DNA of 64,000 nt, from contig CP087563.1 in the NCBI GenBank assembly GCA_020974905.1, positions 5,208,001-5,272,000 on the forward strand. Reading direction: 5' to 3'. Below the pieces are notes generated by a model. The model searched no databases. It was given only the letters and a program-made list of their open reading frames with translations, and had not been told where the DNA came from. The position numbers and the translations under genes are program-made. Below, piece by piece: positions 1-64,000 of this stretch; position 1 is the stretch's first letter, and the number at the start of each line of letters is the position of its first letter. The stretch comes from Planctomycetes bacterium syqfu. Its GTDB lineage: Bacteria > Planctomycetota > Phycisphaerae > Phycisphaerales > Phycisphaeraceae.

Positions 1-1020
1 ACGATCAGTGTCTATGGTGATGCTGATGAAGATGGCGAATTGGAGCTGTTTGCACAGGCCATTGGAGCACTGCCTTATGATCGGATCACACATGTGACGA
101 TGAACACACAAAACGGTGCGACCTGTGCGCCGGTGTTGGACAACATGCAGATCAAGCTCTTTAACCCGCTGGATTCACACCGTGATGATTTTGACGCTAA
201 CACCGCAGGCAATCCGCCTGTCGGTTGGTACGTCTCGGGTGATTGGAAAGCCGTCACCTACAGTGGCAACACCGTGATCGAAAATTTCGACACCACTTCA
301 ACGGGCGGACGCTACATCGCTGATGGTTGGACGCTGCCTTATGACGCAGCATGGGAAGCGAGTATGGATTATGACTGGCGTTGGGGTGGCAGCATCTCCG
401 GTGGCTATGGCACTTACAATCTTTACAGCTACCTCGACATCCTGGATGCCAATGGCAGCGGGTATCGACTCAAAGTCCATCAAGGTGATTCGAACAACAG
501 CAACTATGTTGACAAGGTTCTCGAAGTCTATCGCCGTGACAACTGGACGGTTACCGACCTGCTGGGTAGCAGCGCGGGATACAATGAACCTGGCTTCAAG
601 TCGCAGTCGCAATCGGCACCCGATCTCAAACGTGTGACCTATGCCTACGAACCGTCCACCGGCACGTTCACCGTCAAAGCCGATCTGGATCGCGATGGCA
701 TTCTCGAACAACTCATCCAGGTCAGTGACACCAGTTCCGCCAATCTGGATTTGAATAAGGTCTATATTGGTGCTGAAGGTTTCTCCGCGACGGAGGGTTT
801 CGTTGTCGATAATGTTCGGATTGACCAGCTGCATACGCGCGATGTCAATGTACAGACGCTCCCGATGATGTCTCAGGGGCTCTGGGCATCGGCTGCAATG
901 GCGACTCTGGCGCAACCCGGTGCGACACTTTTCCCCTTGTCCCCAACTTCAAATAATGCCATTTCCGAATTGGTCAACACCCCCAAAGATCGCTGGACGG
1001 TCAGCTTGTTGGTGGATTGA
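1..1020 (+). CDS. C-terminal part of a secreted/surface protein (5' truncated by window)
   Basis: The reading frame is open from the first base, so the true start lies outside the window. About 340 residues are visible. The middle (from the HRDDFDAN stretch near residue 60 to VDNVRIDQL near residue 280) is rich in Gly, Asn, Asp, Trp and Tyr with alternating hydrophobic residues. This is typical of a beta-sandwich (LamG/concanavalin-like) domain of extracellular proteins, and VDNVRI is a common closing strand of such jelly rolls. No enzyme motif is seen. The protein ends in a hydrophobic VSLLVD without an obvious sorting signal. A weak hairpin terminator follows at 1070-1105. I do not recognise a specific family; extracellular binding or structure is an inference from composition. 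Confidence 0.6.
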   Translation, partial: TISVYGDADEDGELELFAQAIGALPYDRITHVTMNTQNGATCAPVLDNMQIKLFNPLDSHRDDFDANTAGNPPVGWYVSGDWKAVTYSGNTVIENFDTTSTGGRYIADGWTLPYDAAWEASMDYDWRWGGSISGGYGTYNLYSYLDILDANGSGYRLKVHQGDSNNSNYVDKVLEVYRRDNWTVTDLLGSSAGYNEPGFKSQSQSAPDLKRVTYAYEPSTGTFTVKADLDRDGILEQLIQVSDTSSANLDLNKVYIGAEGFSATEGFVVDNVRIDQLHTRDVNVQTLPMMSQGLWASAAMATLAQPGATLFPLSPTSNNAISELVNTPKDRWTVSLLVD

Positions 1021-1069
1021 TCTGATGTAAATGTTTTTTGAACATTGTTTTGTGTGATCTAATCAAGAT

Positions 1070-1105
1070 ACCTCGATCAGGGGGATAAGCTGTCCTGGTC
1101 GAGGT
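1070..1105 (+). terminator. hairpin after the secreted protein gene
   Basis: ACCTCGATCAGG pairs with CCTGGTCGAGGT around a 12-base loop, followed by a short T-rich stretch. It fits a rho-independent terminator, although the T-run is weak. Confidence 0.55.
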
Positions 1106-1225
1106 TTTGATTTATCCATAAGCTATCCCCATTGTTGATTTTGGGAATACTCAGTTGGCATTGGCAGTGACTTAGGTATGATAGAGTGTACAGGTTCAGC
1201 AAAATTTTCACGGATTTGAAACGTT

Positions 1226-1489
1226 ATGAGTGATCAAACTTCCACCAGCAATGAATCAGGCAGTCTTCACCAACGTGTCACTGCTGTTCTCGAACGTATC
1301 CGCCCGGCGATTCAGTCCGATGGTGGCGATATGGAGTTGGTGGAGATCACCGATAGCGGTATTGTCCGCATCCGCCTCATGGGGGCGTGTGTGGGTTGCC
1401 CTTCGAGCACGATTACGTTGCAGATGGGCATTGAACGCAATCTGAAGGAAAAAGTACCCGAAGTGGTGGCTGTGGAACAGGTTCACTGA
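1226..1489 (+). CDS. NifU C-terminal-domain (Nfu-type) Fe-S scaffold protein
   Basis: The 87-residue protein consists almost only of a NifU C-terminal (Nfu) domain. It starts with the typical IRPAIQSDGGDMELVEI segment and contains the CxxC motif in GACVGCPSSTITL (residues about 54-65), which in this family binds a [4Fe-4S] cluster between two monomers for delivery to apo-proteins. The length matches stand-alone Nfu proteins. It is monocistronic, about 200 bases upstream of csrA. It lies 23 kb from the nitrogenase island, and no nifS or full-length nifU is seen here. It could therefore serve general Fe-S assembly, nitrogenase maturation or both; general assembly is the safer reading. Confidence 0.88.
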   Translation: MSDQTSTSNESGSLHQRVTAVLERIRPAIQSDGGDMELVEITDSGIVRIRLMGACVGCPSSTITLQMGIERNLKEKVPEVVAVEQVH

Positions 1490-1690
1490 GTCTGACAGGG
1501 AAGCACTCAGCGAGTTCTGTACTTGGGGTACAAGGAGGAAGATCAGCAAAGCCGTCCTTTGACGGATCAAGGCTGTGGTCACATGTGCGTGACTGCAGAA
1601 GCTTTGTTGTGAAGTGGGTCCGGATCATGTCTCGATTGATCCGACAGGTGTTTTTTACAACGGAATCACAGCCGACAGGGAAGTACTTCT

Positions 1691-1912
1691 ATGCTTGCGC
1701 TGACACGTCGAGCCGGAGAAGAAGTGGTCATTGGTGATCCAGCCAACCCCTTGGGTGTGATCCGTGTGGTTGAACTGCACGGCGACAAGGTACGCTTATC
1801 CTTCGATTTCCCACGCGAAGTCCAGATCAACCGCAAAGAGTTGGCTGACCAGAAAGCCCAGGCATCCGAAGCTGAATCGCCCAATGCCCAGGACAAGCCT
1901 GCTCAGGAGTGA
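1691..1912 (+). CDS. csrA: carbon storage regulator CsrA
   Basis: The 73-residue protein opens with MLALTRRAGEEVVIGD and continues with GVIRVVELHGDKVRLSFDFPREVQINRKEL, which is the conserved CsrA/RsmA fold, a dimeric RNA-binding protein that binds GGA motifs in mRNA leaders. The C-terminal 20 residues are a hydrophilic Ala/Glu/Pro-rich tail beyond the usual 60-residue core. In planctomycetes and other flagellated bacteria CsrA often accompanies flagellar genes, but none are seen here. It is transcribed alone, with about 190 bases before the next gene. Confidence 0.92.
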   Translation: MLALTRRAGEEVVIGDPANPLGVIRVVELHGDKVRLSFDFPREVQINRKELADQKAQASEAESPNAQDKPAQE

Positions 1913-2100
1913 TCCTGCTTATCGAATGGTTCATCTGCTTTGCAGCGATCAATACCCATTCGTCACCGTAGAGCCGATCGATTTCATGTCACCTGATCAC
2001 CGATCGCCTGAACAAATTGACATCCGAAACCTGGCTAAGTAAAACTATCTATCTTTTGTCATATTTCCATATCCTGTCAATGGTTCTAAACTGAGCTTTT

Positions 2101-2592
2101 ATGAAATCTGCTTTGATGTTGATCGGTTTTCTGCTGCTTTGCTTCGGCATTGCAGCCATCGGGGGCTACGTCACTTCCACATCCGTGGGGACGTGGTATA
2201 CCCAACTGCACAAGCCCACCTGGACGCCTTCGGGGCAGACCATCGGGCGCGTGTGGTTGGTGTTGTACCTGATGATGGCCATCGCGGGTTGGCTGGTTTG
2301 GAAGCAGGCAGGTTTCACAGCAAGCAGTCGCTGGGCCATGAGAGCCTTTGCGATTCAATTGGGTTTGAACCTGCTTTGGTCGATTTGTTTCTTTGGTCTT
2401 CAATCACCGGGGTTGGCCATGATCGAATTACTGTTTCTTGAAGCTGCCATCATCTGGACACTCGTCCTGTTTTGGAGAATTCACCGCGGGGCAGCAATCC
2501 TGTTTGTGCCCTATGCCATGTGGGTTGCCTTTGCCGGCGTACTCAACGGCCATATCTGGTGGCTTAACCGCATCAACGGAGTTGGCGGATGA
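2101..2592 (+). CDS. tspO: TspO/MBR family membrane protein
   Basis: The 163-residue protein has five predicted membrane helices and the family signatures: Trp-Tyr followed by LHKPTWTPSGQTIGRVW (residues about 36-56), LYLMMAIAGWLVW, and a late segment WVAFAGVLNGHIWWLN. TspO proteins bind tetrapyrroles and act in stress and porphyrin handling in the membrane. The length equals the usual 155-170 residues. The stop codon overlaps the start of the following acetyltransferase gene (ATGA at 2589-2592), so the two are very likely co-translated. Confidence 0.92.
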   Translation: MKSALMLIGFLLLCFGIAAIGGYVTSTSVGTWYTQLHKPTWTPSGQTIGRVWLVLYLMMAIAGWLVWKQAGFTASSRWAMRAFAIQLGLNLLWSICFFGLQSPGLAMIELLFLEAAIIWTLVLFWRIHRGAAILFVPYAMWVAFAGVLNGHIWWLNRINGVGG

Positions 2593-3047
2593 TACGACGA
2601 TACCAACATGGCGATCATATGTTCATCGGTCAGATTTTTTATGATGCTGTCCATCAATTGGCATGTGAAGACTATTCACGCGAACAACTCCAGGCATGGG
2701 CCAGCAAACCCATTGGTTTTGAACATTGGCAACAACGCTGCGAAACCAAAAAGCCCTTCGTCAAAGAACTCAACGGTCAGGTGGTCGGCTTTATCGAACT
2801 GGACTCCGACGGTCATATCGACTGCACCTACGTCGACCCCAACTTTGCCCGTCGCGGTGTGATGTCCGAACTGATGCACGCGGTGAAAAGACATGCCCGC
2901 AAATGCAAGTTGGCCAAACTTTATGCAGAAGTTTCCATCACCGCCAAACCGTTTTTCATCAAGCACGGTTTTCAAGTCGTCAGTGAAAACACCGTCGACA
3001 TCGATGGCATCAAACTCACCAACTACAACATGACCTGTCAACTCTGA
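2589..3047 (+). CDS. GNAT-family N-acetyltransferase
   Basis: The 152-residue protein has the acetyltransferase order: a beta strand VVGFIELDSDGHIDCTYVDPNFARRGVMSELM, in which the R-R-G-V segment (residues about 97-102) is the acetyl-CoA pyrophosphate loop, then a C-terminal AKPFFIKHGFQVV strand-helix typical of GNAT enzymes. It resembles the YafP-like group with a short N-terminal domain. The substrate is unknown. It starts inside the tspO stop codon (ATGA) and its 3' end overlaps the convergent esterase gene by 10 bases. Confidence 0.85.
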   Translation: MIRRYQHGDHMFIGQIFYDAVHQLACEDYSREQLQAWASKPIGFEHWQQRCETKKPFVKELNGQVVGFIELDSDGHIDCTYVDPNFARRGVMSELMHAVKRHARKCKLAKLYAEVSITAKPFFIKHGFQVVSENTVDIDGIKLTNYNMTCQL

Positions 3048-3844
3048 GGACGATTCTGAAGTGGCAGCCAATCCAGCACCCGCTGAATGGTGAGGTCCCA
3101 GTAATCCCAGCCATGCCCGTAACCCGCGTCTTCTTCATACGCCGCGTCATAGCCGATCGTCTTGAGATGATCGCGGAATTTGAGGTTCTGATCATAGAGA
3201 AAATCCGCATCACCACAGGCCTGGTACAACGCGGGCTTGGGAGCATTGGAAGCTTGTACTTCGTTAGCTGCATCAAACAGATCACCAAATTTCCGAAGCT
3301 CCGAATCTTGATCACCAAACACACGCAGGAACTCCGCATAGCGATCCGGGCCTTCGGCTTCCATGCGGTTGATCCAGCCGTTAATGTCCATGACACCACT
3401 CAGTGATGCGGCAGCAGCAAACATCTCCGGCTTGCGAAGACCCATTTTCATCGCGCCATATCCCCCCATGGAAAGACCTGCCACGAAGTTGTCTTCGCGC
3501 TTATCTGACAGATGAAAAAGGCTGCGTGCAACGCTTGGTAGTTCTTCACTGACAAACGTCCAGTACTTGCCACCCATCGCCATGTCCGTGTAAAAACTCC
3601 GATGCACGTTGGGCATTACCACAGCTAACCCCAGCGGGGCGACGTAGCGTTCAATGCTGGTCCGGCGCATCCAGATCGTGTGATCGTCACTGAGTCCGTG
3701 AAGCAAAAACAAAGTCGGGTGCTTGCCTTCACCAGCGACACCTTTCATGCCGATCTGCGTGTTGACTTTCTGGGGCAGGATCACGTTCATCGAACATGCC
3801 ATCCCCAAAGCATCCGAACCAAAATCACATTGAATAAACGCCAT
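3038..3844 (-). CDS. esterase D / S-formylglutathione hydrolase-like alpha/beta-hydrolase
   Basis: The 268-residue protein carries an alpha/beta-hydrolase core: LFLLHGLSDDHTIWMRRTS (residues about 45-63), the nucleophile elbow GLSMGGYGAMKMG with Ser near residue 125, an acidic residue in CGDADFLYD, and the catalytic His in GYGHGWDYWD near the C-terminus. This is the esterase D (FrmB-like) family that cleaves short acyl esters. The reading frame extends upstream to 3931, but the Met at 3844 is preceded by AAGGAG at a good distance, and a dispersed repeat fills the upstream part, so 3844 is preferred. There is no signal peptide, so it acts in the cytoplasm. The exact substrate is not evident. 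Confidence 0.85.
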   Translation of the reverse strand: MAFIQCDFGSDALGMACSMNVILPQKVNTQIGMKGVAGEGKHPTLFLLHGLSDDHTIWMRRTSIERYVAPLGLAVVMPNVHRSFYTDMAMGGKYWTFVSEELPSVARSLFHLSDKREDNFVAGLSMGGYGAMKMGLRKPEMFAAAASLSGVMDINGWINRMEAEGPDRYAEFLRVFGDQDSELRKFGDLFDAANEVQASNAPKPALYQACGDADFLYDQNLKFRDHLKTIGYDAAYEEDAGYGHGWDYWDLTIQRVLDWLPLQNRPQS

Positions 3845-3929
3845 AGCAGTACACTCCTTGATGCAGCGGAGCAGCCATTCTAACGTCAATGTTTCTTCAC
3901 GTCTTTGTGTCGATTGCACTGCGCATACC

Positions 3930-4029
3930 AAAGCCGTGACACTCCCGTGTCACGGGTTGCCTTATGCGCATTTACACACACAAACACATCATTACAAGAC
4001 AACCCGTGCCGTGGGAGCGACACGGCTTT
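3930..4029. repeat. paired-hairpin repeat, family A copy 1
   Basis: Two hairpins face each other. The left one has perfect arms CCGTGACAC/GTGTCACGG around TCCC, and the right one is CCGTGCCG/CGACACGG. The whole is closed by AAAGCC and GGCTTT and by GGGTTGCC/GACAACCC. Related copies lie at 44818, 47761 and 61228. Confidence 0.85.
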
Positions 4030-4037
4030 GCGATCAC

Positions 4038-5561
4038 TCAGAACGTCGTCTTGATCTGATATAAATCATGTCGACGGTCTTTGAGGTTGCGCACGCTGCC
4101 ACGTTCATGAAGCTCGCGCAGCAAAGTCAGATCGACATCGGCCAGCAGCATCATCTCCGTATTCGGTGTTGCCTCAGCTTTGATACCATCAAACGGGAAG
4201 GCAAAGTCGCAGGGCGTGAACACCGCGCTCTGGGCATACTGGATATCCATGTTATGCACCTTGGGCAGGTTCCCGACACTGCCTGCGATGGCAACGTAAC
4301 ATTCATTCTCAATCGCGCGCGCCCGGGCACAGTTTCGCACGCGCCCATAACCATTTTGCGTATCCGTCAGGAATGGGACGAACAGCAGGTTCATGTCCTG
4401 CTCTGCCAAAATACGCGAAAGCTCGGGGAACTCCACGTCATAGCAGATCAAAATGCCGATTGGCCCGCAGTCGGTCTCGAAAATCTTCACGCTGTTGCCA
4501 CATGTCAAACCCCAGAACTTGGATTCGTCCGGGGTGACATGAATCTTCTCATAGCGATCACAATCACCATTGCGATGACACAGGTAACCGACATTGTAAA
4601 GCTTGCCATCCACCATCTCAGGCATCGAGCCAGTGATGATGTTGACGTTGTAACTCATGGCAAACTGGATGAACTTCTCGCGGATCGGCTCGGTGAATTC
4701 CGCGAGTTGGCGAATCGCCTGGGCCTCCTGCATGTCATTGAATCCTGACATCAATGGTGCATTGAAGAACTCAGGGAACAACGCAAAATCGCTTTGATAG
4801 CTGGAGACGGCATCGACGAAAAACTCTGCCTGATCGAAAAGCTCTTCGAGTTTCTTAAGCGGTCGCATCTGCCACTGGATCAAGCCAAGCCGGACCACCA
4901 GCTTGGTTGCATCAATCGGCTTGACATCTTCCTCGTAGTAAATGTTGTCCCACTGCATCAACACGGCATTCTGACAGGACTCCGCGTCTTCAGGCAGATA
5001 GTTTTTCAGCAGCTTCTTGACGTGAAACTCATTGGAGAGTTGGAAGGTCAGAACCGGATCGAAAATTTCCTTGTCGCGCACTTTCTGGATGTACTGACGC
5101 GGGGTGACCTCGTCAGCATACTTGTGGTAATTAGGGATGCGTCCGCCAAAAACGATCGCGCGGAGATTCAAATGTTCGCAGAGTTCCTTGCGGGCATCGT
5201 ACAGGCGTCGACCCAGTCGCATCCCGCGATACTCAGGCACGATAAACACGTCAATGCCGTAGAGCACATCGCCCTTGCGCGTGAAGGTGTCGAAAGTGTA
5301 GTTGCCTGTGATCTGTTCATAGGTGTGTTTATCACCAAATTGGCTGTAATCCACGCGTAGCGTCAGGGCGCAGCCTGCGACTTTGCCATCGACGATGATG
5401 GCAATCTGCCCTTCAGGAAACAGCTTGATCAGATGGGCAATGTGCTTTTTCTCCCAATGTCCGACGGACCAGTTTTCATACGCCGCATCCATGGCGATTT
5501 CCAACTGGGCATAATCTTCGATCTGGAGATTACGAATTTCGATTTGTTTGATATCACTCAT
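4038..5561 (-). CDS. fused GNAT acetyltransferase - carbon-nitrogen hydrolase (nitrilase superfamily)
   Basis: The 507-residue protein is a two-domain fusion. Residues about 8-190 are a GNAT acetyltransferase, with VFIVPEYRGMRLGRRLYDAR carrying the R-G-x-x-L/G-R-R acetyl-CoA loop. Residues about 225-490 are a nitrilase-superfamily amidase with the Glu-Lys-Cys triad visible as FPEFFNAP (Glu), HVTPDESKFWG (Lys) and ILICYDVEFPEL (Cys). This fusion is a known family in several phyla, thought to act on an amide or acyl-amine metabolite, but its substrate is not established. No membrane segment is present. It is transcribed alone and both active sites look intact. Confidence 0.9.
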   Translation of the reverse strand: MSDIKQIEIRNLQIEDYAQLEIAMDAAYENWSVGHWEKKHIAHLIKLFPEGQIAIIVDGKVAGCALTLRVDYSQFGDKHTYEQITGNYTFDTFTRKGDVLYGIDVFIVPEYRGMRLGRRLYDARKELCEHLNLRAIVFGGRIPNYHKYADEVTPRQYIQKVRDKEIFDPVLTFQLSNEFHVKKLLKNYLPEDAESCQNAVLMQWDNIYYEEDVKPIDATKLVVRLGLIQWQMRPLKKLEELFDQAEFFVDAVSSYQSDFALFPEFFNAPLMSGFNDMQEAQAIRQLAEFTEPIREKFIQFAMSYNVNIITGSMPEMVDGKLYNVGYLCHRNGDCDRYEKIHVTPDESKFWGLTCGNSVKIFETDCGPIGILICYDVEFPELSRILAEQDMNLLFVPFLTDTQNGYGRVRNCARARAIENECYVAIAGSVGNLPKVHNMDIQYAQSAVFTPCDFAFPFDGIKAEATPNTEMMLLADVDLTLLRELHERGSVRNLKDRRHDLYQIKTTF

Positions 5562-5752
5562 GGCGGAACTTTCTAAGCATCAACTTTCCCCTAACCCCTT
5601 ATGTAATGGGCGGGATTGTATCACCCGTCATGATAAACGGGAATGTGTCAGATTTATGGGAATGACAATTTTTTTATACAACTTGTCACAAATCCCAACA
5701 CTTGTTCGTCAATCCTTGTAGACCGACATTGGCTGACACAAGGAGAAAAAAA

Positions 5753-6193
5753 ATGTCCGCTACGATGGATCAAACCACAGTCGATTACCGCCAGCATTTC
5801 CCACAGGCCTTTGAGCAACTGCAACAAGTTCATGTTCACATCCAGGCATCAGGACTGGACCACGAGTTGGGGCATCTAATCATGCTCCGTGCTTCGCAGA
5901 TCAATGGTTGTGGTTTCTGTGTTAAGATGCATACACGTGAAGCCCGGGAAGGGGGCATAACCAATCACCGTCTGGATCACCTGGCAGCTTGGCGTCAGGT
6001 TGAGGATTACACAGCGTCCGAACGTGCTGCTTTGGCGTGGCTTGAAGCGCTGACAATGCTCGATCCAAAGACTGACTATCAACCCCTGCGATTGGAATTG
6101 CTCGAACATTTTCCAGAGCAACAGGTCGCATCGTTGACCGTGCTTTGTGCGATGATTAACTTGTGGAACCGTATCCAGATTTCCAACCATTAA
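5753..6193 (+). CDS. AhpD/carboxymuconolactone decarboxylase family protein
   Basis: The 146-residue protein has the AhpD-like redox motif INGCGFCVKMHTREAREGG (CxxC with the following His, residues about 54-62), matching alkylhydroperoxidase D-type CMD proteins. The Met at 5753 follows AAGGAGAAAAAAA, so it is preferred over an upstream in-frame start at 5702. It is 26 bases upstream of an ECF sigma gene of the ECF41 type. CMD proteins next to ECF41 genes are a recognised association, and they are typically the target or partner of that sigma factor. The role is probably peroxide or thiol redox, inferred from family and neighbour. Confidence 0.88.
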   Translation: MSATMDQTTVDYRQHFPQAFEQLQQVHVHIQASGLDHELGHLIMLRASQINGCGFCVKMHTREAREGGITNHRLDHLAAWRQVEDYTASERAALAWLEALTMLDPKTDYQPLRLELLEHFPEQQVASLTVLCAMINLWNRIQISNH

Positions 6194-6218
6194 GATGTCA
6201 GAATGAAGTGACTTTGCC

Positions 6219-7088
6219 ATGGAGTCCGTCCGTCATCAGCAACTTTTTGAAGCTTCGCGACCACAACTTCTTGGTGTGGCTTATCGCATGCTCGGATCGT
6301 TTACCGATGCCCAGGATACGGTGCAGGAAACATATCTCAAATGGCATCAGGCAGACATCACACAGATCACCAATCCCGCAGGTTGGCTGACGACCTGTTG
6401 CACGCGCTTGTGTCTGGATCAACTCAAGTCGGCTCAGCGCAATCGCATGCAATACGTCGGTCCCTGGCTTCCAGAGCCGGTGCGTTCATCGCATTTGAAT
6501 CAGGCTGGTGAATCGATCACTTTGGCTGAGACATTGAGTACCGCTTTTTTGCTTCTGCTCGAACGCATGAACCCGCGCGAGCGTGCTGCGTACCTGCTGC
6601 GTGAAATTTTCAGCCATGATTATGCTGACGTTGCCAAGATCCTTGATGTCAGCGAAGCAACATGCCGTCAGTTGGTCTCCCGCGCCCGAAAGCATGTCCA
6701 GTCGGCTGATAAACATCATCGCGTTCCAACCGATAAACGCCAGCAATACGTGCAGCAATTCATGCAGGCCATTCGCAAGGGAGATGCCAGTCAGCTCGGT
6801 GCGATGTTGGCTAAGGATGTGGAACTCACCACTGATAGTGGTGGCAAAGTGCAGGCCGTCACACGGATTTTGCAGGGACAGGAGCAAGTACTCAGCTTCG
6901 TCCACAAGGGACTCATGCGCTTCTGGGAGCCATGTGACTTTGCTTTCACTGACATCAACGGCCAACCCGGCGTGGTCATCTGTCACCAACAAGCAATCCA
7001 TGCCAGCCTGTCATTGTGTTTTAATGAACAGGGCTTGATCCATGCCATTTACATCACCCGCAACCCTGAGAAGTTGATGCATGTTTGA
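6219..7088 (+). CDS. ECF41-type RNA polymerase sigma factor with SnoaL-like C-terminal domain
   Basis: The 289-residue protein joins an ECF sigma-70 region 2 (LGVAYRMLGSFTDAQDTVQETYLKWHQ), region 4 (LNPRERAAYLLREIF-like segment and the helix-turn-helix YADVAKILDVSEATCRQLVSRARKH) and a C-terminal SnoaL-like domain from about residue 175. Family landmarks of ECF41 are present: the WLPEPV linker motif (residues about 88-93), a DSGGK version of the DGGGK motif and NPEKL in place of NPDKL at the end. In that family the fused C-terminal domain controls the sigma core in place of a separate anti-sigma factor. It follows the CMD gene by 26 bases, so the pair is likely one unit. Confidence 0.9.
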   Translation: MESVRHQQLFEASRPQLLGVAYRMLGSFTDAQDTVQETYLKWHQADITQITNPAGWLTTCCTRLCLDQLKSAQRNRMQYVGPWLPEPVRSSHLNQAGESITLAETLSTAFLLLLERMNPRERAAYLLREIFSHDYADVAKILDVSEATCRQLVSRARKHVQSADKHHRVPTDKRQQYVQQFMQAIRKGDASQLGAMLAKDVELTTDSGGKVQAVTRILQGQEQVLSFVHKGLMRFWEPCDFAFTDINGQPGVVICHQQAIHASLSLCFNEQGLIHAIYITRNPEKLMHV

Positions 7089-7117
7089 ACGATGGACTAC
7101 TTGTCATGGAAGCCTGG

Positions 7118-7417
7118 TCAGGTATCGGGTGAGTTGGATTGGTGTGGGGAAGTTTTTCTGTACTTGCGGTGGTTATCATAAATGGCATAAACGATAAACA
7201 GGCAAAGCCACATCAGTCCATTGAAAAACAGGATATTGAGTGTATCTGTCCAGAATGTCGATCTTAGATAAACCTGGTCATTCTCAATTTTGTACATGTC
7301 TGGCTGAATTCGAATCCAAGTGTTTGAGAAAACATAGAGTGAGCCACCTATCAGATTCAGGACACCCAATATGAGGGGCGTTATCCAGAACAGTCGGTGT
7401 AACGTTTTGTTTTTCAC
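7118..7417 (-). CDS. small two-helix membrane protein, unknown function
   Basis: The 99-residue protein has two predicted membrane helices: TPLILGVLNLIGGSLYVF near the start and LNILFFNGLMWLCLFIVYAIYD near residues 60-82. They are separated by a polar loop, and a basic, hydrophilic tail follows. I recognise no family. It is convergent with the ECF41 sigma gene and lies 41 bases downstream of the NfeD-type gene on the same strand, so it may be transcribed with it. No signal for function is visible beyond membrane location. Confidence 0.55.
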   Translation of the reverse strand: MKNKTLHRLFWITPLILGVLNLIGGSLYVFSNTWIRIQPDMYKIENDQVYLRSTFWTDTLNILFFNGLMWLCLFIVYAIYDNHRKYRKTSPHQSNSPDT

Positions 7418-7458
7418 GTGTGTTTCGATTGGGGTTGTGTGAAGAATGACAATGGTAC

Positions 7459-9138
7459 TTACGCCTCATCCACCACGACCCGGTTGCCATGCACTTCGAT
7501 GATCTTGATCGTGGCGCCTTTGTCGATCAGGCCACCGTTGGTGACGACGTCGACGAGTTGGCCGTCGAGTTTGGCTTGGCCGGAGGGGCGTAAGGCGGTG
7601 GCTGCGGTTCCCTTGAGTCCGAGGGTAAGGTTGACTTGTGATTCTGTGTTTTGTGCCCGATAGTGGACTGCGCGTTTTTCTTCCTCGGTGGGTTCCTTGA
7701 AGATGAGTCGATTCAGTCCGGGGATGCTGCCGTAGTACCGCGTCATGGCAATCATGCCACCAACACCAAAGATGAAACTCAGCAGCATCCACATGGCGGT
7801 GACCTGCAGGCGGCCGTACATCTCCGGCGCGGGCAAGGGGAGCGGCCCGTTACCTGTCGTCGGTATAATCGCTAATGTCAGGCCGGTGAGAATGCAGACG
7901 ATCCCACTGACACCGGGGATGCCGAATCCGGGTGTGACCACCAGTTCGACAAACAACAGTCCGATGCCAATGAGGATGAGGATGATATGCCAAACCTCCG
8001 CCAGGCCGATGAGAAACGGTGCACCGATGAGTAGCACTAACGCCGTCGCTGCCACCGCACCAGGCAGTCCAAGACCCGGTGTCTGAAACTCGGCATAAGC
8101 GCCGATGAGTAAAGCAAGCACCAAAACCGCACGCACCGCCGGATGGGTCAACCAACCCGCAAGGTCTTCGGACCAGCTTTGGGTGATGGGGGCGACGATG
8201 TTGGCATTGAGATATTTCTTGAGGTCCGCTTCGGTTCGGATGGTATCGGTCTCCGCCAAGCCGACTTCCACGGCACGGGATTGATTCAGCGTCAGCAGGG
8301 TTTTGCCATCGTGAATCTGCTTGATGAGTTTCCATTGACCAAAGTCTTCATCCAATGCGACATCACGCGAGACCGCACCGACTTCATCGAGTATCGGATC
8401 ACCGGTCTGTTTGTCGCGACCGAAGGCTTTGTTCGTGACGTTGCTTTCAGGGAGTTTGCCATCGACCATGAGTGCTTTGTCGATCTGGTTGACGAGTTTT
8501 TGTTTGCCGGTGGTTTTGTGTTCGATGAGAAAAACTTCAACGCCCAGCACGCACATGGCATGGTACAGTGCAAAGTCCTTGTCATTGGCGCGGGCATTGT
8601 CGCGAAACTCTTCGAGTAATGGGGACAACGCCTTGGCACGTTCGGTTGGGGCCAGTTCCTGTCCCGGCACGATCGGTGCGCAGTCACCCGTCGTCGAAGC
8701 CGGGGACATGACGATGCGGTTACAGCTTGATGCAATGAGAATTCCCGCCGAGTATGCAGAGTCATTGATCCACGCGATGGTGGGGACTGTGATTTCGCCC
8801 TTGATGTACTTGGCGATGTCCAATGCTGCCATCACCTCACCACCGGGGGTGTCCAGTTCGAGTACGATCATGCTGGCATTACCTTCCATCGCGCGGTCCA
8901 CACGACGTTTGAGGCTTTCGAGCGTGAAGCCGTAGATCATGCCTTCGATCTTGATCAGCGCGACATTGGCTCCGCCGGGCGCGACGGAGGGTGTTGCAGC
9001 TTTGTCAGCAGGCGTGCGTGTTTCGGTGGGTTCTTCTGCCGATTCAGACACAGGCGGCGTGGATGCGTTTTGACCAACCATCGCAAAAACGAGTAACAGA
9101 AGTAACAGTGGACGCGAGATGAGGTGCTGGCGTTTCAT
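7459..9138 (-). CDS. long-form NfeD/ClpP-like membrane serine protease
   Basis: The 559-residue protein has an N-terminal signal/anchor helix, then a ClpP-class protease domain (residues about 55-330). The latter shows VALIKIEGMIYGFTLESLKR, the LDTPGGEVMAALDIA segment and the nucleophile region INDSAYSAGILIA with Ser followed by small residues. Four or more membrane helices follow (about residues 335-475), then a soluble C-terminal OB-fold NfeD domain ending VTNGGLIDKGATIKIIEVHGNRVVVDEA. This is the 1510-N/NfeD family, which cleaves membrane proteins such as stomatin partners. No stomatin gene is adjacent here. Length and domain order are normal for the long planctomycete form. Confidence 0.88.
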   Translation of the reverse strand: MKRQHLISRPLLLLLLVFAMVGQNASTPPVSESAEEPTETRTPADKAATPSVAPGGANVALIKIEGMIYGFTLESLKRRVDRAMEGNASMIVLELDTPGGEVMAALDIAKYIKGEITVPTIAWINDSAYSAGILIASSCNRIVMSPASTTGDCAPIVPGQELAPTERAKALSPLLEEFRDNARANDKDFALYHAMCVLGVEVFLIEHKTTGKQKLVNQIDKALMVDGKLPESNVTNKAFGRDKQTGDPILDEVGAVSRDVALDEDFGQWKLIKQIHDGKTLLTLNQSRAVEVGLAETDTIRTEADLKKYLNANIVAPITQSWSEDLAGWLTHPAVRAVLVLALLIGAYAEFQTPGLGLPGAVAATALVLLIGAPFLIGLAEVWHIILILIGIGLLFVELVVTPGFGIPGVSGIVCILTGLTLAIIPTTGNGPLPLPAPEMYGRLQVTAMWMLLSFIFGVGGMIAMTRYYGSIPGLNRLIFKEPTEEEKRAVHYRAQNTESQVNLTLGLKGTAATALRPSGQAKLDGQLVDVVTNGGLIDKGATIKIIEVHGNRVVVDEA

Positions 9139-9228
9139 GTCTGCATTATACCGTAGTGAAGGACAAGGGAGTTAAAACTGCTTGCGGTTTCGCGCGTTAT
9201 CATTGCCCTGTTTGGTATCAATGTGGGA

Positions 9229-9368
9229 TTATTGCATTTTTCACTCAAGTATCGCGTCGACGGGTGACGCGCGAGCTGTCAGCTCGCGGCTATTGAATTG
9301 GTTTTTCATTGAAGACGCACGTAGACATGAACGTGACAGACGCTACATTTGAGTGAAAATTGCAATAA
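9229..9368. repeat. 140-bp element with terminal inverted repeats and internal hairpin (family G/H)
   Basis: The ends TTATTGCA-TTTTTCACTCAA and TTGAGTGAAAA-TTGCAATAA are inverted copies. Inside is the perfect hairpin CGCGAGCT/AGCTCGCG at 9270-9288, followed by GGCTATTGAA. The hairpin-GGCTATT part resembles the elements at 53042 and 53188. No gene lies in this 340-base gap; the rest of the gap is a terminator. Confidence 0.7.
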
Positions 9369-9410
9369 GCGAAGCTCATCACGATGTTGTGTGATACTGT
9401 CCAATAAAAA

Positions 9411-9446
9411 AACCTCGTCACAAACACATGCGTCTGTGACGAGGTT
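9411..9446 (-). terminator. rho-independent terminator of the glycoside hydrolase gene
   Basis: AACCTCGTCACA pairs with TGTGACGAGGTT. Read on the minus strand, the hairpin is followed by a run of T, 30 bases after the stop codon of the GHL6/GH151-like gene. Confidence 0.9.
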
Positions 9447-9478
9447 GATTGTTGTTGTATGTAATGTCAGTTTTGAAC

Positions 9479-11452
9479 TCAGTAGGAAAGTTCAATCACC
9501 TGTTTATTGTTGAGCTTGGCCAGTTCGATGACCTGTCCTGCTTCCGTTTCAGTCACCGGTACCTCGACACCTTCGGGGACCAGCGTTGCCTTGGTAATTG
9601 GCTTGGGCAGATTCAAGGTTACCGTTACATCATGCAGCGGGATGATGTCTTCGACGATTTCGATTTGTTCACTCTTAAGCTGCGGGACGTAGTTAAGCAG
9701 ATGCATCACGTAACGGCTTTGATCCACCTGTTCATTGACTGCGGTAAACAGATGCGATGGTGCGTTGGTCTTGAGCATCGGTTTGGTGAGCAGTTCATCA
9801 ATCGCTGCACCGACAATCTGCTTACACCAGCGTGGTGCGTTGAGTTGGTACTGCGTCAGGTGCGGCTGAGACAGGTAAATGCAGTTGTCTTTGATGGTCA
9901 CCGCAGGACCTAACACTTCGCCGGTGCTCGGGGAGTGACGGTGAGAGCAGTAGTGTTCCCACGTGCGGTTAAAGGTCGAACCAATGGTGTCCGCGAGGAC
10001 GGTGGTCCCCTCGCATGCACTGACCTGCGAGCCTTGCTCGTAGACCACGTGATCCGCATCAGGCAAACCTGCAAAGCCATCGCGGACATGCAGGAAGTTG
10101 GGGCAGTACGCACTGGGGCCTTCATACTTGATCCCCATGCAAGGCAGGTTATCACCAGCCTTGTCCAGCGCGATGAGTTTGCCACCCTCTGCAACGTATC
10201 TTTCCAGTCGGTCACGCAGTTCATCGGTGATGCTGATTTCATCGGGGACGATGATCAATTCATAGTCTTTGAAGTCGGCCTGGAGGTCGATGATGTCATA
10301 CTGGTGATCCAGTTCCTGGAGAATGCGAACCGCGCCCTGCGAACTCTTGGGTAACGATCCGTGTCCCGAAGCGAGGGTGAAGGCTTCGGGAGTAATCACG
10401 CCGATTTGCGTGACCGGCTTGACCTTGGTGCACCAGGGTTCGACCGCTTTGATCTGATTGTAGACCGAGCCGATGAGTTCGTAGGTCGTCTTGCATATCT
10501 TGCCATTGGGAGGAAGCTGATCACCGATGGAACAGCCGCCACCCAGCGCGATGGATTGGAAGCATTCGTATTCGAGTGCCGCTTGGTTTTTGTAGCTGTG
10601 GAAGTCCCCCCATGACGTATGGAACTTACCGGTCATTCCCAGGAACGGCAGGTCCAGCGTGCGGGCGTACCGTGCAGTCAACGGAAAGTGCATGTAACCC
10701 CAGCCACCGGACGGCAGGGACTCAAGTTCAAAGTGCGTGTAGGCATCCTGCAGATCGCGATGACGCGGGCCGATGTGACCAGCGTTATAAAACACCGTGC
10801 AGTCTTTGCTGAGTGTGCGGATGTAAGCAGTCATGTCCCGCATGAACTTGGCTTCGACTTCCTTGCCGAAGTCCACACGCGTCTGCTTGTCCGACGGATC
10901 AAGGTTGCGTGCGATCATGTCCGCTTTGCACTTGGGGCAGGAACAGTCCATCGGTGCGACGATGTCCCAGAAAATCCCATCGGTCGGCAGCATCTCGATG
11001 ACTTCCTTGACGTGAGCCTTGAGGAAATCGACATAAGGTGTGTTGAGGCAGAACCGACGGTAAAAACCCGCAGAGTACGGGGGCGTACCTTCAGGCTTAC
11101 CCGACTCTTCAATGACGCGCCACTCGGGATGCTGCTCAGCAAGCATCTGATCCCATTGCACGGTGATGTAAATCGGCACGCGAATGTTGCGTTTGTGGCA
11201 AGCCTCAATCTGTTCGCCCAACAGGTTCGGCTGCTTGAGATTCGGGTGAATCCGCTCGGGCATCAGCTTTGACGGGTAGTAGAGATACCCATGATGACAA
11301 CGGGCAAAACAGGTGATCGAATCCACGCCTGCATCTTCCAGTGTCTGGGCAAATTCTTCGGGGTCAAAATCAAGGCCGATATTCTCAACCATCCCCGCTG
11401 TGTGGAAGTCAAGATGGACCTGGCGTAAACGCAATTGCTCGATGGTGGACAT
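9479..11452 (-). CDS. GHL6/GH151-like glycoside hydrolase (putative alpha-L-fucosidase family)
   Basis: The 657-residue protein opens with RQVHLDFHTAGMVENIGLDFDP and DAGVDSITCFARCHHGYLYYPS, the hallmark of the GHL6 family of TIM-barrel glycosidases, related to GH151 alpha-L-fucosidases and GH29-like enzymes. TDGIFWDIVAPMDCSCPKCKADM carries the predicted catalytic Asp plus a CxxC pair. From about residue 370 a beta-galactosidase trimerisation-like (Rossmann/GATase-like) domain follows, with IGVITPEAF and DYELIIVPDEISITDELRDRLERYVAEGGKLIALD. The Met at 11452 follows GGGAAAA and fits the family start better than an upstream GTG at 11497. No signal peptide is present, so it probably acts on imported sugars. 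The fucosidase substrate is a family-level guess. Confidence 0.75.
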   Translation of the reverse strand: MSTIEQLRLRQVHLDFHTAGMVENIGLDFDPEEFAQTLEDAGVDSITCFARCHHGYLYYPSKLMPERIHPNLKQPNLLGEQIEACHKRNIRVPIYITVQWDQMLAEQHPEWRVIEESGKPEGTPPYSAGFYRRFCLNTPYVDFLKAHVKEVIEMLPTDGIFWDIVAPMDCSCPKCKADMIARNLDPSDKQTRVDFGKEVEAKFMRDMTAYIRTLSKDCTVFYNAGHIGPRHRDLQDAYTHFELESLPSGGWGYMHFPLTARYARTLDLPFLGMTGKFHTSWGDFHSYKNQAALEYECFQSIALGGGCSIGDQLPPNGKICKTTYELIGSVYNQIKAVEPWCTKVKPVTQIGVITPEAFTLASGHGSLPKSSQGAVRILQELDHQYDIIDLQADFKDYELIIVPDEISITDELRDRLERYVAEGGKLIALDKAGDNLPCMGIKYEGPSAYCPNFLHVRDGFAGLPDADHVVYEQGSQVSACEGTTVLADTIGSTFNRTWEHYCSHRHSPSTGEVLGPAVTIKDNCIYLSQPHLTQYQLNAPRWCKQIVGAAIDELLTKPMLKTNAPSHLFTAVNEQVDQSRYVMHLLNYVPQLKSEQIEIVEDIIPLHDVTVTLNLPKPITKATLVPEGVEVPVTETEAGQVIELAKLNNKQVIELSY

Positions 11453-11696
11453 AACCGTTTTCCCGCACAAAAAAAGAGTCTGAATTTCGTGTATCACAAC
11501 ATGTCGGAAACCGAAGCCGACAGGCAGTTGTTATACGCTGCTTTGGGCGGTTTTGCCACCATCTGAGCAGTCAGATCGGGACTTGCCCGGCGTTTATATC
11601 CAAAAATCAAGTCAATGTATCTCAATGGCGGGAGATGAGCATTCAAACCGCTTGCGGTTTAGCGCGTTGGAGCATGCATTTTTACGGTGTGGCAGT

Positions 11697-13739
11697 CTAC
11701 TTTAATGACTGGGTCACCGCTGCATTGAACTGCTGCAGACTCAGCAGACTCAAAGCGGTTGCCTTGAGACTCAGCGTGTTGTCCCATGGGGATTGACGCA
11801 CACCGCCGACACAGTCGACTGCCGAGTCGCCGTAGAAGACTTCCTCGGGGCGGTAGGTCAGTTGTACGATGAACCTCGCAGCAAGGGCGCTGCGCAGGAG
11901 CAACTCGGTTTGCGAGAGTCCGACACTTTCTGCCAGTCGTGGTCGAAGTGCTTCATCCTTGAGGATCGTTGCCAGCAAGCTCACACCGTAGCTGCTGCGC
12001 CAATCCGGTGACGGGGCAACGTTGGGTGACTGCCGCGCCAAGTCGAATCCACCGATGACGTCCGCCGGCCCCATGGTCGGATTCTGCGTAATCTGGTGAT
12101 TGAGCAACAACGCCCGTGTCTGCTTGATCACCATCACCGTATCCACCGGGATCGGTAAGCTGGTTTCGAGTTTGTCATGCAAATCGCGGATGGCATAGAG
12201 TGTCGGGATCGCCATGAGCGTCTGCTTGGATGCCTGATTGGTCAGGATGTTGGCAGAGCGCGAGAGGACTTCCAGCAAGGTTTTGTCTCGGGTTTGGTCG
12301 TACTGTTTAAGTAACGCCAAATGGATTAACGCCTGGTTAAAACGATTGACCGGCTGGGTGGCAAACATGCCGTTGGCATCAGCGCGCTTTTGTGTGAAGT
12401 GTCCGTCGGTCTGCTGCACGGTCATGAGCATCTTCGCCAACTCATCGCGACGCGATTTGAGGTCCGCAAGTGAGGGTTCCTGAATCAGCGTCATCAGTAA
12501 CCATGCCACCGCATCCGGATCACGCGCAACGACGTGGTCATTGATGATACTCAGCAGATACGTCACGCTGTTGCGCAGTGCCTTGGAACAGGGGCCATAA
12601 CCTGCCCAATCCGGTTGGGTGTCCAGCGCCAATAGCAGTTGATTGGACAGTGCGTAACCGGTCATTGCCTGCTCATCCAGCGGCGCGTCCTGCAGGCTGT
12701 ACCGGCTGGAGGTCGGTTCGTAGGTTGCAGCAATGCGTCCGTCTTCGCGGAAGCGGTGCGCCAGATAGGTTGCCTGCTGCCAGGCCGCGTCCATGATTTG
12801 TTTGTGTTCGAGAATCGGATCAAGCACGGTCATACCACGCTGCAGACGTACGGGCTCGGTGTTGCTGTTGGGTTGGACGATGTGGATGACATCAAACCGG
12901 TACACATGCATCGGGTTGACTTCATCAAGCAGTGAAATCTCCAGTGAAGGCTTACGCCCCAGTTCCAGTAGCATGCCTTTGACCACGCCAGTCGGGCTGA
13001 GATTCAAAGCCAGGTTCGTAGCCGGCCAGGACCACGCCGTTTTGCGGTCGGTGTTCTCGATGATCAAACCCTGAGCGTCGGGGCTTGCCAGTGACAGCAC
13101 GTTGATCTGGCGTTTGGCGGCCAACGGTGGGATCGGTTCACCGGCTTTGGCGACCTGCAAATCCACCAGCAGTTTCGGGCGTTCTTCCAACGGCAGGCGT
13201 CCCCATTGGGGCAGTCGGACTTTCAAGGATTGCAATGCCTCACTGGTCGCAACACGCGCGTGATGCAGCAGGTCCGACCGGGCATCCATGTTGTGCTTGT
13301 TCAGCGGTACATGACTTTCACCCATGCCAAAGGCCTTACCCATCCAACGCAGTGTCACGCACACGCCCCCAAGATTGGAAACCAGATGCGTCGGCGGACT
13401 TTGCAGGGGATCAACTTCATCGACTTTGCCGTTGGCGACCCATTGTGTGATCTGTTTGTGCAGTTGCTGTGCATCATCCCAGTCCACCGAAGCAACCGCA
13501 GGCAGGGCAGGTTCCGTCGGTGTTTGAGCGGCGGTTGCCGGTTCGACTGCCGGTGTTTGGGCAGCGAGGGGAAGCGTCAAACCAACCCCAATCATGATGA
13601 GCCCAAGCGACATGACAATGCCGGAGATGTTGCATTCAGACAACACGCGGCATAACCGGCTTGCGACCTGATTGGTCGGTGATGCATTTAAGTGGCTGAA
13701 AAAGCGATGGCTAAAAGTTTTGGTACGAGTCTGTGGCAT
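11697..13739 (-). CDS. large secreted helical-repeat protein, unknown function
   Basis: About 680 residues. A hydrophobic segment SGIVMSLGLIMIGVGLTLPLAAQ (split around residues 40-62) followed by an Ala/Pro/Thr-rich stretch looks like a signal or anchor; a start as late as the Met at 13613 is possible. The part around GGVCVTLRWMGKAFGMGES, with a following helix SEALQSL, resembles the AMMECR1 fold. The second half (residues about 320-680) is regular paired helices, with QQATYLAHRFREDGRI, TGYALSNQLLLALD and NQALIHLALLKQYD, like the alpha/alpha-barrel of terpenoid-cyclase or glycosidase-like proteins. No catalytic motif is recognised. It is transcribed alone. An envelope or periplasmic role is inference. 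Confidence 0.6.
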   Translation of the reverse strand: MPQTRTKTFSHRFFSHLNASPTNQVASRLCRVLSECNISGIVMSLGLIMIGVGLTLPLAAQTPAVEPATAAQTPTEPALPAVASVDWDDAQQLHKQITQWVANGKVDEVDPLQSPPTHLVSNLGGVCVTLRWMGKAFGMGESHVPLNKHNMDARSDLLHHARVATSEALQSLKVRLPQWGRLPLEERPKLLVDLQVAKAGEPIPPLAAKRQINVLSLASPDAQGLIIENTDRKTAWSWPATNLALNLSPTGVVKGMLLELGRKPSLEISLLDEVNPMHVYRFDVIHIVQPNSNTEPVRLQRGMTVLDPILEHKQIMDAAWQQATYLAHRFREDGRIAATYEPTSSRYSLQDAPLDEQAMTGYALSNQLLLALDTQPDWAGYGPCSKALRNSVTYLLSIINDHVVARDPDAVAWLLMTLIQEPSLADLKSRRDELAKMLMTVQQTDGHFTQKRADANGMFATQPVNRFNQALIHLALLKQYDQTRDKTLLEVLSRSANILTNQASKQTLMAIPTLYAIRDLHDKLETSLPIPVDTVMVIKQTRALLLNHQITQNPTMGPADVIGGFDLARQSPNVAPSPDWRSSYGVSLLATILKDEALRPRLAESVGLSQTELLLRSALAARFIVQLTYRPEEVFYGDSAVDCVGGVRQSPWDNTLSLKATALSLLSLQQFNAAVTQSLK

Positions 13740-13787
13740 GTTGGCATATCCATTGAAGGGTGCATAGCGAGGAAAAAGGAGAACGCT

Positions 13788-13898
13788 ATGCTTCAAGGGT
13801 CACTTGATTGGTTGATCCGTCTACATGTGACGCAGCCGTCGGAGTTCCGCAAACGCGTGATCATCCTGACGGTGCTGACGTTCCTGGCTTTGTGCTAG
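13788..13898 (+). CDS. 36-residue small membrane peptide
   Basis: The ATG is preceded by AAAGGAGAACGCT, an excellent ribosome-binding site. The 36-residue product begins MLQGSLDWLIRLHVTQ and ends in a hydrophobic segment VIILTVLTFLALC, enough for a membrane anchor with a basic stretch FRKR just before it. It is read divergently from, and partly over, the upstream end of the large secreted protein gene on the other strand. The rest of the gap to 14083 holds only a terminator hairpin. No family is recognised. The strong Shine-Dalgarno site is the main support that it is translated. Confidence 0.45.
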   Translation: MLQGSLDWLIRLHVTQPSEFRKRVIILTVLTFLALC

Positions 13899-14022
13899 GT
13901 TTCGTCGATTATACGTCATGCATCCGGGGTTCACATCCATTTTCAGGGATAACGCCTGTCGTGCGCGTTTTTATCCCACATTACGTTGCCAAAACGTACA
14001 TCGCACACCGCGCATCAAAAAA

Positions 14023-14049
14023 CAGAACCGACCATGGTGATCGGTTCTG
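14023..14049 (-). terminator. rho-independent terminator of the porin gene
   Basis: CAGAACCGA pairs with TCGGTTCTG, followed on the minus strand by a T-run, 35 bases after the porin stop codon. Confidence 0.88.
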
Positions 14050-14083
14050 CTTCATTGCATTGTCAAGTTGTTGACGTGGTGTT

Positions 14084-15406
14084 TTAGAACAGCAGGTGCA
14101 GTTCGGCGCGGGCCATGATCTGACCGTCTTGGCCAGCACCATCGGTCTGCCAACCAGCGACGGACCAGCCGGATGTGATCGGGTTAAACGAGTAGCCCAC
14201 TTCGCCGGTGAGTTTCAGAGCGTGACCGCGGAAGAACTTGTTAAAGCCAACGCTGGCAATCTGAAGATCTTCCTGGGAAGCCGAATCAAGATCGCCCCAT
14301 GCATAGCGGGCGATGAGCTGCAGGTCCTGAGCGACAAACAAACCACCCTGAACCAGGGCACCATACTGATCGGTATCGACTGTGGTTTCAGAGAGATGCT
14401 TGGCAACAAAGGCGCCCATGATCGAGAAGCCCTTGTACTTGAGGGTCGCATCCACGGTCCATGAAAGCTGTTGAGCTTCGTCGGAAGTATCGCCGTATTC
14501 ACCTTGTTCAAAGTGGACTGCACCACCGAGCATCACGAACGGATCATTGCCCAACCAGGCTTCGGAGTCCTTGGCCTGTTTCCAGTCACCGACGACGACG
14601 GCTTCGGCACGCAGTGAGACGGCCATGCCTTCAGCATCCGAAATGGAGTTGGCGGAGACATAACGGCTGCCACCATCGCTCAGACACAGAACGGCCTTAA
14701 GCCAGTCTTTCTTGTAGTTGATCCACAGGCCTTCGGTGTAACCTTCGGAGAAGATGTTGGCCAAAGGTGTGCGATCCGGGAAAGCAATCACGGTTTCAGA
14801 AATCAGATACTCACGCCAGAAGGGGACCTTCTGTGTACCGACGGTCATTGACCACGTGGGGTTGAAGACCTTGGTGATCATGGCGTTGAGTGCGGTGTAG
14901 GAGCCGGTCGTGCCGTGGCCGGTCCAGATGAAGAACTGCCAGGAGGGGTCGATCATGTGCCCCTTAAAGCCGTAACGGACAGCCGGGATTTCAAAACCGT
15001 GTTGACCATTGTCGCCGCCTGATTCACTGCGAAGTTGAATGCCGTAGCGGAATTCCATCATCCCCATGACGCGGAGTTTGAAACTGCCGTCTTCTGAGCA
15101 CATGAAAAAGCCGTTGTCCCAGCCAGCGGTGACGCCGTTTTGAAGCATGCTCGCGCGGGTGTCCGCGTCGTTGAGTACTTCCTTGACCAGTGCCTTGACT
15201 TCTTCGGTGCGTTTTTCGTCAAGCCAGTTTTTGTTCTGGTCATTGCGAAGAACCTGCACTTCACGGGTCAGTGCATCAAGCTGCTGACGCAACTGCTGCA
15301 TGGTCATTGCATCGTCTGCTTTGACCATCGGTGCTGCGACGAAACAAATGGCAAGCATCCATAATAGATTGGTGAGTTTGAACCCTTTGATTGATCTTGC
15401 GTTCAT
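14084..15406 (-). CDS. OprO/OprP-type outer-membrane porin
   Basis: The 440-residue protein has a signal peptide (NLLWMLAICFVAAPMVKA, then DDAM), a short coiled coil (MQQLRQQLDALTREVQVLRN, residues about 32-50) typical of trimeric porins of this group, and then a long beta-barrel with alternating aromatic and polar residues. It ends with the terminal Phe in ARAELHLLF that outer-membrane barrels need for BAM insertion. YGFKGHMIDPSWQFFIW and the loop architecture fit phosphate-selective porin O/P. The Met at 15406 follows GGAGATTCCAAG, so it is preferred over a start at 15451. It is monocistronic with its own terminator at 14023-14049. Specificity for phosphate is not proven. Confidence 0.85.
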   Translation of the reverse strand: MNARSIKGFKLTNLLWMLAICFVAAPMVKADDAMTMQQLRQQLDALTREVQVLRNDQNKNWLDEKRTEEVKALVKEVLNDADTRASMLQNGVTAGWDNGFFMCSEDGSFKLRVMGMMEFRYGIQLRSESGGDNGQHGFEIPAVRYGFKGHMIDPSWQFFIWTGHGTTGSYTALNAMITKVFNPTWSMTVGTQKVPFWREYLISETVIAFPDRTPLANIFSEGYTEGLWINYKKDWLKAVLCLSDGGSRYVSANSISDAEGMAVSLRAEAVVVGDWKQAKDSEAWLGNDPFVMLGGAVHFEQGEYGDTSDEAQQLSWTVDATLKYKGFSIMGAFVAKHLSETTVDTDQYGALVQGGLFVAQDLQLIARYAWGDLDSASQEDLQIASVGFNKFFRGHALKLTGEVGYSFNPITSGWSVAGWQTDGAGQDGQIMARAELHLLF

Positions 15407-15751
15407 CTTGGAATCTCCGAACTTGATCTCTTCTCTTCGCCACACTGACAATCAGGTAGCTTGATGGCATGTCGATACGACGACAGCCAAACTGCTTGAG
15501 CAGTTGTTCAATCAAAGTCGGAAAGAATGGTTCTGTAATTAAGAGAAAGTCGATCAATCAGAGTAAAAAATCGCTTGTTTGAGGTGATAACCTAAGTGAT
15601 ACGGACCTTGTCGCAGCAATCAAGTCACAGTAGCAGTCTGGACGTGGTTATAAGGACATAGAAACAAAGGTGCGATAACACACCGTTGAGGTTATTTGAG
15701 TTGTTCATATGCATGTTTCGAACCATTAATCGCCATGCCATCTTTCTTTCT

Positions 15752-15836
15752 GTCATTCCCGCGCAGGCGGGAATCCGGTGGCATTTTGTGCGCACTTGCA
15801 AGTTCCACTGGACTCCCGCCTGCGCGGGAGTGACGG
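15752..15836. repeat. paired-hairpin repeat, family B copy 1
   Basis: ATTCCCGC/GCGGGAAT and ACTCCCGC/GCGGGAGT are two hairpins about 45 bases apart. They match copy 2 at 34378-34463, including the flanking ATTAATCGCCAT. The rest of the 15407-15934 gap shows no gene. Confidence 0.9.
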
Positions 15837-15934
15837 AAGATGTCGATCAATGATTTGAAAAACGGGTTCGTCCCAATCTTAGACTCTGTTCTTGAATGGG
15901 AAAAAGTCAAAGGTTGGCGACATCCATTCGATGG

Positions 15935-17383
15935 TCACTTCCCAGCGATCATCTGCTCAAAGTCCGGCGCGCAGAGTCCGGTGTGACTGTTGTAGCCGAG
16001 TTTGTGTGACCGATAGCGATCCTTGGCTTCCCAGTTGTGAGACAGGAAGTCGTCGCCCGTTTCCTGGAGATATTGGTTAAAGAGTTGGCGGTGACGGTCC
16101 AGTTCATCCTGGTAAGCCGGATCATGAATCAGGCTGCGTGTTTCGCCGTGGTCTTTTTCAAGATCGAAAAATTCTTCACCCTTGGTCTCACCCACGTCTT
16201 CGCGATAGCGTGTGTATTTGTAGCGACCGCTGCAAAGCATGCGCCCCGGTTCGATGGTGTAGCCCCATTCAGTATGCCATTGACTCACGACGTAGTCGCG
16301 CTGTTGGCCGGACTTCTCGCCGGTGGCAAAGGGGAGCATGGAATCGCCGTGTCCGGGTTGTGGGTTGGGCATGCTGGTTCCAGCGATGTCACATAGCGTG
16401 GGCGCCAAGTCCATCAGTGAGAACAAACCGTCATTCAGCCACTTGCCTTGTTGGGGGATGCCTTTACCTGAAAGGATCATCGGCACGCGCGTGGTCTGTT
16501 CGTAGAAACTGGTGTGTTTGGTTGTCATGCCACGCGCTGCAACGTTGTCCCCGTGGTCTGCCATGAAAATGATGGTGGTGTTCTCACGTTGGCCGGACTC
16601 ATCAAGCGATGCAAGGATGCGCCCGATGTTGCGGTCGGTCATGTCGATGTAGTGATAGTAGGCTGCCAGATAGTGTTGGAAGTTCTCAGCCGTCCAACCA
16701 GCCGTCTGAGCCTGGCGACGATGCGCACAACAGATGTACTGCACACTCCGCGGGCGGTTGGCGATGTCATCAAACGTAAAGTTGTCAGGTAACGGTGGCA
16801 GTGGGCCATCGGGATACGGCGGGTTATCATGCTCACCGATGAACTCACCAATATAGCCACAGATGTTATGCGGGTTGTTCAGGTCGGCCACAGCAGCGAA
16901 GGGTTTATCCAGCGTTTTGCCTGCCATGGATCGAAAGTAGTGTTCGACCTGGCGTGTCGTGCCTTCATCCCAGAACGAGTCATAGTTCAGTGGCCAGCCA
17001 TCGGGATATTCGAAGACCACTTCTTCACGGGGCATTTGCTCAAAACCGTTAAGTCCGCCGTAGTCGTGATTTTTGCCAAAGTGAATCGCGTGATAGCCTG
17101 CTTTGACCAGTTGCTGCCCGACAGTGGGGATGCCTTGCTCGACGATGTCTGCATTTTCAAAGTCCATCCCGTTGGAGAGTACGCCTGTCTGATGTGGCAG
17201 ACGCCCGGTCCAGAAGCTCGCGCGCACCGGGCCACATAAAGGATACTGCGAATAGACCCTGCCTAACCCGACGCCGTGGTTAAACAGCGAGTCGATGTTG
17301 GGCGTGTGAACATATTGATTACCCCGACATCCGATGGCATCAAAGGTCAGTTGGTCAGCGATGATTAATAGAATGTTTTGCAT
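15935..17383 (-). CDS. type I (FGly) sulfatase
   Basis: The 482-residue protein begins MQNILLIIADQL, the metal-binding N-terminus of arylsulfatases. It carries the formylglycine motif as CGPVRASFWTGR with Cys near residue 50, a version of C-x-P-x-R in which the usual Ser is replaced by Val. FMADHGDNVAARG near residue 300 supplies further metal ligands. The core length fits family S1 sulfatases, which remove sulfate esters from polysaccharides or small molecules after Cys maturation by an FGly-generating enzyme. No signal peptide is obvious at this start. In-frame upstream Met codons at 17404 and 17422 exist, so the start is uncertain. The substrate cannot be read from sequence. Confidence 0.85.
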   Translation of the reverse strand: MQNILLIIADQLTFDAIGCRGNQYVHTPNIDSLFNHGVGLGRVYSQYPLCGPVRASFWTGRLPHQTGVLSNGMDFENADIVEQGIPTVGQQLVKAGYHAIHFGKNHDYGGLNGFEQMPREEVVFEYPDGWPLNYDSFWDEGTTRQVEHYFRSMAGKTLDKPFAAVADLNNPHNICGYIGEFIGEHDNPPYPDGPLPPLPDNFTFDDIANRPRSVQYICCAHRRQAQTAGWTAENFQHYLAAYYHYIDMTDRNIGRILASLDESGQRENTTIIFMADHGDNVAARGMTTKHTSFYEQTTRVPMILSGKGIPQQGKWLNDGLFSLMDLAPTLCDIAGTSMPNPQPGHGDSMLPFATGEKSGQQRDYVVSQWHTEWGYTIEPGRMLCSGRYKYTRYREDVGETKGEEFFDLEKDHGETRSLIHDPAYQDELDRHRQLFNQYLQETGDDFLSHNWEAKDRYRSHKLGYNSHTGLCAPDFEQMIAGK

Positions 17384-17462
17384 GATGGCATTCAAACATA
17401 CCATCGACTCTTGAGTTTGCAATCAAGCCTGAATGGACAGTATTGCCAACGCTAGTGTTTGG

Positions 17463-17891
17463 TTAGTGCTTGTGATCGTCATGTTCTTTTTCAAACGTCA
17501 CCGGACCTTCATGCAAAAACGCAACGCGTGTGAACTTTCGGAATCGACCGATAGCAAGGAGTTGATGTTCGTCCTTGAACTCGATGGAGATCGAGCCGAA
17601 TTGAAGGACACCCTTTTTAACGTGGCCTTTGAGGGTTTTTTGTTTCATCTCCTGGCTTTCGGTGTTCTCCTGCCAACGGTAGACGCAGGTGAATTGATCG
17701 TCAGCAACATGCTTGATTTGAAACTCAACATGCCAACAGTAATCCCAGATGCCCGACCATGTTCCCTCAAAGGCTTTGGGGTCGGTTTTGAGTTGCTCTT
17801 TGGTGTGATGTCGGCCTTCGTCTTCATGTGCTTGGGTAATGGCAGGGGCAAAGAGAAGTAAAGCGAGCATCATGGCGGAGATGGTTTTCAT
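17463..17891 (-). CDS. secreted His-rich small protein, unknown function
   Basis: The 142-residue protein has a clean signal peptide (MKTISAMMLALLLFAPAITQA, cut before HEDEG). The mature N-terminus HEDEGRHH and the C-terminus EHDDHKH are both His/Asp/Glu-rich, suggesting metal contact. Between them lies a small beta-rich domain, with FEGTWSGIWDYCWHVEFQIKHV, FTCVYRWQ and FRKFTRVAFLHEGP, that resembles lipocalin-like or DUF-type sandwich proteins. The Met at 17891 has GGGAACTTGCC before it; the frame extends upstream to 18104 but without signal features. It lies 80 bases upstream of the sulfatase on the same strand, so they may be co-transcribed. Family not recognised. Confidence 0.65.
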   Translation of the reverse strand: MKTISAMMLALLLFAPAITQAHEDEGRHHTKEQLKTDPKAFEGTWSGIWDYCWHVEFQIKHVADDQFTCVYRWQENTESQEMKQKTLKGHVKKGVLQFGSISIEFKDEHQLLAIGRFRKFTRVAFLHEGPVTFEKEHDDHKH

Positions 17892-18057
17892 GGCAAGTTC
17901 CCGTTGGTGTCTGACAGTGAGGTGTTGAGTGGAGGATACTTCGACACCGTAGCTATGACAAGCAAAATGGGAGATGCACGTCAATCGTGATTTTGCATGA
18001 AGCGATGTGATTGAATCATTGAGTTGATGGATGATGTGAAACCATGTGGAATAAATA

Positions 18058-18090
18058 AAAAAACCGCGTCCAAGGTGGCGCGGTTTTTTT
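18058..18090 (-). terminator. bidirectional rho-independent terminator
   Basis: AAAAAAACCGCG pairs with CGCGGTTTTTTT around a short loop. It sits 30 bases downstream of the anti-sigma-like gene at 18122-19129. Confidence 0.9.
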
Positions 18091-18121
18091 ATTTCAAGTT
18101 TCAAGTTGGATGGGCCAACGT

Positions 18122-19129
18122 TTAGGGCACGAGAAACGCATCGTTGGTAGAGCGTTGGGTTTCGGTGCCGGTGTAGTTGTCGATGCCTGAGACGGTCCAG
18201 ATGTTATCGCCACGGACGACGGGGTTGCGGGACCATTGGACACTGCCCGAGGCCAGAAGGATGTTCTGTCCCTGGCGGTTGTGGCGCGTGCTCGGCAGGT
18301 TGGGGTCGAAGTCAGCTAAGTGATGCAGGGCTTGGCGGTCCGCGTAGAACAGGGGGTTCTTGTCCGCCAGGACAGCAAGCTGGTGATTCTCGTTGAGCTT
18401 GATGGCTTTGGGGGTGTACTGGTTCTGATAGCTGTAACTCACCGCATTGTACTCAGGCCAGTCGTGCATGTCGCGGGTCAGGTCTTTGGGCGCGTTTTCG
18501 TTGTTGGGACAGCTTAGTGATTGCGGGTTGATGTAGTGCTGCCTTGCCATCAGGTAAAGATTGGCTGAGTTGGACTCGACGTTGCGTTCAGCTTTGCCAC
18601 CGACTTTCCACCATGCCGAGCCGGGACGCGCATCGCCGCGGGGCATGATGCCGTTGTAGTCGTTGGCATAGTGCCCAAGCGCAACGCCCGCTGTCGCCAG
18701 GTTGCTTTCACAGGCAAAACGACGGGCGTCCGAACGGTGACGCGTGAGCATCGGCAGACCAAGCGAGATGGCCATCAACAACATGGCTGCAATGGCTGCA
18801 ACCTCCGGCATAGTGATCGGCAGCGTTGGCAGTCGACGGCGCGACTCGAACATCAGCGATGTCTGTTGATCCTGTTCATATTGATCAATGAATGCCAACG
18901 TGTCATCGACAAGTGATTCGGAGGCCTGCTCGGCAGACCAATCGTTGAGATGGCTGAGCATGTCATCGACCACCTGCTCATCGGTGTCCTGGTCCGGACG
19001 CACGCCCACGGAGTGCAGATCCAGCCACTGGTCGATGGCATCATCAAGCCTCGGATCGTTGGCGTCAGGTTGTTTGGGTTGCTCGGTCATCTTCAATTTA
19101 GCCGCATCATTGGTTGATGCGCTACTCAA
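18122..19129 (-). CDS. membrane protein: anti-sigma-like N-terminus fused to a pseudopilin-like (DUF1559-type) exported domain
   Basis: The 335-residue protein has an acidic cytoplasmic N-terminal region (residues about 1-95), one membrane helix (MPEVAAIAAMLLMAISLGLPML) and an exported part. The exported part shows RRFACESNLATAGVALGHYANDYNGIMP, LSCPNN and HNRQGQNILLASGSVQWSRNPVVRGDNIWT, the pattern of planctomycete pseudopilin-like/DUF1559 proteins (Cys pair and an H-x-G-Q-N-x-L-x-x-G-x-V-x-W motif). It follows the ECF sigma gene by 49 bases on the same strand, so it is most likely its membrane-bound partner. A TTG start at 19129 is supported by AGGTGAACAATA; the ATG at 19090 is an alternative. 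Confidence 0.75.
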   Translation of the reverse strand: MSSASTNDAAKLKMTEQPKQPDANDPRLDDAIDQWLDLHSVGVRPDQDTDEQVVDDMLSHLNDWSAEQASESLVDDTLAFIDQYEQDQQTSLMFESRRRLPTLPITMPEVAAIAAMLLMAISLGLPMLTRHRSDARRFACESNLATAGVALGHYANDYNGIMPRGDARPGSAWWKVGGKAERNVESNSANLYLMARQHYINPQSLSCPNNENAPKDLTRDMHDWPEYNAVSYSYQNQYTPKAIKLNENHQLAVLADKNPLFYADRQALHHLADFDPNLPSTRHNRQGQNILLASGSVQWSRNPVVRGDNIWTVSGIDNYTGTETQRSTNDAFLVP

Positions 19130-19178
19130 TATTGTTCACCTGTTCGTACATCACAACGGATGCTGCAAACGGGTGAGG

Positions 19179-19820
19179 TTAACTTTCATACGTGGAAGCG
19201 AACGTCTGTTTCCACTGTTTGGCAAAGTTTGCAACCGCAGCATGCAGACGGCTCTTGACCGTCCCCAGCGGTACGTCCAGCGCCTCAGCCATGTCCTTGT
19301 AGGCCAACTGATGAAAGTAGGCCAGGACGAGGACCTCGCGCTGGTGTTGCGGCAGGTTGTCAATGACCTGCCGAACCCTGTCACGTTTTTCCTGGTCGCT
19401 CAGTGATTCGTCGGGCTGAACCGTCTGGGCCTGCATCAGGTCCACGAAGGTCGCACCCGAACCACTGCCACCGCTTCCGGGACTTCCGGGGGTGGGGGCA
19501 TCCAGGGACACATTGTTGTGCCGCTTATTCCTACGCAGGTAGTCCCGTGCTTTGTTCGCCGCAATTGTAAAAAGCCACGGTTTTAATTGTCGATCGGTCT
19601 CAAATCGCTCTGCACGAAGGTGAATTTGCAGAAATGTTTCCTGAAAAACGTCTTCGGCTGCCGCTTTGGAGCCTAAAAAGCGATACAAGAACGCAAAAAG
19701 TTCCTGGCGATACCGTTTGAGCAGGGCGGTAAAGGCCCCACGGTCACCTTCACAGTACCGCGCGATGAGATGCTCATCGGTCAACTGTTCGTAATCCGGG
19801 CTGTGGGCAGGGCGATTCAT
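19179..19820 (-). CDS. ECF sigma factor
   Basis: The 213-residue protein has sigma region 2 (residues about 30-100: FLYRFLGSKAAAEDVFQETFLQIHL and KPWLFTIAANKARDYLRR) and region 4 (about 150-205: LPQHQREVLVLAYFHQLAYKDMAEALDVPLGTVKSRLHAAVANF). They are separated by a Gly/Ser/Pro-rich linker. There is no C-terminal extension. It directs RNA polymerase to a dedicated promoter set and is most likely held by the membrane protein encoded 49 bases downstream, in the common sigma/anti-sigma operon order. A closely related group in planctomycetes is widely expanded. The targets are not evident here. Confidence 0.9.
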   Translation of the reverse strand: MNRPAHSPDYEQLTDEHLIARYCEGDRGAFTALLKRYRQELFAFLYRFLGSKAAAEDVFQETFLQIHLRAERFETDRQLKPWLFTIAANKARDYLRRNKRHNNVSLDAPTPGSPGSGGSGSGATFVDLMQAQTVQPDESLSDQEKRDRVRQVIDNLPQHQREVLVLAYFHQLAYKDMAEALDVPLGTVKSRLHAAVANFAKQWKQTFASTYES

Positions 19821-19984
19821 GTACCCAGATTCTAGCTTACAGGTTCGCTGAAGGCTAAAGAAGACGCAAAGTTATAGCCTTTTGAAGATCCTATTGAATA
19901 GGTATCAATGTCGCTTACGAGGTACCCGCAGGAATCCTTCGGCTTTCAGCGGGTGACTTATGTTGATGTACAGGTGTTAAATAA

Positions 19985-20017
19985 AAACGCGTATCGAAGT
20001 GGCTCCGATACGCGTTT
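19985..20017 (-). terminator. rho-independent terminator of the PilZ gene
   Basis: AAACGCGTATCG pairs with CGATACGCGTTT. On the minus strand a T-run follows, 31 bases after the PilZ-domain stop codon. Confidence 0.88.
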
Positions 20018-20047
20018 GAAGCTCATATTATTGATACAACATTTGTT

Positions 20048-20518
20048 TTACATTTCACCCGGATCGACAAAGGTCGTTTCGTCAAGCAATTCCGCTGGTG
20101 CGTCGGCTGTGGTTTCAGCCACCATGGAGGGATTGACGCCCAACTGATAAAGCAGGCCACTGTCGGAACAGAATTGGCCACCGATCAGGTACACATCATC
20201 GCTGATGGTGCGGCTATGACGAACGATCAGACCCATATGGCCGATCACGAATCCATGTTGGAGAAAGCTGATTTGCCAGAGACTGTCTGATTCGAGTTGG
20301 TCGGTGCAGACGAATCCGATACCACCGCGTCCGATATCTCGGAGCATGATGGGAATGGGTGATTCGTTGGTATGGCTGCGGTCCATACGGATCAACTCAG
20401 CATCAGCTCGAACGACAAAACGCTGGAACTGACGTTTACCCTCACAGCGTGCGGGATTTCGCAGATCTTCCAGTCTGTTGAGCTCATCCAAAAGTTGTTG
20501 GGCTTCTGCTTTTGCCAC
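20048..20518 (-). CDS. PilZ-domain protein (putative c-di-GMP receptor)
   Basis: The 156-residue protein has a short helical N-terminus and a PilZ domain. RQFQR gives the R-x3-R motif (residues about 29-33), and DIGRGGIGF gives the D/N-x-S/G-x-x-G motif about 30 residues later, followed by a beta strand set GFVIGHMGLIVRHSRTISDDVYLIGGQF. These motifs bind cyclic di-GMP in characterised relatives. A GTG at 20518 follows CAGGAG at a suitable distance. The frame continues upstream to 20635 but that start has no ribosome-binding site. It is transcribed alone, with a terminator after it. The target function is unknown; motility and exopolysaccharide control are usual for the family. Confidence 0.75.
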   Translation of the reverse strand: MAKAEAQQLLDELNRLEDLRNPARCEGKRQFQRFVVRADAELIRMDRSHTNESPIPIMLRDIGRGGIGFVCTDQLESDSLWQISFLQHGFVIGHMGLIVRHSRTISDDVYLIGGQFCSDSGLLYQLGVNPSMVAETTADAPAELLDETTFVDPGEM

Positions 20519-20765
20519 GGTACTTCTACTCCTGCCTGATTCCCGGAAAACGAACGACTCATCCAGTTTCAGAGCATTTGGTGCCTTTGGACCCTGTCTA
20601 ACGGTATCGACCAGCTTGAAGTAGGACTTGATCAATTGTTGTTATAAATCGTTTTTCCGATGAATTGAAGGTTATTTCATACTTGCGAAAAAGCTGGCGA
20701 ACCTTAGCATGTGATACGTCGCGGAACATCTCGTTTCGCGCTAACCTCAGACTGGAGATAGACCC

Positions 20766-21911
20766 TTGCGCGATCAACGCTTAGAAAAACTGGCCAAGAC
20801 CATTGTTCAATATTCCACAGCCGTCAAGCCCGGCCAACTGGTTCGCATCAGCGGTGATCCGGTGGCCGTTCCGCTCATCGAAGCCATCTATGAACAGGTT
20901 CTCATCGCTGGGGCTCATCCCCAGGTCCGCTGCATGCCTGACTCTTTGCAGGAGATCTTTTTCAAGCATGCCAATAAAGAACAATTACAATATGTCAGCC
21001 CGCTTTCCAAACACGAATTTGAAACCATCGATGTCAACATCGGCATCTGGGCCGAAACCAACACCAAGGCACTGACCAATGTCGACCCCAAGCGACAGGG
21101 CATGGCCTCGGCAGCCCGCCGGGACATCATGTCCACCTTCATGCGTCGCGCCGCAGACGGCACACTCCACTGGTGTGGCACGCTCTTCCCCACCCTCGCA
21201 TCCGCACAAGACGCCGAAATGGGCTTGGCAGACTACTGCGATTTTGTCTTCAATGCCGGACATATGGATAAGGACGACCCCGTCGCAGCTTGGCGACAAA
21301 TCGAGGAAACCCAGCAACGCGTCGTCGACTATCTCACCGGTAAGAAAGAAGTCCACTTCCAGACCGCCAACGGCACGGACCTCACCGTCAATGTCGAAGG
21401 CATGTCATGGATCAACTGCTGCGGACATGAAAACTTCCCCGACGGTGAAGTCTTCACCGGCCCGAATCTCAACGCAGCTGACGGCGGCGTCAACGGTATC
21501 GTTCGCTACTCCTTCCCCGCGGTCCACAACGGTCGCGAAGTCCACGACATCGAACTGACCTTCGACAAGGGCAAAGTCGTCAAAGCCAAGGCCAGTAAAA
21601 ACGAAGCCTTCCTGCGTGACATGCTCGACCAGGACGAAGGCGCCCGCTTCGTCGGTGAAGTGGCGATCGGCACCAACTACAACATCCAGCAATACACCAA
21701 AAACACCTTGTTCGACGAGAAAATCGGTGGCACCTTCCACCTGGCAGTCGGTTCAGGCTATCCTGAAACCGGCAACATGAACACCTCCGGACTCCACTGG
21801 GACATGGTCTGCGATCTCCGCAAAGAATGCGGCGGCGGCACCATCACCGTCGACGGCGAAGTCATCTCCCAGGACGGCCAATTCGTCTTCGACGGCTGGC
21901 CCGGCAAGTGA
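20766..21911 (+). CDS. M29-family aminopeptidase
   Basis: The 381-residue protein is a thermophilic-type (AmpS/AmpT, MEROPS M29) metallo-aminopeptidase. Visible metal-site segments are GEVFTGPN-like DGEVFTGP (residues about 225-232), ARFVGEVAIGTNYNIQQYT (Glu), FDEKIGGTFHLAVGSGYPETG and TSGLHWDMVCDL (His-Trp-Asp). These match the ligand set of the family, which removes N-terminal residues from peptides in the cytoplasm. The start is TTG at 20766, preceded by GGAG. Length is normal (about 370-410). It is monocistronic, and a fold-back element follows in the 3' gap. Confidence 0.9.
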   Translation: MRDQRLEKLAKTIVQYSTAVKPGQLVRISGDPVAVPLIEAIYEQVLIAGAHPQVRCMPDSLQEIFFKHANKEQLQYVSPLSKHEFETIDVNIGIWAETNTKALTNVDPKRQGMASAARRDIMSTFMRRAADGTLHWCGTLFPTLASAQDAEMGLADYCDFVFNAGHMDKDDPVAAWRQIEETQQRVVDYLTGKKEVHFQTANGTDLTVNVEGMSWINCCGHENFPDGEVFTGPNLNAADGGVNGIVRYSFPAVHNGREVHDIELTFDKGKVVKAKASKNEAFLRDMLDQDEGARFVGEVAIGTNYNIQQYTKNTLFDEKIGGTFHLAVGSGYPETGNMNTSGLHWDMVCDLRKECGGGTITVDGEVISQDGQFVFDGWPGK

Positions 21912-21917
21912 GTTAAT

Positions 21918-22161
21918 CAAGGCAATATAACCGCAGAGGCGCAGAGGACGCAGAGTTCAAACAGGATGTTTATTCTTCTTTTGATTCAGGCGAACCGCGT
22001 CGTGTCGACGCGGGATTGAGCGAAGCTCAAATACTGTTTGATGATGTCACTTGAATTTCGACTTCGTCGAATCCCGCGGTGACACACCGCGGCTCGCCTG
22101 AATTGCATTGTTCGCTCTTAACTCTGAGTGCTCTGCGTCTCTGCGGTAAAAAATTGCCTTG
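21918..22161. repeat. long nested fold-back element with phased CGCAGAG repeats
   Basis: The left arm carries CCGCAGAG-GCGCAGAG-GACGCAGAG and the right arm carries its reverse complement. CAAGGCAAT and ATTGCCTTG close the ends. A second inverted pair lies inside (AGGCGAACCGCG... and ...CGCGGCTCGCCT). It fills the 352-base gap before the glucokinase gene, and no other gene is visible there. Confidence 0.8.
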
Positions 22162-22263
22162 GCAAAAATCGCACAATATTCAACACGCTCACGGACATTG
22201 GATTGACATTCAGTGTCCGTTTTCTATCATTGAATTATTATTTAATTCAATGAAGTATTAACT

Positions 22264-23238
22264 ATGACCTATTTCCTTGGCATTGATCTCGGTGGAACCA
22301 ACATTAAAACCGGTGTCGTGGACGACAACGGGGCGGTGGTTTCGAAACATTCACAGCCCACGGAGGGTAAATATGGTGCGGACCGTGTGCTTAAAAACAT
22401 GGTTGATGCTGCCCAAACCGTGGTGGATGCTGCTGAGTTAACGCTCAAGGACATCGCCTACATCGGGATCGGCAGCCCGGGTCCGGTGGATGCTGAGAAC
22501 GGCATTGTCATTTCCTCGCCTAACATCTCCGGCTGGTCGAACTATCCGATGCGTAACCTCATCGCTGAGGCATTGGGGCGACCGACGGTTTTAGCCAATG
22601 ATGCCAACGCTGCAGCATTCGGTGAGTTCTGGGTGGGTGCAGGTGCCTCGCCGGATATCCAGAACCTGGTCATGCTCACGCTGGGGACCGGTGTTGGCGG
22701 TGGCGTCATTGTCAACGGTCAGATTATCAGCGGTACCTGTGGCTATGCAGCGGAAATCGGGCACATGATTGTCCAACCTGATGGCCGGGAATGCGGCTGC
22801 GGCCAAAAGGGTTGCCTGGAGACTTATGCTTCGGCATCACGCACCGCGGTCCGTGCTTGTGAGATGCTTGCCAAGGGGCAAAAATCGTCATTACAGACTA
22901 TCTATAAGTCCGACCCACAACAGATTACGGCCAAGGCAATTTTCGATGCGGCAGCAGACGGCGATGAACTGTCTAACGAAGTGATTGATCAGACAGCGTA
23001 TTATCTGGCGCTGGCCTGTATCAGTCTGACGCGCGTGCTTGACCCGCAGATGTTCGTCTTTGCCGGGGGCATGGCTTTGGCGGGAGATGCGCTTTTATCC
23101 CGTATTCAACAGCATTTTGAATCACAGAACTGGCATGCGGCCCCCAATGCCGTCACACTGGAGATTGCCCAGCTGGGTAATGACGCAGGACTTATCGGTG
23201 CTGCCGCCATTGCCTGGGATGCCAATCGTAACGATTAA
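22264..23238 (+). CDS. glk: ROK-family glucokinase
   Basis: The 324-residue protein has the ATP-binding GIDLGGTNIKTGVVD at residues 6-20, the substrate and second phosphate segment LTLGTGVGGGVIVNG (about 140-154), and the ROK zinc motif ECGCGQKGCLETYAS with Cys-x-Cys-Gly-x2-Gly-Cys-x-Glu (about 178-190), plus the EIGH general base region. This set is typical of bacterial glucokinases of the ROK family that phosphorylate glucose to glucose-6-phosphate in the cytoplasm. N-acetyl-sugar kinases share the fold, so the exact sugar is likely but not certain. It precedes a sigma-70 gene by 130 bases on the same strand. Confidence 0.88.
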   Translation: MTYFLGIDLGGTNIKTGVVDDNGAVVSKHSQPTEGKYGADRVLKNMVDAAQTVVDAAELTLKDIAYIGIGSPGPVDAENGIVISSPNISGWSNYPMRNLIAEALGRPTVLANDANAAAFGEFWVGAGASPDIQNLVMLTLGTGVGGGVIVNGQIISGTCGYAAEIGHMIVQPDGRECGCGQKGCLETYASASRTAVRACEMLAKGQKSSLQTIYKSDPQQITAKAIFDAAADGDELSNEVIDQTAYYLALACISLTRVLDPQMFVFAGGMALAGDALLSRIQQHFESQNWHAAPNAVTLEIAQLGNDAGLIGAAAIAWDANRND

Positions 23239-23371
23239 ACGGGCCTGATCTGCAGGCTTGGTCCTGTATTTACCCCATCAGTCTTAAGACGCCTTTGAAA
23301 CCAACCGACTTTAAGAGTGAGTCGTGACACTGTGTCGCGGTTCACCGACCGGCATTTCCCGGGAAGATCGG

Positions 23372-24367
23372 ATGGTTTTCATGGCCCCACGCGGAGTCAA
23401 AAGCAATCTAGAGCTTTACCTGAAGCAGATCGACGAATCACCGTTGCTCACTGCTCAGGAGGAGCGCGATCTTTGCTGGAAGATCATCAATGAGAACTGC
23501 CCGTTTTCACGTGATCGGATGATTCGGTCGAACCTGCGTCTGGTGGTCAACATTGCCAAGCGTTATTCGAATCGTGGCCTGCCGCTTCATGACTTGATTG
23601 AAGAGGGGAATCTCGGTTTGATGCGTGCGGTTGAAGCGTTTGATCCGGATCAGGGTGCTCGTTTTTCGACCTATGCTTCATGGTGGATCAAGCAGGCCAT
23701 CAAGCGTGCTTTAATCAATGCGGTTCAGCCGGTGCATATCCCTGCATACATGGTTGAATTGATCTCCAAGTGGAAGCGTAAGAGTCGTGAACTTGAAGAA
23801 GAACTCGGTCATCCCCCGACCAACGAGGAGTTGGCCAAGGCTCTGGATATCCCGCCGCGCAAGATGCGGATGATCAAGAAAGCCATCAGTGCTTTCCAAC
23901 GTCCCGCCCAAACCGAAGCGCGTAACGAAGACGAAAGCGTTGCCATCGCTGAGATTCTCCAGGACCCCAAGACCCCGCAGCCTGAGGAAAACGTCTTTAA
24001 GAAAGATGATCTGAATACGATTCGTCATTTGCTTGATACGATCGACGAACGTGAAGCCACCATCCTGCGTCTGCGTTACGGTCTTGATGGCCAGGAACCG
24101 CTGACACTCAAGGAGATCGGCAAGGAAATCGGTTTGACCCGCGAACGCGTCCGTCAATTGGAAATTGAAGCGCTCGATCGGTTGCAAAAACGTCTTTCCA
24201 GCGATCGACCACTCAGCGACCCACTCTATGCCACCGGCAAGCGTACCCGTCGCAAACGCCAATCTCGTCTCAAAACCCCTGCAAACGGCACAAATCAGAG
24301 CGTCGAAGACCTCGAAGATGCCATTGACGACATCGAATCCGACGATGTGCTGATCAACGAAAGCTGA
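23372..24367 (+). CDS. RpoD-type (group 1/2) sigma-70 factor
   Basis: The protein (331 residues from the ATG at 23372) has region 1.2 (NLELYLKQIDESPLLTAQEE), region 2 (NLRLVVNIAKRYSNRGLPLHDLIEEGNLGLMRAVEAFDPDQGARFSTYASWWIKQAIKRAL), region 3 and region 4 (LRLRYGLDGQEPLTLKEIGKEIGLTRERVRQLEIEALDRL). It lacks the region 1.1 and the non-conserved insertion of full-length housekeeping RpoD, so it is probably an alternative group 2 factor; being the primary sigma is possible. A basic, Thr/Asp-rich tail follows region 4. A GTG at 23324 could extend the N-terminus by 16 residues. It is the last gene before the nif island and 380 bases upstream of nifH. Confidence 0.88.
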   Translation: MVFMAPRGVKSNLELYLKQIDESPLLTAQEERDLCWKIINENCPFSRDRMIRSNLRLVVNIAKRYSNRGLPLHDLIEEGNLGLMRAVEAFDPDQGARFSTYASWWIKQAIKRALINAVQPVHIPAYMVELISKWKRKSRELEEELGHPPTNEELAKALDIPPRKMRMIKKAISAFQRPAQTEARNEDESVAIAEILQDPKTPQPEENVFKKDDLNTIRHLLDTIDEREATILRLRYGLDGQEPLTLKEIGKEIGLTRERVRQLEIEALDRLQKRLSSDRPLSDPLYATGKRTRRKRQSRLKTPANGTNQSVEDLEDAIDDIESDDVLINES

Positions 24368-24445
24368 ATCTCTGCGCAGTGGTGTGCAGCGTGCTTAGAC
24401 GCTGTGCAAAAAATCAACTTGCTGATTTACTTTTTATGACAATTC

Positions 24446-24470
24446 TGTCGCGCGCGATTCGACCGTGACA
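24446..24470. promoter_or_regulatory. dyad TGTCGCG...CGTGACA upstream of nifH
   Basis: The imperfect inverted repeat TGTCGCG-N11-CGTGACA lies about 200 bases upstream of the predicted nifH transcription start. It is a weak operator candidate only. Confidence 0.25.
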
Positions 24471-24538
24471 CGAATGTTTCCAACTAGTTGATAGCATGTC
24501 TCAATACCACTTTTTTGAAAAAGTCCACAAGTTTTTTT

Positions 24539-24556
24539 AAAGACATTTTAGTCTTT
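24539..24556. promoter_or_regulatory. candidate nif operator 1 (AAAGAC-N6-GTCTTT)
   Basis: This is a perfect inverted repeat AAAGAC-ATTTTA-GTCTTT, with centre about 126 bases upstream of the predicted nifH start of transcription. That is a normal distance for an upstream activator site of a sigma-54 promoter. The 5' extension TTTAAAGAC is shared with copy 2. Confidence 0.6.
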
Positions 24557-24629
24557 AGTTATTGATTTGTTTTCAAGGACTTACGATTTTTCGAGATCAT
24601 GCCAAGCCCCATAACCATGCGATTTATTT

Positions 24630-24647
24630 AAAGACTTATCTGTCTTT
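24630..24647. promoter_or_regulatory. candidate nif operator 2 (AAAGAC-N6-GTCTTT)
   Basis: This is a second perfect copy, AAAGAC-TTATCT-GTCTTT, 91 bases from the first (centre to centre). Its last base abuts the -24 box of the nifH promoter. In this position a bound protein would block sigma-54 polymerase or contact it directly. Confidence 0.6.
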
Positions 24648-24662
24648 TGGAATGGCCTTTGC
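24648..24662 (+). promoter_or_regulatory. sigma-54 (-24/-12) promoter of nifH
   Basis: TGGAATG-GCCT-TTGC matches the TGGCACG-N4-TTGC consensus with GG and GC exactly ten bases apart. It predicts transcription from about 24674 and a 70-base leader before the nifH ATG. A GAFTGA-containing activator is encoded at the end of the island. Confidence 0.7.
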
Positions 24663-24712
24663 CATAAGGATCAGCGTCGACGCGAAAACAGTCACGCGTC
24701 AGAAAACGTTGA

Positions 24713-25576
<864 letters not shown>

Positions 25577-25593
25577 GTCGAACACACCATCCG

Positions 25594-25638
25594 CATCAGC
25601 ATTCAAGCGTCACGTCCAAGACACCCGCCATGCTGATG
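25594..25638 (+). promoter_or_regulatory. nifH-nifD intergenic stem-loop
   Basis: CATCAGCAT pairs with ATGCTGATG around a 27-base loop without a T-run. It is not a clear terminator. Such stem-loops after nifH in other bacteria stabilise the nifH message, so uneven nifH:nifDK expression is a reasonable inference. Confidence 0.45.
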
Positions 25639-25744
25639 TGAAAACACGCACATACTCTCGTTTTTACGCTGAATTTCAGTGAATCAGATGGGTTTGACCC
25701 CCATACCGCGATTCGTACGACCACGATTTACAGGAGAACCCACC

Positions 25745-27379
25745 GTGGCACCTGACTCCCCTGAACAAGCCGTTGAACTTACCCCGGATGGCACGCTGAC
25801 CAGCGAAGCACTCCGTGAAGAGTTACTCAAAGCTTACCCCAAGAAGTCGCGTCGCAAGCGCGAAAAACAGTTCATTATCAATGAAAAGACCGTCAACGAA
25901 GACGGCACCGTGACGCTCCCGCAGATCGGTGCAAATACACGTACCATCCCAGGCATCCTCACGCAGCGTGGTTGTACCTACGCGGGTTGTAAGGGTGTGA
26001 TTCTGGGTCCGACACGTGACATCGTTAACATCACGCACGGACCCATCGGTTGTGGTTACTACTCATGGCTGACCCGTCGTAACCAGACGTCAGCTCCTTC
26101 CGATGATCATGAAAACTACATGACCTACTGCTTCTCCACCGACATGCAGGATGAAAACATCATCTTCGGCGGTGAAAAGAAACTCGCAGCAGCCATCCAG
26201 GAAGCCTATGACATCTTCCAACCCAAGGCCATTGCCGTCTTCTCGACCTGCCCCGTGGGTCTGATCGGTGACGACGTGCACCAGGTTGCCAAGGACATGA
26301 AAGAAAAACTGGGGATTAACATCTTCGGTTTCTCATGCGAAGGCTACAAGGGTGTGTCCCAGTCTGCTGGTCACCACATCGCCAACAATCAGGTGTTCAA
26401 GCACGTGGTCGGTACCGACAACACGCCTCGCAGCAAGTTCTCGATCAACCTGCTGGGTGAATATAACATCGGTGGTGACGCATTCGTCCTCGAAGACCTG
26501 CTTGAACGCTGCGGCATTGAACTGGTGTCCACCTTCTCAGGTAACAGCACCTATGACCAATTCGCCAACGCTCACATGGCCAATCTCAATGCCGTCATGT
26601 GTCATCGTTCCATCAACTATGTCGCTGACATGATCGAAAAGAAATACGGTACGCCGTGGATCAAGGTCAACTTCATCGGTGCCAAGTCCACCGCCAAGTC
26701 GCTACGTAAGATCGGCGAATACTTCGCGGATGAAAAACTGATGGAACAGATCGAAAAGGTCATCAGCGAAGAATACCCAGCCGTCTTCGAAGCTCAGAAG
26801 CAGTACAAGCCCAAGCTTGAAGGCAAGCGTGTGATGCTCTTCGTCGGTGGTAGCCGTGCTCATCACTATCAGGATCTGTTTGGTGAACTGGGCATGAAGA
26901 CCGTTGCTGCCGGCTACGAATTCGCTCACCGCGATGACTATGAAGGCCGTGACGTCATTCCTGACATCAAGATTGATGCCGACAGCCGCAACATTGAAGA
27001 ACTTCATGTTGATGCGGACCCGGACATGTACGACAGCGACAAGGTCCGCGACAAGTGGGCCAAGGAAGAAAAGGGTTACAGCTTTGCTGAGTACGACGGC
27101 ATGATGACCCAGATGGCTGAAAAGGCCCTGGTCATCGACGATATCAACCACTACGAATCTGAAGAGTTGATCAAGCGCGTCAAGCCGGACCTCTTCTGTG
27201 CAGGCATCAAGGAAAAATACGTCGTCCAGAAGATGGGTGTCCCGTGTAAGCAGCTTCACAGCTACGACTACGGCGGACCCTATGCCGGCTTCCGTGGTGC
27301 CATCGAGTTCTACAAGGACATTGATCGCCTGGTCAACGCCAAGGTCTGGAAGATGATCAAGGCCCCGTGGGACGAGTGA
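25745..27379 (+). CDS. nifD: nitrogenase molybdenum-iron protein alpha chain NifD
   Basis: The 544-residue subunit holds FeMo-cofactor. P-cluster ligands are seen as RGCTYAGCKGV (Cys near 77), GPIGCGYYSW (103) and FSTCPVGLIGDD (169). Cofactor ligands are Cys near 286 in AVMCHRSINYV and His near 505 in KQLHSYDYGGPYAGF. Gln and His of the substrate pocket are in GVSQSAGHHIANN. About 50 extra residues between YEFAHRDDYEGRD and the C-terminal domain are the insertion known from cluster III NifD (Clostridium type). The GTG at 25745 follows CAGGAGAACCCACC and is preferred over an upstream GTG at 25679 that has no ribosome-binding site. VnfD and AnfD are not supported. There is no nifI1/nifI2 between nifH and nifD. 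Confidence 0.97.
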   Translation: MAPDSPEQAVELTPDGTLTSEALREELLKAYPKKSRRKREKQFIINEKTVNEDGTVTLPQIGANTRTIPGILTQRGCTYAGCKGVILGPTRDIVNITHGPIGCGYYSWLTRRNQTSAPSDDHENYMTYCFSTDMQDENIIFGGEKKLAAAIQEAYDIFQPKAIAVFSTCPVGLIGDDVHQVAKDMKEKLGINIFGFSCEGYKGVSQSAGHHIANNQVFKHVVGTDNTPRSKFSINLLGEYNIGGDAFVLEDLLERCGIELVSTFSGNSTYDQFANAHMANLNAVMCHRSINYVADMIEKKYGTPWIKVNFIGAKSTAKSLRKIGEYFADEKLMEQIEKVISEEYPAVFEAQKQYKPKLEGKRVMLFVGGSRAHHYQDLFGELGMKTVAAGYEFAHRDDYEGRDVIPDIKIDADSRNIEELHVDADPDMYDSDKVRDKWAKEEKGYSFAEYDGMMTQMAEKALVIDDINHYESEELIKRVKPDLFCAGIKEKYVVQKMGVPCKQLHSYDYGGPYAGFRGAIEFYKDIDRLVNAKVWKMIKAPWDE

Positions 27380-27386
27380 GTTTTTC

Positions 27387-27478
27387 AGGGAGTAGTGATT
27401 AGGCAGTAGGGAGTGGTCCAAGACAACAACCATTCTCCTGCCTTGAACCTGGTCCCTGGTCGCTAGTCCCTAGTCCCT
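27387..27478. repeat. fold-back of short phased CCCTAGT-type repeats (family E copy 1), nifD-nifK gap
   Basis: The left side AGGGAGTAGTGATTAGG...AGGGAGTGG faces the right side GGTCCCTGGTCGCTAGTCCC TAGTCCCT, roughly as reverse complements. Copies of the same CCCTA-rich phased motif occur at 34296-34547 and 51793-51827. Confidence 0.7.
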
Positions 27479-27516
27479 CTTTTTAAAGAAAACACTGAAA
27501 TTTAAGGGTAAATAAA

Positions 27517-28911
27517 ATGTCATTACTCAGACACACAAAAGGCGGGGAAGTTCATGAGCGTCAGGCTCTGACCGTGAACCCAGCCAAAACCTGTCAGCCT
27601 GTGGGCGCGATGTATGCTGCCCTGGGTATTCATAAATGTCTTCCGCATTCTCACGGTTCACAAGGTTGCTGCTCATATCACCGTTCGACTTTGAGTCGTC
27701 ACTACAAAGAACCGGCGATGGCAGGCACCGGCTCCTTCACCGAAGGTTCATCGGTGTTCGGTGGCCAGGCCAACCTGCTTACCGCCATCGAAAACATGTT
27801 CACGCTTTACAAGCCTGATGTCATTGCTGTGCATACCACCTGCTTGTCGGAAACCATCGGTGACGACATCCCGCAGATCACGGAAAACGCGATTGATAAA
27901 GGCCTGGTTCCCGAAGGCAAGTTTGTTATTCATGCCAACACGCCTTCGTATGTCGGTGCTCATCCGACCGGCTTTGCCAACATGACCAAGGCCATGGTCG
28001 ACTACTTCGCCAAGAGCACCCGTGAAGACAAAGTTGCTCGCCGCGTCAACATCATCCCCGGCTACGTTGAACCGGCGGACATGGCAGAAATCAAGCGTCT
28101 TGCCAAGCTCATGGGCCTGGACCCGATCATGTTCCCCGACACCTCCGGCGTGCTCGATGCGCCGCAGACCGGTGTGCATGAAATGTATCCGGCCGGTGGC
28201 GTGACCATCGACGAACTCATCGCAGCAGGTGATGCGCAACAGACCATCGCATTGGGTCCGGTTTGCTCCGGTCCTGCAGCCAAAGCACTGTACGCCAAGT
28301 GCAAAGTGCCTCAGACCACCATGGGACTGCCCATCGGTCTGGCTGCCACCGACAAGTTCGTCATGGCTATGCGTAGCCTCAACGGCGGCTTCGTTCCCGA
28401 AGAAATCAAGTACGAACGCGGCCGTCTGCTCGACCTGATGACCGATATGCACCAGTACTTCTACGGCAAGTCCGTGGCACTCTGGGGCGATCCCGATCAA
28501 CTGGTCGGCCTCTCCGAACTGCTCATGTCCGTGGACATGCTGCCCAAGTATGTCGTCACCGGCACACCGGGTAAGAAGTTCCTCAAGCGCATGGGCGATG
28601 TCCTGGGCGACAAGGTTCACGAATCCTTCGTCCGTCAAGGTCCCTGTGCTGACATGTACCTCATGCACCAATGGATCAAGAACGAGCCCTGCGATCTGCT
28701 CATGGGTAACACCTATGGCAAGTACATCGCTCGCGACGACGATATCCCCTACGTTCGCCATGGCTTCCCGATCCTCGACCGCGTCGGACATCAGTACTTC
28801 CCGACCGTCGGTTACAAGGGTGCCATCCGCGTCCTCGAACAAATTCTCAACGTGCTCATGGACCGCCAGGACCGTGACTCACCGGAAGAAACCTTCGAAC
28901 TGACGATGTAA
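27517..28911 (+). CDS. nifK: nitrogenase molybdenum-iron protein beta chain NifK
   Basis: The 464-residue subunit is shorter than the Azotobacter type by about 50 N-terminal residues, as expected for cluster III. P-cluster Cys ligands are visible in AKTCQPVGAMYA (near residue 26), GSQGCCSYHRS (near 51) and HTTCLSETIGDD (near 109), with the Ser region NTPSYVGAHPTGF. With NifD it forms the alpha2-beta2 MoFe protein that reduces N2. It follows nifD after a 137-base gap that holds a CCCTA-type fold-back. A very strong terminator at 29027-29080 ends the nifHDK unit. Confidence 0.97.
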   Translation: MSLLRHTKGGEVHERQALTVNPAKTCQPVGAMYAALGIHKCLPHSHGSQGCCSYHRSTLSRHYKEPAMAGTGSFTEGSSVFGGQANLLTAIENMFTLYKPDVIAVHTTCLSETIGDDIPQITENAIDKGLVPEGKFVIHANTPSYVGAHPTGFANMTKAMVDYFAKSTREDKVARRVNIIPGYVEPADMAEIKRLAKLMGLDPIMFPDTSGVLDAPQTGVHEMYPAGGVTIDELIAAGDAQQTIALGPVCSGPAAKALYAKCKVPQTTMGLPIGLAATDKFVMAMRSLNGGFVPEEIKYERGRLLDLMTDMHQYFYGKSVALWGDPDQLVGLSELLMSVDMLPKYVVTGTPGKKFLKRMGDVLGDKVHESFVRQGPCADMYLMHQWIKNEPCDLLMGNTYGKYIARDDDIPYVRHGFPILDRVGHQYFPTVGYKGAIRVLEQILNVLMDRQDRDSPEETFELTM

Positions 28912-29026
28912 CCCCCGGAAGGTTGAAAAGGTGATCGCTAGTTTGCCTTGAATACCTGGGAGATTACGACAAACCAGAACCACTCATCTGCGTCCATGAC
29001 ACACCCACATGATGGACGTGACAACA

Positions 29027-29080
29027 CCGCGGTGTGGCGGGCATGCGTGCCCCTTGCCCGCCACACTCGGTTTTTTTTTA
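29027..29080 (+). terminator. strong rho-independent terminator after nifK
   Basis: GTGTGGCGGGCA pairs with TGCCCGCCACAC, with the stem extended by ACCG/CGGT, followed by nine T. It separates nifHDK from mop-nifENB. A smaller hairpin, CGTCCAT/ATGGACG, lies at 28991-29018. Confidence 0.93.
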
Positions 29081-29115
29081 ACAGTCACCCAAAGGGCACA
29101 CCAGAAAGCATCGCG

Positions 29116-29397
29116 ATGAAAATCAGTGCACAAAACAAATTGATGGGCAAAGTCGTTTCCATCGACAAAGGTGCCGTCAACAGCATCGTCAAAATCGAGC
29201 TTTCAGCCAATCCGGTGATCACCGCGGTGATCACCAACAACGCCGTTGAAGACCTTGAGTTGGTCGAAGGTGGGCAAGCCTGTGCAGTCGTCAAATCATC
29301 CAACGTGATGGTGGGCATCTGCCAGGACGGCAAAGGCAAGGAAAAAGAGTCCGGCGAATGTTGCAGCGGAAGCTGTGGCTGCCAGGGACACAAATAA
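29116..29397 (+). CDS. mop: molbindin-like Mop protein with Cys-rich tail
   Basis: The 93-residue protein is one Mop/TOBE domain (residues 1-70: SAQNKLMGKVVSIDKGAVNSI, then IELSANPVITAVITNNAVEDLEL and CAVVKSSNVMVGI). Such domains bind molybdate as oligomers and buffer it in the cytoplasm. A tail rich in Cys follows (GECCSGSCGCQGHK, five Cys), which is not part of the usual molbindin. It sits between nifK and nifE, as molbindins do in some clostridial nif clusters, and fits a role in supplying Mo for FeMo-cofactor. The start at 29116 is the first Met of the domain; the open frame extends upstream across the terminator and is not used. Confidence 0.88.
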   Translation: MKISAQNKLMGKVVSIDKGAVNSIVKIELSANPVITAVITNNAVEDLELVEGGQACAVVKSSNVMVGICQDGKGKEKESGECCSGSCGCQGHK

Positions 29398-29561
29398 ACC
29401 AGCAATCGAAAGTCTTCACCGACGGCTTTCGTGACGCGAGTGCCCGCTTGAGACCTTGAGTAAAACGCAAAGCATTTTCCGGGAATGCTTCCGGGGGCCG
29501 GGGGGAGCACTCGTATCACCAAACCCGATGGTTTGAAACCACATCCGTACGGTTAAACAAC

Positions 29562-31091
29562 ATGAATGGGCACAACATCATGACAACCGCCATCGAAAAC
29601 AACATCAGACTACTTGAAGCCCGCAAGGCACAAGTGCAGACCAAAGGAAGCGAGCCGTTCAACATCGCCTGCGAAAAGCAGTCGGTTGCCGGCAGCGTTT
29701 CTCAGCGCGCTTGTGTGTTTTGTGGGTCTCGTGTGGTGCTTTACCCAATCTGTGATGCACTGCATGTCATACACGGTCCCATCGGCTGTGCATCGTACAC
29801 ATGGGACATCCGTGGCAGCGTCTCCTCCGGACCGCAGCTTCACCGCATGTCTTTCTCCACGGACCTCCAGGAAAAGGACGTGATCTACGGCGGTGAAAAG
29901 AAGCTAGAAAAAGCACTGCTCGAACTCATCGCACATTACAACCCCAAGGCTGCATTCGTCTACGCGACCTGCATCGTCGGCTTGATCGGTGATGACATGG
30001 ACGCGGTGTGTCGACGCGTCTCTGCCAGGACTGGCATTGATGTGATCCCCGTGCAGTCCGAAGGTTTTGCCGGTTCAAAAAAGGATGGATACTCTGCGGC
30101 TTGCCATGCCTTGGATCAACTCGTGGGAACGGGGGACACCAGTGACATCAAGCCGCTGAGTATCAATATTCTCGGTGATTTCAACATCGGCGGGGAAACC
30201 TGGGTCATCAAAGACTACTACGAAAAAATGGGACTCCAGGTTGTCTCCACCATCACCGGCGACGGCCGCGTCGACGACATTCGTAAAGCCCATGGTGCAT
30301 CACTCAACGTCGTGCAATGTTCTGGCTCCATGAAGGGCCTGGCTCGCATGATGAAGGAAAAGTACGGCACACCGTTCATGCATGTCTCCTACTTCGGCAT
30401 CGAAGATATGAGTCGCGCCCTTTACGAAGTCGCTGACCACTTTGGTGATAAAGACCTGCTTAAGCGAGCACAGGATATGGTCCGCGATGAAGTGATGCGG
30501 ATCATGCCCGAACTTCGCAAGATTCGTCAGGACCTTGAAGGTAAGAAGGCTGCCATCTACACCGGCGGTGCGTTCAAGGCATTCAGTCTGGTGCGATCAC
30601 TGCGGACACTCGGCGTTCAGACCACCATTGCTGGATCACAGACCGGTAACCCCACCGACTACAAACAACTGGCAGAACTCTGCGACGATGGGACCATCAT
30701 TCTTGATGACACCAACCCGCTGGAACTTGCAAAGTTCATCCAGGAAACCGACACCGATCTGCTCATCGGCGGAGTGAAGGAACGCCCCATCGCATACAAG
30801 CTTGGTGTTGCGTTCTGTGATCACAACCATGAACGCAAGGATTGCCTGGCTGGTTTTGAAGGCATGCTCAACTTCGCCCGCGAAGTGCACGGTTCGCTGT
30901 GTAGCCCGGTCTGGAAGTTCTCGCCTTTCCGACAGAAACACAAGGAAGCCGTTGGAAGTTCTCAAACAACTGAGAAACCCAAGGCGACCTATATCCCAAC
31001 CAACGTGATCAAGCCCGGTGAAACTTCCGGGGGCGGGGGCGAATCAAAGTTTGCAACATTAACCATTGGCGCGACGGAGGTGGCAAAGTGA
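29562..31091 (+). CDS. nifE: FeMo-cofactor scaffold NifE
   Basis: The 509-residue protein is a NifD paralogue with conserved Cys in RACVFCGSRVVLYP, GPIGCASYTWDIRGS and YATCIVGLIGDD, which bind the [4Fe-4S] cluster of NifEN. It lacks the cofactor-binding His environment of NifD. The central segment NILGDFNIGGETWVIKDYYEKMGLQVVST and the C-terminal FEGMLNFAREVHGSLCSPVWKF are typical of NifE. About 45 C-terminal residues, rich in Thr, Pro and Gly, are an extra tail. NifEN is the platform on which NifB-co becomes FeMo-cofactor with NifH. The start may be the ATG at 29562 or 29580. Its stop overlaps the nifN start (GTGA). Confidence 0.96.
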   Translation: MNGHNIMTTAIENNIRLLEARKAQVQTKGSEPFNIACEKQSVAGSVSQRACVFCGSRVVLYPICDALHVIHGPIGCASYTWDIRGSVSSGPQLHRMSFSTDLQEKDVIYGGEKKLEKALLELIAHYNPKAAFVYATCIVGLIGDDMDAVCRRVSARTGIDVIPVQSEGFAGSKKDGYSAACHALDQLVGTGDTSDIKPLSINILGDFNIGGETWVIKDYYEKMGLQVVSTITGDGRVDDIRKAHGASLNVVQCSGSMKGLARMMKEKYGTPFMHVSYFGIEDMSRALYEVADHFGDKDLLKRAQDMVRDEVMRIMPELRKIRQDLEGKKAAIYTGGAFKAFSLVRSLRTLGVQTTIAGSQTGNPTDYKQLAELCDDGTIILDDTNPLELAKFIQETDTDLLIGGVKERPIAYKLGVAFCDHNHERKDCLAGFEGMLNFAREVHGSLCSPVWKFSPFRQKHKEAVGSSQTTEKPKATYIPTNVIKPGETSGGGGESKFATLTIGATEVAK

Positions 31092-32458
31092 TTGTTCCAG
31101 AACCTGCAAAATCCGACCACTTCACCGCAACGCGCAATGCCTGCAAGATGTGCACGCCCTTGGGAGCCTGTCTGGCGTTCTCCGGCGTTGAAGGGTGCGT
31201 GCCGTTCCTTCATGGCTCCCAGGGGTGTGCCACGTACATCCGGCGCTACCTGATTTCGCACTTCCGTGAACCGATGGACATCGCGTCCTCGAACTTCGGT
31301 GAACACGCTGCAATCTTCGGCGGCCAGACCAACCTTGAAATGGGTTTGGCCAACGTGATCCGCAGCTATGAACCGGCCGTGATCGGTATCGCAACAACCT
31401 GCTTGTCGGAGACCATTGGCGATGACATGCCGATGTTCCTGCATCAATTTACGAGTAAGTATGCTGACCCGACCCCGCTGCCGCATTTGGTGCATGCATC
31501 AACGCCCAGCTATTCGGGTTCACACTTTGACGGTTACATGGAAGCAGTATTCGCACTTGCCAAGACACTGGCAAAAAAGGGCCAAACGCAAGCCAATCTC
31601 GTCAACATGATTCCCGGCGTGGTTTCGCCTGCTGACATCCGTCATCTCAAGGACATCCTTTCGGACTTCGGACTCGATTATGTCATGCTGCCTGATTACT
31701 CCGAACGCATGGATGGCGTGAGTTGGGATTCGTATCAGCGCATCCCCGAAGGCGGTACCACCGTTACTCAGCTCAACTCAATGGGCGCCGCAGCAGGCAG
31801 CATTGAGTTTGCCACCACGCATCACAAGTCCCAAACCGCTGGCGAATATCTCGCTTCGGAGTTCGGGGTTGAAAACCATCGCATGGATCTGCCCATCGGT
31901 ATCGGTGCGACGGACAAGTTCTTCGACGCCCTTGAAAAACTCTCCGGCAAGACGACTCCTCGCCGTCACCAGATGGATCGCGGACGCCTCGTTGACAGCT
32001 ATGTCGATGGACACAAGTACTGCTTCGGCAAGCGTGCGATTCTCTACGGTGAAGAAGATTTCGTCATCGCTTTGGCAAGTTTCCTCTCAGAAATCGGCAT
32101 CGTCCCGGTGATGATTGCCTCCGGTGGCAAGAGTGGCAAGCTGCTTGCTAACATCGAACGTGTCCTGCCTGATCCTTCGGTTGCCACCGTTATGGATGGT
32201 GTGGACTTTGAAGAAATCACCGATGCGGCGATGGACATGCATGCTGATCTGATCATCGGCAATTCCAAGGGGTTTAAACTTTCACAAAAACTCGATGTGC
32301 CACTTGTGCGTGTGGGTCTGCCGATCCACGACCGCATGGGCGCATCCCGCATCGTTCACCTGGGATACCAGGGCACGCAGTATCTCTACGACCTGATCGT
32401 CAACACGCTCCTGGACGTGAAACAGCGCACCAGTGAAGTTGGCTACACCTATATTTGA
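31088..32458 (+). CDS. nifN: FeMo-cofactor scaffold NifN
   Basis: The 456-residue protein is a NifK paralogue. ACKMCTPLGACLAFSGVEGC, LHGSQGCATYIRRY and TTCLSETIGDDMP give the conserved Cys landmarks; the NifK Ser region appears as ASTPSYSGSHFDGYMEAV. It partners NifE. The start is GTG at 31088, overlapping the nifE stop, so the two are translationally coupled. The 16-base gap to nifB contains the GAGGAG ribosome-binding site of nifB. nifE, nifN and nifB are therefore one operon. Confidence 0.96.
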   Translation: MIVPEPAKSDHFTATRNACKMCTPLGACLAFSGVEGCVPFLHGSQGCATYIRRYLISHFREPMDIASSNFGEHAAIFGGQTNLEMGLANVIRSYEPAVIGIATTCLSETIGDDMPMFLHQFTSKYADPTPLPHLVHASTPSYSGSHFDGYMEAVFALAKTLAKKGQTQANLVNMIPGVVSPADIRHLKDILSDFGLDYVMLPDYSERMDGVSWDSYQRIPEGGTTVTQLNSMGAAAGSIEFATTHHKSQTAGEYLASEFGVENHRMDLPIGIGATDKFFDALEKLSGKTTPRRHQMDRGRLVDSYVDGHKYCFGKRAILYGEEDFVIALASFLSEIGIVPVMIASGGKSGKLLANIERVLPDPSVATVMDGVDFEEITDAAMDMHADLIIGNSKGFKLSQKLDVPLVRVGLPIHDRMGASRIVHLGYQGTQYLYDLIVNTLLDVKQRTSEVGYTYI

Positions 32459-32474
32459 GTGAGGAGCGTTTACC

Positions 32475-33773
32475 ATGGCAATTGACTGTTCAAAGCACCC
32501 CTGTTTCGATGCCGACGCCAAGCACAAGTACGGCCGCGTGCATCTGCCCGTCGCCCCCAAGTGCAATCTCGGTTGTAATTTCTGCAACCGCAAATTCGAC
32601 TGCATGAATGAGTCACGCCCCGGTGTGACCAGCACCATCCTGGCTCCGCAGCAGGCGTTGAGTTATCTCAAAAAAGTGGTCGATATCGTGGACACACCCA
32701 TCAGCGTGGTCGGTATTGCAGGCCCTGGTGACCCGTTTGCCAACGGCAAGGAAACCATGGAAACCCTGCGTCTGATCCGCAAGGATTTTCCTGAGATGAT
32801 TCTCTGCGTTTCCTCCAACGGCCTGGGGATCGGCCCGTACATTGAAGAACTCGCCGAGTTGGAAACCAGTCACGTCACCATCACGTGTAACGCAGTTGAT
32901 CCGACGATTGGTGAAAAGATTTATCGCTTCGCCCGTCCGGACAAGATGGTTTACCGCGGTCTTGCTGCTGCCCAGATTCTGCTTTCGCGTCAGCTTGATG
33001 CGATCCGTCAGCTTCACGAACATGGTGTGACCGTCAAGGTCAACAGCATTGTGATGCCCGGCATTAACGATCACCACATCGAAGAAATCTCCAAGACGGT
33101 GCAAGCCTTGGGTGCCGATGTGCACAACTGCATGGCATTGATTCCCGTTGAAGGCACGCCGTTCCATGAACTGGATGAACCTTCCGCGGAGTTGATGGAA
33201 GCCGTCCGTGCGAAGTCCGGTCAGTACTTGCCTCAGATGAAGCATTGCTCGCGCTGTCGTGCCGATGCCGTGGGCATGCTCGGTGAGGATAACAGTGAGT
33301 TGATCAACCAGGCGTTACGTGAGTCGGCCAATGCACCGATTGCACAAGATGCTGAGAATCGTCCCTACATTGCAGTCACTTCGTATGAAGGTGTGCTGGT
33401 CAATCAGCATCTTGGCGAATCCGAACAACTCTGGGTCTTCGGCCCGGATGGTCACTGTGGTTACAAGTCCATCGAAACCCGCCCGACGCCGGTTCCCGGT
33501 GGTGGTGAAAATCGTTGGGATGAGTTGGCAAAACGTTTGACGGACTGCCAGGCGATCATCTGTTCATCCGCTGGACAGAATCCCAAGGTTGCTTTAGCCA
33601 AGCATGGCATTCGTGTGCTTGTTGCTGAAGGACTCATTGAGGAAGCACTTGATGCGGTCTACAAGGGACAGAAACCGCGTATGCCTTCCCGCGTCACCAA
33701 GAATGGTTCTGGCTGTGACGACGACGGCGTCGGATGCGGCGGTTGCACCGGGACAGGCACGGGCTGCGGTTAA
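32475..33773 (+). CDS. nifB: NifB: radical SAM FeMo-cofactor core synthase with fused NifX-like domain
   Basis: The 432-residue protein has the radical SAM motif CNLGCNFC (C-x3-C-x2-C, residues about 30-37) with VAPKCNLGCNFCNRKFDC, then a TIM-barrel with GIAGPGDPFANG and the HCSRCRADAVGMLGED segment that binds accessory Fe-S clusters. From about residue 290 a NifX/dinitrogenase-cofactor-binding domain follows (YIAVTSYEGVLVNQHLGES, LWVFGP). NifB makes NifB-co, the 8Fe-9S-C core. The C-terminus GCDDDGVGCGGCTGTGTGCG is Gly/Cys-rich, a tail not typical of NifB and similar in style to the tail on Mop. Fusion with the NifX domain may explain the lack of a separate nifX here. Confidence 0.96.
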   Translation: MAIDCSKHPCFDADAKHKYGRVHLPVAPKCNLGCNFCNRKFDCMNESRPGVTSTILAPQQALSYLKKVVDIVDTPISVVGIAGPGDPFANGKETMETLRLIRKDFPEMILCVSSNGLGIGPYIEELAELETSHVTITCNAVDPTIGEKIYRFARPDKMVYRGLAAAQILLSRQLDAIRQLHEHGVTVKVNSIVMPGINDHHIEEISKTVQALGADVHNCMALIPVEGTPFHELDEPSAELMEAVRAKSGQYLPQMKHCSRCRADAVGMLGEDNSELINQALRESANAPIAQDAENRPYIAVTSYEGVLVNQHLGESEQLWVFGPDGHCGYKSIETRPTPVPGGGENRWDELAKRLTDCQAIICSSAGQNPKVALAKHGIRVLVAEGLIEEALDAVYKGQKPRMPSRVTKNGSGCDDDGVGCGGCTGTGTGCG

Positions 33774-33891
33774 ACACAAACACAATCGCTGCGACACAGC
33801 GTGAACAATACTTTTATGGCGATGAACCTTGTCAATCATCGCGCGATTGAAACAGAGTTTTTTTCAATTACACAACACAAGGATATACGTT

Positions 33892-34194
33892 ATGGAAACC
33901 TGCAAATATCACATCATGATCTGCAACAGCTACCGCACCCAGGGCGAACCCAAGGGCGTCTGCAACAAGAAGGGTGCTGCTGATTTGCCGCAGTACATTG
34001 AAAACGAAGTCATCGACCGTGAGCTTGATGCGATGGTCTCAACGACCAGTTGCTTTAAGCGTTGCGACAAAGGCCCGCTGATGGTGGTTTACCCCAACGG
34101 CTGGTGGTACCCGCAAGTCGACGAAGAGAAGATCGATGAAATTCTCGACGCACTGGAAGATGACTCTCCCTGCGAAGCCTTGCTCGCTGAGTAA
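33892..34194 (+). CDS. thioredoxin-like [2Fe-2S] ferredoxin of the nif island
   Basis: The 100-residue protein has Cys at positions 11 and 24 (METCKYHIMIC...GVCNKK) and a C-x3-C pair in TTSCFKRCDKGPLMVVYPNGWWY. This spacing matches the clostridial-type thioredoxin-fold [2Fe-2S] ferredoxin, which in Clostridium pasteurianum lies in the nif region and binds the MoFe protein. It may donate electrons to nitrogenase or its assembly. The ATG at 33892 follows AAGGATATACGTT. The gap to nifV is filled by repeats. Confidence 0.9.
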   Translation: METCKYHIMICNSYRTQGEPKGVCNKKGAADLPQYIENEVIDRELDAMVSTTSCFKRCDKGPLMVVYPNGWWYPQVDEEKIDEILDALEDDSPCEALLAE

Positions 34195-34205
34195 CAAGTT
34201 TTTTG

Positions 34206-34281
34206 ACCACGGGGAACACGGGGCTGGATAACCAACTCGATCTTCATGTGCCTGCATTGTGATCTCTGTGTTCTCCGTGGT
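34206..34281. repeat. fold-back of phased CCACGGAGAACAC repeats after the ferredoxin gene
   Basis: CCACGGGGAACACGGGG faces CTCTGTGTTCTCCGTGG, and seven T follow. It is a repeat element that may also act as a terminator for the ferredoxin transcript. Confidence 0.75.
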
Positions 34282-34295
34282 TTTTTTGTTTGTCG

Positions 34296-34547
34296 AGGGA
34301 CTAGCGACTAGGGACTAGATTTTTGAAACAAGCACAGAGCAGTTTGCGTCATTAATCGCCATACAGAAGTCTGATTCGTCATTCCCGCGAAGGCGGGAAT
34401 CCAGTGGCATGCAGTAGAAAAGTTGCAGATTCCACTGGACTCCCGCCTTCGCGGGAGTGACGGAAATAGGCGATTTTTTATACAAGTTGCTCTAATTGAA
34501 ACTTCTGGCTTTACTCCTAATCCCTAATCACTAATCCCCTATCCCTG
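34296..34547. repeat. fold-back of phased CCCTAGT-type repeats (family E copy 2) enclosing a family B element
   Basis: Left arm AGGGACTAGCGACTAGGGACTAG; right arm rich in CCCTAAT/CCCTATCCCTG, roughly its reverse complement. The family B paired hairpin at 34378-34463 lies inside. Together with the element at 34206 it fills the 372-base gap between the ferredoxin gene and nifV, and no gene is visible there. Confidence 0.7.
34378..34463. repeat. paired-hairpin repeat, family B copy 2
   Basis: ATTCCCGC/GCGGGAAT and ACTCCCGC/GCGGGAGT hairpins, closely matching copy 1 at 15752-15836 in length and order. Confidence 0.9.
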
Positions 34548-34566
34548 TTTTTCTTGGATCAAAGTC

Positions 34567-35736
34567 ATGTGTCAGGACAACCTCAACTGCTGGATCGTGG
34601 ATACGACGTTGCGCGATGGGGAGCAGGCTCCGGGGGTTGCTTTCTCGCCAGAGCAGAAAATTGCCATCGCCACTGCGTTGGCAGCAGTCGGTGTCGATGA
34701 AATCGAAGTCGGCACGCCTGCAATGGGACCGGCTGAACGTCAGACCATTGCTCAAATCGTCGACCTGAATCTACCCGTCCGTCTCACCGCCTGGTGTCGC
34801 GCCCGCAAACAGGATTTGCAATGGGCTTTATCCACCGGGGTCAAAGCAGTCCACCTGTCGTTGCCCGTTTCACAGATTCATCTCCGCGCGATCGGCAAAG
34901 ACATGACATGGGTTTATGACCAGATGCATGAACTGGTTCCCTGGGCTTTGTCCCGTTTTGACTATGTCTCCGTTGGCGCACAGGATGCTTCTCGCGCTGA
35001 CATCCGTGAACTGCGTCACTTCGTTGCAGAAGTCCGGACGGTTGGCGCACATCGCGTGCGCATTGCTGACACCGTGGGTGTCTGGCATCCGATGGCAGCC
35101 TACGAAGCTTGCTACGATTGTGTCGATGCAGCACGTGACATGACCGTCGGTGTTCACATGCATAACGATCTTGGCATGGCGCTGGCAAACAGTGTCATGG
35201 CGTTGGAAGCCGGTGTTACCAGTGTCGACACCACCGTGCTGGGACTTGGTGAACGTGCAGGGAACGTTGCCCTTGAGCAGTTGATCATGAGTCTTCAACT
35301 GCGTCGTGATACCAAGAGTTCGCCGCATCACCTGGACCAACTACCGGGTATCTGCAAGCTGGTTTCACAAGCCAGTGGTCGGCCGATTCCTGTCAATCAA
35401 CCTGTTGTTGGGGAGAGTGTTTTCAGTCATGAGTCAGGGATTCACGTGCATGCGATGCTCCGCGACACCACGGCCTACGAACCGTTTGAACCGAGCATGC
35501 TTGGCCTCAGTCGCCAGTATGTCATCGGCAAGCATTCGGGGACCGCTGCACTGAAGCACGTGCTTTCAAGCTGTAAACGCGAGGCATTGGATGAGACGCA
35601 ATTGGCCGAGTTGCTGACGCTTGTTCGTGAAGCAGCGTCGGAATTGAATCGGGGGTTAACGAGTTTTGAAGTTTGTGACTTGTATGACCGATTCGTGCCT
35701 CACGTGCGGCATGTCGTAGAATTGATAGGATCATGA
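34567..35736 (+). CDS. nifV: homocitrate synthase NifV
   Basis: The 389-residue protein opens with VDTTLRDGEQAPGVAFSP, the metal-binding and catalytic start of the DRE-TIM metallolyases. It continues with VGVHMHNDLGMALANS (His-x-His metal ligands) and SHESGIHVHAMLRD. NifV condenses acetyl-CoA with 2-oxoglutarate to give homocitrate, the organic ligand of FeMo-cofactor. Length and location in the island favour NifV over isopropylmalate synthase. It overlaps modA by ATGA (35733-35736), so cofactor ligand synthesis and molybdate uptake are translationally linked. Confidence 0.95.
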   Translation: MCQDNLNCWIVDTTLRDGEQAPGVAFSPEQKIAIATALAAVGVDEIEVGTPAMGPAERQTIAQIVDLNLPVRLTAWCRARKQDLQWALSTGVKAVHLSLPVSQIHLRAIGKDMTWVYDQMHELVPWALSRFDYVSVGAQDASRADIRELRHFVAEVRTVGAHRVRIADTVGVWHPMAAYEACYDCVDAARDMTVGVHMHNDLGMALANSVMALEAGVTSVDTTVLGLGERAGNVALEQLIMSLQLRRDTKSSPHHLDQLPGICKLVSQASGRPIPVNQPVVGESVFSHESGIHVHAMLRDTTAYEPFEPSMLGLSRQYVIGKHSGTAALKHVLSSCKREALDETQLAELLTLVREAASELNRGLTSFEVCDLYDRFVPHVRHVVELIGS

Positions 35737-36515
35737 AACCCTTTTTGTTCTTACTCATTGCTTTGTTCGCCCTGAGCCTGACACTGACAGGATGTGATCA
35801 ATCCAACGCTTCAGCCCCGCAGCAGGCTCAACGACAGTTGACGATTTTCGCTGCAGCGAGCACCACCAATGTCATTGAACAGTTGGCATTGATGTACCAG
35901 CAGCAGACCGGCGTGAAGGTGATGACCAGTTTTGCTTCATCAAGCACGTTGGCCCGTCAGATCGAGCAGGGTGCCAAGGCCGATTTGTATCTCTCAGCCA
36001 ATACCAAGTGGATGGACTACCTGCAGGATCGGAATCTCATCGCGCCCAAGACGCGTGTGGATTTGCTGGCCAACCGCATCGTCCTTGTTGCCCCGACATC
36101 AGCATCGCTTAAGTCTTGGCAGAGTCTTGAACCGCTTGATAACTTCACGGATAAGTTGGCGATGGGCGATCCGGATTACGTACCTGCGGGAATGTATGGC
36201 AAAACGTCCTTAACGAATCTGGGATTCTGGGATAAGATTGCATCACAGGTCGTCCCTGCCAAGGATGTCCGCGGTGCGTTATTGCTGGTAGAAACCGGCC
36301 AGGCATCGTTAGGCCTGGTGTATGCAACGGACGCTGCAGCGAGCAGGAAGGTCAGCGTGGTTTACGCGTTACCGCAAAGTTCGCATCAGCCGGTCCGTTA
36401 CCCGCTGGCTTTGAGGGATGGGACGTCCAATGAAGCTGCCGCCTTTGCGGTGTATTTACAGTCGGATGAAGCACGCAGTGTTTTTGAGCGTGCCGGTTTT
36501 GAGGTGATCAGGTAA
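35733..36515 (+). CDS. modA: molybdate-binding lipoprotein ModA
   Basis: The 260-residue protein has a lipoprotein signal (MKPFLFLLIALFALSLTLTGC, with LTGC as lipobox) and the ModA pattern LTIFAAASTTNVIEQLALMY, SFASSSTLARQIEQGAKADLYLSA and PAGMYGKTSLTNLGFWDKI. It captures molybdate (or tungstate) outside the cytoplasmic membrane for the ModBC permease. Mature domain size is normal. It starts inside the nifV stop codon, and modB follows after 56 bases. Confidence 0.95.
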   Translation: MKPFLFLLIALFALSLTLTGCDQSNASAPQQAQRQLTIFAAASTTNVIEQLALMYQQQTGVKVMTSFASSSTLARQIEQGAKADLYLSANTKWMDYLQDRNLIAPKTRVDLLANRIVLVAPTSASLKSWQSLEPLDNFTDKLAMGDPDYVPAGMYGKTSLTNLGFWDKIASQVVPAKDVRGALLLVETGQASLGLVYATDAAASRKVSVVYALPQSSHQPVRYPLALRDGTSNEAAAFAVYLQSDEARSVFERAGFEVIR

Positions 36516-36571
36516 ACCAGACAACCAGATCGATTTGATCCGGTTCGCGATGACAGAAAAGAACAACCGCC

Positions 36572-37291
36572 ATGTTCAGTCAATGGACAACCCAAGATAC
36601 CACCGCCGTGCTGCTGACGCTTCGCGTTGCCGCGTGTTGTGTGGGTTTGCTGTTGGTGCCCGGCGTGTTTCTGGGTTGGTTGCTAGCTCGCAAGCGATTT
36701 TTCGGTCGGACATGGCTTGAAGCGGCGATCAATTTGCCATTGGTTTTACCACCTGTCGTGGTGGGTTACGGTTTGTTGATGCTCACAGGGCGTCAAAGTC
36801 ACATCGGTTCCTTTTTCGAAAACACACTGGGGATTCCCATCGCGTTCACGTGGATCGCTGCGGTGTTGGCGTCATCCGTGATGGCCTTGCCGCTGATGGT
36901 CCGTGCGGTGCGATTGGCCATCGAATCGGTGGACAAGGGACAGGAACAGGCGGCCTCGGTCTGTGGTGCCTCACCCATGCGTGTCTGGTTCACCATCACA
37001 CTCCCCGCAGCCCTTCCGGGGGTGATTACCGGAATGATTCTTGCCTTTGCCCGCAGTGTCGGTGAGTTTGGTGCGACCATCACTTTTGCAGGCAATATCG
37101 AAGGTCAGACCCGCACACTCCCGCTTGCCATCTTCCGTGCGATGCAGTTACCTGATGCCCAGTCGTCGGTGCATCGTCTGGTGATTGCTTCGATTGTTCT
37201 TTCACTCACCGCGGTGTTTTTCTCCGAATGGCTGAGTCGCCGATATCGTGACAGTGCGCTGCGCACCGAACATGCAAGGAGTCACTCATGA
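36572..37291 (+). CDS. modB: molybdate ABC transporter permease ModB
   Basis: The 239-residue protein has about five membrane helices and the ABC-permease EAA loop (EQAASVCGASPMRVWFTITLPAALPGVITGMILAFARSVGEFGATITFAG), which contacts ModC. The first helices LLTLRVAACCVGLLLVPGVFLGWLLA and LPLVLPPVVVGYGLLML are typical of ModB. Its stop overlaps the modC start (ATGA at 37288-37291). Confidence 0.95.
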   Translation: MFSQWTTQDTTAVLLTLRVAACCVGLLLVPGVFLGWLLARKRFFGRTWLEAAINLPLVLPPVVVGYGLLMLTGRQSHIGSFFENTLGIPIAFTWIAAVLASSVMALPLMVRAVRLAIESVDKGQEQAASVCGASPMRVWFTITLPAALPGVITGMILAFARSVGEFGATITFAGNIEGQTRTLPLAIFRAMQLPDAQSSVHRLVIASIVLSLTAVFFSEWLSRRYRDSALRTEHARSHS

Positions 37292-38499
37292 GTCTGCATG
37301 TCGATGTACAACTGCTGCGTGGTAACTTCGAACTGGATGTCCAATGTGATCTGGCAGGGGGCATGCTCGGTGTCTACGGTCCGTCGGGCAGTGGAAAGAG
37401 TACACTCATTGACCTGCTTGCTGGCATGGTCCGACCGACCACCGGTTCGATCAAGCTCAACGAGGTGATGCTTTGTGACGCCAAGTCGCGAACGTTTGTC
37501 CCGCCTCACAAGCGGCAGGTATGCGTGGTGTTTCAGGACAACCGACTCTGGCCGCACAAGACCGTCCGCAAAAACATCACCTATGGCTACAAACTCACGC
37601 CCAACAGTTCACGTCGGTTTACACCCGAGGAGATTGCCCGGTTTTTGAAAATCGACCACCTGCTGGATCGCAAGGCCGGCACACTCTCCGGCGGGGAGCA
37701 GAAACGCGTTGCCATCGCACGGGCAATCCTCTGCTTCCCCAGGTTGCTGTTGCTGGATGAGCCGACTGCCGGTCTTGATCCGAGGCTTATTGATCAGATT
37801 TTGCCGCTGCTTAAGCAGGTGTCGCAGTTGACGCGCATCCCCATGATGATCGTCAGCCATCAACTCAGTGAACTATTGAGTCTGACGGACCACCTGCTAC
37901 TGATGCGGGATGGCAAGGCGATTGCCCAAGGTCGGTTCATGGACCTGGTGCAGGATGAGCGGACATTCAGTCGGCTGAATCTCAGCGAACCGGTCAACGT
38001 CCTGCCGTTGGTAGTGGATGACTTGGATACGCAGGCCGGTTTGACGGTGATGCGTTTCCGCGGGGAGCCGTCGCAATCGCGAAGGTATCCGGTCCGTGGT
38101 GTGATTGACGAAACCTTAAGCGTTGGCCAATGTGTCAATGGATTGCTGCGTCCCAGTGATATCACGCTGGCGATGTCACCGGCTGAGACGATCACGATGC
38201 AGAACCGCTTGCCGGGCGTGGTCCGACAGGTCATCGAGCAGGGCAATCGTCACTTCTGCGTGGTGGATGTCAACGAGAGCAGCACACCTGCCAGTGTCCT
38301 CGTGGAAGTCACACAGCAGGCCATCGCCGAATTCAATCTCCGGCAGGGGGTTCGCACGTGGTGTCTGTTCAAAGCCTCGGCATTGAGCCTGCATGCAGAC
38401 GTGATGACCGAACAGGCTGATATGCAATCCTCACTTCCCAACTCTGACCGATTCGATTGCCCGTGTACGCGATTCCGTGACACGACCTGTCAGAACTGA
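37288..38499 (+). CDS. modC: molybdate ABC transporter ATPase ModC
   Basis: The 403-residue protein has Walker A GPSGSGKSTLIDLLAG (residues about 31-46), the signature LSGGEQKRVAIARAIL, Walker B RLLLLDEPTAGLD and the switch His in MMIVSHQ. After about residue 230 comes a regulatory part with TOBE-like strands (NRLPGVVRQVIEQGNRHFCVVD and VLVEVTQQAIAEFNLRQG), which in ModC bind molybdate and feed back on transport. The final 40 residues form a hydrophilic tail with two Cys, slightly longer than usual. It is the last gene of nifV-modABC. Confidence 0.94.
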   Translation: MSLHVDVQLLRGNFELDVQCDLAGGMLGVYGPSGSGKSTLIDLLAGMVRPTTGSIKLNEVMLCDAKSRTFVPPHKRQVCVVFQDNRLWPHKTVRKNITYGYKLTPNSSRRFTPEEIARFLKIDHLLDRKAGTLSGGEQKRVAIARAILCFPRLLLLDEPTAGLDPRLIDQILPLLKQVSQLTRIPMMIVSHQLSELLSLTDHLLLMRDGKAIAQGRFMDLVQDERTFSRLNLSEPVNVLPLVVDDLDTQAGLTVMRFRGEPSQSRRYPVRGVIDETLSVGQCVNGLLRPSDITLAMSPAETITMQNRLPGVVRQVIEQGNRHFCVVDVNESSTPASVLVEVTQQAIAEFNLRQGVRTWCLFKASALSLHADVMTEQADMQSSLPNSDRFDCPCTRFRDTTCQN

Positions 38500-38528
38500 T
38501 GGTTTACTTGATTCAATGTGTGCACACG

Positions 38529-38582
38529 AAGTATGCGGTTGTCTTGTACATGAACGCAAGGCAACCGCTTACTTCGTGCGCG
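38529..38582. repeat. hairpin element after modC
   Basis: GCACACGAAGTATGCGGTTGTCTTG faces its near-complete reverse complement CAAGGCAACCGCTTACTTCGTGC across about ten bases. Further ACACGAAGCA/TGCTTCGTGT arms lie at 38625-38690. It probably ends the modC transcript. The remainder of the 424-base gap carries the sigma-54-like site upstream of nifA and no gene. Confidence 0.65.
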
Positions 38583-38759
38583 GCTCCTGGGTGAGATTGG
38601 TTTGACCTTTGGTCAATCCCGCTGCGACACGAAGCAGCTTGCCTGAGTCGCAATGCGATTGATTTCATCGCGTGCTTCGTGTTCTTTGTGTCTTCTCGTA
38701 ACTCACCCGATCAAAAGACTTTGCTTGCATGTTGGAATTTTCTCTTGAACGTTCGGTTA

Positions 38760-38775
38760 CGGCATCGATTTTGCA
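38760..38775 (+). promoter_or_regulatory. candidate sigma-54 promoter of the nifA-like gene
   Basis: CGGCATC-GATT-TTGCA keeps GG and GC ten bases apart and has a perfect TTGCA -12 box; the -24 box matches four of seven. It would start transcription near 38786, about 140 bases before the gene. A half-site AAAGAC lies at 38714-38719. Confidence 0.5.
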
Positions 38776-38923
38776 GGTAATTACACAAGCGTAAGTACCG
38801 ACTTGCTTGATGGCACGAGAATCGTTGATGTAACGCTTGATATAACAGAGGTAAACCTCGTCAAAAACGACATTAACGTCACTTTAGTACCATCTTGGAG
38901 TCACCCGGACGACCCTCGACGCT

Positions 38924-40573
38924 GTGAGTATGCCGATGCGTGAGGCCAAAAACACCGACAACCCGTTGCCTACGGTCTGTTCAGATGATTGCCAGTTGCA
39001 TATGAATGCAGCAGACCCCATGATGTGCGCCGAGCAAAAGCGTCGCCGAGAAGGCGAAATGCAGGCGCTATATGACATTGCCCGTGTTCTCTCCGAACGC
39101 AGTGGGCAACAGCAAACTTTGACGGAAATCCTCAAGGTCCTGGAAGATCGTCTGAACATGAAGCGTGGCACGGTGATGCTGCTTGATGGTGACAAGACCG
39201 AGCTGTTTGTCGCTGCCACCGCCAATCATGCTTCGGGTGACACGGCTGCCAGTTACAAGCCTGGTGAAGGTGTCACCGGTTATGTGATGACCACGGGCCA
39301 ATCCATCATCGTCCCGAGCATTGCCAACGAACCGCGGTTTTGTGATCGCATTCATGATCGCAGTCAAGAGTCGTTGGAAGATGTGAGTTTCATCTGCGTG
39401 CCGATCACCGTCGGCTCCACACCGGTGGGGACCTTAGCGGTGGATATCACCGATGAGAGTTTGAAGTTCCTTGACGAAGCCGAACGTTGCCTGACGATTG
39501 TGGCAAGCATGATCGGTTATGACGTGCGTTCGCGACGTCTCAAACAGGAACAGGCTCAGGCATTGCAGGATGAGAACCTGCGTTTGCGTGATGCCCTGGA
39601 AGAAAAATTCCGACCTGAAAATATCGTGGGTAACTCGCGACTGATGCGTGAGGTCTACGTGAAGATCAAACGTGTTGCAGCAAGCGATACCACCGTGCTC
39701 ATCCGTGGGGAGACCGGCACGGGTAAGGAACTTATTGCCACCGCCATTCACTATGCCTCCGCCCGCGCCAATGCCCCATTCGTTCGCGTCAACTGTGCTC
39801 AACTTTCTGAGAATCTGCTTGAGTCTGAACTCTTTGGTCATGAAGTCGGAGCGTTTACCGGTGCGATCAATCAGCGCATCGGGCGCATCGAGGAAGCCCA
39901 GGGCGGGACATTGTTCCTCGATGAGATTGGCGAGTTTTACCCGTCGTTACAGGTCAAGATTCTGCGCGTGCTTCAGGAGCGCGAGTTTGAACGGGTGGGG
40001 TCCAACGAGACGATCAAAGCCAATGTGCGGATCATTGCTGCAACGAATCGCGATTTGGAACAAGCGGTCCAAAATTCGCAGATGCGTCAGGATTTTTACT
40101 ATCGCATCAACGTGTTCCCGATTGTCTTACCTCCGCTGCGTGAACGTCGCGATGACATTCTGCTTTTAGCCAATCACTTTGCCCAGTCTTATGCCAAGCA
40201 TATGGACAAGCAGATCAAACGGATCAGCACGCCTGCGATCAATGCGATGATGTCCTATCACTGGACGGGGAACGTGCGAGAGCTTGAGAACTGCGTGGAG
40301 CATGCGGTGCTGCTGGCTGATGATGGCGTGATCTGCGCCCACAATCTCCCGCCGACATTGGAAATGCCCGAAGCCCCGGGACAATCTCAGACAGGGACGT
40401 TCGAAGCGCAGGTGGATGCCTTGGAACGTGATCTGATCAGTGATGCGCTTAAGACGTGTAAAGGCAACGCCGCTGCCGCCGCCCGACAGTTGGGCATCAC
40501 CCCGCGTATCATCCGTTACAAGATCAAGAAGCTGGACATCGATCTGGACAGTTTCAGCTATCCCGCCAAGTGA
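38924..40573 (+). CDS. nifA: NifA-type sigma-54-dependent activator
   Basis: The 549-residue regulator has a GAF domain (residues about 45-200), a helical linker, an AAA+ domain (about 230-455) with Walker A GETGTGKE, the sigma-54 contact loop GAFTGA near 309-314, Walker [13 protein letters not shown] and the RVGSNETI region, and a C-terminal Fis-type helix-turn-helix [27 protein letters not shown]. Domain order and the recognition helix (TPR-x2-x-Y-x-I) match NifA. The linker between AAA+ and HTH has no Cys pair, so the oxygen-sensing Cys motif of rhizobial NifA is absent, and no nifL is adjacent. It lies on the same strand at the end of the island. The start could be GTG at 38924 or ATG at 38930 or 38936. 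Confidence 0.88.
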
Positions 40574-40601
40574 GTTCAATTTGCACGTATTTTTAGAAGT
40601 T

Positions 40602-40676
40602 GTGCTCCGGATGTAAATCCGGTGCTCGTAGTGCATACGTCAATCCAAGGGGCACCGGAGTGACACCCTGTGCTCA
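40602..40676. repeat. paired-hairpin repeat, family C copy 1
   Basis: It holds two facing arms, GTGCTCCGGATGTAAATCCGGTGCTC and a more diverged GGCACCGGAGTGACACCCTGTGCTC. Related copies are at 51649 and 61124. Confidence 0.8.
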
Positions 40677-40789
40677 ATGAACACAACCGCTTTGCTTTTG
40701 AGGATTGATCTAACCTGTCATGACGGTTGAAAAACTCCCATCGCCAATCGTTGATTTCTGACATAAGCAAACCTAGAATTAACCATCAA

Positions 40790-40811
40790 TTTGCCGAATC
40801 GATTCGGCAAA
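40790..40811. promoter_or_regulatory. perfect 22-base palindrome (TTTGCCGAATC and its complement)
   Basis: The two 11-base arms TTTGCCGAATC and GATTCGGCAAA meet without a spacer. It is followed by GGCATTAATGCC, a second perfect 12-base palindrome, at about 40818. This is operator-like, between nifA and the beta-helix gene. No gene lies in the 40574-41091 gap. Confidence 0.45.
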
Positions 40812-41091
40812 CCTATCGGCATTAATGCCTAAATGCTTTATTTTTTGTGCTTAATCTTCGAAATGTCTCAGTTGTATCAATAGGAACACGATCCACCGCC
40901 ATTCATTTTGATGTCGGGTTTGACGCCCGGCTTTAACGTCAGTTTTCGTTGCCAACCATGCTTGATGGTCCAGGCAGGCATGAGCAAATATCGCCTTGCC
41001 AGATGTCCGGGGAGGGTGTTTGAAAAAATGCAGCGTCTGTGATGCAAAGTCGTGTCACGGGTTTTGCTGGTTTGAAAATGGAGACAATGTT

Positions 41092-42540
41092 ATGCACGTA
41101 CTTTCCCATCCCAAGCAATTTATGACGCACAGGTGGATCGGCCAACAGTCATACCGTTGGCGGGTTGCCATCTTTTTGTTGCTGCTGATTGCCTGGCCTG
41201 CGCAAGCCCAGGATGACACAGCCTACATCCAGAACATGCTCGACACACAGGACGTCATTTCGTTACCTGCGGGGAAATATTACATCAGTTCTCCGCTAAT
41301 CATTGGTGAGAAAATGTTCAAAGGTGAAGGGAAGAAGGAGACCGAGATCGTTGCGATCGCGCCCATGCCTTACATGCTCAAGGCATCGTCCAATGCCAAG
41401 ATCTCCGACATGTATTTCAATGGCAATGTCTCGGCGGAGTGGGGCATCCTCTATCCCGGTGGCAATGGATCACACACCGTCAGTGTCCGCGTGCGATTCT
41501 GCACCAAGGCAGGTTTTGTGTTGGGCAATACGCAGAACAGCTTTTTCATGGACTGTGATTCCTATGACAACCTGGTGTGTTACGCGCTGTACAACCATGC
41601 TGCCAACAACACGTTCATTGCTTGTGATGCCAACACCTACTGGACTTTGTCCGAACCGGGGGGCGCTTTTATCGACGCGCCGGATAATGTGGATGCTCGT
41701 CATATTCTCATGGCATATAAAATCGATCCCAATCTCCCTGCGCCCCAGTCACAAAAGAATCGACACAACCGATTTATCAGCGGTATCTACGAACGGGACA
41801 TGGACAATCTTTACAGCATTGAAATGAGCTATGCCGAGGCCAACAATTCATTCATCGGTATTGAGGTGACAGGCGGATGTGAGCCGGATAAACCCCAGGA
41901 AGCGTTGATCTATCTGGCGCAAGGCAATGCGACGTTTTACGACTGCAAGCTCAACCATGATGGCGGTAAGACAGCGATCGTTGATGGTGGTTATCTGAAA
42001 ATCGACAAGACCTGCATCGGGGGTGGATTGGGCGGCAGCAGTGGGCTGGGCGCGAGCTTTTTTCCCAAGGTGGATGTCCGTGCCGGTGGCGACAGCAATG
42101 CAATGGATTACTGGAACGGGAACGAAAGTTCCAACACGCGCGACTTTTCCGGTGGCATGGGATCATGGCATGGCAGCAGTGGCGGCTGGTTGGTATGGGA
42201 TGAAGTCAAACGTCGACTGCATCTGACCAGTACGTCGCCCAATCACGGTGCTGCGGTGAGTCTCAAAGCCTTGAGTTTGAACCTGAATACCGAGCCCTGG
42301 ATGAAGGTGTCATTCGTACTGGATAACATCCTGCCAACCAATGCAGTGGTTCGCCTGCAGGGATGGAATGGTAGCTACTGGTCCACGCTCAATACCTTTA
42401 CCGGCAATGGTGAACACACCATGACACTAAAACTCCCCGCAGACGTCGGTGAGTTACGCCTGAGTCTGGATCAAGCAGGAACCATGGAAATCGTGCATTT
42501 TGATTACAAGCTTTATGGTGCGTTTATCTATGACGATTGA
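41092..42540 (+). CDS. secreted right-handed beta-helix (pectate-lyase-like) protein
   Basis: About 482 residues. After an N-terminal region with a signal peptide (WRVAIFLLLLIAWPAQAQ, cut before DD), a parallel beta-helix begins, with YIQNMLDTQDVISLPAGKYYISSPLIIGEKM, in the style of pectate-lyase_3/glycoside hydrolase 28-like folds, and runs to about residue 340. A jelly-roll-like C-terminal part follows (WMKVSFVLDNILPTNAVVRLQGWNGSYWSTLNTF). No catalytic Asp or Lys cluster can be assigned, so binding or polysaccharide processing is only an inference. The ATG at 41092 follows GGAG; a Met at 41122 could be the real signal-peptide start. A terminator follows at 42588-42619. Confidence 0.7.
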   Translation: MHVLSHPKQFMTHRWIGQQSYRWRVAIFLLLLIAWPAQAQDDTAYIQNMLDTQDVISLPAGKYYISSPLIIGEKMFKGEGKKETEIVAIAPMPYMLKASSNAKISDMYFNGNVSAEWGILYPGGNGSHTVSVRVRFCTKAGFVLGNTQNSFFMDCDSYDNLVCYALYNHAANNTFIACDANTYWTLSEPGGAFIDAPDNVDARHILMAYKIDPNLPAPQSQKNRHNRFISGIYERDMDNLYSIEMSYAEANNSFIGIEVTGGCEPDKPQEALIYLAQGNATFYDCKLNHDGGKTAIVDGGYLKIDKTCIGGGLGGSSGLGASFFPKVDVRAGGDSNAMDYWNGNESSNTRDFSGGMGSWHGSSGGWLVWDEVKRRLHLTSTSPNHGAAVSLKALSLNLNTEPWMKVSFVLDNILPTNAVVRLQGWNGSYWSTLNTFTGNGEHTMTLKLPADVGELRLSLDQAGTMEIVHFDYKLYGAFIYDD

Positions 42541-42587
42541 TGGACACTGCTGGATGTTTGGCATGCTTTGTATTCGACATCACAGCC

Positions 42588-42619
42588 CATCCCCTCGCAT
42601 GACAACGTGCGAGGGGATG
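42588..42619 (+). terminator. rho-independent terminator of the beta-helix gene
   Basis: CATCCCCTCGCA pairs with TGCGAGGGGATG, then GCGTTTTT. Confidence 0.9.
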
Positions 42620-42759
42620 GCGTTTTTGCGGCGCGTTGACAATTGCAACAACCCAACCTGTTGGTTGTTGTGTTGATCATTGTCATCTCAAGAAGTATCA
42701 AACCCACCAAAAATAGAACGTTGAATTGCCCCGGCCCCACCGGTTCAATGTGTGTTGAT

Positions 42760-43119
42760 TCAGGATGCGTGTTGTTGCTTTAAGCGCAGTTCGATGGCCT
42801 TTCGCAGACGCTGAGCTTTGAGTGCATAGTCAGCAGACTGTTTGATCTTGCCCTCTTTGGCGCATTGAAGCTGACGGTTACGCATGTCAGCCAGCAAACG
42901 CTGTGCGCTCTCCAGGGAAACATATTGGCCCTCAACCATGAGGTTCGACACATCACACCTCCTCATCCAATGTGGGTGCGTTACAAATTTCAAGAGGCGG
43001 AATCTTAGCCAGTTGAAAGAAAAATCAAAGGTCGAAACGAAGGTTTGTGGATATTTTCTGTTTTTTGACCTTTTACCAACAGGCTTATGCACATATTGTT
43101 CTTCGATTGCAGGGGTCAT
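42760..43119 (-). CDS. small charged helical protein, unknown function (two possible starts)
   Basis: The 119-residue frame starts at an ATG with AGGAGG six bases upstream. An internal GTG at 42951 also has AGGAGG six bases upstream and would give a 63-residue product. The C-terminal 60 residues (VSLESAQRLLADMRNRQLQCAKEGKIKQSADYALKAQRLRKAIELRLKQQ) are a clear amphipathic helix pair with regular heptad-like charge. The N-terminal half is aromatic and basic and lies in AT-rich DNA that looks less coding-like. Therefore the short form may be the real protein and the upstream part a leader. Family not recognised. Confidence 0.5.
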   Translation of the reverse strand: MTPAIEEQYVHKPVGKRSKNRKYPQTFVSTFDFSFNWLRFRLLKFVTHPHWMRRCDVSNLMVEGQYVSLESAQRLLADMRNRQLQCAKEGKIKQSADYALKAQRLRKAIELRLKQQHAS

Positions 43120-43358
43120 CCGCTACCTCCTTGCTGGTTTGTCTGGACCCTTTGCCTGAGTCAGTTCAAGCATTTGTCCAAATCATACGTTTAAGCCATG
43201 TCCCATAGTCGCAACTCTCAGGACGCCGGGTCACATGTTTGATAAACGCTAAAAGAGCCCCAATCCTTGCAGCTCACTTTCAAAAAGTTTCGTCAGTCGG
43301 TACCCTGTTGGGTCTTGTGACTGTTTAGCCATCCGACAAAAGAGGATTTGCAAAAGCC

Positions 43359-44663
43359 ATGCCAAAGATTTCACCCATTGCTGCGATTGAATATAACTTC
43401 AACGAACTAAAAGATTTGTCCAGTGTCATTGCCCCGCCGTATGACGTGTTGGACGAATGTTCCAAGCAGACGCTGCTGGATCGTAACCCGCATAACATTG
43501 TTGCCGTTGACCTGCCACATCTGCCCCCCAAGACTGTTGGTCCTGATGAGACCTATCTCAAGGCTGCAGAGGTCTTTAACGGGTGGCTTGAGAAGGGGCA
43601 TCTGCGTAAACGCACCACCCCGGCGATCTACGTCTACCAGCAGACTTACACCGTCAAAGGCATCGAATACAAACGCCGTGGCGTCATTGCCAACGTCCAG
43701 TTACAGGACTTTGGCCCCGGCTCCGATGGCAACGGTGGCATCTTCCCACACGAACAAACTTTTTCTGCACCCAAGGAAGATCGCCTGAAATTGATGAAAG
43801 CCACCCAGGCGCAGCTCTCCCCGATCTTCGGTTTGTTTGCTGATCAAGCAGGCAAAGTTCAGCCACTGCTTGATGAAGTGGCAGACAAAGGCAACCCGAC
43901 TTTCACCGCAACGACCGCAAACGACGGTGTCCTGCATGAAGTGTGGGTACTTGAAGAGAGTTCAGCTATATCCAAATTCCAGGACGCCCTTGGCCCCTGT
44001 GATACCTTTATCGCTGATGGTCATCACCGCTACGGTACGGCACTGAACTACCGCGAAGCACTCGGCCCATTCCCCGAAGGTCACCCCGGCAACCAATGCC
44101 TCTTCGTCCTCGTGGCATTGACCGACCCCGGCTGCATCGTGCTCCCGACACACCGCGTGCTCGGTGGCATGAAAGACTACAGCTTCGAAAAATTCGCCCA
44201 GGCTTCGGCAGGCAAACTCGTCATCAAACCCTTCCAAGGTACGATGGCTGAACTCGAAGCAGCACTCCCCGATGCCGGCCCGCATGCCATGGGGCTTTAC
44301 GATCCCAAGGCTGGTCTGCACATTGCCACCACCGTTGATGTCGATCCGCTCAAGGACTCGCATGGCAACATGAGCGAGGCCTGGCGTCAGCTTGATGTCG
44401 CCGTGCTTCAACACCTCATCGTCGAAGGCATCTGCGAACCGACTTTCTGCAACGGTGGCAAGGTCACCTGGAAGTTCCCGCATGACCTTGATGAAACCCA
44501 AAAGGTCACCGATTCGGAAAACTTCGACCTCGGCGTCATCATGCAGGCAACCCCCATCGAGTCCATCGGCGCGGTGTGTTCCAGCGGCGAACTCATGCCC
44601 CAGAAGAGCACCTTCTTCTATCCGAAGCTTGCAACCGGTTTGGCCATCAACCCTGTTGCCTGA
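43359..44663 (+). CDS. DUF1015 family protein
   Basis: The 434-residue protein matches DUF1015: VIAPPYDVLDECSKQTLLDRNPHNIVAVDLP near the start, FPHEQTFSAPKEDRLKLMKATQAQLSPIFGLFAD (residues about 130-163), FIADGHHRYGTALNYRE with His-His, and LVALTDPGCIVLPTHRVL. The family is cytoplasmic, of unproven biochemical role; the HxxRY-like motif suggests a nucleotide- or phosphate-binding enzyme. It is often found near amino-acid metabolism genes in other bacteria, but here it stands alone with its own terminator. Confidence 0.9.
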   Translation: MPKISPIAAIEYNFNELKDLSSVIAPPYDVLDECSKQTLLDRNPHNIVAVDLPHLPPKTVGPDETYLKAAEVFNGWLEKGHLRKRTTPAIYVYQQTYTVKGIEYKRRGVIANVQLQDFGPGSDGNGGIFPHEQTFSAPKEDRLKLMKATQAQLSPIFGLFADQAGKVQPLLDEVADKGNPTFTATTANDGVLHEVWVLEESSAISKFQDALGPCDTFIADGHHRYGTALNYREALGPFPEGHPGNQCLFVLVALTDPGCIVLPTHRVLGGMKDYSFEKFAQASAGKLVIKPFQGTMAELEAALPDAGPHAMGLYDPKAGLHIATTVDVDPLKDSHGNMSEAWRQLDVAVLQHLIVEGICEPTFCNGGKVTWKFPHDLDETQKVTDSENFDLGVIMQATPIESIGAVCSSGELMPQKSTFFYPKLATGLAINPVA

Positions 44664-44686
44664 GACTTCGACATAACACAAAAACA

Positions 44687-44720
44687 AAACCGTCAGATCA
44701 CGCGAGGGTCTGACGGTTTT
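44687..44720 (+). terminator. rho-independent terminator of the DUF1015 gene
   Basis: AAACCGTCAGA pairs with TCTGACGGTTT, followed by TTTTT. Confidence 0.93.
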
Positions 44721-44751
44721 TTATTTCCAGCTTGTCGTGTTCAACAGTGTT

Positions 44752-44937
44752 CAAGACATTTTTTAAGCCACAGATACACACAGATGTTCAAGGCAAATTA
44801 GTGCGTTTACAACAGTGAAAGCCGTGACCCTCCCGGGTCACGGGTGCGGGGTGAGATTTTAGTAATTCGACCCGTACCTCAGGAGAGGTACGGCTTTTTC
44901 ATAAGACATCTGTGTTCATCTGTGGTTAATTGTCTTG
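44752..44937. repeat. nested fold-back: outer CCACAGATACACACAGATG arms, inner family A pair (copy 2)
   Basis: CAAGACA and TGTCTTG close the ends. GCCACAGATACACACAGATGT (44767-44787) faces ACATCTGTGTTCATCTGTGG (44906-44925). A family A hairpin pair lies inside at 44818-44897. Together with the terminator at 44687 it fills the 311-base gap. Confidence 0.85.
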
Positions 44938-44974
44938 GACACGGTTGAGTACACCACGCCATCAAAGCATTGAA

Positions 44975-46654
44975 TCACAGATCCAATCCGTCATCCGACT
45001 TCTCGGGATAGGGGGGCGTTTCCAGCATGAACTTGACCTGCTCGTCGGAGAGTTGATAGACCAGCATGGTTTTGTTGATCACCGAATCAGGCTCACGCAC
45101 GCGCAGGTGCGCACAGATTCGTGCGAGTCTCAAACGCAGCCACATCCATTGTTCGTGAGACAGTTCGGGTAAGCCATGCGCATGATGTCCGCTGTGGCTT
45201 TCAGGCATTTTCAAGAGTCCAGCTGCAAAGTAGTCTCGCAGTCGCTGATAATCCTGCTCCATCTGCACGGTCCAATCCCGTGGCAGAATCGCAGGTGTCG
45301 CGCCGGAGATGTAATTGCTGCTGATGACATAGCGACCGCCGGTTAACGCGGTGTCGGACCACTGGAATAGACTTTTTGTAACCGTATTGGGGTCGGCTTC
45401 TGCCAGGGGGCCGAAACTTGCTAAAAAGTCCGCGTCTTTAGCAGCCGCATGGTGATCCTGCCCCCAGTCCAGATTGTCGACCGCCAGATGCGGGTAGATG
45501 GCATCATGCTGACGGGCGGCCTGATTGGTGAACGTGAGAAAATGCTGCGGGAATAGCAATGTTTGGAGCATGAGCACGGTTACCCCCAGCAGGCACATGA
45601 TCCGCGCGTGATGTCGCTTGGGTTTGATTGCCATCAAGCTATCCGGTTTAAGTCGCATCGCTGAGCCAGCAAGAACGAACATTGCAGGATACATCGGCAA
45701 AAGCATCCGCAAACCGATCGGCTCTTGGACGCGTGTTGCGATATACAGCGTGCAAAGCACAATGCAGATCATCGGCCAGGCGCGTTGGGCATCGCGTCGC
45801 CGTTCACCTTTACGCAGCATCCATGTGACTTGGGCAATCATCAACGTCACCAGAATCACCACCGGCGTCTTGATCAGAAAACTGTAGAGATAAAAACCGG
45901 AGGGGTGTTTGTCGAAGGTTTGGCCGTTGAGATACCAGCTTCCTGCCCAGAGTTCTGAGGGTTGGGGTTTATTGGCCATCGCCCATTGCATGACACCGAT
46001 GAGGACCAGCATCATGATCGGCCAGATGCCCGCAGGTGTGTCGGACTTGGTGGCGCGGGCTGCCGTTTTCCAGGTCCATGCCCCCAGTGCCATGAGAATA
46101 AACGCGTTGGCCAGATCAGGTGTCGCAAGACTGCTGTGCGCCAGGATTGTCGGCGAATAACAGTACAAGGCCAGTGACAGTAAACCACCTTGCTCACCCC
46201 AGAGTTTGCGACTGACTGCAAAGACGGTGACCGCCAGCAGGACACTTAATAGCAAGGTGGTATACCGTGCTGCATACAGCGGCGAGTCGGATGCGGTGAA
46301 CATGCCGGTGTGAACCCATTGGCGTGCAGCGTTGTCCATTTGCTGGGCGATGGGTGTTTGGTCATCGGTTGCAGTGGGTCGGTGATCGATCGGTGCGCTG
46401 AGCAGTTGCAGTCCGACGACATAGTCATAGGGATGTGGGTGTCGCCCCAGTCCGTCACCGTGCCCCAACAGGGCTTCACTGCCACGGATCAGGTGGTGGA
46501 TCTCCGTGCCGACGGGTGAGAGTGATTTGATTTGTGATATGACGAGATAGACATGTCCTGCCAGCAACAGCATGGCGAGGCCGACAACCCACAGCGGGAC
46601 TTTCGGTTTCGTGGAAGCAACCGTTTTTAAATCGTTGGCCTGAGTCTCGTTCAT
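44975..46654 (-). CDS. multi-spanning membrane protein, GT39-like (dolichyl-phosphate-mannose-protein mannosyltransferase superfamily)
   Basis: The 559-residue protein has about nine to eleven predicted membrane helices (from PLWVVGLAMLLLAGHVYLVI onwards), with a long first periplasmic loop and a soluble C-terminal region of about 150 residues. SDSPLYAARYTTLLLSVLLAVTVFAVSRKLWG, GLLSLALYCYSPTILAHSSLATPDLANAFILMAL and the Asp/Glu-poor first loop with HPHPYD are in the style of PMT/GT39 and ArnT-like glycosyltransferases that use lipid-linked sugars. The typical Asp-Glu pair of GT39 is not clear in loop 1, so activity and acceptor are uncertain. It is monocistronic. Confidence 0.65.
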   Translation of the reverse strand: MNETQANDLKTVASTKPKVPLWVVGLAMLLLAGHVYLVISQIKSLSPVGTEIHHLIRGSEALLGHGDGLGRHPHPYDYVVGLQLLSAPIDHRPTATDDQTPIAQQMDNAARQWVHTGMFTASDSPLYAARYTTLLLSVLLAVTVFAVSRKLWGEQGGLLSLALYCYSPTILAHSSLATPDLANAFILMALGAWTWKTAARATKSDTPAGIWPIMMLVLIGVMQWAMANKPQPSELWAGSWYLNGQTFDKHPSGFYLYSFLIKTPVVILVTLMIAQVTWMLRKGERRRDAQRAWPMICIVLCTLYIATRVQEPIGLRMLLPMYPAMFVLAGSAMRLKPDSLMAIKPKRHHARIMCLLGVTVLMLQTLLFPQHFLTFTNQAARQHDAIYPHLAVDNLDWGQDHHAAAKDADFLASFGPLAEADPNTVTKSLFQWSDTALTGGRYVISSNYISGATPAILPRDWTVQMEQDYQRLRDYFAAGLLKMPESHSGHHAHGLPELSHEQWMWLRLRLARICAHLRVREPDSVINKTMLVYQLSDEQVKFMLETPPYPEKSDDGLDL

Positions 46655-46861
46655 GTGTCAGTGCATTGTAGTCATTGCGTTTGAATCGGGGGATGGTTGA
46701 GGGGCTGCAAAGTTCACATGCCGATTGTGGTCATGTTTTGGAATCGACTCAAGATTGCCGATCTTCCGATAAAATCCTCGTTACAGTCCAAAGGGTTGGC
46801 ATAACCGGTACTTGTGTCCGTCAGCGTCATCTGTCTATCGGCAGTGGGTCGCCGGGCGGAC

Positions 46862-46889
46862 TTGGCAGATAAAAAAAAGTCAGTATACT
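46862..46889 (+). promoter_or_regulatory. sigma-70-like promoter of the tRNA gene
   Basis: TTGGCA (46862-46867) and TATACT (46884-46889) are 16 bases apart, about 30 bases upstream of the tRNA. Confidence 0.65.
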
Positions 46890-46919
46890 GTGTCGTTCCA
46901 TTGCAAATGGATGCCAACC

Positions 46920-47005
46920 GCGGCCGTGGCGGAATTGGCAGACGCGCTAGACTAAGGATCTAGTGGGAGTAAAATCCCGTGGAGGTTCGATCCCTCTCGG
47001 CCGCA
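46920..47005 (+). tRNA. tRNA-Leu (anticodon AAG)
   Basis: The acceptor GCGGCCG pairs with CGGCCGC. The anticodon stem CTAGA/TCTAG closes the loop CTAAGGA, so U33 is followed by anticodon AAG and G37, decoding CUU (and, with inosine, CUC). A class II long variable arm (GGGAGTAAAATCCC) and the T arm GGAGG-TTCGATC-CCTCT are present. CCA is not encoded. A GAG anticodon would be normal in bacteria. Confidence 0.95.
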
Positions 47006-47018
47006 CTTAAAAAATAAG

Positions 47019-47053
47019 ACGCTTGACTGTATAATGCGGTCGAGCGTTTTTTT
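47019..47053 (+). terminator. rho-independent terminator after tRNA-Leu
   Basis: ACGCTTGAC pairs with GTCGAGCGT (one G-U pair), followed by six or seven T. Confidence 0.85.
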
Positions 47054-47122
47054 ATGTACTGACGCAGGACAACGAGAATATATCCCTGAGCGTGGCGGTA
47101 CTTGCACGCTCAAAAGGAAGGC

Positions 47123-47716
47123 ATGACCATGCAGGTTCATTGGCACGTGAAACCCGCAGAGGCGCGTGACCGTGATGAGTTGATCCAATTGTGGAAACAG
47201 TTCATGTGTGAGGAGCATGAACAGGACATGGCCATGGCACAAACGCCGGCTGATGACACCACGGATCAATGGGTGACCCGACTGGAAGGGCAAATCCAGC
47301 AGGGCAAGGTCACGGTGATTGGCAATGACGAGCAGCTTGTCGGATTCATTGGCATGATCGATAGCGATGATGCTTCATGGGTGCCGACGTCCGTTGCCTA
47401 CATTGTCGATATTTACATGTTGCCTCATGCTCGGAGTTTTCTGGCATTCAAACAACTCATCGAAGGCTTTACGCAACAGGTCAAACCACGTTACACGCAG
47501 GTCTGGACCAACATCGCTGCGCACAAGCATCGTGTGGGGGCATTACTTTCCCGACTGGGTTTCACCGGATTGCAAGACTTTGAAGTGCCCGGCATGAAGG
47601 ATCAATGCTATCTCTGCAAGACGATCCGCGAGAACGATCCACGCACAGGTGTCCCCGCCGGGTTGGCTGGCTTTTTCGACAGCATTCCTGAACCCTGCCC
47701 CATGATGCAGGAGTAG
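47123..47716 (+). CDS. GNAT-family N-acetyltransferase
   Basis: The 197-residue protein starts HWHVKPAEARDRDELIQLWKQF, the usual N-terminal strand-helix of GNAT enzymes, then VIGNDEQLVGFIGMIDSDD and YIVDIYMLPHARSFLAFKQLIEGFTQ (acetyl-CoA binding region, residues about 92-122) and the RVGALLSRLGFTGL strand near the C-terminus. The pyrophosphate-loop motif is degenerate (ARSFLAF rather than RGxG), so cofactor binding may be altered. The ATG at 47123 follows AAAAGGAAGGC. The substrate is unknown. It is monocistronic. Confidence 0.7.
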   Translation: MTMQVHWHVKPAEARDRDELIQLWKQFMCEEHEQDMAMAQTPADDTTDQWVTRLEGQIQQGKVTVIGNDEQLVGFIGMIDSDDASWVPTSVAYIVDIYMLPHARSFLAFKQLIEGFTQQVKPRYTQVWTNIAAHKHRVGALLSRLGFTGLQDFEVPGMKDQCYLCKTIRENDPRTGVPAGLAGFFDSIPEPCPMMQE

Positions 47717-47760
47717 TACGCAGCTCGCACGTATCTTGAAGTGGTATCGCATGCATCATC

Positions 47761-47840
47761 AAAAGCCGTGTCGCTCCCGCGGCACGGGTTGCCTTGGTTG
47801 TGTGTCACAGTTGCCCGTGCCCCGGGAGGGACAAGGCTTT
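47761..47840. repeat. paired-hairpin repeat, family A copy 3
   Basis: AAAAGCCGTGTCGCTCCCGCGGCACGG... faces CCGTGCCCCGGGAGGGACAAGGCTTT, with the GGGTTGCC boundary as in copy 1. Confidence 0.85.
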
Positions 47841-47889
47841 GCCTGTTGACGCACGTGTGTTTCTTACAACCCTAATCTCACGTTGAAGA

Positions 47890-47937
47890 CCCGGTCAGGA
47901 TGACCGGGCTATATATAGCCGAGCCATCTTGGCTCGG
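47890..47937. repeat. double-hairpin repeat, family D copy 1
   Basis: Two perfect 8-base hairpins (CCCGGTCA/TGACCGGG and CCGAGCCA/TGGCTCGG, loops of three) are joined by CTATATATAG. Copy 2 lies inverted at 61339. Confidence 0.88.
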
Positions 47938-48000
47938 TTGCCTTGGAGTATTGCACTTCAAACCAGCGTCAACAAATCACAAAATAAATCATCCAAACAA

Positions 48001-48034
48001 ACAACGCCCTGCAAGATCACTTACAGGGCGTTGT
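48001..48034 (-). terminator. rho-independent terminator of the sulfatase gene
   Basis: ACAACGCCCTG pairs with CAGGGCGTTGT. On the minus strand TTGTTTG follows. It lies 39 bases after the stop of the second sulfatase gene. This and two repeats make up the 356-base gap. Confidence 0.8.
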
Positions 48035-48072
48035 TTGTTTTATTCAATTGTCATCTGGTTCACTACGCTAAA

Positions 48073-49566
48073 TTACAGCGTGGCCAGGTAGTCAGCATAC
48101 TTCTCGCTCAACGCCTTGGCACCATCTTCACGGCCGGTCTTCTTCAGACGCTCGATGTAGTTGACGAGCACCTTCGGACCCTGGTTGTGATGCGTGTGAT
48201 GCGGGCCGCCTTCGCGGATGACCGTCCACAGCGGGTCGACCGAGTCGTTGCTCTGCTTGGCCATCTTCTGCATCTGCTTGTCATGCCAACCCATCAGGCG
48301 GTAAGCACCTTCCTTGCAGAGTTCAGGATGATCAGCAGCAAGGTTCGTGGTTTCGTGTGGATCGTTTTCAAGGTCAAAGAGCATTTCATCATCAAAGAGA
48401 TGGAACCCGTCATGATAGGTGCGGATGTACAACCACTTGCCCCAACGTGCAGAACGCTGACAGACGTGACAGCACTGGCTGATGACGATGTCTTCGTGGC
48501 CGTCGGGCGTGCCGTCCTTGACGGTGGCAGCGTAGCTCTTGCCATCCCAGATGTCGGGCTTTTCAGCACCGATCATGTCCATGACGGTGGGGGCCCAGTC
48601 GACGTTGTAATGCAGTTCGTTGTCGACTTTGCCTTGCGCGCCACCGGGCCACTTGACGATCATCGGGATGTGACAGGTCGCGTGATCCGCCGTGCCGTGT
48701 TCGCCGTAGATGCCCAGGTCGCCCTGGTTTTCACCGTGGTCCGCGGAGATGATGATCACGGTGTCTTCGTAGACGCCATCGGCTTTGAGTTTTTCGACCA
48801 TCCACTTGATCTTGTCATCCACGTAACGGATAGCAACGTCGTAACCGTCGATCCACTGCTTCAGTGAATCCATGTCGGTGATACGATTGGGCGTGCGGGG
48901 CCACTTCTCGACATCGCTGTCGTTATACATGCCTAGATCCGAAGCCGAGTGCGGGCCGGTTTTCTTGATGTGCTTGGCAAGGAGGTCTTCGGTGAGCCAA
49001 TCGGCAATGGGTTGGTTTTCAAACGGGTTGGGATAATCCATCGGTGCGCGGTAAGGCGTGTGGATGTCCCAGAAGTTGATGTGCATGTACCAGTTGTCTT
49101 CTGACGCGTGGTCGTTGAACCACTTTTCAATCACAGGCTGGACGACTTCAGCAGACTCCGAACCACCACCGCCGGTGTTGTGAATTTCGTTGAAGCCTGC
49201 ATAGAACTGCCAGGCTGCGTGACGCTGACCAAACGGTGAGATCATCGCGGTGTGGTAGCCGGCTTTTTGAAGCTGACGGGCAAAACCCTTTTCATCAAAG
49301 TGATCACGGAAGCCGCGATCTTTGCCCTGGATTTTCGGTTGGGCAGCACTGCCACCGTGTCCCACGACACCGGTGTGGATACCAAAGCGGCCGGAGTAAA
49401 ACGCGGTACGCGATGGCAGACACGGCGCGTCAGGCGTGTACACGTTGGTACAACGCAGACCTTCGGCAGCGATCTGGTCAATGGTCGGGCTGGTGTTTCG
49501 GTGATACCCATAGCAACTCAAATGGCTGGGGTTTAAGGCATCAAGGTCAAGATAAAGAATTCGCAT
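48073..49566 (-). CDS. type I (FGly) sulfatase
   Basis: The 497-residue protein starts MRILYLDLDALNPSHLSCYGYHR, with metal-ligand Asp residues, and carries the canonical formylglycine motif CLPSRTAFYSGR with Cys near residue 49 (C-x-P-S-R). IIISADHGENQGDLG supplies further metal ligands. No signal peptide is seen, so maturation in the cytoplasm or a non-classical route is likely; the substrate (sulfated polysaccharide or other sulfate ester) is unknown. The ATG at 49566 follows GAAGGAAGACAATC. An IclR regulator gene lies 36 bases upstream on the same strand, so the two are likely an operon. Confidence 0.9.
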   Translation of the reverse strand: MRILYLDLDALNPSHLSCYGYHRNTSPTIDQIAAEGLRCTNVYTPDAPCLPSRTAFYSGRFGIHTGVVGHGGSAAQPKIQGKDRGFRDHFDEKGFARQLQKAGYHTAMISPFGQRHAAWQFYAGFNEIHNTGGGGSESAEVVQPVIEKWFNDHASEDNWYMHINFWDIHTPYRAPMDYPNPFENQPIADWLTEDLLAKHIKKTGPHSASDLGMYNDSDVEKWPRTPNRITDMDSLKQWIDGYDVAIRYVDDKIKWMVEKLKADGVYEDTVIIISADHGENQGDLGIYGEHGTADHATCHIPMIVKWPGGAQGKVDNELHYNVDWAPTVMDMIGAEKPDIWDGKSYAATVKDGTPDGHEDIVISQCCHVCQRSARWGKWLYIRTYHDGFHLFDDEMLFDLENDPHETTNLAADHPELCKEGAYRLMGWHDKQMQKMAKQSNDSVDPLWTVIREGGPHHTHHNQGPKVLVNYIERLKKTGREDGAKALSEKYADYLATL

Positions 49567-49602
49567 GATTGTCTTCCTTCGTGAACAAAGCAAAAGTCTT
49601 GG

Positions 49603-50394
49603 TTAAGGGCTAACAGGATTCGACTGACCACTGAGAATCACACCCGCGTCAGTCATGGCTTGAATGATTTGAGAATTGGGATTGGGGTTGGCTGGATGCA
49701 CCACCTGGGCGATGGACAAAATCCCCCAAAGCGATTGGTTATTGTGCTCCGAGAACACCGGTACGCTGTATCGCCTCACCCCATTGGGATTGATCGTCAG
49801 GTCAAACGCATAGCCTTGCTGTGCGGTCTCTTTGATCAGTTGATTGACCACGCTGCGTTTGATCGGCTGGGCTTTGCAGTGTTCGTCCCATTGCCAAAGT
49901 CCCTTGCGCGGCGCCTTGGCAGGATCACCAATGTAAGCACGATAAACCAAGCTCAGCGATTCGATCTCCGTCAGGTCTCGGTAATGGCCGATACGGGCGG
50001 TGGCTACCACGGTGACTTCGTCGGGTTCGACGCGTTCGATCATGGTCAGACCGCTGGGGAAGTGACGGTAGAGTTCACAGGTGTGGCCGAATGTCTGACT
50101 GATGCTACTCATCACTTCCCGGGCGCGATGGATCAACGTCATGCCCGTCTCTTCGCGGCGGTATAGCGTGATCCTGGCTGAGTACCGTTTGGTCAACTCA
50201 TCACGTTCCACGGCACCGCAGTCCACCAAAGCCGTCAGCAACCTCAGGACCGATGTCTTGGGATAACCTGTTTCATGGACAAGTGCTTCGAGTGTCGAAG
50301 CGCCTTTACTGGTCAATGCCGCAAGGATCGCAAGCCCGCGCGTCAGTGCCGGCGCCGGATCAGGTTGAATGGGCGTGGGGGACCAATGTTCCAT
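49603..50394 (-). CDS. IclR-family transcriptional regulator
   Basis: The 263-residue protein has the IclR winged helix-turn-helix (residues about 15-75: ALTRGLAILAALTSKGASTLEALVHETGYPKTSVLRLLTALVDCGAVERD) and a C-terminal ligand-binding domain with the YAFDLTINPNGVRRYSVPVFSEHNN segment. The family usually represses a neighbouring catabolic gene and is released by a small metabolite. Here it lies directly upstream of a sulfatase gene and probably controls it and itself. TTCCATATGTGGAA overlaps its own start codon, an operator candidate for autoregulation. Confidence 0.85.
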   Translation of the reverse strand: MEHWSPTPIQPDPAPALTRGLAILAALTSKGASTLEALVHETGYPKTSVLRLLTALVDCGAVERDELTKRYSARITLYRREETGMTLIHRAREVMSSISQTFGHTCELYRHFPSGLTMIERVEPDEVTVVATARIGHYRDLTEIESLSLVYRAYIGDPAKAPRKGLWQWDEHCKAQPIKRSVVNQLIKETAQQGYAFDLTINPNGVRRYSVPVFSEHNNQSLWGILSIAQVVHPANPNPNSQIIQAMTDAGVILSGQSNPVSP

Positions 50395-50421
50395 ATGTGG
50401 AATATAGTTCTAAAAATGGAA
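50389..50421. promoter_or_regulatory. candidate IclR operators
   Basis: TTCCA-TATG-TGGAA (50389-50402) is a perfect palindrome over the iclR-type start codon. A second site TTC-N8-GAA lies at 50408-50421. The close spacing and position suggest binding by the product of this gene. Confidence 0.45.
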
Positions 50422-50605
50422 TAGTCAAGTGGAAATGCAATTTCGGATTTTGAATTTCGGATTTGTATGAACCTGTTGCGGTTTGCAATCCGAGAGAAAC
50501 CCCAAAACGAACCATTTCGCGTTTTGGTCCATGTCTGTTACAATGTATGGTTCGGCGTGCAGGGTGTACGCCGATTTTTATAACCTTCGTTTAAGGAACT
50601 TAAAC

Positions 50606-51634
50606 ATGTCTTCTGCCCCGAATGTCGCGATTGTCGGCGTCACTGGCGCTGTCGGTCAGGAGTTTCTGCGGGTCCTCGACCAGCGGAACTTTCCCATTGG
50701 TAACCTCAAACTGCTCGCATCCAAACGCAGTGCAGGCAAAACCATCGACTTCAAAGGCAAAACCTATACCGTTGAAGAACTGACCGAAGACTCCTTCGGT
50801 GATGTCGATCTGGCGCTGTTCTCTGCTGGTGGTTCGATCAGCAAGAAGTTCGGCCCGATTGCCTCCGAAGCTGGCGCAACCGTCGTCGACAACTCCTCGG
50901 CTTTCCGTATGGTTCCCGAGATTCCGCTGGTGGTTCCCGAAGTCAACCCCGAAGCCGTCAAGGGCATCGAACTGGGTAAGGGTGGCATCATTGCCAACCC
51001 CAACTGTTCGACGATCATCATGCTCGTCCCGGTCACCCCGATTCACCGTGCCGTCGGCGTGAAGCGCATGGTCGTCAGCACATACCAGGCTGCCTCCGGC
51101 GCCGGTGCCGCTGCCATGGCAGAACTCGAACAGCAGACCCGTGAAGTGCTCGAAGGCAAAGAGCCGACCTGCGACATCTTCCCGCGTCAGTATGCCTTTA
51201 ACATCTTCTCGCACAACGCCCCGATCACCGAAACGGGCTACAACGAAGAAGAAATGAAGATGGTCAAGGAAACGCACAAGATCTGGGGCAAGAACGATAT
51301 CCAGATCGCTGCCACCTGTGTCCGCGTGCCGGTCATGCGTGCCCATGCCGAGAGCATCAACCTTGAACTGGAAAATCCCATCGACGAGAAGGAAGTCAAG
51401 GAACTGCTTTCCAAAGCGCCGGGCGTGAGCATCATTGATGACCGTGCGGGCAACAACTTCCCGACCCCGCTGGAAGCTTCCAACAAGGACGACATCTTCG
51501 TCGGCCGCATCCGCAACGACATCTCCCGTAAGGGCACTGGTGTTTGCGGTATCGAACTGTTCGTCTGTGGTGACCAGGTCCGCAAGGGCGCTGCACTCAA
51601 CGCCGTTCAGATCGCGGAATTGCTGGTCAAGTAA
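50606..51634 (+). CDS. asd: aspartate-semialdehyde dehydrogenase
   Basis: The 342-residue protein begins with VAIVGVTGAVGQEFLRVL, the NADP-binding G-x-x-G-x-x-G, and has the catalytic Cys in NPNCSTIIMLVPV (near residue 132) with STYQAASGAGAAAM nearby. GRIRNDISRKGTGVCGIELFVCGDQVRKGAALNAVQIAELL is the usual C-terminus. It makes aspartate-semialdehyde for Lys, Thr, Met and diaminopimelate synthesis in the cytoplasm. The Met at 50606 follows AAGGAACTTAAAC. It is monocistronic, with a family C repeat and a terminator downstream. Confidence 0.96.
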   Translation: MSSAPNVAIVGVTGAVGQEFLRVLDQRNFPIGNLKLLASKRSAGKTIDFKGKTYTVEELTEDSFGDVDLALFSAGGSISKKFGPIASEAGATVVDNSSAFRMVPEIPLVVPEVNPEAVKGIELGKGGIIANPNCSTIIMLVPVTPIHRAVGVKRMVVSTYQAASGAGAAAMAELEQQTREVLEGKEPTCDIFPRQYAFNIFSHNAPITETGYNEEEMKMVKETHKIWGKNDIQIAATCVRVPVMRAHAESINLELENPIDEKEVKELLSKAPGVSIIDDRAGNNFPTPLEASNKDDIFVGRIRNDISRKGTGVCGIELFVCGDQVRKGAALNAVQIAELLVK

Positions 51635-51648
51635 TTTGCTTGACGATT

Positions 51649-51723
51649 GAGCACCGGATGTCAATCCGGTGCAGGTCCCAAGTGACACACAGGTAACTTG
51701 CACCAGATTCACATCTGGTGCTC
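51649..51723. repeat. paired-hairpin repeat, family C copy 2
   Basis: CACCGGAT-GTCA-ATCCGGTG and CACCAGAT-TCAC-ATCTGGTG are two perfect 8-base hairpins, flanked by GAGCACC and GGTGCTC. Confidence 0.92.
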
Positions 51724-51746
51724 CGTACAATTGAATATCACAATCA

Positions 51747-51788
51747 AACGCGAGGTTCGGAATATCCCGAACCTCGCGTTATTTTTTG
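51747..51788 (+). terminator. rho-independent terminator in the asd-hpt gap
   Basis: AACGCGAGGTTCGG pairs with CCGAACCTCGCGTT, followed by ATTTTTT. Confidence 0.92.
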
Positions 51789-51792
51789 CCTT

Positions 51793-51827
51793 GTCCCTAC
51801 TGCCTACTCCCTATTCCCTACTCCCTG
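51793..51827. repeat. phased CCCTACT-type repeat (family E copy 3)
   Basis: It is a tandem of CCCTAC/CCCTAT units at 7-8 base spacing, resembling the right arms of the family E fold-backs at 27387 and 34296, but here without a facing arm. Confidence 0.55.
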
Positions 51828-51846
51828 ATCTGTTACACTAACTCGC

Positions 51847-52410
51847 ATGCAGCAAGACATTGAGCGCATCCTCATTGACCGTCACACCATCGCCAATCGC
51901 GTGCGCGAGTTGGCTGAGCAGATCACGGCCGACTTCCACGAAAAAGATGAGTTGCCTGAGATCACCATCGTGCCGATTCTCACTGGCAGCTTTATATTCG
52001 TTGCTGATCTGATTCGTGATTTACCATTGCGTATGCAGATCCGTTTGATCTCGGTGAGTTCTTATCCGGGTAAAGCGACAACCGCGCAGGAAGCTCAAAT
52101 TGGCAGTGACCTTGACGACTTGCCCGCATCGCTAGCTGGTTCGCATGTGTTGCTCGTGGACGATATTCTCGATTCGGGGCAGACCATCAAATTGGTCTCT
52201 GAAATTCTGTCAGCAAAGAATCCAGCATCACTCAAAACGTGCGTGCTGCTTCGCAAGCAGCGCGAAGCCGCGATGCAGCAGCCGGTGGATTATGTTGCCT
52301 TCGATATTCCCGATGAGTTCGTGGTGGGCTATGGATTGGATTACGATGACTACTACCGGAACCTGCCGGACATCGTGGTGCTCAAGTCGGATGTGGTAGA
52401 TGATGCATAA
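51847..52410 (+). CDS. hpt: hypoxanthine phosphoribosyltransferase
   Basis: The 187-residue protein has the PRPP-binding motif VLLVDDILDSGQTIKLV (residues about 98-114) with LTGSFIFVADLIRDLPL upstream and the conserved VDYVAFDIPDEFVVGYGLDYDD near the C-terminus that binds the purine. It salvages hypoxanthine (and guanine) to IMP/GMP in the cytoplasm. Length is normal. The PH-domain gene follows after 16 bases, so the two may be co-transcribed. Confidence 0.95.
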   Translation: MQQDIERILIDRHTIANRVRELAEQITADFHEKDELPEITIVPILTGSFIFVADLIRDLPLRMQIRLISVSSYPGKATTAQEAQIGSDLDDLPASLAGSHVLLVDDILDSGQTIKLVSEILSAKNPASLKTCVLLRKQREAAMQQPVDYVAFDIPDEFVVGYGLDYDDYYRNLPDIVVLKSDVVDDA

Positions 52411-52426
52411 AAGGGTGAAGTGACGT

Positions 52427-52996
52427 ATGACATCGACCCAGCCCAATGATCAATCGCGCAATGCGGAGTTGGACCATGAGCAAGTGCATGGCCAACCTGA
52501 TGCGACGATCCTGCCTGCGGAGTTGCTCCAGCCAGGTGAGGTGATCATTCTGCTGCTCAAGCCGAGTCTGTGGTATCTGATCCTCGCGCCGTTGCGCACG
52601 TTAATCATGATCGTGCTCCTGAGTTTCGCGCTGTTTTACCTCTGTGATTACACCTCACTGCCTCTATCCAAGCATGACATTTTAATCGCAGGCGGCGGAC
52701 TCTTTGGGTTGCGTGTGTTCTGGCAATTCCTTAACTGGCTTAGCAGAATTTACGTCCTCACCGATCAACGTGTCATTCGCGTCAAAGGTGTTTTCCACGT
52801 TGAGATTTTTGAAGCACCACTCAAGAAACTGCAGAACACCCAGATGACCTTCCTCGTCCGCGAACGGTTGTTCGGTTTAGGCAGTATCCATTTCTACACC
52901 GCTGGGACGAACTTCCCCGAAGCCAGTTGGGAAATGATCAACCATCCGCTCGAAGCCCATCAGACGGTGATCAAAACGATGAACAAGTATCGGTGA
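52427..52996 (+). CDS. bacterial PH-domain (DUF304-type) membrane protein
   Basis: The 189-residue protein has a hydrophilic N-terminus, two membrane helices (LAPLRTLIMIVLLSFALFYLC and ILIAGGGLFGLRVFWQFLNWL) and then a bacterial PH domain (RIYVLTDQRVIRVKGVFHVEIFEAPLKKLQNTQM to FYTAGTN). Such proteins are membrane-linked with a cytoplasmic PH-like fold of unproven function. The start ATG at 52427 lies 16 bases after hpt. Length matches the family (about 170-200). Confidence 0.88.
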   Translation: MTSTQPNDQSRNAELDHEQVHGQPDATILPAELLQPGEVIILLLKPSLWYLILAPLRTLIMIVLLSFALFYLCDYTSLPLSKHDILIAGGGLFGLRVFWQFLNWLSRIYVLTDQRVIRVKGVFHVEIFEAPLKKLQNTQMTFLVRERLFGLGSIHFYTAGTNFPEASWEMINHPLEAHQTVIKTMNKYR

Positions 52997-53041
52997 TTGT
53001 CTCGAAGTTGTATCTTTCACAAACACGTTTTCAACGTGTCA

Positions 53042-53122
53042 GCGATGCGTCGCATCGCAGCTATTTATAGTGACAATCAACTTGACGATGTGCGTCTTTG
53101 TAGCTGCATTGTGACACGATGC
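53042..53122. repeat. paired-hairpin repeat, family G/H copy 1
   Basis: The perfect hairpin GCGATGCG-T-CGCATCGC, then AGCTATTTATAG, and a facing arm GTAGCTGCATTGTGACACGATGC. Confidence 0.75.
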
Positions 53123-53187
53123 TGTGTCGTCGGAGACGTCATTCGTGTGCGCGTAAGACAGATGTGATTCAATAACGCAAACGATCA

Positions 53188-53271
53188 GCGACACGTGGTG
53201 TCGCAGCTATTTTTGAACGTGTTAATCGACGGAGATAGCACACTTTCAATAGCTGCATCACCACGTGATGC
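53188..53271. repeat. paired-hairpin repeat, family G/H copy 2
   Basis: GCGACAC-GTG-GTGTCGC, then AGCTATT, faces AATAGCT and GCATCAC-CAC-GTGATGC. Both hairpins are perfect. With copy 1 it makes up most of the 421-base gap before mdh. Confidence 0.82.
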
Positions 53272-53353
53272 TGTTGTGTCGAAGACGCAAAACATTCGTC
53301 AAAGTATCCGTCAAAGTTGTTCCACGCTGTGTGATGTGGATTTGAATCGAAAT

Positions 53354-53390
53354 AAAAACAGACGCCTGTGCGAAACAGACGTCTGTTTTG
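53354..53390 (-). terminator. rho-independent terminator of mdh
   Basis: AAAACAGACG pairs with CGTCTGTTTT around a 15-base loop; on the minus strand a T-run follows, 28 bases after the mdh stop. Confidence 0.8.
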
Positions 53391-53417
53391 AATGTCGGTT
53401 TAACTGAGATGAATCAG

Positions 53418-54377
53418 TTATGCCAGTTCCGGGACGAGGTTTTTGACAACGTCGACCAGGTCCTTGACGTGGCTTGCAGATTCGTCCATGAGTGCTTTTT
53501 CTTCTGCGGTGAGATTGACTTCGATGATCTTTTCGACGCCTTCTTTACCGAGCACAGCGGGGACACCGACGAAGTAACCGCCGACGCCGTATTCGCTGTC
53601 GCAGTAAGCTGCACAGGGGAGGATGCGCTTCTTGTCCTTGATGATGGCTTCGACCATCTGGACGGTACCGGAAGCCGGTGCGATGTAGCCGGAGGTGCCC
53701 ATCTTCTTGACGATTTCACCACCGCCAACCTTGGCACGCTGGACGAGTTCACCCAGGCGTTCTTCACTGATGAATTCGGTGACAGGGATGCCAGCGATGT
53801 TGGTGAAGCGCGGCAGCGGAACCATGTCGTCGCCGTGACCGCCAAGCAGCAGGGCGTTGATGTCCATGACGCTGAATCCGGTTTCCATAGCAATGAAGGT
53901 CTTGAAACGTGCAACGTCAAGACAGCCGGCCTGACCGATGATGCGATTGGTGGGGAAGCCGGTGGCCTTCCACGCGGTGTACACCATGGCATCAAGCGGG
54001 TTGGAGACGAGGATCACGATGCTGTCCGGAGCATACTTTTTGATGTTGTCGCTGACGGACTTGACGATCTTGACATTGGTGCCGATGAGGTCATCGCGGC
54101 TCATGCCCGGCTTGCGGGGGATACCAGCGGTGACGACCACGACGTCCGAACCTTCCATCGCTGAGAAGTCGTCAGTTGCAACGATGTTTGAGTCAAACAG
54201 TTCCATCGGGCCGGCCTGGGCCAAGTCGAGCATGCGACCTTCGACGGGGAGCATGTCATCACGCTTAAGGTCGATGGCAACGATGTCACCAAGTTCCTTG
54301 TTGGCAGACCAGAGTGCGACGGAGGCACCGACGTTGCCACCAGCACCGACGACGGAGATTTTTGCGCGTTTGGGCAT
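53418..54377 (-). CDS. mdh: malate dehydrogenase (LDH-like type)
   Basis: The 319-residue protein begins with the NAD-binding VVGAGGNVGASVALW (residues 9-23) and has the substrate-loop segment AGIPRKPGMSRDDLIGTN, with Arg rather than Gln in the specificity position, pointing to malate rather than lactate. DVARFKTFIA-like and LLGGHGDDMVPLPR carry the catalytic Asp-His pair. Length and motifs match bacterial NAD-dependent malate dehydrogenases. It is transcribed alone with its own terminator. Confidence 0.94.
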   Translation of the reverse strand: MPKRAKISVVGAGGNVGASVALWSANKELGDIVAIDLKRDDMLPVEGRMLDLAQAGPMELFDSNIVATDDFSAMEGSDVVVVTAGIPRKPGMSRDDLIGTNVKIVKSVSDNIKKYAPDSIVILVSNPLDAMVYTAWKATGFPTNRIIGQAGCLDVARFKTFIAMETGFSVMDINALLLGGHGDDMVPLPRFTNIAGIPVTEFISEERLGELVQRAKVGGGEIVKKMGTSGYIAPASGTVQMVEAIIKDKKRILPCAAYCDSEYGVGGYFVGVPAVLGKEGVEKIIEVNLTAEEKALMDESASHVKDLVDVVKNLVPELA

Positions 54378-54624
54378 GGGAGAGTTCCTTCAAAAATTGA
54401 GGGTTAGGCGGTTGTTGGGTACAAAAAACTGTTTTCTCTGAAAACAGGGATGCCATGATAGTGATTTGCCGCAATTAAGCAAAAAAGACCAAGCGAGTTT
54501 TTTGTGAGTGCGATGCTTTGCCGCTGCTTATAACAGGAGTTAAACCATTTTTCGACTTGCCATCCAGATGGATCAGAGTATCATGGGGAACAGTCGTACA
54601 CTGAACAATTCCGGGAATCCAACC

Positions 54625-56514
54625 ATGTCCATCCGATCCAAAGCCCACGCCCTGGCAGAACGCCTCAAGCATAAGCTGTCACTGTGTTCACATCGTGGTC
54701 ATGTCTCGCGAATGGCGAGACATCACGGCGCGATCTGTGAGCCGTTGGAAAGCCGCATGTTGCTGAGCACGGTCACCGTCACCGGCACAGCCGACCTTAT
54801 CGACGGCGACACCTCCAGCATCGCCGCCCTGATCGCCACCCCCGGCAACGACGGCGAAATCACCCTCCGCGAAGCCGTGCAGGCTGCCAACAATACCGTG
54901 GGGGAAGATGTCATTGAATTCGATCAAGCGTTGGCGGGTGAGACGATCACGCTAAGTTCTGCATTGAATGTGTTGGACTCATTGAGCATTGTTGGCTTGG
55001 GTGAAGATCAGTTAACTTTGGCGATGGAGAATCAGTTTGCCTTTTTCACTGTTTACTCGACGAATTTATCGTTGGATGGTTTCTCCATGCACGGAGATGT
55101 CGATTATGCGATCTTTGCCGAACCCGGAAACTTGGTATTAGGCAATCTGACATTTGAAAATGGTAATGCAGTGACTGCTATACAGGGGGCCCATGTTGTA
55201 ATCACAGGTGATTTGAATGCTGTGAATTCTGATTTAGCCATTGGTGCCAGCGATATGATCAGTGTTTATGGTTCGCTTACTGCAAAGCAATACATGATTT
55301 TACTTGGCGGTGAGGGAGCAATGATTGGCAATTATGGTGAAATTCATTTAGTTCAGCGTAATAATGGTATGGTATTTCTTCTAGGTGGTGGTGTTTTTGA
55401 GAATGTTTATGAAGCGTACGAGGAGCTATCTCAGGGAGATGGGGGGATCGTGATTCCTCCGAACGGTGCTGATCCAGTATCTGTTATTGGTATGGATGGC
55501 GCTGATGCTGGCGGTGGAAGTACTGATATACCCGGCGAAACAATTCCCGTAGGTGGTAATAACTCTGGTGGCGGCGTCACCCTCGAAGGCTCCGGCTCAT
55601 CCGGTTCCGGTGGTGGCACGACAACCGTCGGTGGTGGTGGAACAACGCAACCCAACGCTGCCCCCACAGCCAACGACATGACCCTCACCGCGATGGAAGA
55701 TGGCGATACCGTCACGCTTGCGTTCGATGTGACCGATCCGGATAGCGGGGACAGTCTCACTTACCAACTGCTCTCCAATCAACCGCATGGCCAACTGATC
55801 AACAACGGCAACGGCACATTCAGCTACACCGCAGGCGATTGGCTTGAGCTCAACGATGGCATGCAGCGTGACATCAGCTTCACCTATCGCGTGATCGATA
55901 ATCATGGTGCTGCAAGTGAGCCGGCAACGGTGACCATCACCATCCAAGGCCAAACCGAAACACAGGGCGGTAACGATGCTGCTCCGATTGGCGTGCCCAA
56001 CTTCACGCGAACCGATTCACAAACCCCCATCGACATCAACGTCTTGGCCAATGACCATTCGCCGGACACTGATCTGCTGATCACCAGTCATGTCGAAGCG
56101 ACGAGTTCGCTGGGTGTTGCGTTAACCGTCAATGCCGATGGCACGATTGCTTACGATCCGACGGAAGCGTTGGCTGATCTTGATCCAGATGAGCGTGTGC
56201 GGGATACGTTCCGTTACACCGTCTCCGATCCGTTTGGTGACAGCGATACTGTTCGCGTGTTTGTGGATGTGACGGGCGCTCAAACGCCTGTTGTGAATGT
56301 TGCCTCACAGTCGTCGCATCAACGATCCACGCTGGCAATGCGACAGCCGGTCCTGGTGCATGATCAGGCAGAGTTCATGCCATGGAGTCTACCCAGCACG
56401 CCGCCGATGAGTCAGTCGTTACAGTCGCTGTTACAAGGTGACAGTGAAGATGAAAATGCCAATCGTCTTCATTTACTTTTGGTTGATGAGGTGTCGATTG
56501 ATGCATCGGTTTAA
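54625..56514 (+). CDS. LEPR-XLL surface protein A (secreted, multidomain)
   Basis: The 629-residue protein begins with a basic N-terminus and the planctomycete LEPR-XLL motif in GAICEPLESRMLLSTVTVTG (residues about 36-55), a presumed export or sorting signal. A beta-helix-like part follows (ITLREAVQAANNT to about residue 265). Next comes a Gly/Ser/Thr-rich linker, then two cadherin-like/Big-type repeats (AAPTANDMTLTAMEDGDTVTLAFDV and GVPNFTRTDSQTPIDINVLANDH) and a polar tail. It is exported and probably on the cell surface. The paralogue at 56600 shares the start, the linker and the last repeat, so this is a tandem duplication. The Met at 54625 follows TTCCGGGAATCCAACC. Confidence 0.85.
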   Translation: MSIRSKAHALAERLKHKLSLCSHRGHVSRMARHHGAICEPLESRMLLSTVTVTGTADLIDGDTSSIAALIATPGNDGEITLREAVQAANNTVGEDVIEFDQALAGETITLSSALNVLDSLSIVGLGEDQLTLAMENQFAFFTVYSTNLSLDGFSMHGDVDYAIFAEPGNLVLGNLTFENGNAVTAIQGAHVVITGDLNAVNSDLAIGASDMISVYGSLTAKQYMILLGGEGAMIGNYGEIHLVQRNNGMVFLLGGGVFENVYEAYEELSQGDGGIVIPPNGADPVSVIGMDGADAGGGSTDIPGETIPVGGNNSGGGVTLEGSGSSGSGGGTTTVGGGGTTQPNAAPTANDMTLTAMEDGDTVTLAFDVTDPDSGDSLTYQLLSNQPHGQLINNGNGTFSYTAGDWLELNDGMQRDISFTYRVIDNHGAASEPATVTITIQGQTETQGGNDAAPIGVPNFTRTDSQTPIDINVLANDHSPDTDLLITSHVEATSSLGVALTVNADGTIAYDPTEALADLDPDERVRDTFRYTVSDPFGDSDTVRVFVDVTGAQTPVVNVASQSSHQRSTLAMRQPVLVHDQAEFMPWSLPSTPPMSQSLQSLLQGDSEDENANRLHLLLVDEVSIDASV

Positions 56515-56599
56515 TGTGATGTTAGCAGTCGTAATCTGTCACCTGTCATAGCTCAATGTATCGTCGTCTGAGTACGAGATATTTCCGGGATTTGTCACC

Positions 56600-59488
56600 A
56601 TGTCCATTCGATCCCAAACACAAGCCTTGGCTAAACGCCTCAAGCGTAAGTTGTCACGATATGCTCAGCAGCGGAATGTCATGCAATCGCTACGACGTCA
56701 TGGCGCGATTTGTGAGCCGTTGGAAAGCCGCATGTTACTGAGTACGGTCACCGTGACCGCGCCATGGGACCGCGTGGATGGCGATGTGTCGTCGATTGAT
56801 GCCTTGGTTGCCAATCCGGGACTGGATCAGGAAATCACGCTCCGTGAAGCAATCCAGGCAGCAAACAATACCGAGGGTGAAGACGAGATCAAGTTCTGGA
56901 AATATCTCAAAGGACTCTCGCTACAGGTTCTCTCAGATTTGGAAGTCACCGACACCGTCACCATCATCGGCCATGGTGAAGATGATATGTTCCTCTCGGC
57001 AGACGGCATTCATGCGTTTTTCAATATCGACATGACTGATACGCCAGGTGGGACCTTTACGCTCAATGACATCACGCTCCAGGGCGAAGCGGAATACGCA
57101 GTCCTGGCGCATCCCGGTGAAATCGTACTCAACGATGTGACAGTTCGTCTTGAAGGTGAGCCAGAAGATGATACCTATGCTTCAAGCGGGAATTCGTATT
57201 CGCTTTTGACTATTGTCGACACTTCATTGGACTGGAATACTTCGGAAAACAGTACTCAGCATGAACCCCCCGTCACTAGCAGCACCACTATCCAAGCCGA
57301 TAAAATCACCATTGGTAACTTGACCGGGATCGATATGCAGATGGCAATCCAGGCGACCGGTCATGTCCAGATCGACTCGATTACCAACCAAGGCAATGAC
57401 CTGACCATCGAAGGGGATTCCATTACCGCGACGGGCAAGATTTCCACCACGCCATCATATGATTCAGAGTATCGCGATGCAGGTGACATCACCTTCACCT
57501 CCCACAACGGCCCCATCACCGTGCATCAGGTGACTGCGGACGCAGGAGGTGCAAGAGGGGGATCACGCCTTACATTGTCACAAGAAATGATTTTTGGATA
57601 CATCGGTCCAAACGGTCCGGAATTTACAATTGATGACCTGATTTTATCGCACATTTTCACCGTTGAAGACACAGGTTTGCTTGCTAGTAATGGCGGTGAC
57701 ATCACTTTTCAAACCACCAATCCATCGTGGGATGGACCATTGGTTTATATCGAAGGCGATGGCTTGATCAGTGCTGATGGCCAATATGTTTTTATGGGGT
57801 CCGGTGGCCTCAGTGGCACGATAACCATCGAACACGAAGTGGCATCGCAGGGCAATGCAACCCTCACCGTCTCCTCCCAAGCGGGTGACAACTACCAAGG
57901 TGTCGTCGCAGGGGGCATCTGGGATAATGTCGATGACAACGCAGAAAATCTACGAGAGCTTGTCGAACAATACGGCGGAATCATCATCGGCCAATTCGTG
58001 ATGAAACCCGGCGAACTGAAGCTCAATGAACAGGTCTTGCAGGATGGCTTTGGTGATTCAACACAGATCGGTGGTACTCTCACATTTGGTGGGACTAGCG
58101 GTTTTGTCATTTCTGCAGGGAATGATTGGTGGCGACCCACCTCAACGCATGATCACAACGTCACGGGTAACATCACAATTGATGAGCAAGGTCGTCTGGT
58201 GTACACCTTCAGTCCATCACAGCTCGAAGGCAGTTCCTATACCTATCAAATCCTGACGCAACCTGACGAAGGCACGATCAGTTTCGTCGACGGCCAATTT
58301 GTTTTTTATCCCATGGAACGATTCGACTTCTCGACTCAAGAAATCAGTTTCAGATATCGCATCATCTTCGACAACGGTAGGACGAGTAATCGTTCAACCG
58401 TCACCATGACAATGCAGAATATCAATACCTTTGAGCCATATAACACCAACGCTCCCATGGCTGCGCCCAATCGTGTTCGTACGGATTCACAGACAGCGAT
58501 CGACATTGATGTGCTGAGCAATGACCATGATCCCGATGGTGATCCGTTCTTCATCACCAGCGTGGATGCTGTGAGTCAGCTTGGCGTGAGTCTGTCGATC
58601 AATGACGATGGCACGATTGCCTATGCTCCGGCCCAAGCCTTGTCTGATTTACAGATCGATGAGCAGGTACGCGATGTCTTTTACTACACCGTCTCAGACC
58701 TGTTTGGCAATACGGACACTGTCCGCGTGTTTGTCGATGTGACTGGCGCTCAAACGCCTGATGTGAATGTGGCCACATCATTTTCATCTCGCCAATTGTT
58801 GGCAATGGCGATGCATCAGCCGCGACGTGTCAATGAATCAACGCCGACGTTGAGCCAGATGTCCAATATCTCCAAAGTCACCAGTACAGCAAGCACTCTG
58901 GCCCAACATTTTGGTTTGATCAACATGGATTGGTCACGCTATGGGATGTCGGGTTGGACACCATTGACGGTTTACCATAGTGATTCATCTTACGAACTCA
59001 CACGTTGGTTTGTCAGCCAATTTGATGACGAAACCCCAATGGCAACCATCCGAGCAGGCGACACCTTCATCGCGTTCCCAACCAACGGCAATGCTCAAAG
59101 CGGCAGCACCAAAACCGTCGGGTTTTTCAGAAATTTACTCACCGGCAGGACGCCCATCCAATCAGGCAGTGGAACCATTGATGTGAATATGAACATGTCA
59201 GGAGGCCTCACAATAAGCCAAGCTTCTGCGACACTCTCAGGTGACAATACTTATACCGGGAGTGTCGACATCAATAGCGGTACATTAGAGGTTATTGATG
59301 GGGAAATATCTGGTGGTGATTTAATCAAAATTGGTAACGGAACCTTGACAATTGCAGGTGACACAACCGGTACCACAGTATTGACGATGAATACTGCTGT
59401 AACCGGTGAGTTAACGATTTCAGGTACTGGTACCCTTGAAAAAATTGGTCCTGTTGCAGTGACGCTTTCTGTCGTGCATGTGGATTGA
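56600..59488 (+). CDS. LEPR-XLL surface protein B with C-terminal autotransporter-type beta repeats
   Basis: The 962-residue paralogue of the preceding gene also carries GAICEPLESRMLLSTVTVTA and ITLREAIQAANNT, a long beta-rich exported part, and the cadherin-like repeat with NRVRTDSQTAIDIDVLSNDHDPDGDP (about residues 630-720). Unlike protein A, its C-terminus has LSGDNTYTGSVDINSGTLEV and NGTLTIAGDTTGTT (about residues 865-950), passenger-associated repeats known from autotransporters. No outer-membrane barrel follows, so it is not a classical autotransporter. It starts with the same TTCCGGGA-type leader as protein A; the pair is 86 bases apart. Surface location and adhesion are inferences. 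Confidence 0.85.
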   Translation: MSIRSQTQALAKRLKRKLSRYAQQRNVMQSLRRHGAICEPLESRMLLSTVTVTAPWDRVDGDVSSIDALVANPGLDQEITLREAIQAANNTEGEDEIKFWKYLKGLSLQVLSDLEVTDTVTIIGHGEDDMFLSADGIHAFFNIDMTDTPGGTFTLNDITLQGEAEYAVLAHPGEIVLNDVTVRLEGEPEDDTYASSGNSYSLLTIVDTSLDWNTSENSTQHEPPVTSSTTIQADKITIGNLTGIDMQMAIQATGHVQIDSITNQGNDLTIEGDSITATGKISTTPSYDSEYRDAGDITFTSHNGPITVHQVTADAGGARGGSRLTLSQEMIFGYIGPNGPEFTIDDLILSHIFTVEDTGLLASNGGDITFQTTNPSWDGPLVYIEGDGLISADGQYVFMGSGGLSGTITIEHEVASQGNATLTVSSQAGDNYQGVVAGGIWDNVDDNAENLRELVEQYGGIIIGQFVMKPGELKLNEQVLQDGFGDSTQIGGTLTFGGTSGFVISAGNDWWRPTSTHDHNVTGNITIDEQGRLVYTFSPSQLEGSSYTYQILTQPDEGTISFVDGQFVFYPMERFDFSTQEISFRYRIIFDNGRTSNRSTVTMTMQNINTFEPYNTNAPMAAPNRVRTDSQTAIDIDVLSNDHDPDGDPFFITSVDAVSQLGVSLSINDDGTIAYAPAQALSDLQIDEQVRDVFYYTVSDLFGNTDTVRVFVDVTGAQTPDVNVATSFSSRQLLAMAMHQPRRVNESTPTLSQMSNISKVTSTASTLAQHFGLINMDWSRYGMSGWTPLTVYHSDSSYELTRWFVSQFDDETPMATIRAGDTFIAFPTNGNAQSGSTKTVGFFRNLLTGRTPIQSGSGTIDVNMNMSGGLTISQASATLSGDNTYTGSVDINSGTLEVIDGEISGGDLIKIGNGTLTIAGDTTGTTVLTMNTAVTGELTISGTGTLEKIGPVAVTLSVVHVD

Positions 59489-59505
59489 TCGACATGACGG
59501 AAGGT

Positions 59506-59583
59506 GCATGGGGTCTGAAGCCCCCATGCTTTAGAGTTTGGTTGACCATTACCGTTAAAGCACGGGGGCTTGAGACCTCGTGC
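59506..59583. repeat. REP pair (family F) upstream of the RAYT gene
   Basis: GCATGGGG-TCTGAAGC-CCCCATGC (59506-59529) and, inverted, GCACGGGG-GCTTGAGA-CCTCGTGC (59560-59583). They form a head-to-head pair (BIME-like) 43 bases before the RAYT gene. Confidence 0.85.
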
Positions 59584-59626
59584 ATTGTCTTGACTGAGGT
59601 GACATTCAACCACAGGGGACACATGT

Positions 59627-60241
59627 ATGTCACGCATCAACCCCAATGCATGGCATAACTATTATCACTGTGTTGGATCCACCTACGGAACCTGGCTGCG
59701 TGGCGACCCGCGTGGGGTTCGGACTTTTAAGCATATCGAGCATGTCGCTGGCGATTACAAACAACCGCCGCCGGACATCTATCAGCCGCTGTTTGCATAT
59801 CACAAGAAGAAGCTCAAATACCCGCCGGTGAAATTGTCACCGCAGCAGCAGCGCGTGTTGTGTATGGCGATGATCGAAAGTTTGCAGCAGGACCAGGCGT
59901 TGCCGATTGTCCTTGCGGTTGCGGTGAATCATTTCCATTTGCTTGCGCGGTTTGAGCCGTTGTCGAGTGCGATTCTCAAAAAACATCAAAGCCAACTCTT
60001 GGCCGATGGCAGAGACCCGTCGCCACGTTATTACCTGGGACGCGCAAGGCAGATTGCTGTGCATGCGTTGGCAAAAGAAAATCTCAAACCGTTGAGTCGT
60101 GTCTGGGCGAATAAGCCCACGTGTAAGCCGGTGCACAGTCGGGCGCATCAGCTAGCAGTGGCGCGGTATATCCAATCGCATACGCGCGAAGGGGCAGCGG
60201 TCTGGCATATCAATCATGGGTTTATGTTTGAGATGCCATGA
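59627..60241 (+). CDS. REP-associated tyrosine transposase-like protein (RAYT, IS200/Y1 superfamily)
   Basis: The 204-residue protein has the pattern of the Y1/IS200-related RAYT group: YYHCVGSTYGTWLRGDPRGVRTFKHIEHVAGDYKQPPP near the N-terminus, and PIVLAVAVNHFHLLARF with the HFH metal-binding HUH-like motif (residues about 104-106). The C-terminal half is basic (SRVWANKPTCKPVHSRAHQLAVARYIQSH). RAYTs are single-copy, act on REP palindromes and do not have IS ends. The gene is flanked by three copies of the family F REP (59506, 59560, 60262), which supports the pairing. The catalytic Tyr cannot be placed with confidence. Confidence 0.7.
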   Translation: MSRINPNAWHNYYHCVGSTYGTWLRGDPRGVRTFKHIEHVAGDYKQPPPDIYQPLFAYHKKKLKYPPVKLSPQQQRVLCMAMIESLQQDQALPIVLAVAVNHFHLLARFEPLSSAILKKHQSQLLADGRDPSPRYYLGRARQIAVHALAKENLKPLSRVWANKPTCKPVHSRAHQLAVARYIQSHTREGAAVWHINHGFMFEMP

Positions 60242-60261
60242 TGTGTTTTATTAAGGGGGAT

Positions 60262-60285
60262 GCATGGGGTCTGAAGCCCCCACGC
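60262..60285. repeat. REP copy downstream of the RAYT gene (family F)
   Basis: GCATGGGG-TCTGAAGC-CCCCACGC, 20 bases after the RAYT stop codon. It shares sequence and tail (TTTAG) with the copy at 59506. Confidence 0.85.
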
Positions 60286-60293
60286 TTTAGGGG

Positions 60294-60923
60294 TTAGATG
60301 GCGGTGATGCTGCGGCCGTTGTGGGGTTGGGTTAAGCTTGGGGTGTACTGCAGGCTGCGGACACTGCGGTAACCTTTGCCGGTGTTGAGGTAGAGCATCA
60401 ACGCGCGATGGGTTTTGCGGTCGAGGTATTGGAGCAGGGGTTGTTCGACACTAGTGAAGGACGCCAACGCCTGCATGACCGCGTGGTCCCAGTGCATGCA
60501 CATCAGGGCAGGGTCATCAGCGGTGACGAGTTTGCGACACCTGGGATCGCCGCAGTTGCAATGCAGTGTCCAGGTGATGTTGAATAAGCCGTAGTCGTCG
60601 GTGATCTGCTCGCCGGGCATGATGTCGCGCAACGCGATCTCAAAGCCGTAGCCGGTGGAGATGGTGTTGGGATTGCAACTGTGATTAACGAAGCGTGCAT
60701 TGTCCCACGAGAAGATGCGCGAGCCGTCCGGGCCGATGTAGGAGTAGGTCTCCACGGTGTCGCGTGTCAGCGGGTCGGTGATGCGCGGGTCATCGGGCGC
60801 AAGGATGATATCCAGCGGGTCGATGACGTAGGTCATGGCACCTTTGGGGATGAAAGTTGTTGCAAAAACGCCCTGACCGATCTGGTCATTGACGTGAGCC
60901 GTCCGGGTGTGGGGATGGATCAT
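60294..60923 (-). CDS. SET-domain methyltransferase-like protein
   Basis: The 209-residue protein has a SET fold: GQGVFATTFIPKGAM (residues about 16-30), DNARFVNHSCNPN (about 73-85, with the RFVNHSC motif that binds AdoMet), FEIALRDIMPGEQITDDYG (about 93-111) and post-SET-like Cys HCNCGDPRCRK, which would bind zinc. SET enzymes methylate Lys; in bacteria targets are ribosomal proteins, histone-like proteins or host proteins. A helical C-terminal part follows without a known name. It is convergent with the RAYT gene. No target can be read from sequence. Confidence 0.85.
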   Translation of the reverse strand: MIHPHTRTAHVNDQIGQGVFATTFIPKGAMTYVIDPLDIILAPDDPRITDPLTRDTVETYSYIGPDGSRIFSWDNARFVNHSCNPNTISTGYGFEIALRDIMPGEQITDDYGLFNITWTLHCNCGDPRCRKLVTADDPALMCMHWDHAVMQALASFTSVEQPLLQYLDRKTHRALMLYLNTGKGYRSVRSLQYTPSLTQPHNGRSITAI

Positions 60924-61123
60924 TGTGTTTTAACTTGTGTGTTGAAGAACCCTGAAACCTGTTGAATACAGACAAGGCCATGCGTGAAACTCCCCGAGGC
61001 GGCAGTGCGCGATGCATCACCTGTCCGGGTGTTGGGTAATAGTTTGCCAAAGGTTTGAAAAAAACCAATAGGCAGCGTGTCGGTTTTGTGAAATTTTTTG
61101 ATTGAAAGGTTGTTGGGTTGGAG

Positions 61124-61194
61124 GAGCACCGGGTGTCAATCCGGTGCAAGTGAGTTGTTGCGTTGAACCTGCACCGCATTGACATGCTGTGCTC
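61124..61194. repeat. paired-hairpin repeat, family C copy 3
   Basis: GAGCACCGGGTGTCAATCCGGTGC and GCACCGCATTGACATGCTGTGCTC face each other. Confidence 0.88.
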
Positions 61195-61227
61195 AATCAC
61201 GCGTGTGTTCATGACTGGGGCGTGTTC

Positions 61228-61259
61228 AAGGCAACCCGTGTCGCGGGAGCGACACGGCA
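61228..61259. repeat. half element of family A (copy 4)
   Basis: A single arm GGCAACCCGTGTCGCGGGAGCGACACGGC-like hairpin, as in the right arm of copy 1; the left arm is missing. The gap 60924-61395 otherwise holds a family C copy, a family D copy and a terminator. Confidence 0.75.
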
Positions 61260-61276
61260 TTGAGTGGGGATAAAAA

Positions 61277-61315
61277 AACGCGGCTGAGCATGGGTTAAAC
61301 ACACTCAGCCGCGTT
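61277..61315 (-). terminator. rho-independent terminator of the DUF11 gene
   Basis: AACGCGGCTGAG pairs with CTCAGCCGCGTT. On the minus strand the hairpin is followed by TTTTTTTA. It lies about 80 bases after the DUF11 stop. Confidence 0.85.
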
Positions 61316-61338
61316 GGGTTTTATTTAATTGTCTGTGT

Positions 61339-61384
61339 CCGAGCCATAATGACTCGGCTATTTAGCCCCGTCATTTTGACGGGG
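61339..61384. repeat. double-hairpin repeat, family D copy 2
   Basis: CCGAGCCATAATGACTCGG and CCCCGTCATTTTGACGGGG, joined by CTATTTAG. It is the reverse orientation of copy 1 at 47890. Confidence 0.88.
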
Positions 61385-61395
61385 GTTGGGGGGGC

Positions 61396-62856
61396 TTACT
61401 GATAGAAGTTGGTGGCTTCGGTTTCACGGACCGGGCGATCGATTTGATCGGAGGTCATGTTCACACCAAAGCGGACGTCGCCTGAATCAACAGCCTTGAC
61501 GACGATCTTCCAGACAGCCTGCTTCTTGGGTGCCAGTGACGGGACCGGAGCGAGGCTGATGCTCTTGCCGTTAGCCGTTGCAGTGGTTGCACCGGAAGCA
61601 GAGACGAATTCAGCAGCGTTTTCAAGCTGGACATCGATCTTGATGTTGGTGCCAGCCAAGGAACCCTGATTGGTGACGCGGATCATGTAGGTGACGGTGG
61701 AGCCGACTTCGATCGGGTCTTCTTCGTCAATCACTTCAAGCAGGATAGCCGGGATACCCGCGATCTGGGTCGGGGCCTTGGCAACTGCGGATTCTGCACA
61801 GTCAGCTGTGACCGAAGCGGTGTTGACGATCTGGCCGATCTGGGTGCCCACGAGGGTCACGTCGACGGTCTTGGTTGCACCGGGGTTCAGATCACCGATG
61901 TTCCAGACAACGTTGTTGCCCTGAAGGGTACCGCCGTCAGATGCCTTGTGGAAGCGGCTACCAGCGGGGACGATGTCCATGATGGTAGCTGACTTGGCGA
62001 CTGCGTCACCGGTGTTAGACACGGTGATGGTGTACTTGACGGGACGACCAGCAAAGCGTTTGTCCGGGCCGGCCTTGGTGATGGTCAGGACAGGCTGCTG
62101 AACCATGGTGGTGACCGAAGCTTCAGACGAGAGATCGCCATCGGCGGTGGCCATGGCGGTGTTGGTATAGCGGCCGGTCTTGGCTGCCTTGACGGTGATG
62201 TTGAAGGTCTTGGATTCACCCTGACGCAGGACGGGGGTGACATACTTGATGCCACTTTGACCGCTGAGCGTGGTCATACCTTCGGGGAGGGTGTCGGTGA
62301 CGGTGACATTGTATGCCGGGCCGACGCCGGTGTTGGCAACGGTGATGGTCATCGGGATCGGATCACAGAGCAAGGCGGTTTCGGGAGCCGTCTTGGTGAC
62401 TTTGATCGCCGGGTTGACGACGTTGATCGCCAGGCAGGCTGCCATGTCATAGGTGACGGTTGCACAGTTTTCGATGCTGCCCACCGCTGCTGCCTTGCCG
62501 GTGATGGTCACGGTTTGGCTGGCACCGGGAGCAAGTGCACCGAGGTTCCACTCGAGCTTGCCACTGGCTGCGGATGCTGCCGGTGTTGCCGAGGTGAAGC
62601 TGAAACCTTCAGCGAGTTTTTCGGTGAGAACGACATTGCTCACGGAGTTCTTGCTGATGTTGGTGACGGTGAGTGTGTAGCTGAAGTCCTTGTTGAGGAC
62701 AACGGTACTTGGTGCCGTCTTATCGAGTTTGATGACACTGGTGGAACTGACACCGGTTGGGAAGTACATGGTCAGGCCGGTGGTTTCCTGAGCGTGCGAT
62801 AGTTGGGACAGTGCGCACATCAATATGGTGCACAACGCGATTTTTAACCCCTTCAT
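61396..62856 (-). CDS. secreted DUF11-repeat protein (OmcB-like envelope protein)
   Basis: The 486-residue protein has a signal peptide (MKGLKIALCTILMCALSQLSHA, cut before QETT). It then has four DUF11 repeats of about 100 residues: LDKTAPSTVVLNKDFSYTLTVTNISKNSVSNVVLTEKL; VTKTAPETALLCDPIPMTITVANTGVGPAYNVTVTDTLP; ITKAGPDKRFAGRPVKYTITVSNTGDAVAKSATIMDIVP; and VIDEEDPIEVGSTVTYMIRVTNQGSLAGTNIKI. DUF11 repeats occur in the OmcB-type cell-wall protein of chlamydiae and are common in planctomycetes; they have Ig-like folds and an envelope role. The Met at 62856 follows AAAGGAATATCT. Few Cys are present, unlike true OmcB. The terminator lies at 61277. Confidence 0.85.
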   Translation of the reverse strand: MKGLKIALCTILMCALSQLSHAQETTGLTMYFPTGVSSTSVIKLDKTAPSTVVLNKDFSYTLTVTNISKNSVSNVVLTEKLAEGFSFTSATPAASAASGKLEWNLGALAPGASQTVTITGKAAAVGSIENCATVTYDMAACLAINVVNPAIKVTKTAPETALLCDPIPMTITVANTGVGPAYNVTVTDTLPEGMTTLSGQSGIKYVTPVLRQGESKTFNITVKAAKTGRYTNTAMATADGDLSSEASVTTMVQQPVLTITKAGPDKRFAGRPVKYTITVSNTGDAVAKSATIMDIVPAGSRFHKASDGGTLQGNNVVWNIGDLNPGATKTVDVTLVGTQIGQIVNTASVTADCAESAVAKAPTQIAGIPAILLEVIDEEDPIEVGSTVTYMIRVTNQGSLAGTNIKIDVQLENAAEFVSASGATTATANGKSISLAPVPSLAPKKQAVWKIVVKAVDSGDVRFGVNMTSDQIDRPVRETEATNFYQ

Positions 62857-63077
62857 AGATATTCCTTTCATCTCATTGAGGTGTTTTGCTTTAGGCTTGT
62901 CTTAAGCGTGTAGTGCGCTTATCGGAGCAGGTGAGAATGCCTATTGTGACTGATCAACAGGTATTAATCAAGTGATAGATCGTCGCAGTAATCGGGACTA
63001 AATAGTCGTATTTAAAATAGTTACGATAAAGTCAGAAGTTAATGAGTATGGCTTTGGTGATACATTGGAACAATTGT

Positions 63078-63893
63078 TCAATGTTTTTGGCCGATCAGGT
63101 AAACCACCCAGTCCTTGCTGTCGGGCAGTTGGTCAAGGGGTTCGAACTGGCCGCTGCTCTGGCCGTCGGGCATGATCTGTTCACCCCAGACTTCGCGCTT
63201 GGCAAAGCCGGCCTGGCGCATCAGGGACAAGAGTTGGGGGACTTCCCAGAGTCGCCAATCGTAGACAAAGGCGTCGCGCCGGACGGTGTTGTTGGGCATG
63301 GTGAAATGGATGCGACAGTCGATGTCTTGCGACCTGGGATTGTAGCTGCGTTGTTCCCAGTGATAGGTGATGGTTTGATCGTCATCCAATTCGATTTGGC
63401 GGTTGGCAATGCCGACTTGTTTGGAACCCGGGCCCCCGAAAAGATCCATCACGAATATGCCACCGGGTGTCAGATGTTTTAAACACCTTCGGAAGTAGTC
63501 GAGTATTTGGGCTTCGGTTTTGAAGATCAGTGTGCTGAAGTTCAGTGATGCAATGATGTGGGCATGTGATACAGCAGGGGGTGCGACCCGTCGGACATCC
63601 TCGCAGATCAGTTTCACGTTTCGGCCGACCTGGTCGGGTTGATTGTCGATCTGCTCACGGGCAAACGCAAGCGTCGCTGCATCCGTGTCGATGGCGACGG
63701 CGTGCCGATCCGGGTCGGTCATCACCCACGCCAGACTCACTGCAGCACTGCCGCAGAAGTCTTCGCGGAGAATGCTCGCCTGCTGAAAGTCGTTGAGTTC
63801 TTCGTAGGCACGTGAGAGAAAAAACGCTTCGGACAAGGGATGCTGCACCGCCAGTTGGTAGAGATCCAGATTGTTCATGGTGTTCTCATCCAT
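63078..63893 (-). CDS. class I SAM-dependent methyltransferase
   Basis: The 271-residue protein has a Rossmann-type AdoMet core: ILREDFCGSAAVSLAWV (motif I, residues about 41-57), HAVAIDTDAATLAFAREQ (motif II), NVKLICEDVRRV and HAHIIASLNFSTLIF, followed by LTPGGIFVMDLFGG. The middle and C-terminal regions are typical of small-molecule methyltransferases in which the substrate cannot be inferred. The ATG at 63893 lies inside the end of an upstream gene on the same strand and follows GGAGCAGGTTG, so the two are translationally coupled. Confidence 0.85.
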   Translation of the reverse strand: MDENTMNNLDLYQLAVQHPLSEAFFLSRAYEELNDFQQASILREDFCGSAAVSLAWVMTDPDRHAVAIDTDAATLAFAREQIDNQPDQVGRNVKLICEDVRRVAPPAVSHAHIIASLNFSTLIFKTEAQILDYFRRCLKHLTPGGIFVMDLFGGPGSKQVGIANRQIELDDDQTITYHWEQRSYNPRSQDIDCRIHFTMPNNTVRRDAFVYDWRLWEVPQLLSLMRQAGFAKREVWGEQIMPDGQSSGQFEPLDQLPDSKDWVVYLIGQKH

Positions 63894-64000
63894 CAACCTG
63901 CTCCGTGCTTTGGGCTTTGTGTTGATAGGGTGGCAAGGCAAGGATCACGCCGATGACCAGTAAACTGCCCAGCACGATCAGTCTCGGTAGATTGGCAAGT
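63886..64000 (-). CDS. C-terminus of a membrane protein (5' part beyond the window)
   Basis: The last 37 codons of a gene on the minus strand enter from the right edge. They encode a hydrophobic helix (RLIVLGSLLVIGVILALP) and a polar tail ending EQVDG. The stop overlaps the methyltransferase start by eight bases. Only the end is visible, so function cannot be assigned. Confidence 0.6.
   Translation of the reverse strand, partial: LANLPRLIVLGSLLVIGVILALPPYQHKAQSTEQVDG

Follow-up and report, generated by a model that had tools for sequence, protein, structure and literature searches.

How the nitrogenase genes of a planctomycete are switched on, and which DNA sequence their activator reads, are questions raised by the region ahead of nifH in Planctomycetes bacterium syqfu. 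We analysed 64,000 nucleotides of its contig CP087563.1 (the window), in which nifH is preceded by two AAAGAC-N6-GTCTTT palindromes, here called op1 and op2, that an initial annotation had put forward as possibly a nif operator not described before. As read from the sequence, the control region is real and non-canonical. The proposed operator differs from TGT-N10-ACA and is very probably a nif operator, but on the sequences compared the conserved unit is the core GAC-N6-GTC / GACA-N4-TGTC and not AAAGAC-N6-GTCTTT. A search of the literature on nif regulation in the phylum and on neighbouring topics, with most subscription journals outside its coverage, found no nif operator there by title or start of abstract. 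In the available part of a sigma-54 survey, the classes with nitrogen-fixation genes enriched among the targets include no planctomycete class (PMC12316311). The features are collected in Table 1.

Table 1. Control sites and genes discussed in the text (window positions; a dot marks sites without orientation).
Feature	Position	Strand	Remarks
Site A, GACAATTCTGTC	24438..24449	.	Flanking bases TGAC..GTCG; closest of all to the operator seen across the phylum; centred at about -230 relative to the expected start
Site A', GACACGAATGTT	24467..24478	.	Pairs with site A; centres 29 bp apart
op1, AAAGACATTTTAGTCTTT	24539..24556	.	First palindrome of the initial annotation; genus-level GAC-N6-GTC site; centre about -126
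op2, AAAGACTTATCTGTCTTT	24630..24647	.	Second palindrome of the initial annotation; centre about -35; adjoins the -24 element
-24/-12 sigma-54 promoter, TGGAATGGCCTTTGC	24648..24662	+	Directly after op2; GG-N10-GC spacing
nifH	24746..25576	+	PF00142, 421 bits; TIGR01287, 451 bits
Remainder of nif cluster	25745..38499	+	NCBIfam matches; gene order in the text
Further GAC-N6-GTC site, GACATTAACGTC	38869..38880	.	About 50-60 bp before the nifA start
nif-cluster NifA	38924..40573	+	GAF, AAA+, Fis-type HTH (Pfam); candidate binder of GAC-N6-GTC sites

The nifH promoter and its two palindromes

The cluster headed by nifH continues with nifD, nifK (placed by Pfam nitrogenase component 1), a Mop-domain gene, nifE, a nifN-like gene, nifB, a ferredoxin-like gene, a nifV-like gene, modA, modB and modC. 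The nifN-like gene (302.4 of 326.8 bits, with nifK scoring higher) and the nifV-like gene (438.2 of 462.9 bits) stand below their curated cut-offs, and the ferredoxin-like label is a reading of the sequence. The Mop-domain gene between nifK and nifE (molybdenum-binding, TIGR00638) occupies 28948-29397, and an inverted repeat around CATTCCCGCGAAGGCGGGAATCCAG, which resembles a dispersed repeat, lies before the nifV-like gene (34380-34470).

The sigma-54-type nifH promoter of the initial annotation is borne out by its -24/-12 element, in which GG and GC stand 10 bases apart and which comes near TGGCAC-N5-TTGC, and by an rpoN gene in the genome (TIGR02395, 384.2 bits against a cut-off of 277.35). 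The element scores 18.5 of 21 in a weighting of our own, by which a few other places in the window score equal or higher. G001 keeps every base of it (15/15), and G003 has TGGCACAAACCTTGC (9/15) in the corresponding position. The start of nifH transcription is expected near 24674. As had been stated, the gap lacks the classic NifA site: no TGT-N10-ACA occurs in 24360-24760.

The two palindromes are likewise in the sequence as described, with their coordinates, the common TTTAAAGAC, a start-to-start distance of 91 bases and the contact of op2 with the -24 box. Their arms are identical and their 6-base spacers unlike (ATTTTA in op1, TTATCT in op2). Exact AAAGAC-N6-GTCTTT occurs twice in the genome (7,376,598 bases, or 7.38 Mb, in one contig), as op1 and op2, against about 0.44 expected (genome length / 4^12), and both copies fall inside 109 bp ahead of nifH. 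This rarity of the exact form did not extend to its near-matches: one mismatch gives 33 further places in the genome against 21 for a reversed-pattern control, and up to two mismatches give three matches in the window against 2.16 expected. Thirteen of the 33 places were inspected. Eleven fall within open frames 100 codons or longer, and not one of the thirteen is both clear of such frames and within 350 bp of a sigma-54-like element. A genome-wide regulon, of which these 13 of 33 near-matches gave no sign, was therefore set aside, and AAAGAC-N6-GTCTTT seems to be a peculiarity of this single promoter.

Conservation upstream of nifH in relatives, which the initial annotation had set as its test, is seen for the core of the motif and not for its literal form. 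Among 27 nifH-family loci collected from the phylum, 25 have readable upstream sequence, and the exact motif is found in two of these 25, the window and G001, both of one genus. Three of the four genomes available for this genus carry nifH. In G001, op1 is identical over all 18 positions, and op2 keeps its arms (12/12) with a changed spacer (16/18 overall). G003 is without op1, matching it at 10/18 positions (arms 7/12) between stretches of 21/58 and 27/73 identity, and its op2 reads TAAGAC-N6-ATCTTT (arms 10/12; 14/18 with the spacer). By these alignments op1 is the least conserved site of the control region, with op2 intermediate. As RNA, op1 and op2 fold at -6.6 and -6.2 kcal/mol (z against shuffles -3.0 and -2.4); a hairpin or terminator reading was rejected, the stems being weak and located upstream of the expected start.

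A proposed operator core shared across the phylum

In order to find what the nifH upstream regions have in common, we computed the enrichment of all 64 triplets as dyads with spacers of 0 to 16 (1088 dyads) in the 450 bp before nifH. Over 18 loci outside the window's genus, ACA-N4-TGT ranked first (19 occurrences where 1.5 were expected, z 12.1), followed by GAC-N6-GTC (13 where 1.7 were expected, z 7.6); in 200 shuffles z reached at most 5.4. This first scan did not cover L046, whose NifA is canonical, L049, which shows no evident sigma-54 element, the genus members L016 and L019, or L062-L065, and its 141-bp stretch for L050 came from a wrong match. With that stretch corrected, the same two dyads led the 18 loci (z 12.7 and 8.3; shuffles at most 5.1), as they did all 22 readable loci outside the genus (z 14.3 and 7.2; shuffles at most 5.7), a set that lacks, apart from the genus itself, just L062, which has no P-loop match, and L063, for which there is no upstream sequence. 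Combined, the two dyads give a sequence that reads GACA-N4-TGTC.

At 17 loci outside the genus (L049, L050 and L062-L065 excluded), the 500-bp stretches ahead of nifH contain 26 sites with no more than one mismatch to this core, where about 2.6 were expected. At least one site is present in 15 of the 17 loci, and L052 and L055 have none in that stretch; the single matches of L048 and L054 are a long way upstream and probably fall within a coding region. Look-alikes before nifH in distant members of the phylum include TGACAATTCTGTCGG, CGACAATCTTGTCGA, TGACAAGATTGTCAG and TGACAAAATTGTCA, among others; in this comparison by eye the L051 stretch came from a second match. G374, G332 and G384, of the family of G151, carry TACAAATTTGTC, TACAAAATTGTC and TACAAAATTGTA, halfway to the TAC-N6-GTA form. 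The last of these, about 440 bp before nifH at L050 (G384), is the TAC-N6-GTA form known from AnfA, within the same phylum; the corrected L050 enters no count of GACA sites. By eye, palindromes like GGAAC-N6-GTTCC or GGTAC-N6-GTACC stand upstream of nifH in L048, L052, L054 and L055. Two other approaches were abandoned: TGACANNNNTGTCR with one mismatch matched 1011 forward places genome-wide against 322 for the reversed control and was too short for use, and a motif model fitted by expectation maximisation, which drifted towards AT-rich sequence, was dropped in favour of the dyad scan and counted sites.

The window itself has four sites with at most one mismatch in the 500 bp before nifH, against 0.22 expected. 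Two of them, at 24438-24449 (A) and 24467-24478 (A'), lie in the same gap as op1 and op2 and are missing from the initial annotation. Site A, 200 bp upstream within TGACAATTCTGTCG (24437-24450), matches the core without mismatch, and A', op1 and op2 have one each, the latter two agreeing at 7/8 core positions. In op1 and op2 the base just outside GAC is A, which has a frequency of 0.08 at a position normally taken by T or C in the phylum, and one inner A/T is missing from each.

In an alignment of three genus members, G003 agrees at 46/51 positions with block 24430-24480, which contains TGACAATTCTGTCG and TGACACGAATGTTTC. About 205 bp separate site A from the -24 element, and in other clusters where a site and a sigma-54-like element could be paired the distance is mostly about 200-260 bp, with single pairs at 138 and 322. 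Paired sites 29-31 bp apart recur in the window's genus, G029 (L021), G199 (L053) and G309 (L047). A doublet pattern allowing a mismatch at the last base alone was run against a selection of 20 genomes from the phylum, of which 16 have nifH and 4 lack it. It was found once each in G000, G001, G003 and G029, always directly before nifH, and in none of the remaining 16; the reversed control gave none. G199 and G309 escape the pattern because their doublets contain mismatches. Site A is a probable distal enhancer site.

The NifA clade and its recognition helix

The NifA of the cluster scores 543.6 bits against TIGR01817, above the equivalog cut-off of 528.85; its best stretch covers model positions 3-437 of 534, and the C-terminal part fits less well. 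Its recognition helix is of the type ..T.R..RYK.., whereas canonical NifA has TPRQIAYRIQ, and G003 has the same helix as the window, though op1 is not conserved there. We tabulated helix against operator for genomes with a nifH upstream region and a nif-linked NifA, counting sites with at most one mismatch and an AT-rich spacer. A GACA-N4-TGTC site lies within 450 bp of nifH in 12 of 13 genomes with an R/H-YK helix, and the thirteenth, G151, has two at -466 and -486. The canonical helix goes with TGT-N10-ACA in 4/4 genomes (G176 of the same phylum and three proteobacteria, L179-L181) and with the new core in 0/4.

The association is not strict and, because the genomes are related, rests on few independent events. 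Two of the 13 R/H-YK genomes, G432 and G310, also carry one TGT-N10-ACA each in the 450 bp ahead of nifH; G240, G374 and G332, with other helices, have one core site each at no more than one mismatch; and D. vulgaris, whose helix TPRQMGYRI is nearer canonical, has TAC-N6-GTA upstream. A midpoint-rooted tree built from 27 rows, which has several weak deeper forks and leaves out the L102, L177 and L107 proteins, places 12 R/H-YK proteins in one group (support 100/99) and the canonical four in another (100/100); the cluster's NifA is not grouped with proteobacterial NifA.

Some of these genomes came from a wider scan of genome contigs with the NifA alignment, which yielded 80 loci, four of them with a match to one of seven Nif queries beside them; nifH exceeded the cut-off in 8 of the 15 genomes searched out of those 80. 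L179-L181 (canonical helix) and L183 (Desulfobacteraceae) were added to the helix-operator table, and L182, L184, L186, L187, L185 and L188 stand outside it. The NifA-like proteins L112, L100 and L101 of L182, L184 and L186 have the helices TERVMGLRM, SERQMGLRV and TERKMSLRM, and the 500 bp before these loci contain neither GAC-N6-GTC nor TGT-N10-ACA. L187, the second nifH-like match of its genome, has one TGT-N10-ACA, and no nifH locus was added when more genomes from two classes were searched. By eye, the helix type MIQYK/VMQYK (G240 and G168; L048 and L054) goes with GG(T/A)AC-like arms, possibly a further operator variant.

The system resembles proteobacterial NifA control in its NifA-type enhancer-binding protein, its sigma-54 nifH promoter and its palindromic sites upstream of -24. 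It differs in having GAC-N6-GTC and not TGT-N10-ACA in the gap, distal sites about 200 bp from -24, and a NifA with another helix and a separate place in the tree. A further comparison is with AnfA and VnfA. According to the available parts of the respective papers, the AnfA operator of Rhodobacter capsulatus is TAC-N6-GTA, backed by mutation and gel shift (PMC7294313), and that of VnfA in Azotobacter vinelandii is GT(T/A)C-N6-GTAC (PMC9542535). These too are enhancer-binding activators of nitrogenase genes (AnfA with GAF, AAA+ and HTH) that share the frame AC-N6-GT, and in the same portions of the sources R. capsulatus anfH and most VnfA promoters have two sites, as in the window. The window's arms, however, are GAC/GTC and not TAC/GTA, and its operator precedes nifHDK in a different phylum, in a cluster that encodes a TIGR01817 protein. 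No TAC-N6-GTA lies within 450 bp of nifH in the window or the other R/H-YK genomes, and the inner AC-N6-GT alone is shared.

A candidate motif has also been described at nitrogenase operons of Desulfovibrionales for DVUA0143, which in the available part of the paper is an AnfA/VnfA-like regulator at a nif operon (PMC4641369). Upstream of nifH on the D. vulgaris DP4 plasmid we read GCTAC-AAAAAT-GTAGC, which falls in the AC-N6-GT frame with TAC and not GAC arms; it may or may not be the motif of that paper. The frame AC-N6-GT is thus already known, and the GAC arms and their link to a NifA clade were not found in the titles, starts of abstracts and passages surveyed. Searches for NifA regulons by TGT-N10-ACA would miss most nif promoters of the R/H-YK clade. 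With a second recognition code and helices that vary in nature (RYK paired with GAC, AYR with TGT and QYK perhaps with GG(T/A)AC-like arms), the helix-to-base rules of Fis-type activators would become testable by domain swaps.

Proposed distal activation and the place of op1 and op2

The sites, their enrichment across the phylum, their conservation and their association with the NifA clade are computed results, from which we infer NifA binding, looping and the roles of op1 and op2. We hold it to be reasonably probable that the cluster's NifA binds GAC-N6-GTC, with A and A' as the enhancer and op1 and op2 as genus-level extra copies of the core. The sigma-54 promoter of nifH would be driven by the NifA-type protein encoded at the end of the same cluster, whose clade, with its ..T.R..RYK.. 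helix, would read GAC-N6-GTC with inner A/T preferred and not TGT-N10-ACA. Sites A and A' (24438-24478), spaced by 29 bp and some 200 bp ahead of -24, would be the main enhancer, and NifA bound there would loop to the sigma-54 polymerase. Looping of this kind from a distal enhancer is how the protein family normally works.

op1 and op2 appear to be lineage-specific copies of the operator core, gained or retained in just part of the genus. The position of op1 would permit enhancer action. op2, centred near -35 and touching -24, would obstruct the polymerase when occupied, and would more probably limit or tune transcription, as has been suggested for the NtrC governor sites at glnAp2. We weight NifA binding of op1 and op2 below that of A and A' because their outer base is rare and an inner A/T is missing.

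It is rather unlikely that A and A' are the NifA sites while op1 and op2 form the operator of another protein of the genus, with AAAGAC/GTCTTT as the true half-site. Such a protein could be another enhancer-binding protein, or a repressor that occupies op2 and so blocks -24. The two palindromes do resemble each other (in TTTAAAGAC and GTCTTT) more than they resemble site A, depart from the phylum consensus outside GAC, are limited to the genus among the regions read and, in op2, touch -24; the genome also encodes further NifA-like enhancer-binding proteins, with six places in G000 at E <=1e-100, the cluster's NifA included. Their GAC arms and N6 spacer nevertheless equal the nif operator of the phylum. 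A chance sharing of the triplet adjoining the spacer amounts to 1 in 64 for the triplet alone, and an unrelated palindrome sharing both triplet and spacer length is unlikely. Two exact copies in 7.4 Mb, with no regulon among the near-matches inspected, and the unlike helix of the best-scoring NifA paralogue (INRNTLNKKVK) also speak against a separate regulator.

That op1 and op2 are AT-rich inverted repeats, weak hairpins or bent DNA, arisen by chance or structural in nature and without a binder, we regard as improbable. Mismatched versions do occur at about chance density, both palindromes fold better than shuffles and op1 is absent from G003. Against this, two exact 12-base palindromes lie within 109 bp, both with the phylum's nif operator core; the arms are intact in G001 (12/12 and 12/12) despite the changed op2 spacer; and op2 keeps 10/12 arm positions in G003 next to a stretch at 27/73. 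An RNA role is unlikely because both lie upstream of the expected start.

CRP/FNR sites read TGTGA-N6-TCACA or TTGAT-N4-ATCAA. The half-site resemblance noted initially is confined to the N6 spacer, as in CRP sites; AAGAC shares no position with TGTGA, and compared by eye with this consensus neither palindrome is a CRP/FNR site. A regulator of this family on op1 and op2, adding carbon or oxygen control of nifH, is therefore very improbable, even though the available parts of two papers implicate Crp/Fnr proteins in NifA control in some diazotrophs (PMC4422417) and report repression of E. coli glnAp2 by CRP-cAMP (PMC3870243).

Returning to NifA as the proposed binder of the core, a site before nifA itself extends the picture. 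GACATTAACGTC lies within a 21-base block, AAACGACATTAACGTCACTTT (38865-38885), that is identical in all three nif-bearing species of the genus, while the DNA around it has diverged in G003; no such site is listed before nifA in the G057 and G029 clusters. Its placement makes autoregulation of nifA possible. We speculate, as a tentative extension, that a clade of NifA outside the proteobacteria reads GAC-N6-GTC and that the genus promoter and the nifA site form a two-way switch. At low NifA, activation would proceed from the distal pair; at high NifA, the protein would limit itself via op2 and the nifA site. The genus would have added two promoter-proximal copies, one fused to -24, plus the one before nifA.

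A precedent is E. coli glnAp2, where low-affinity NtrC sites were proposed as governors limiting output and where, in the available part of the paper, a high-affinity distal pair is likewise combined with low-affinity sites nearer the sigma-54 promoter (PMC3870243). Protein and sequence differ, and a governor role for op1 and op2 would follow by analogy alone.

Two minor observations concern the regulators themselves. The N-terminus of the cluster's NifA (38924-39050) has a C-x3-C ... C pattern common to several aligned relatives; cysteines of such regulators are linked, in the available part of the source, to iron-sulfur clusters and oxygen sensitivity (PMC7294313). A second full-length NifA-like protein with the helix INRNTLNKKVK is encoded outside the nif cluster (L069, G000:C1:5569728-5571305), with full-length matches, probably orthologues, in G001, G003, G018, G029 and G057.
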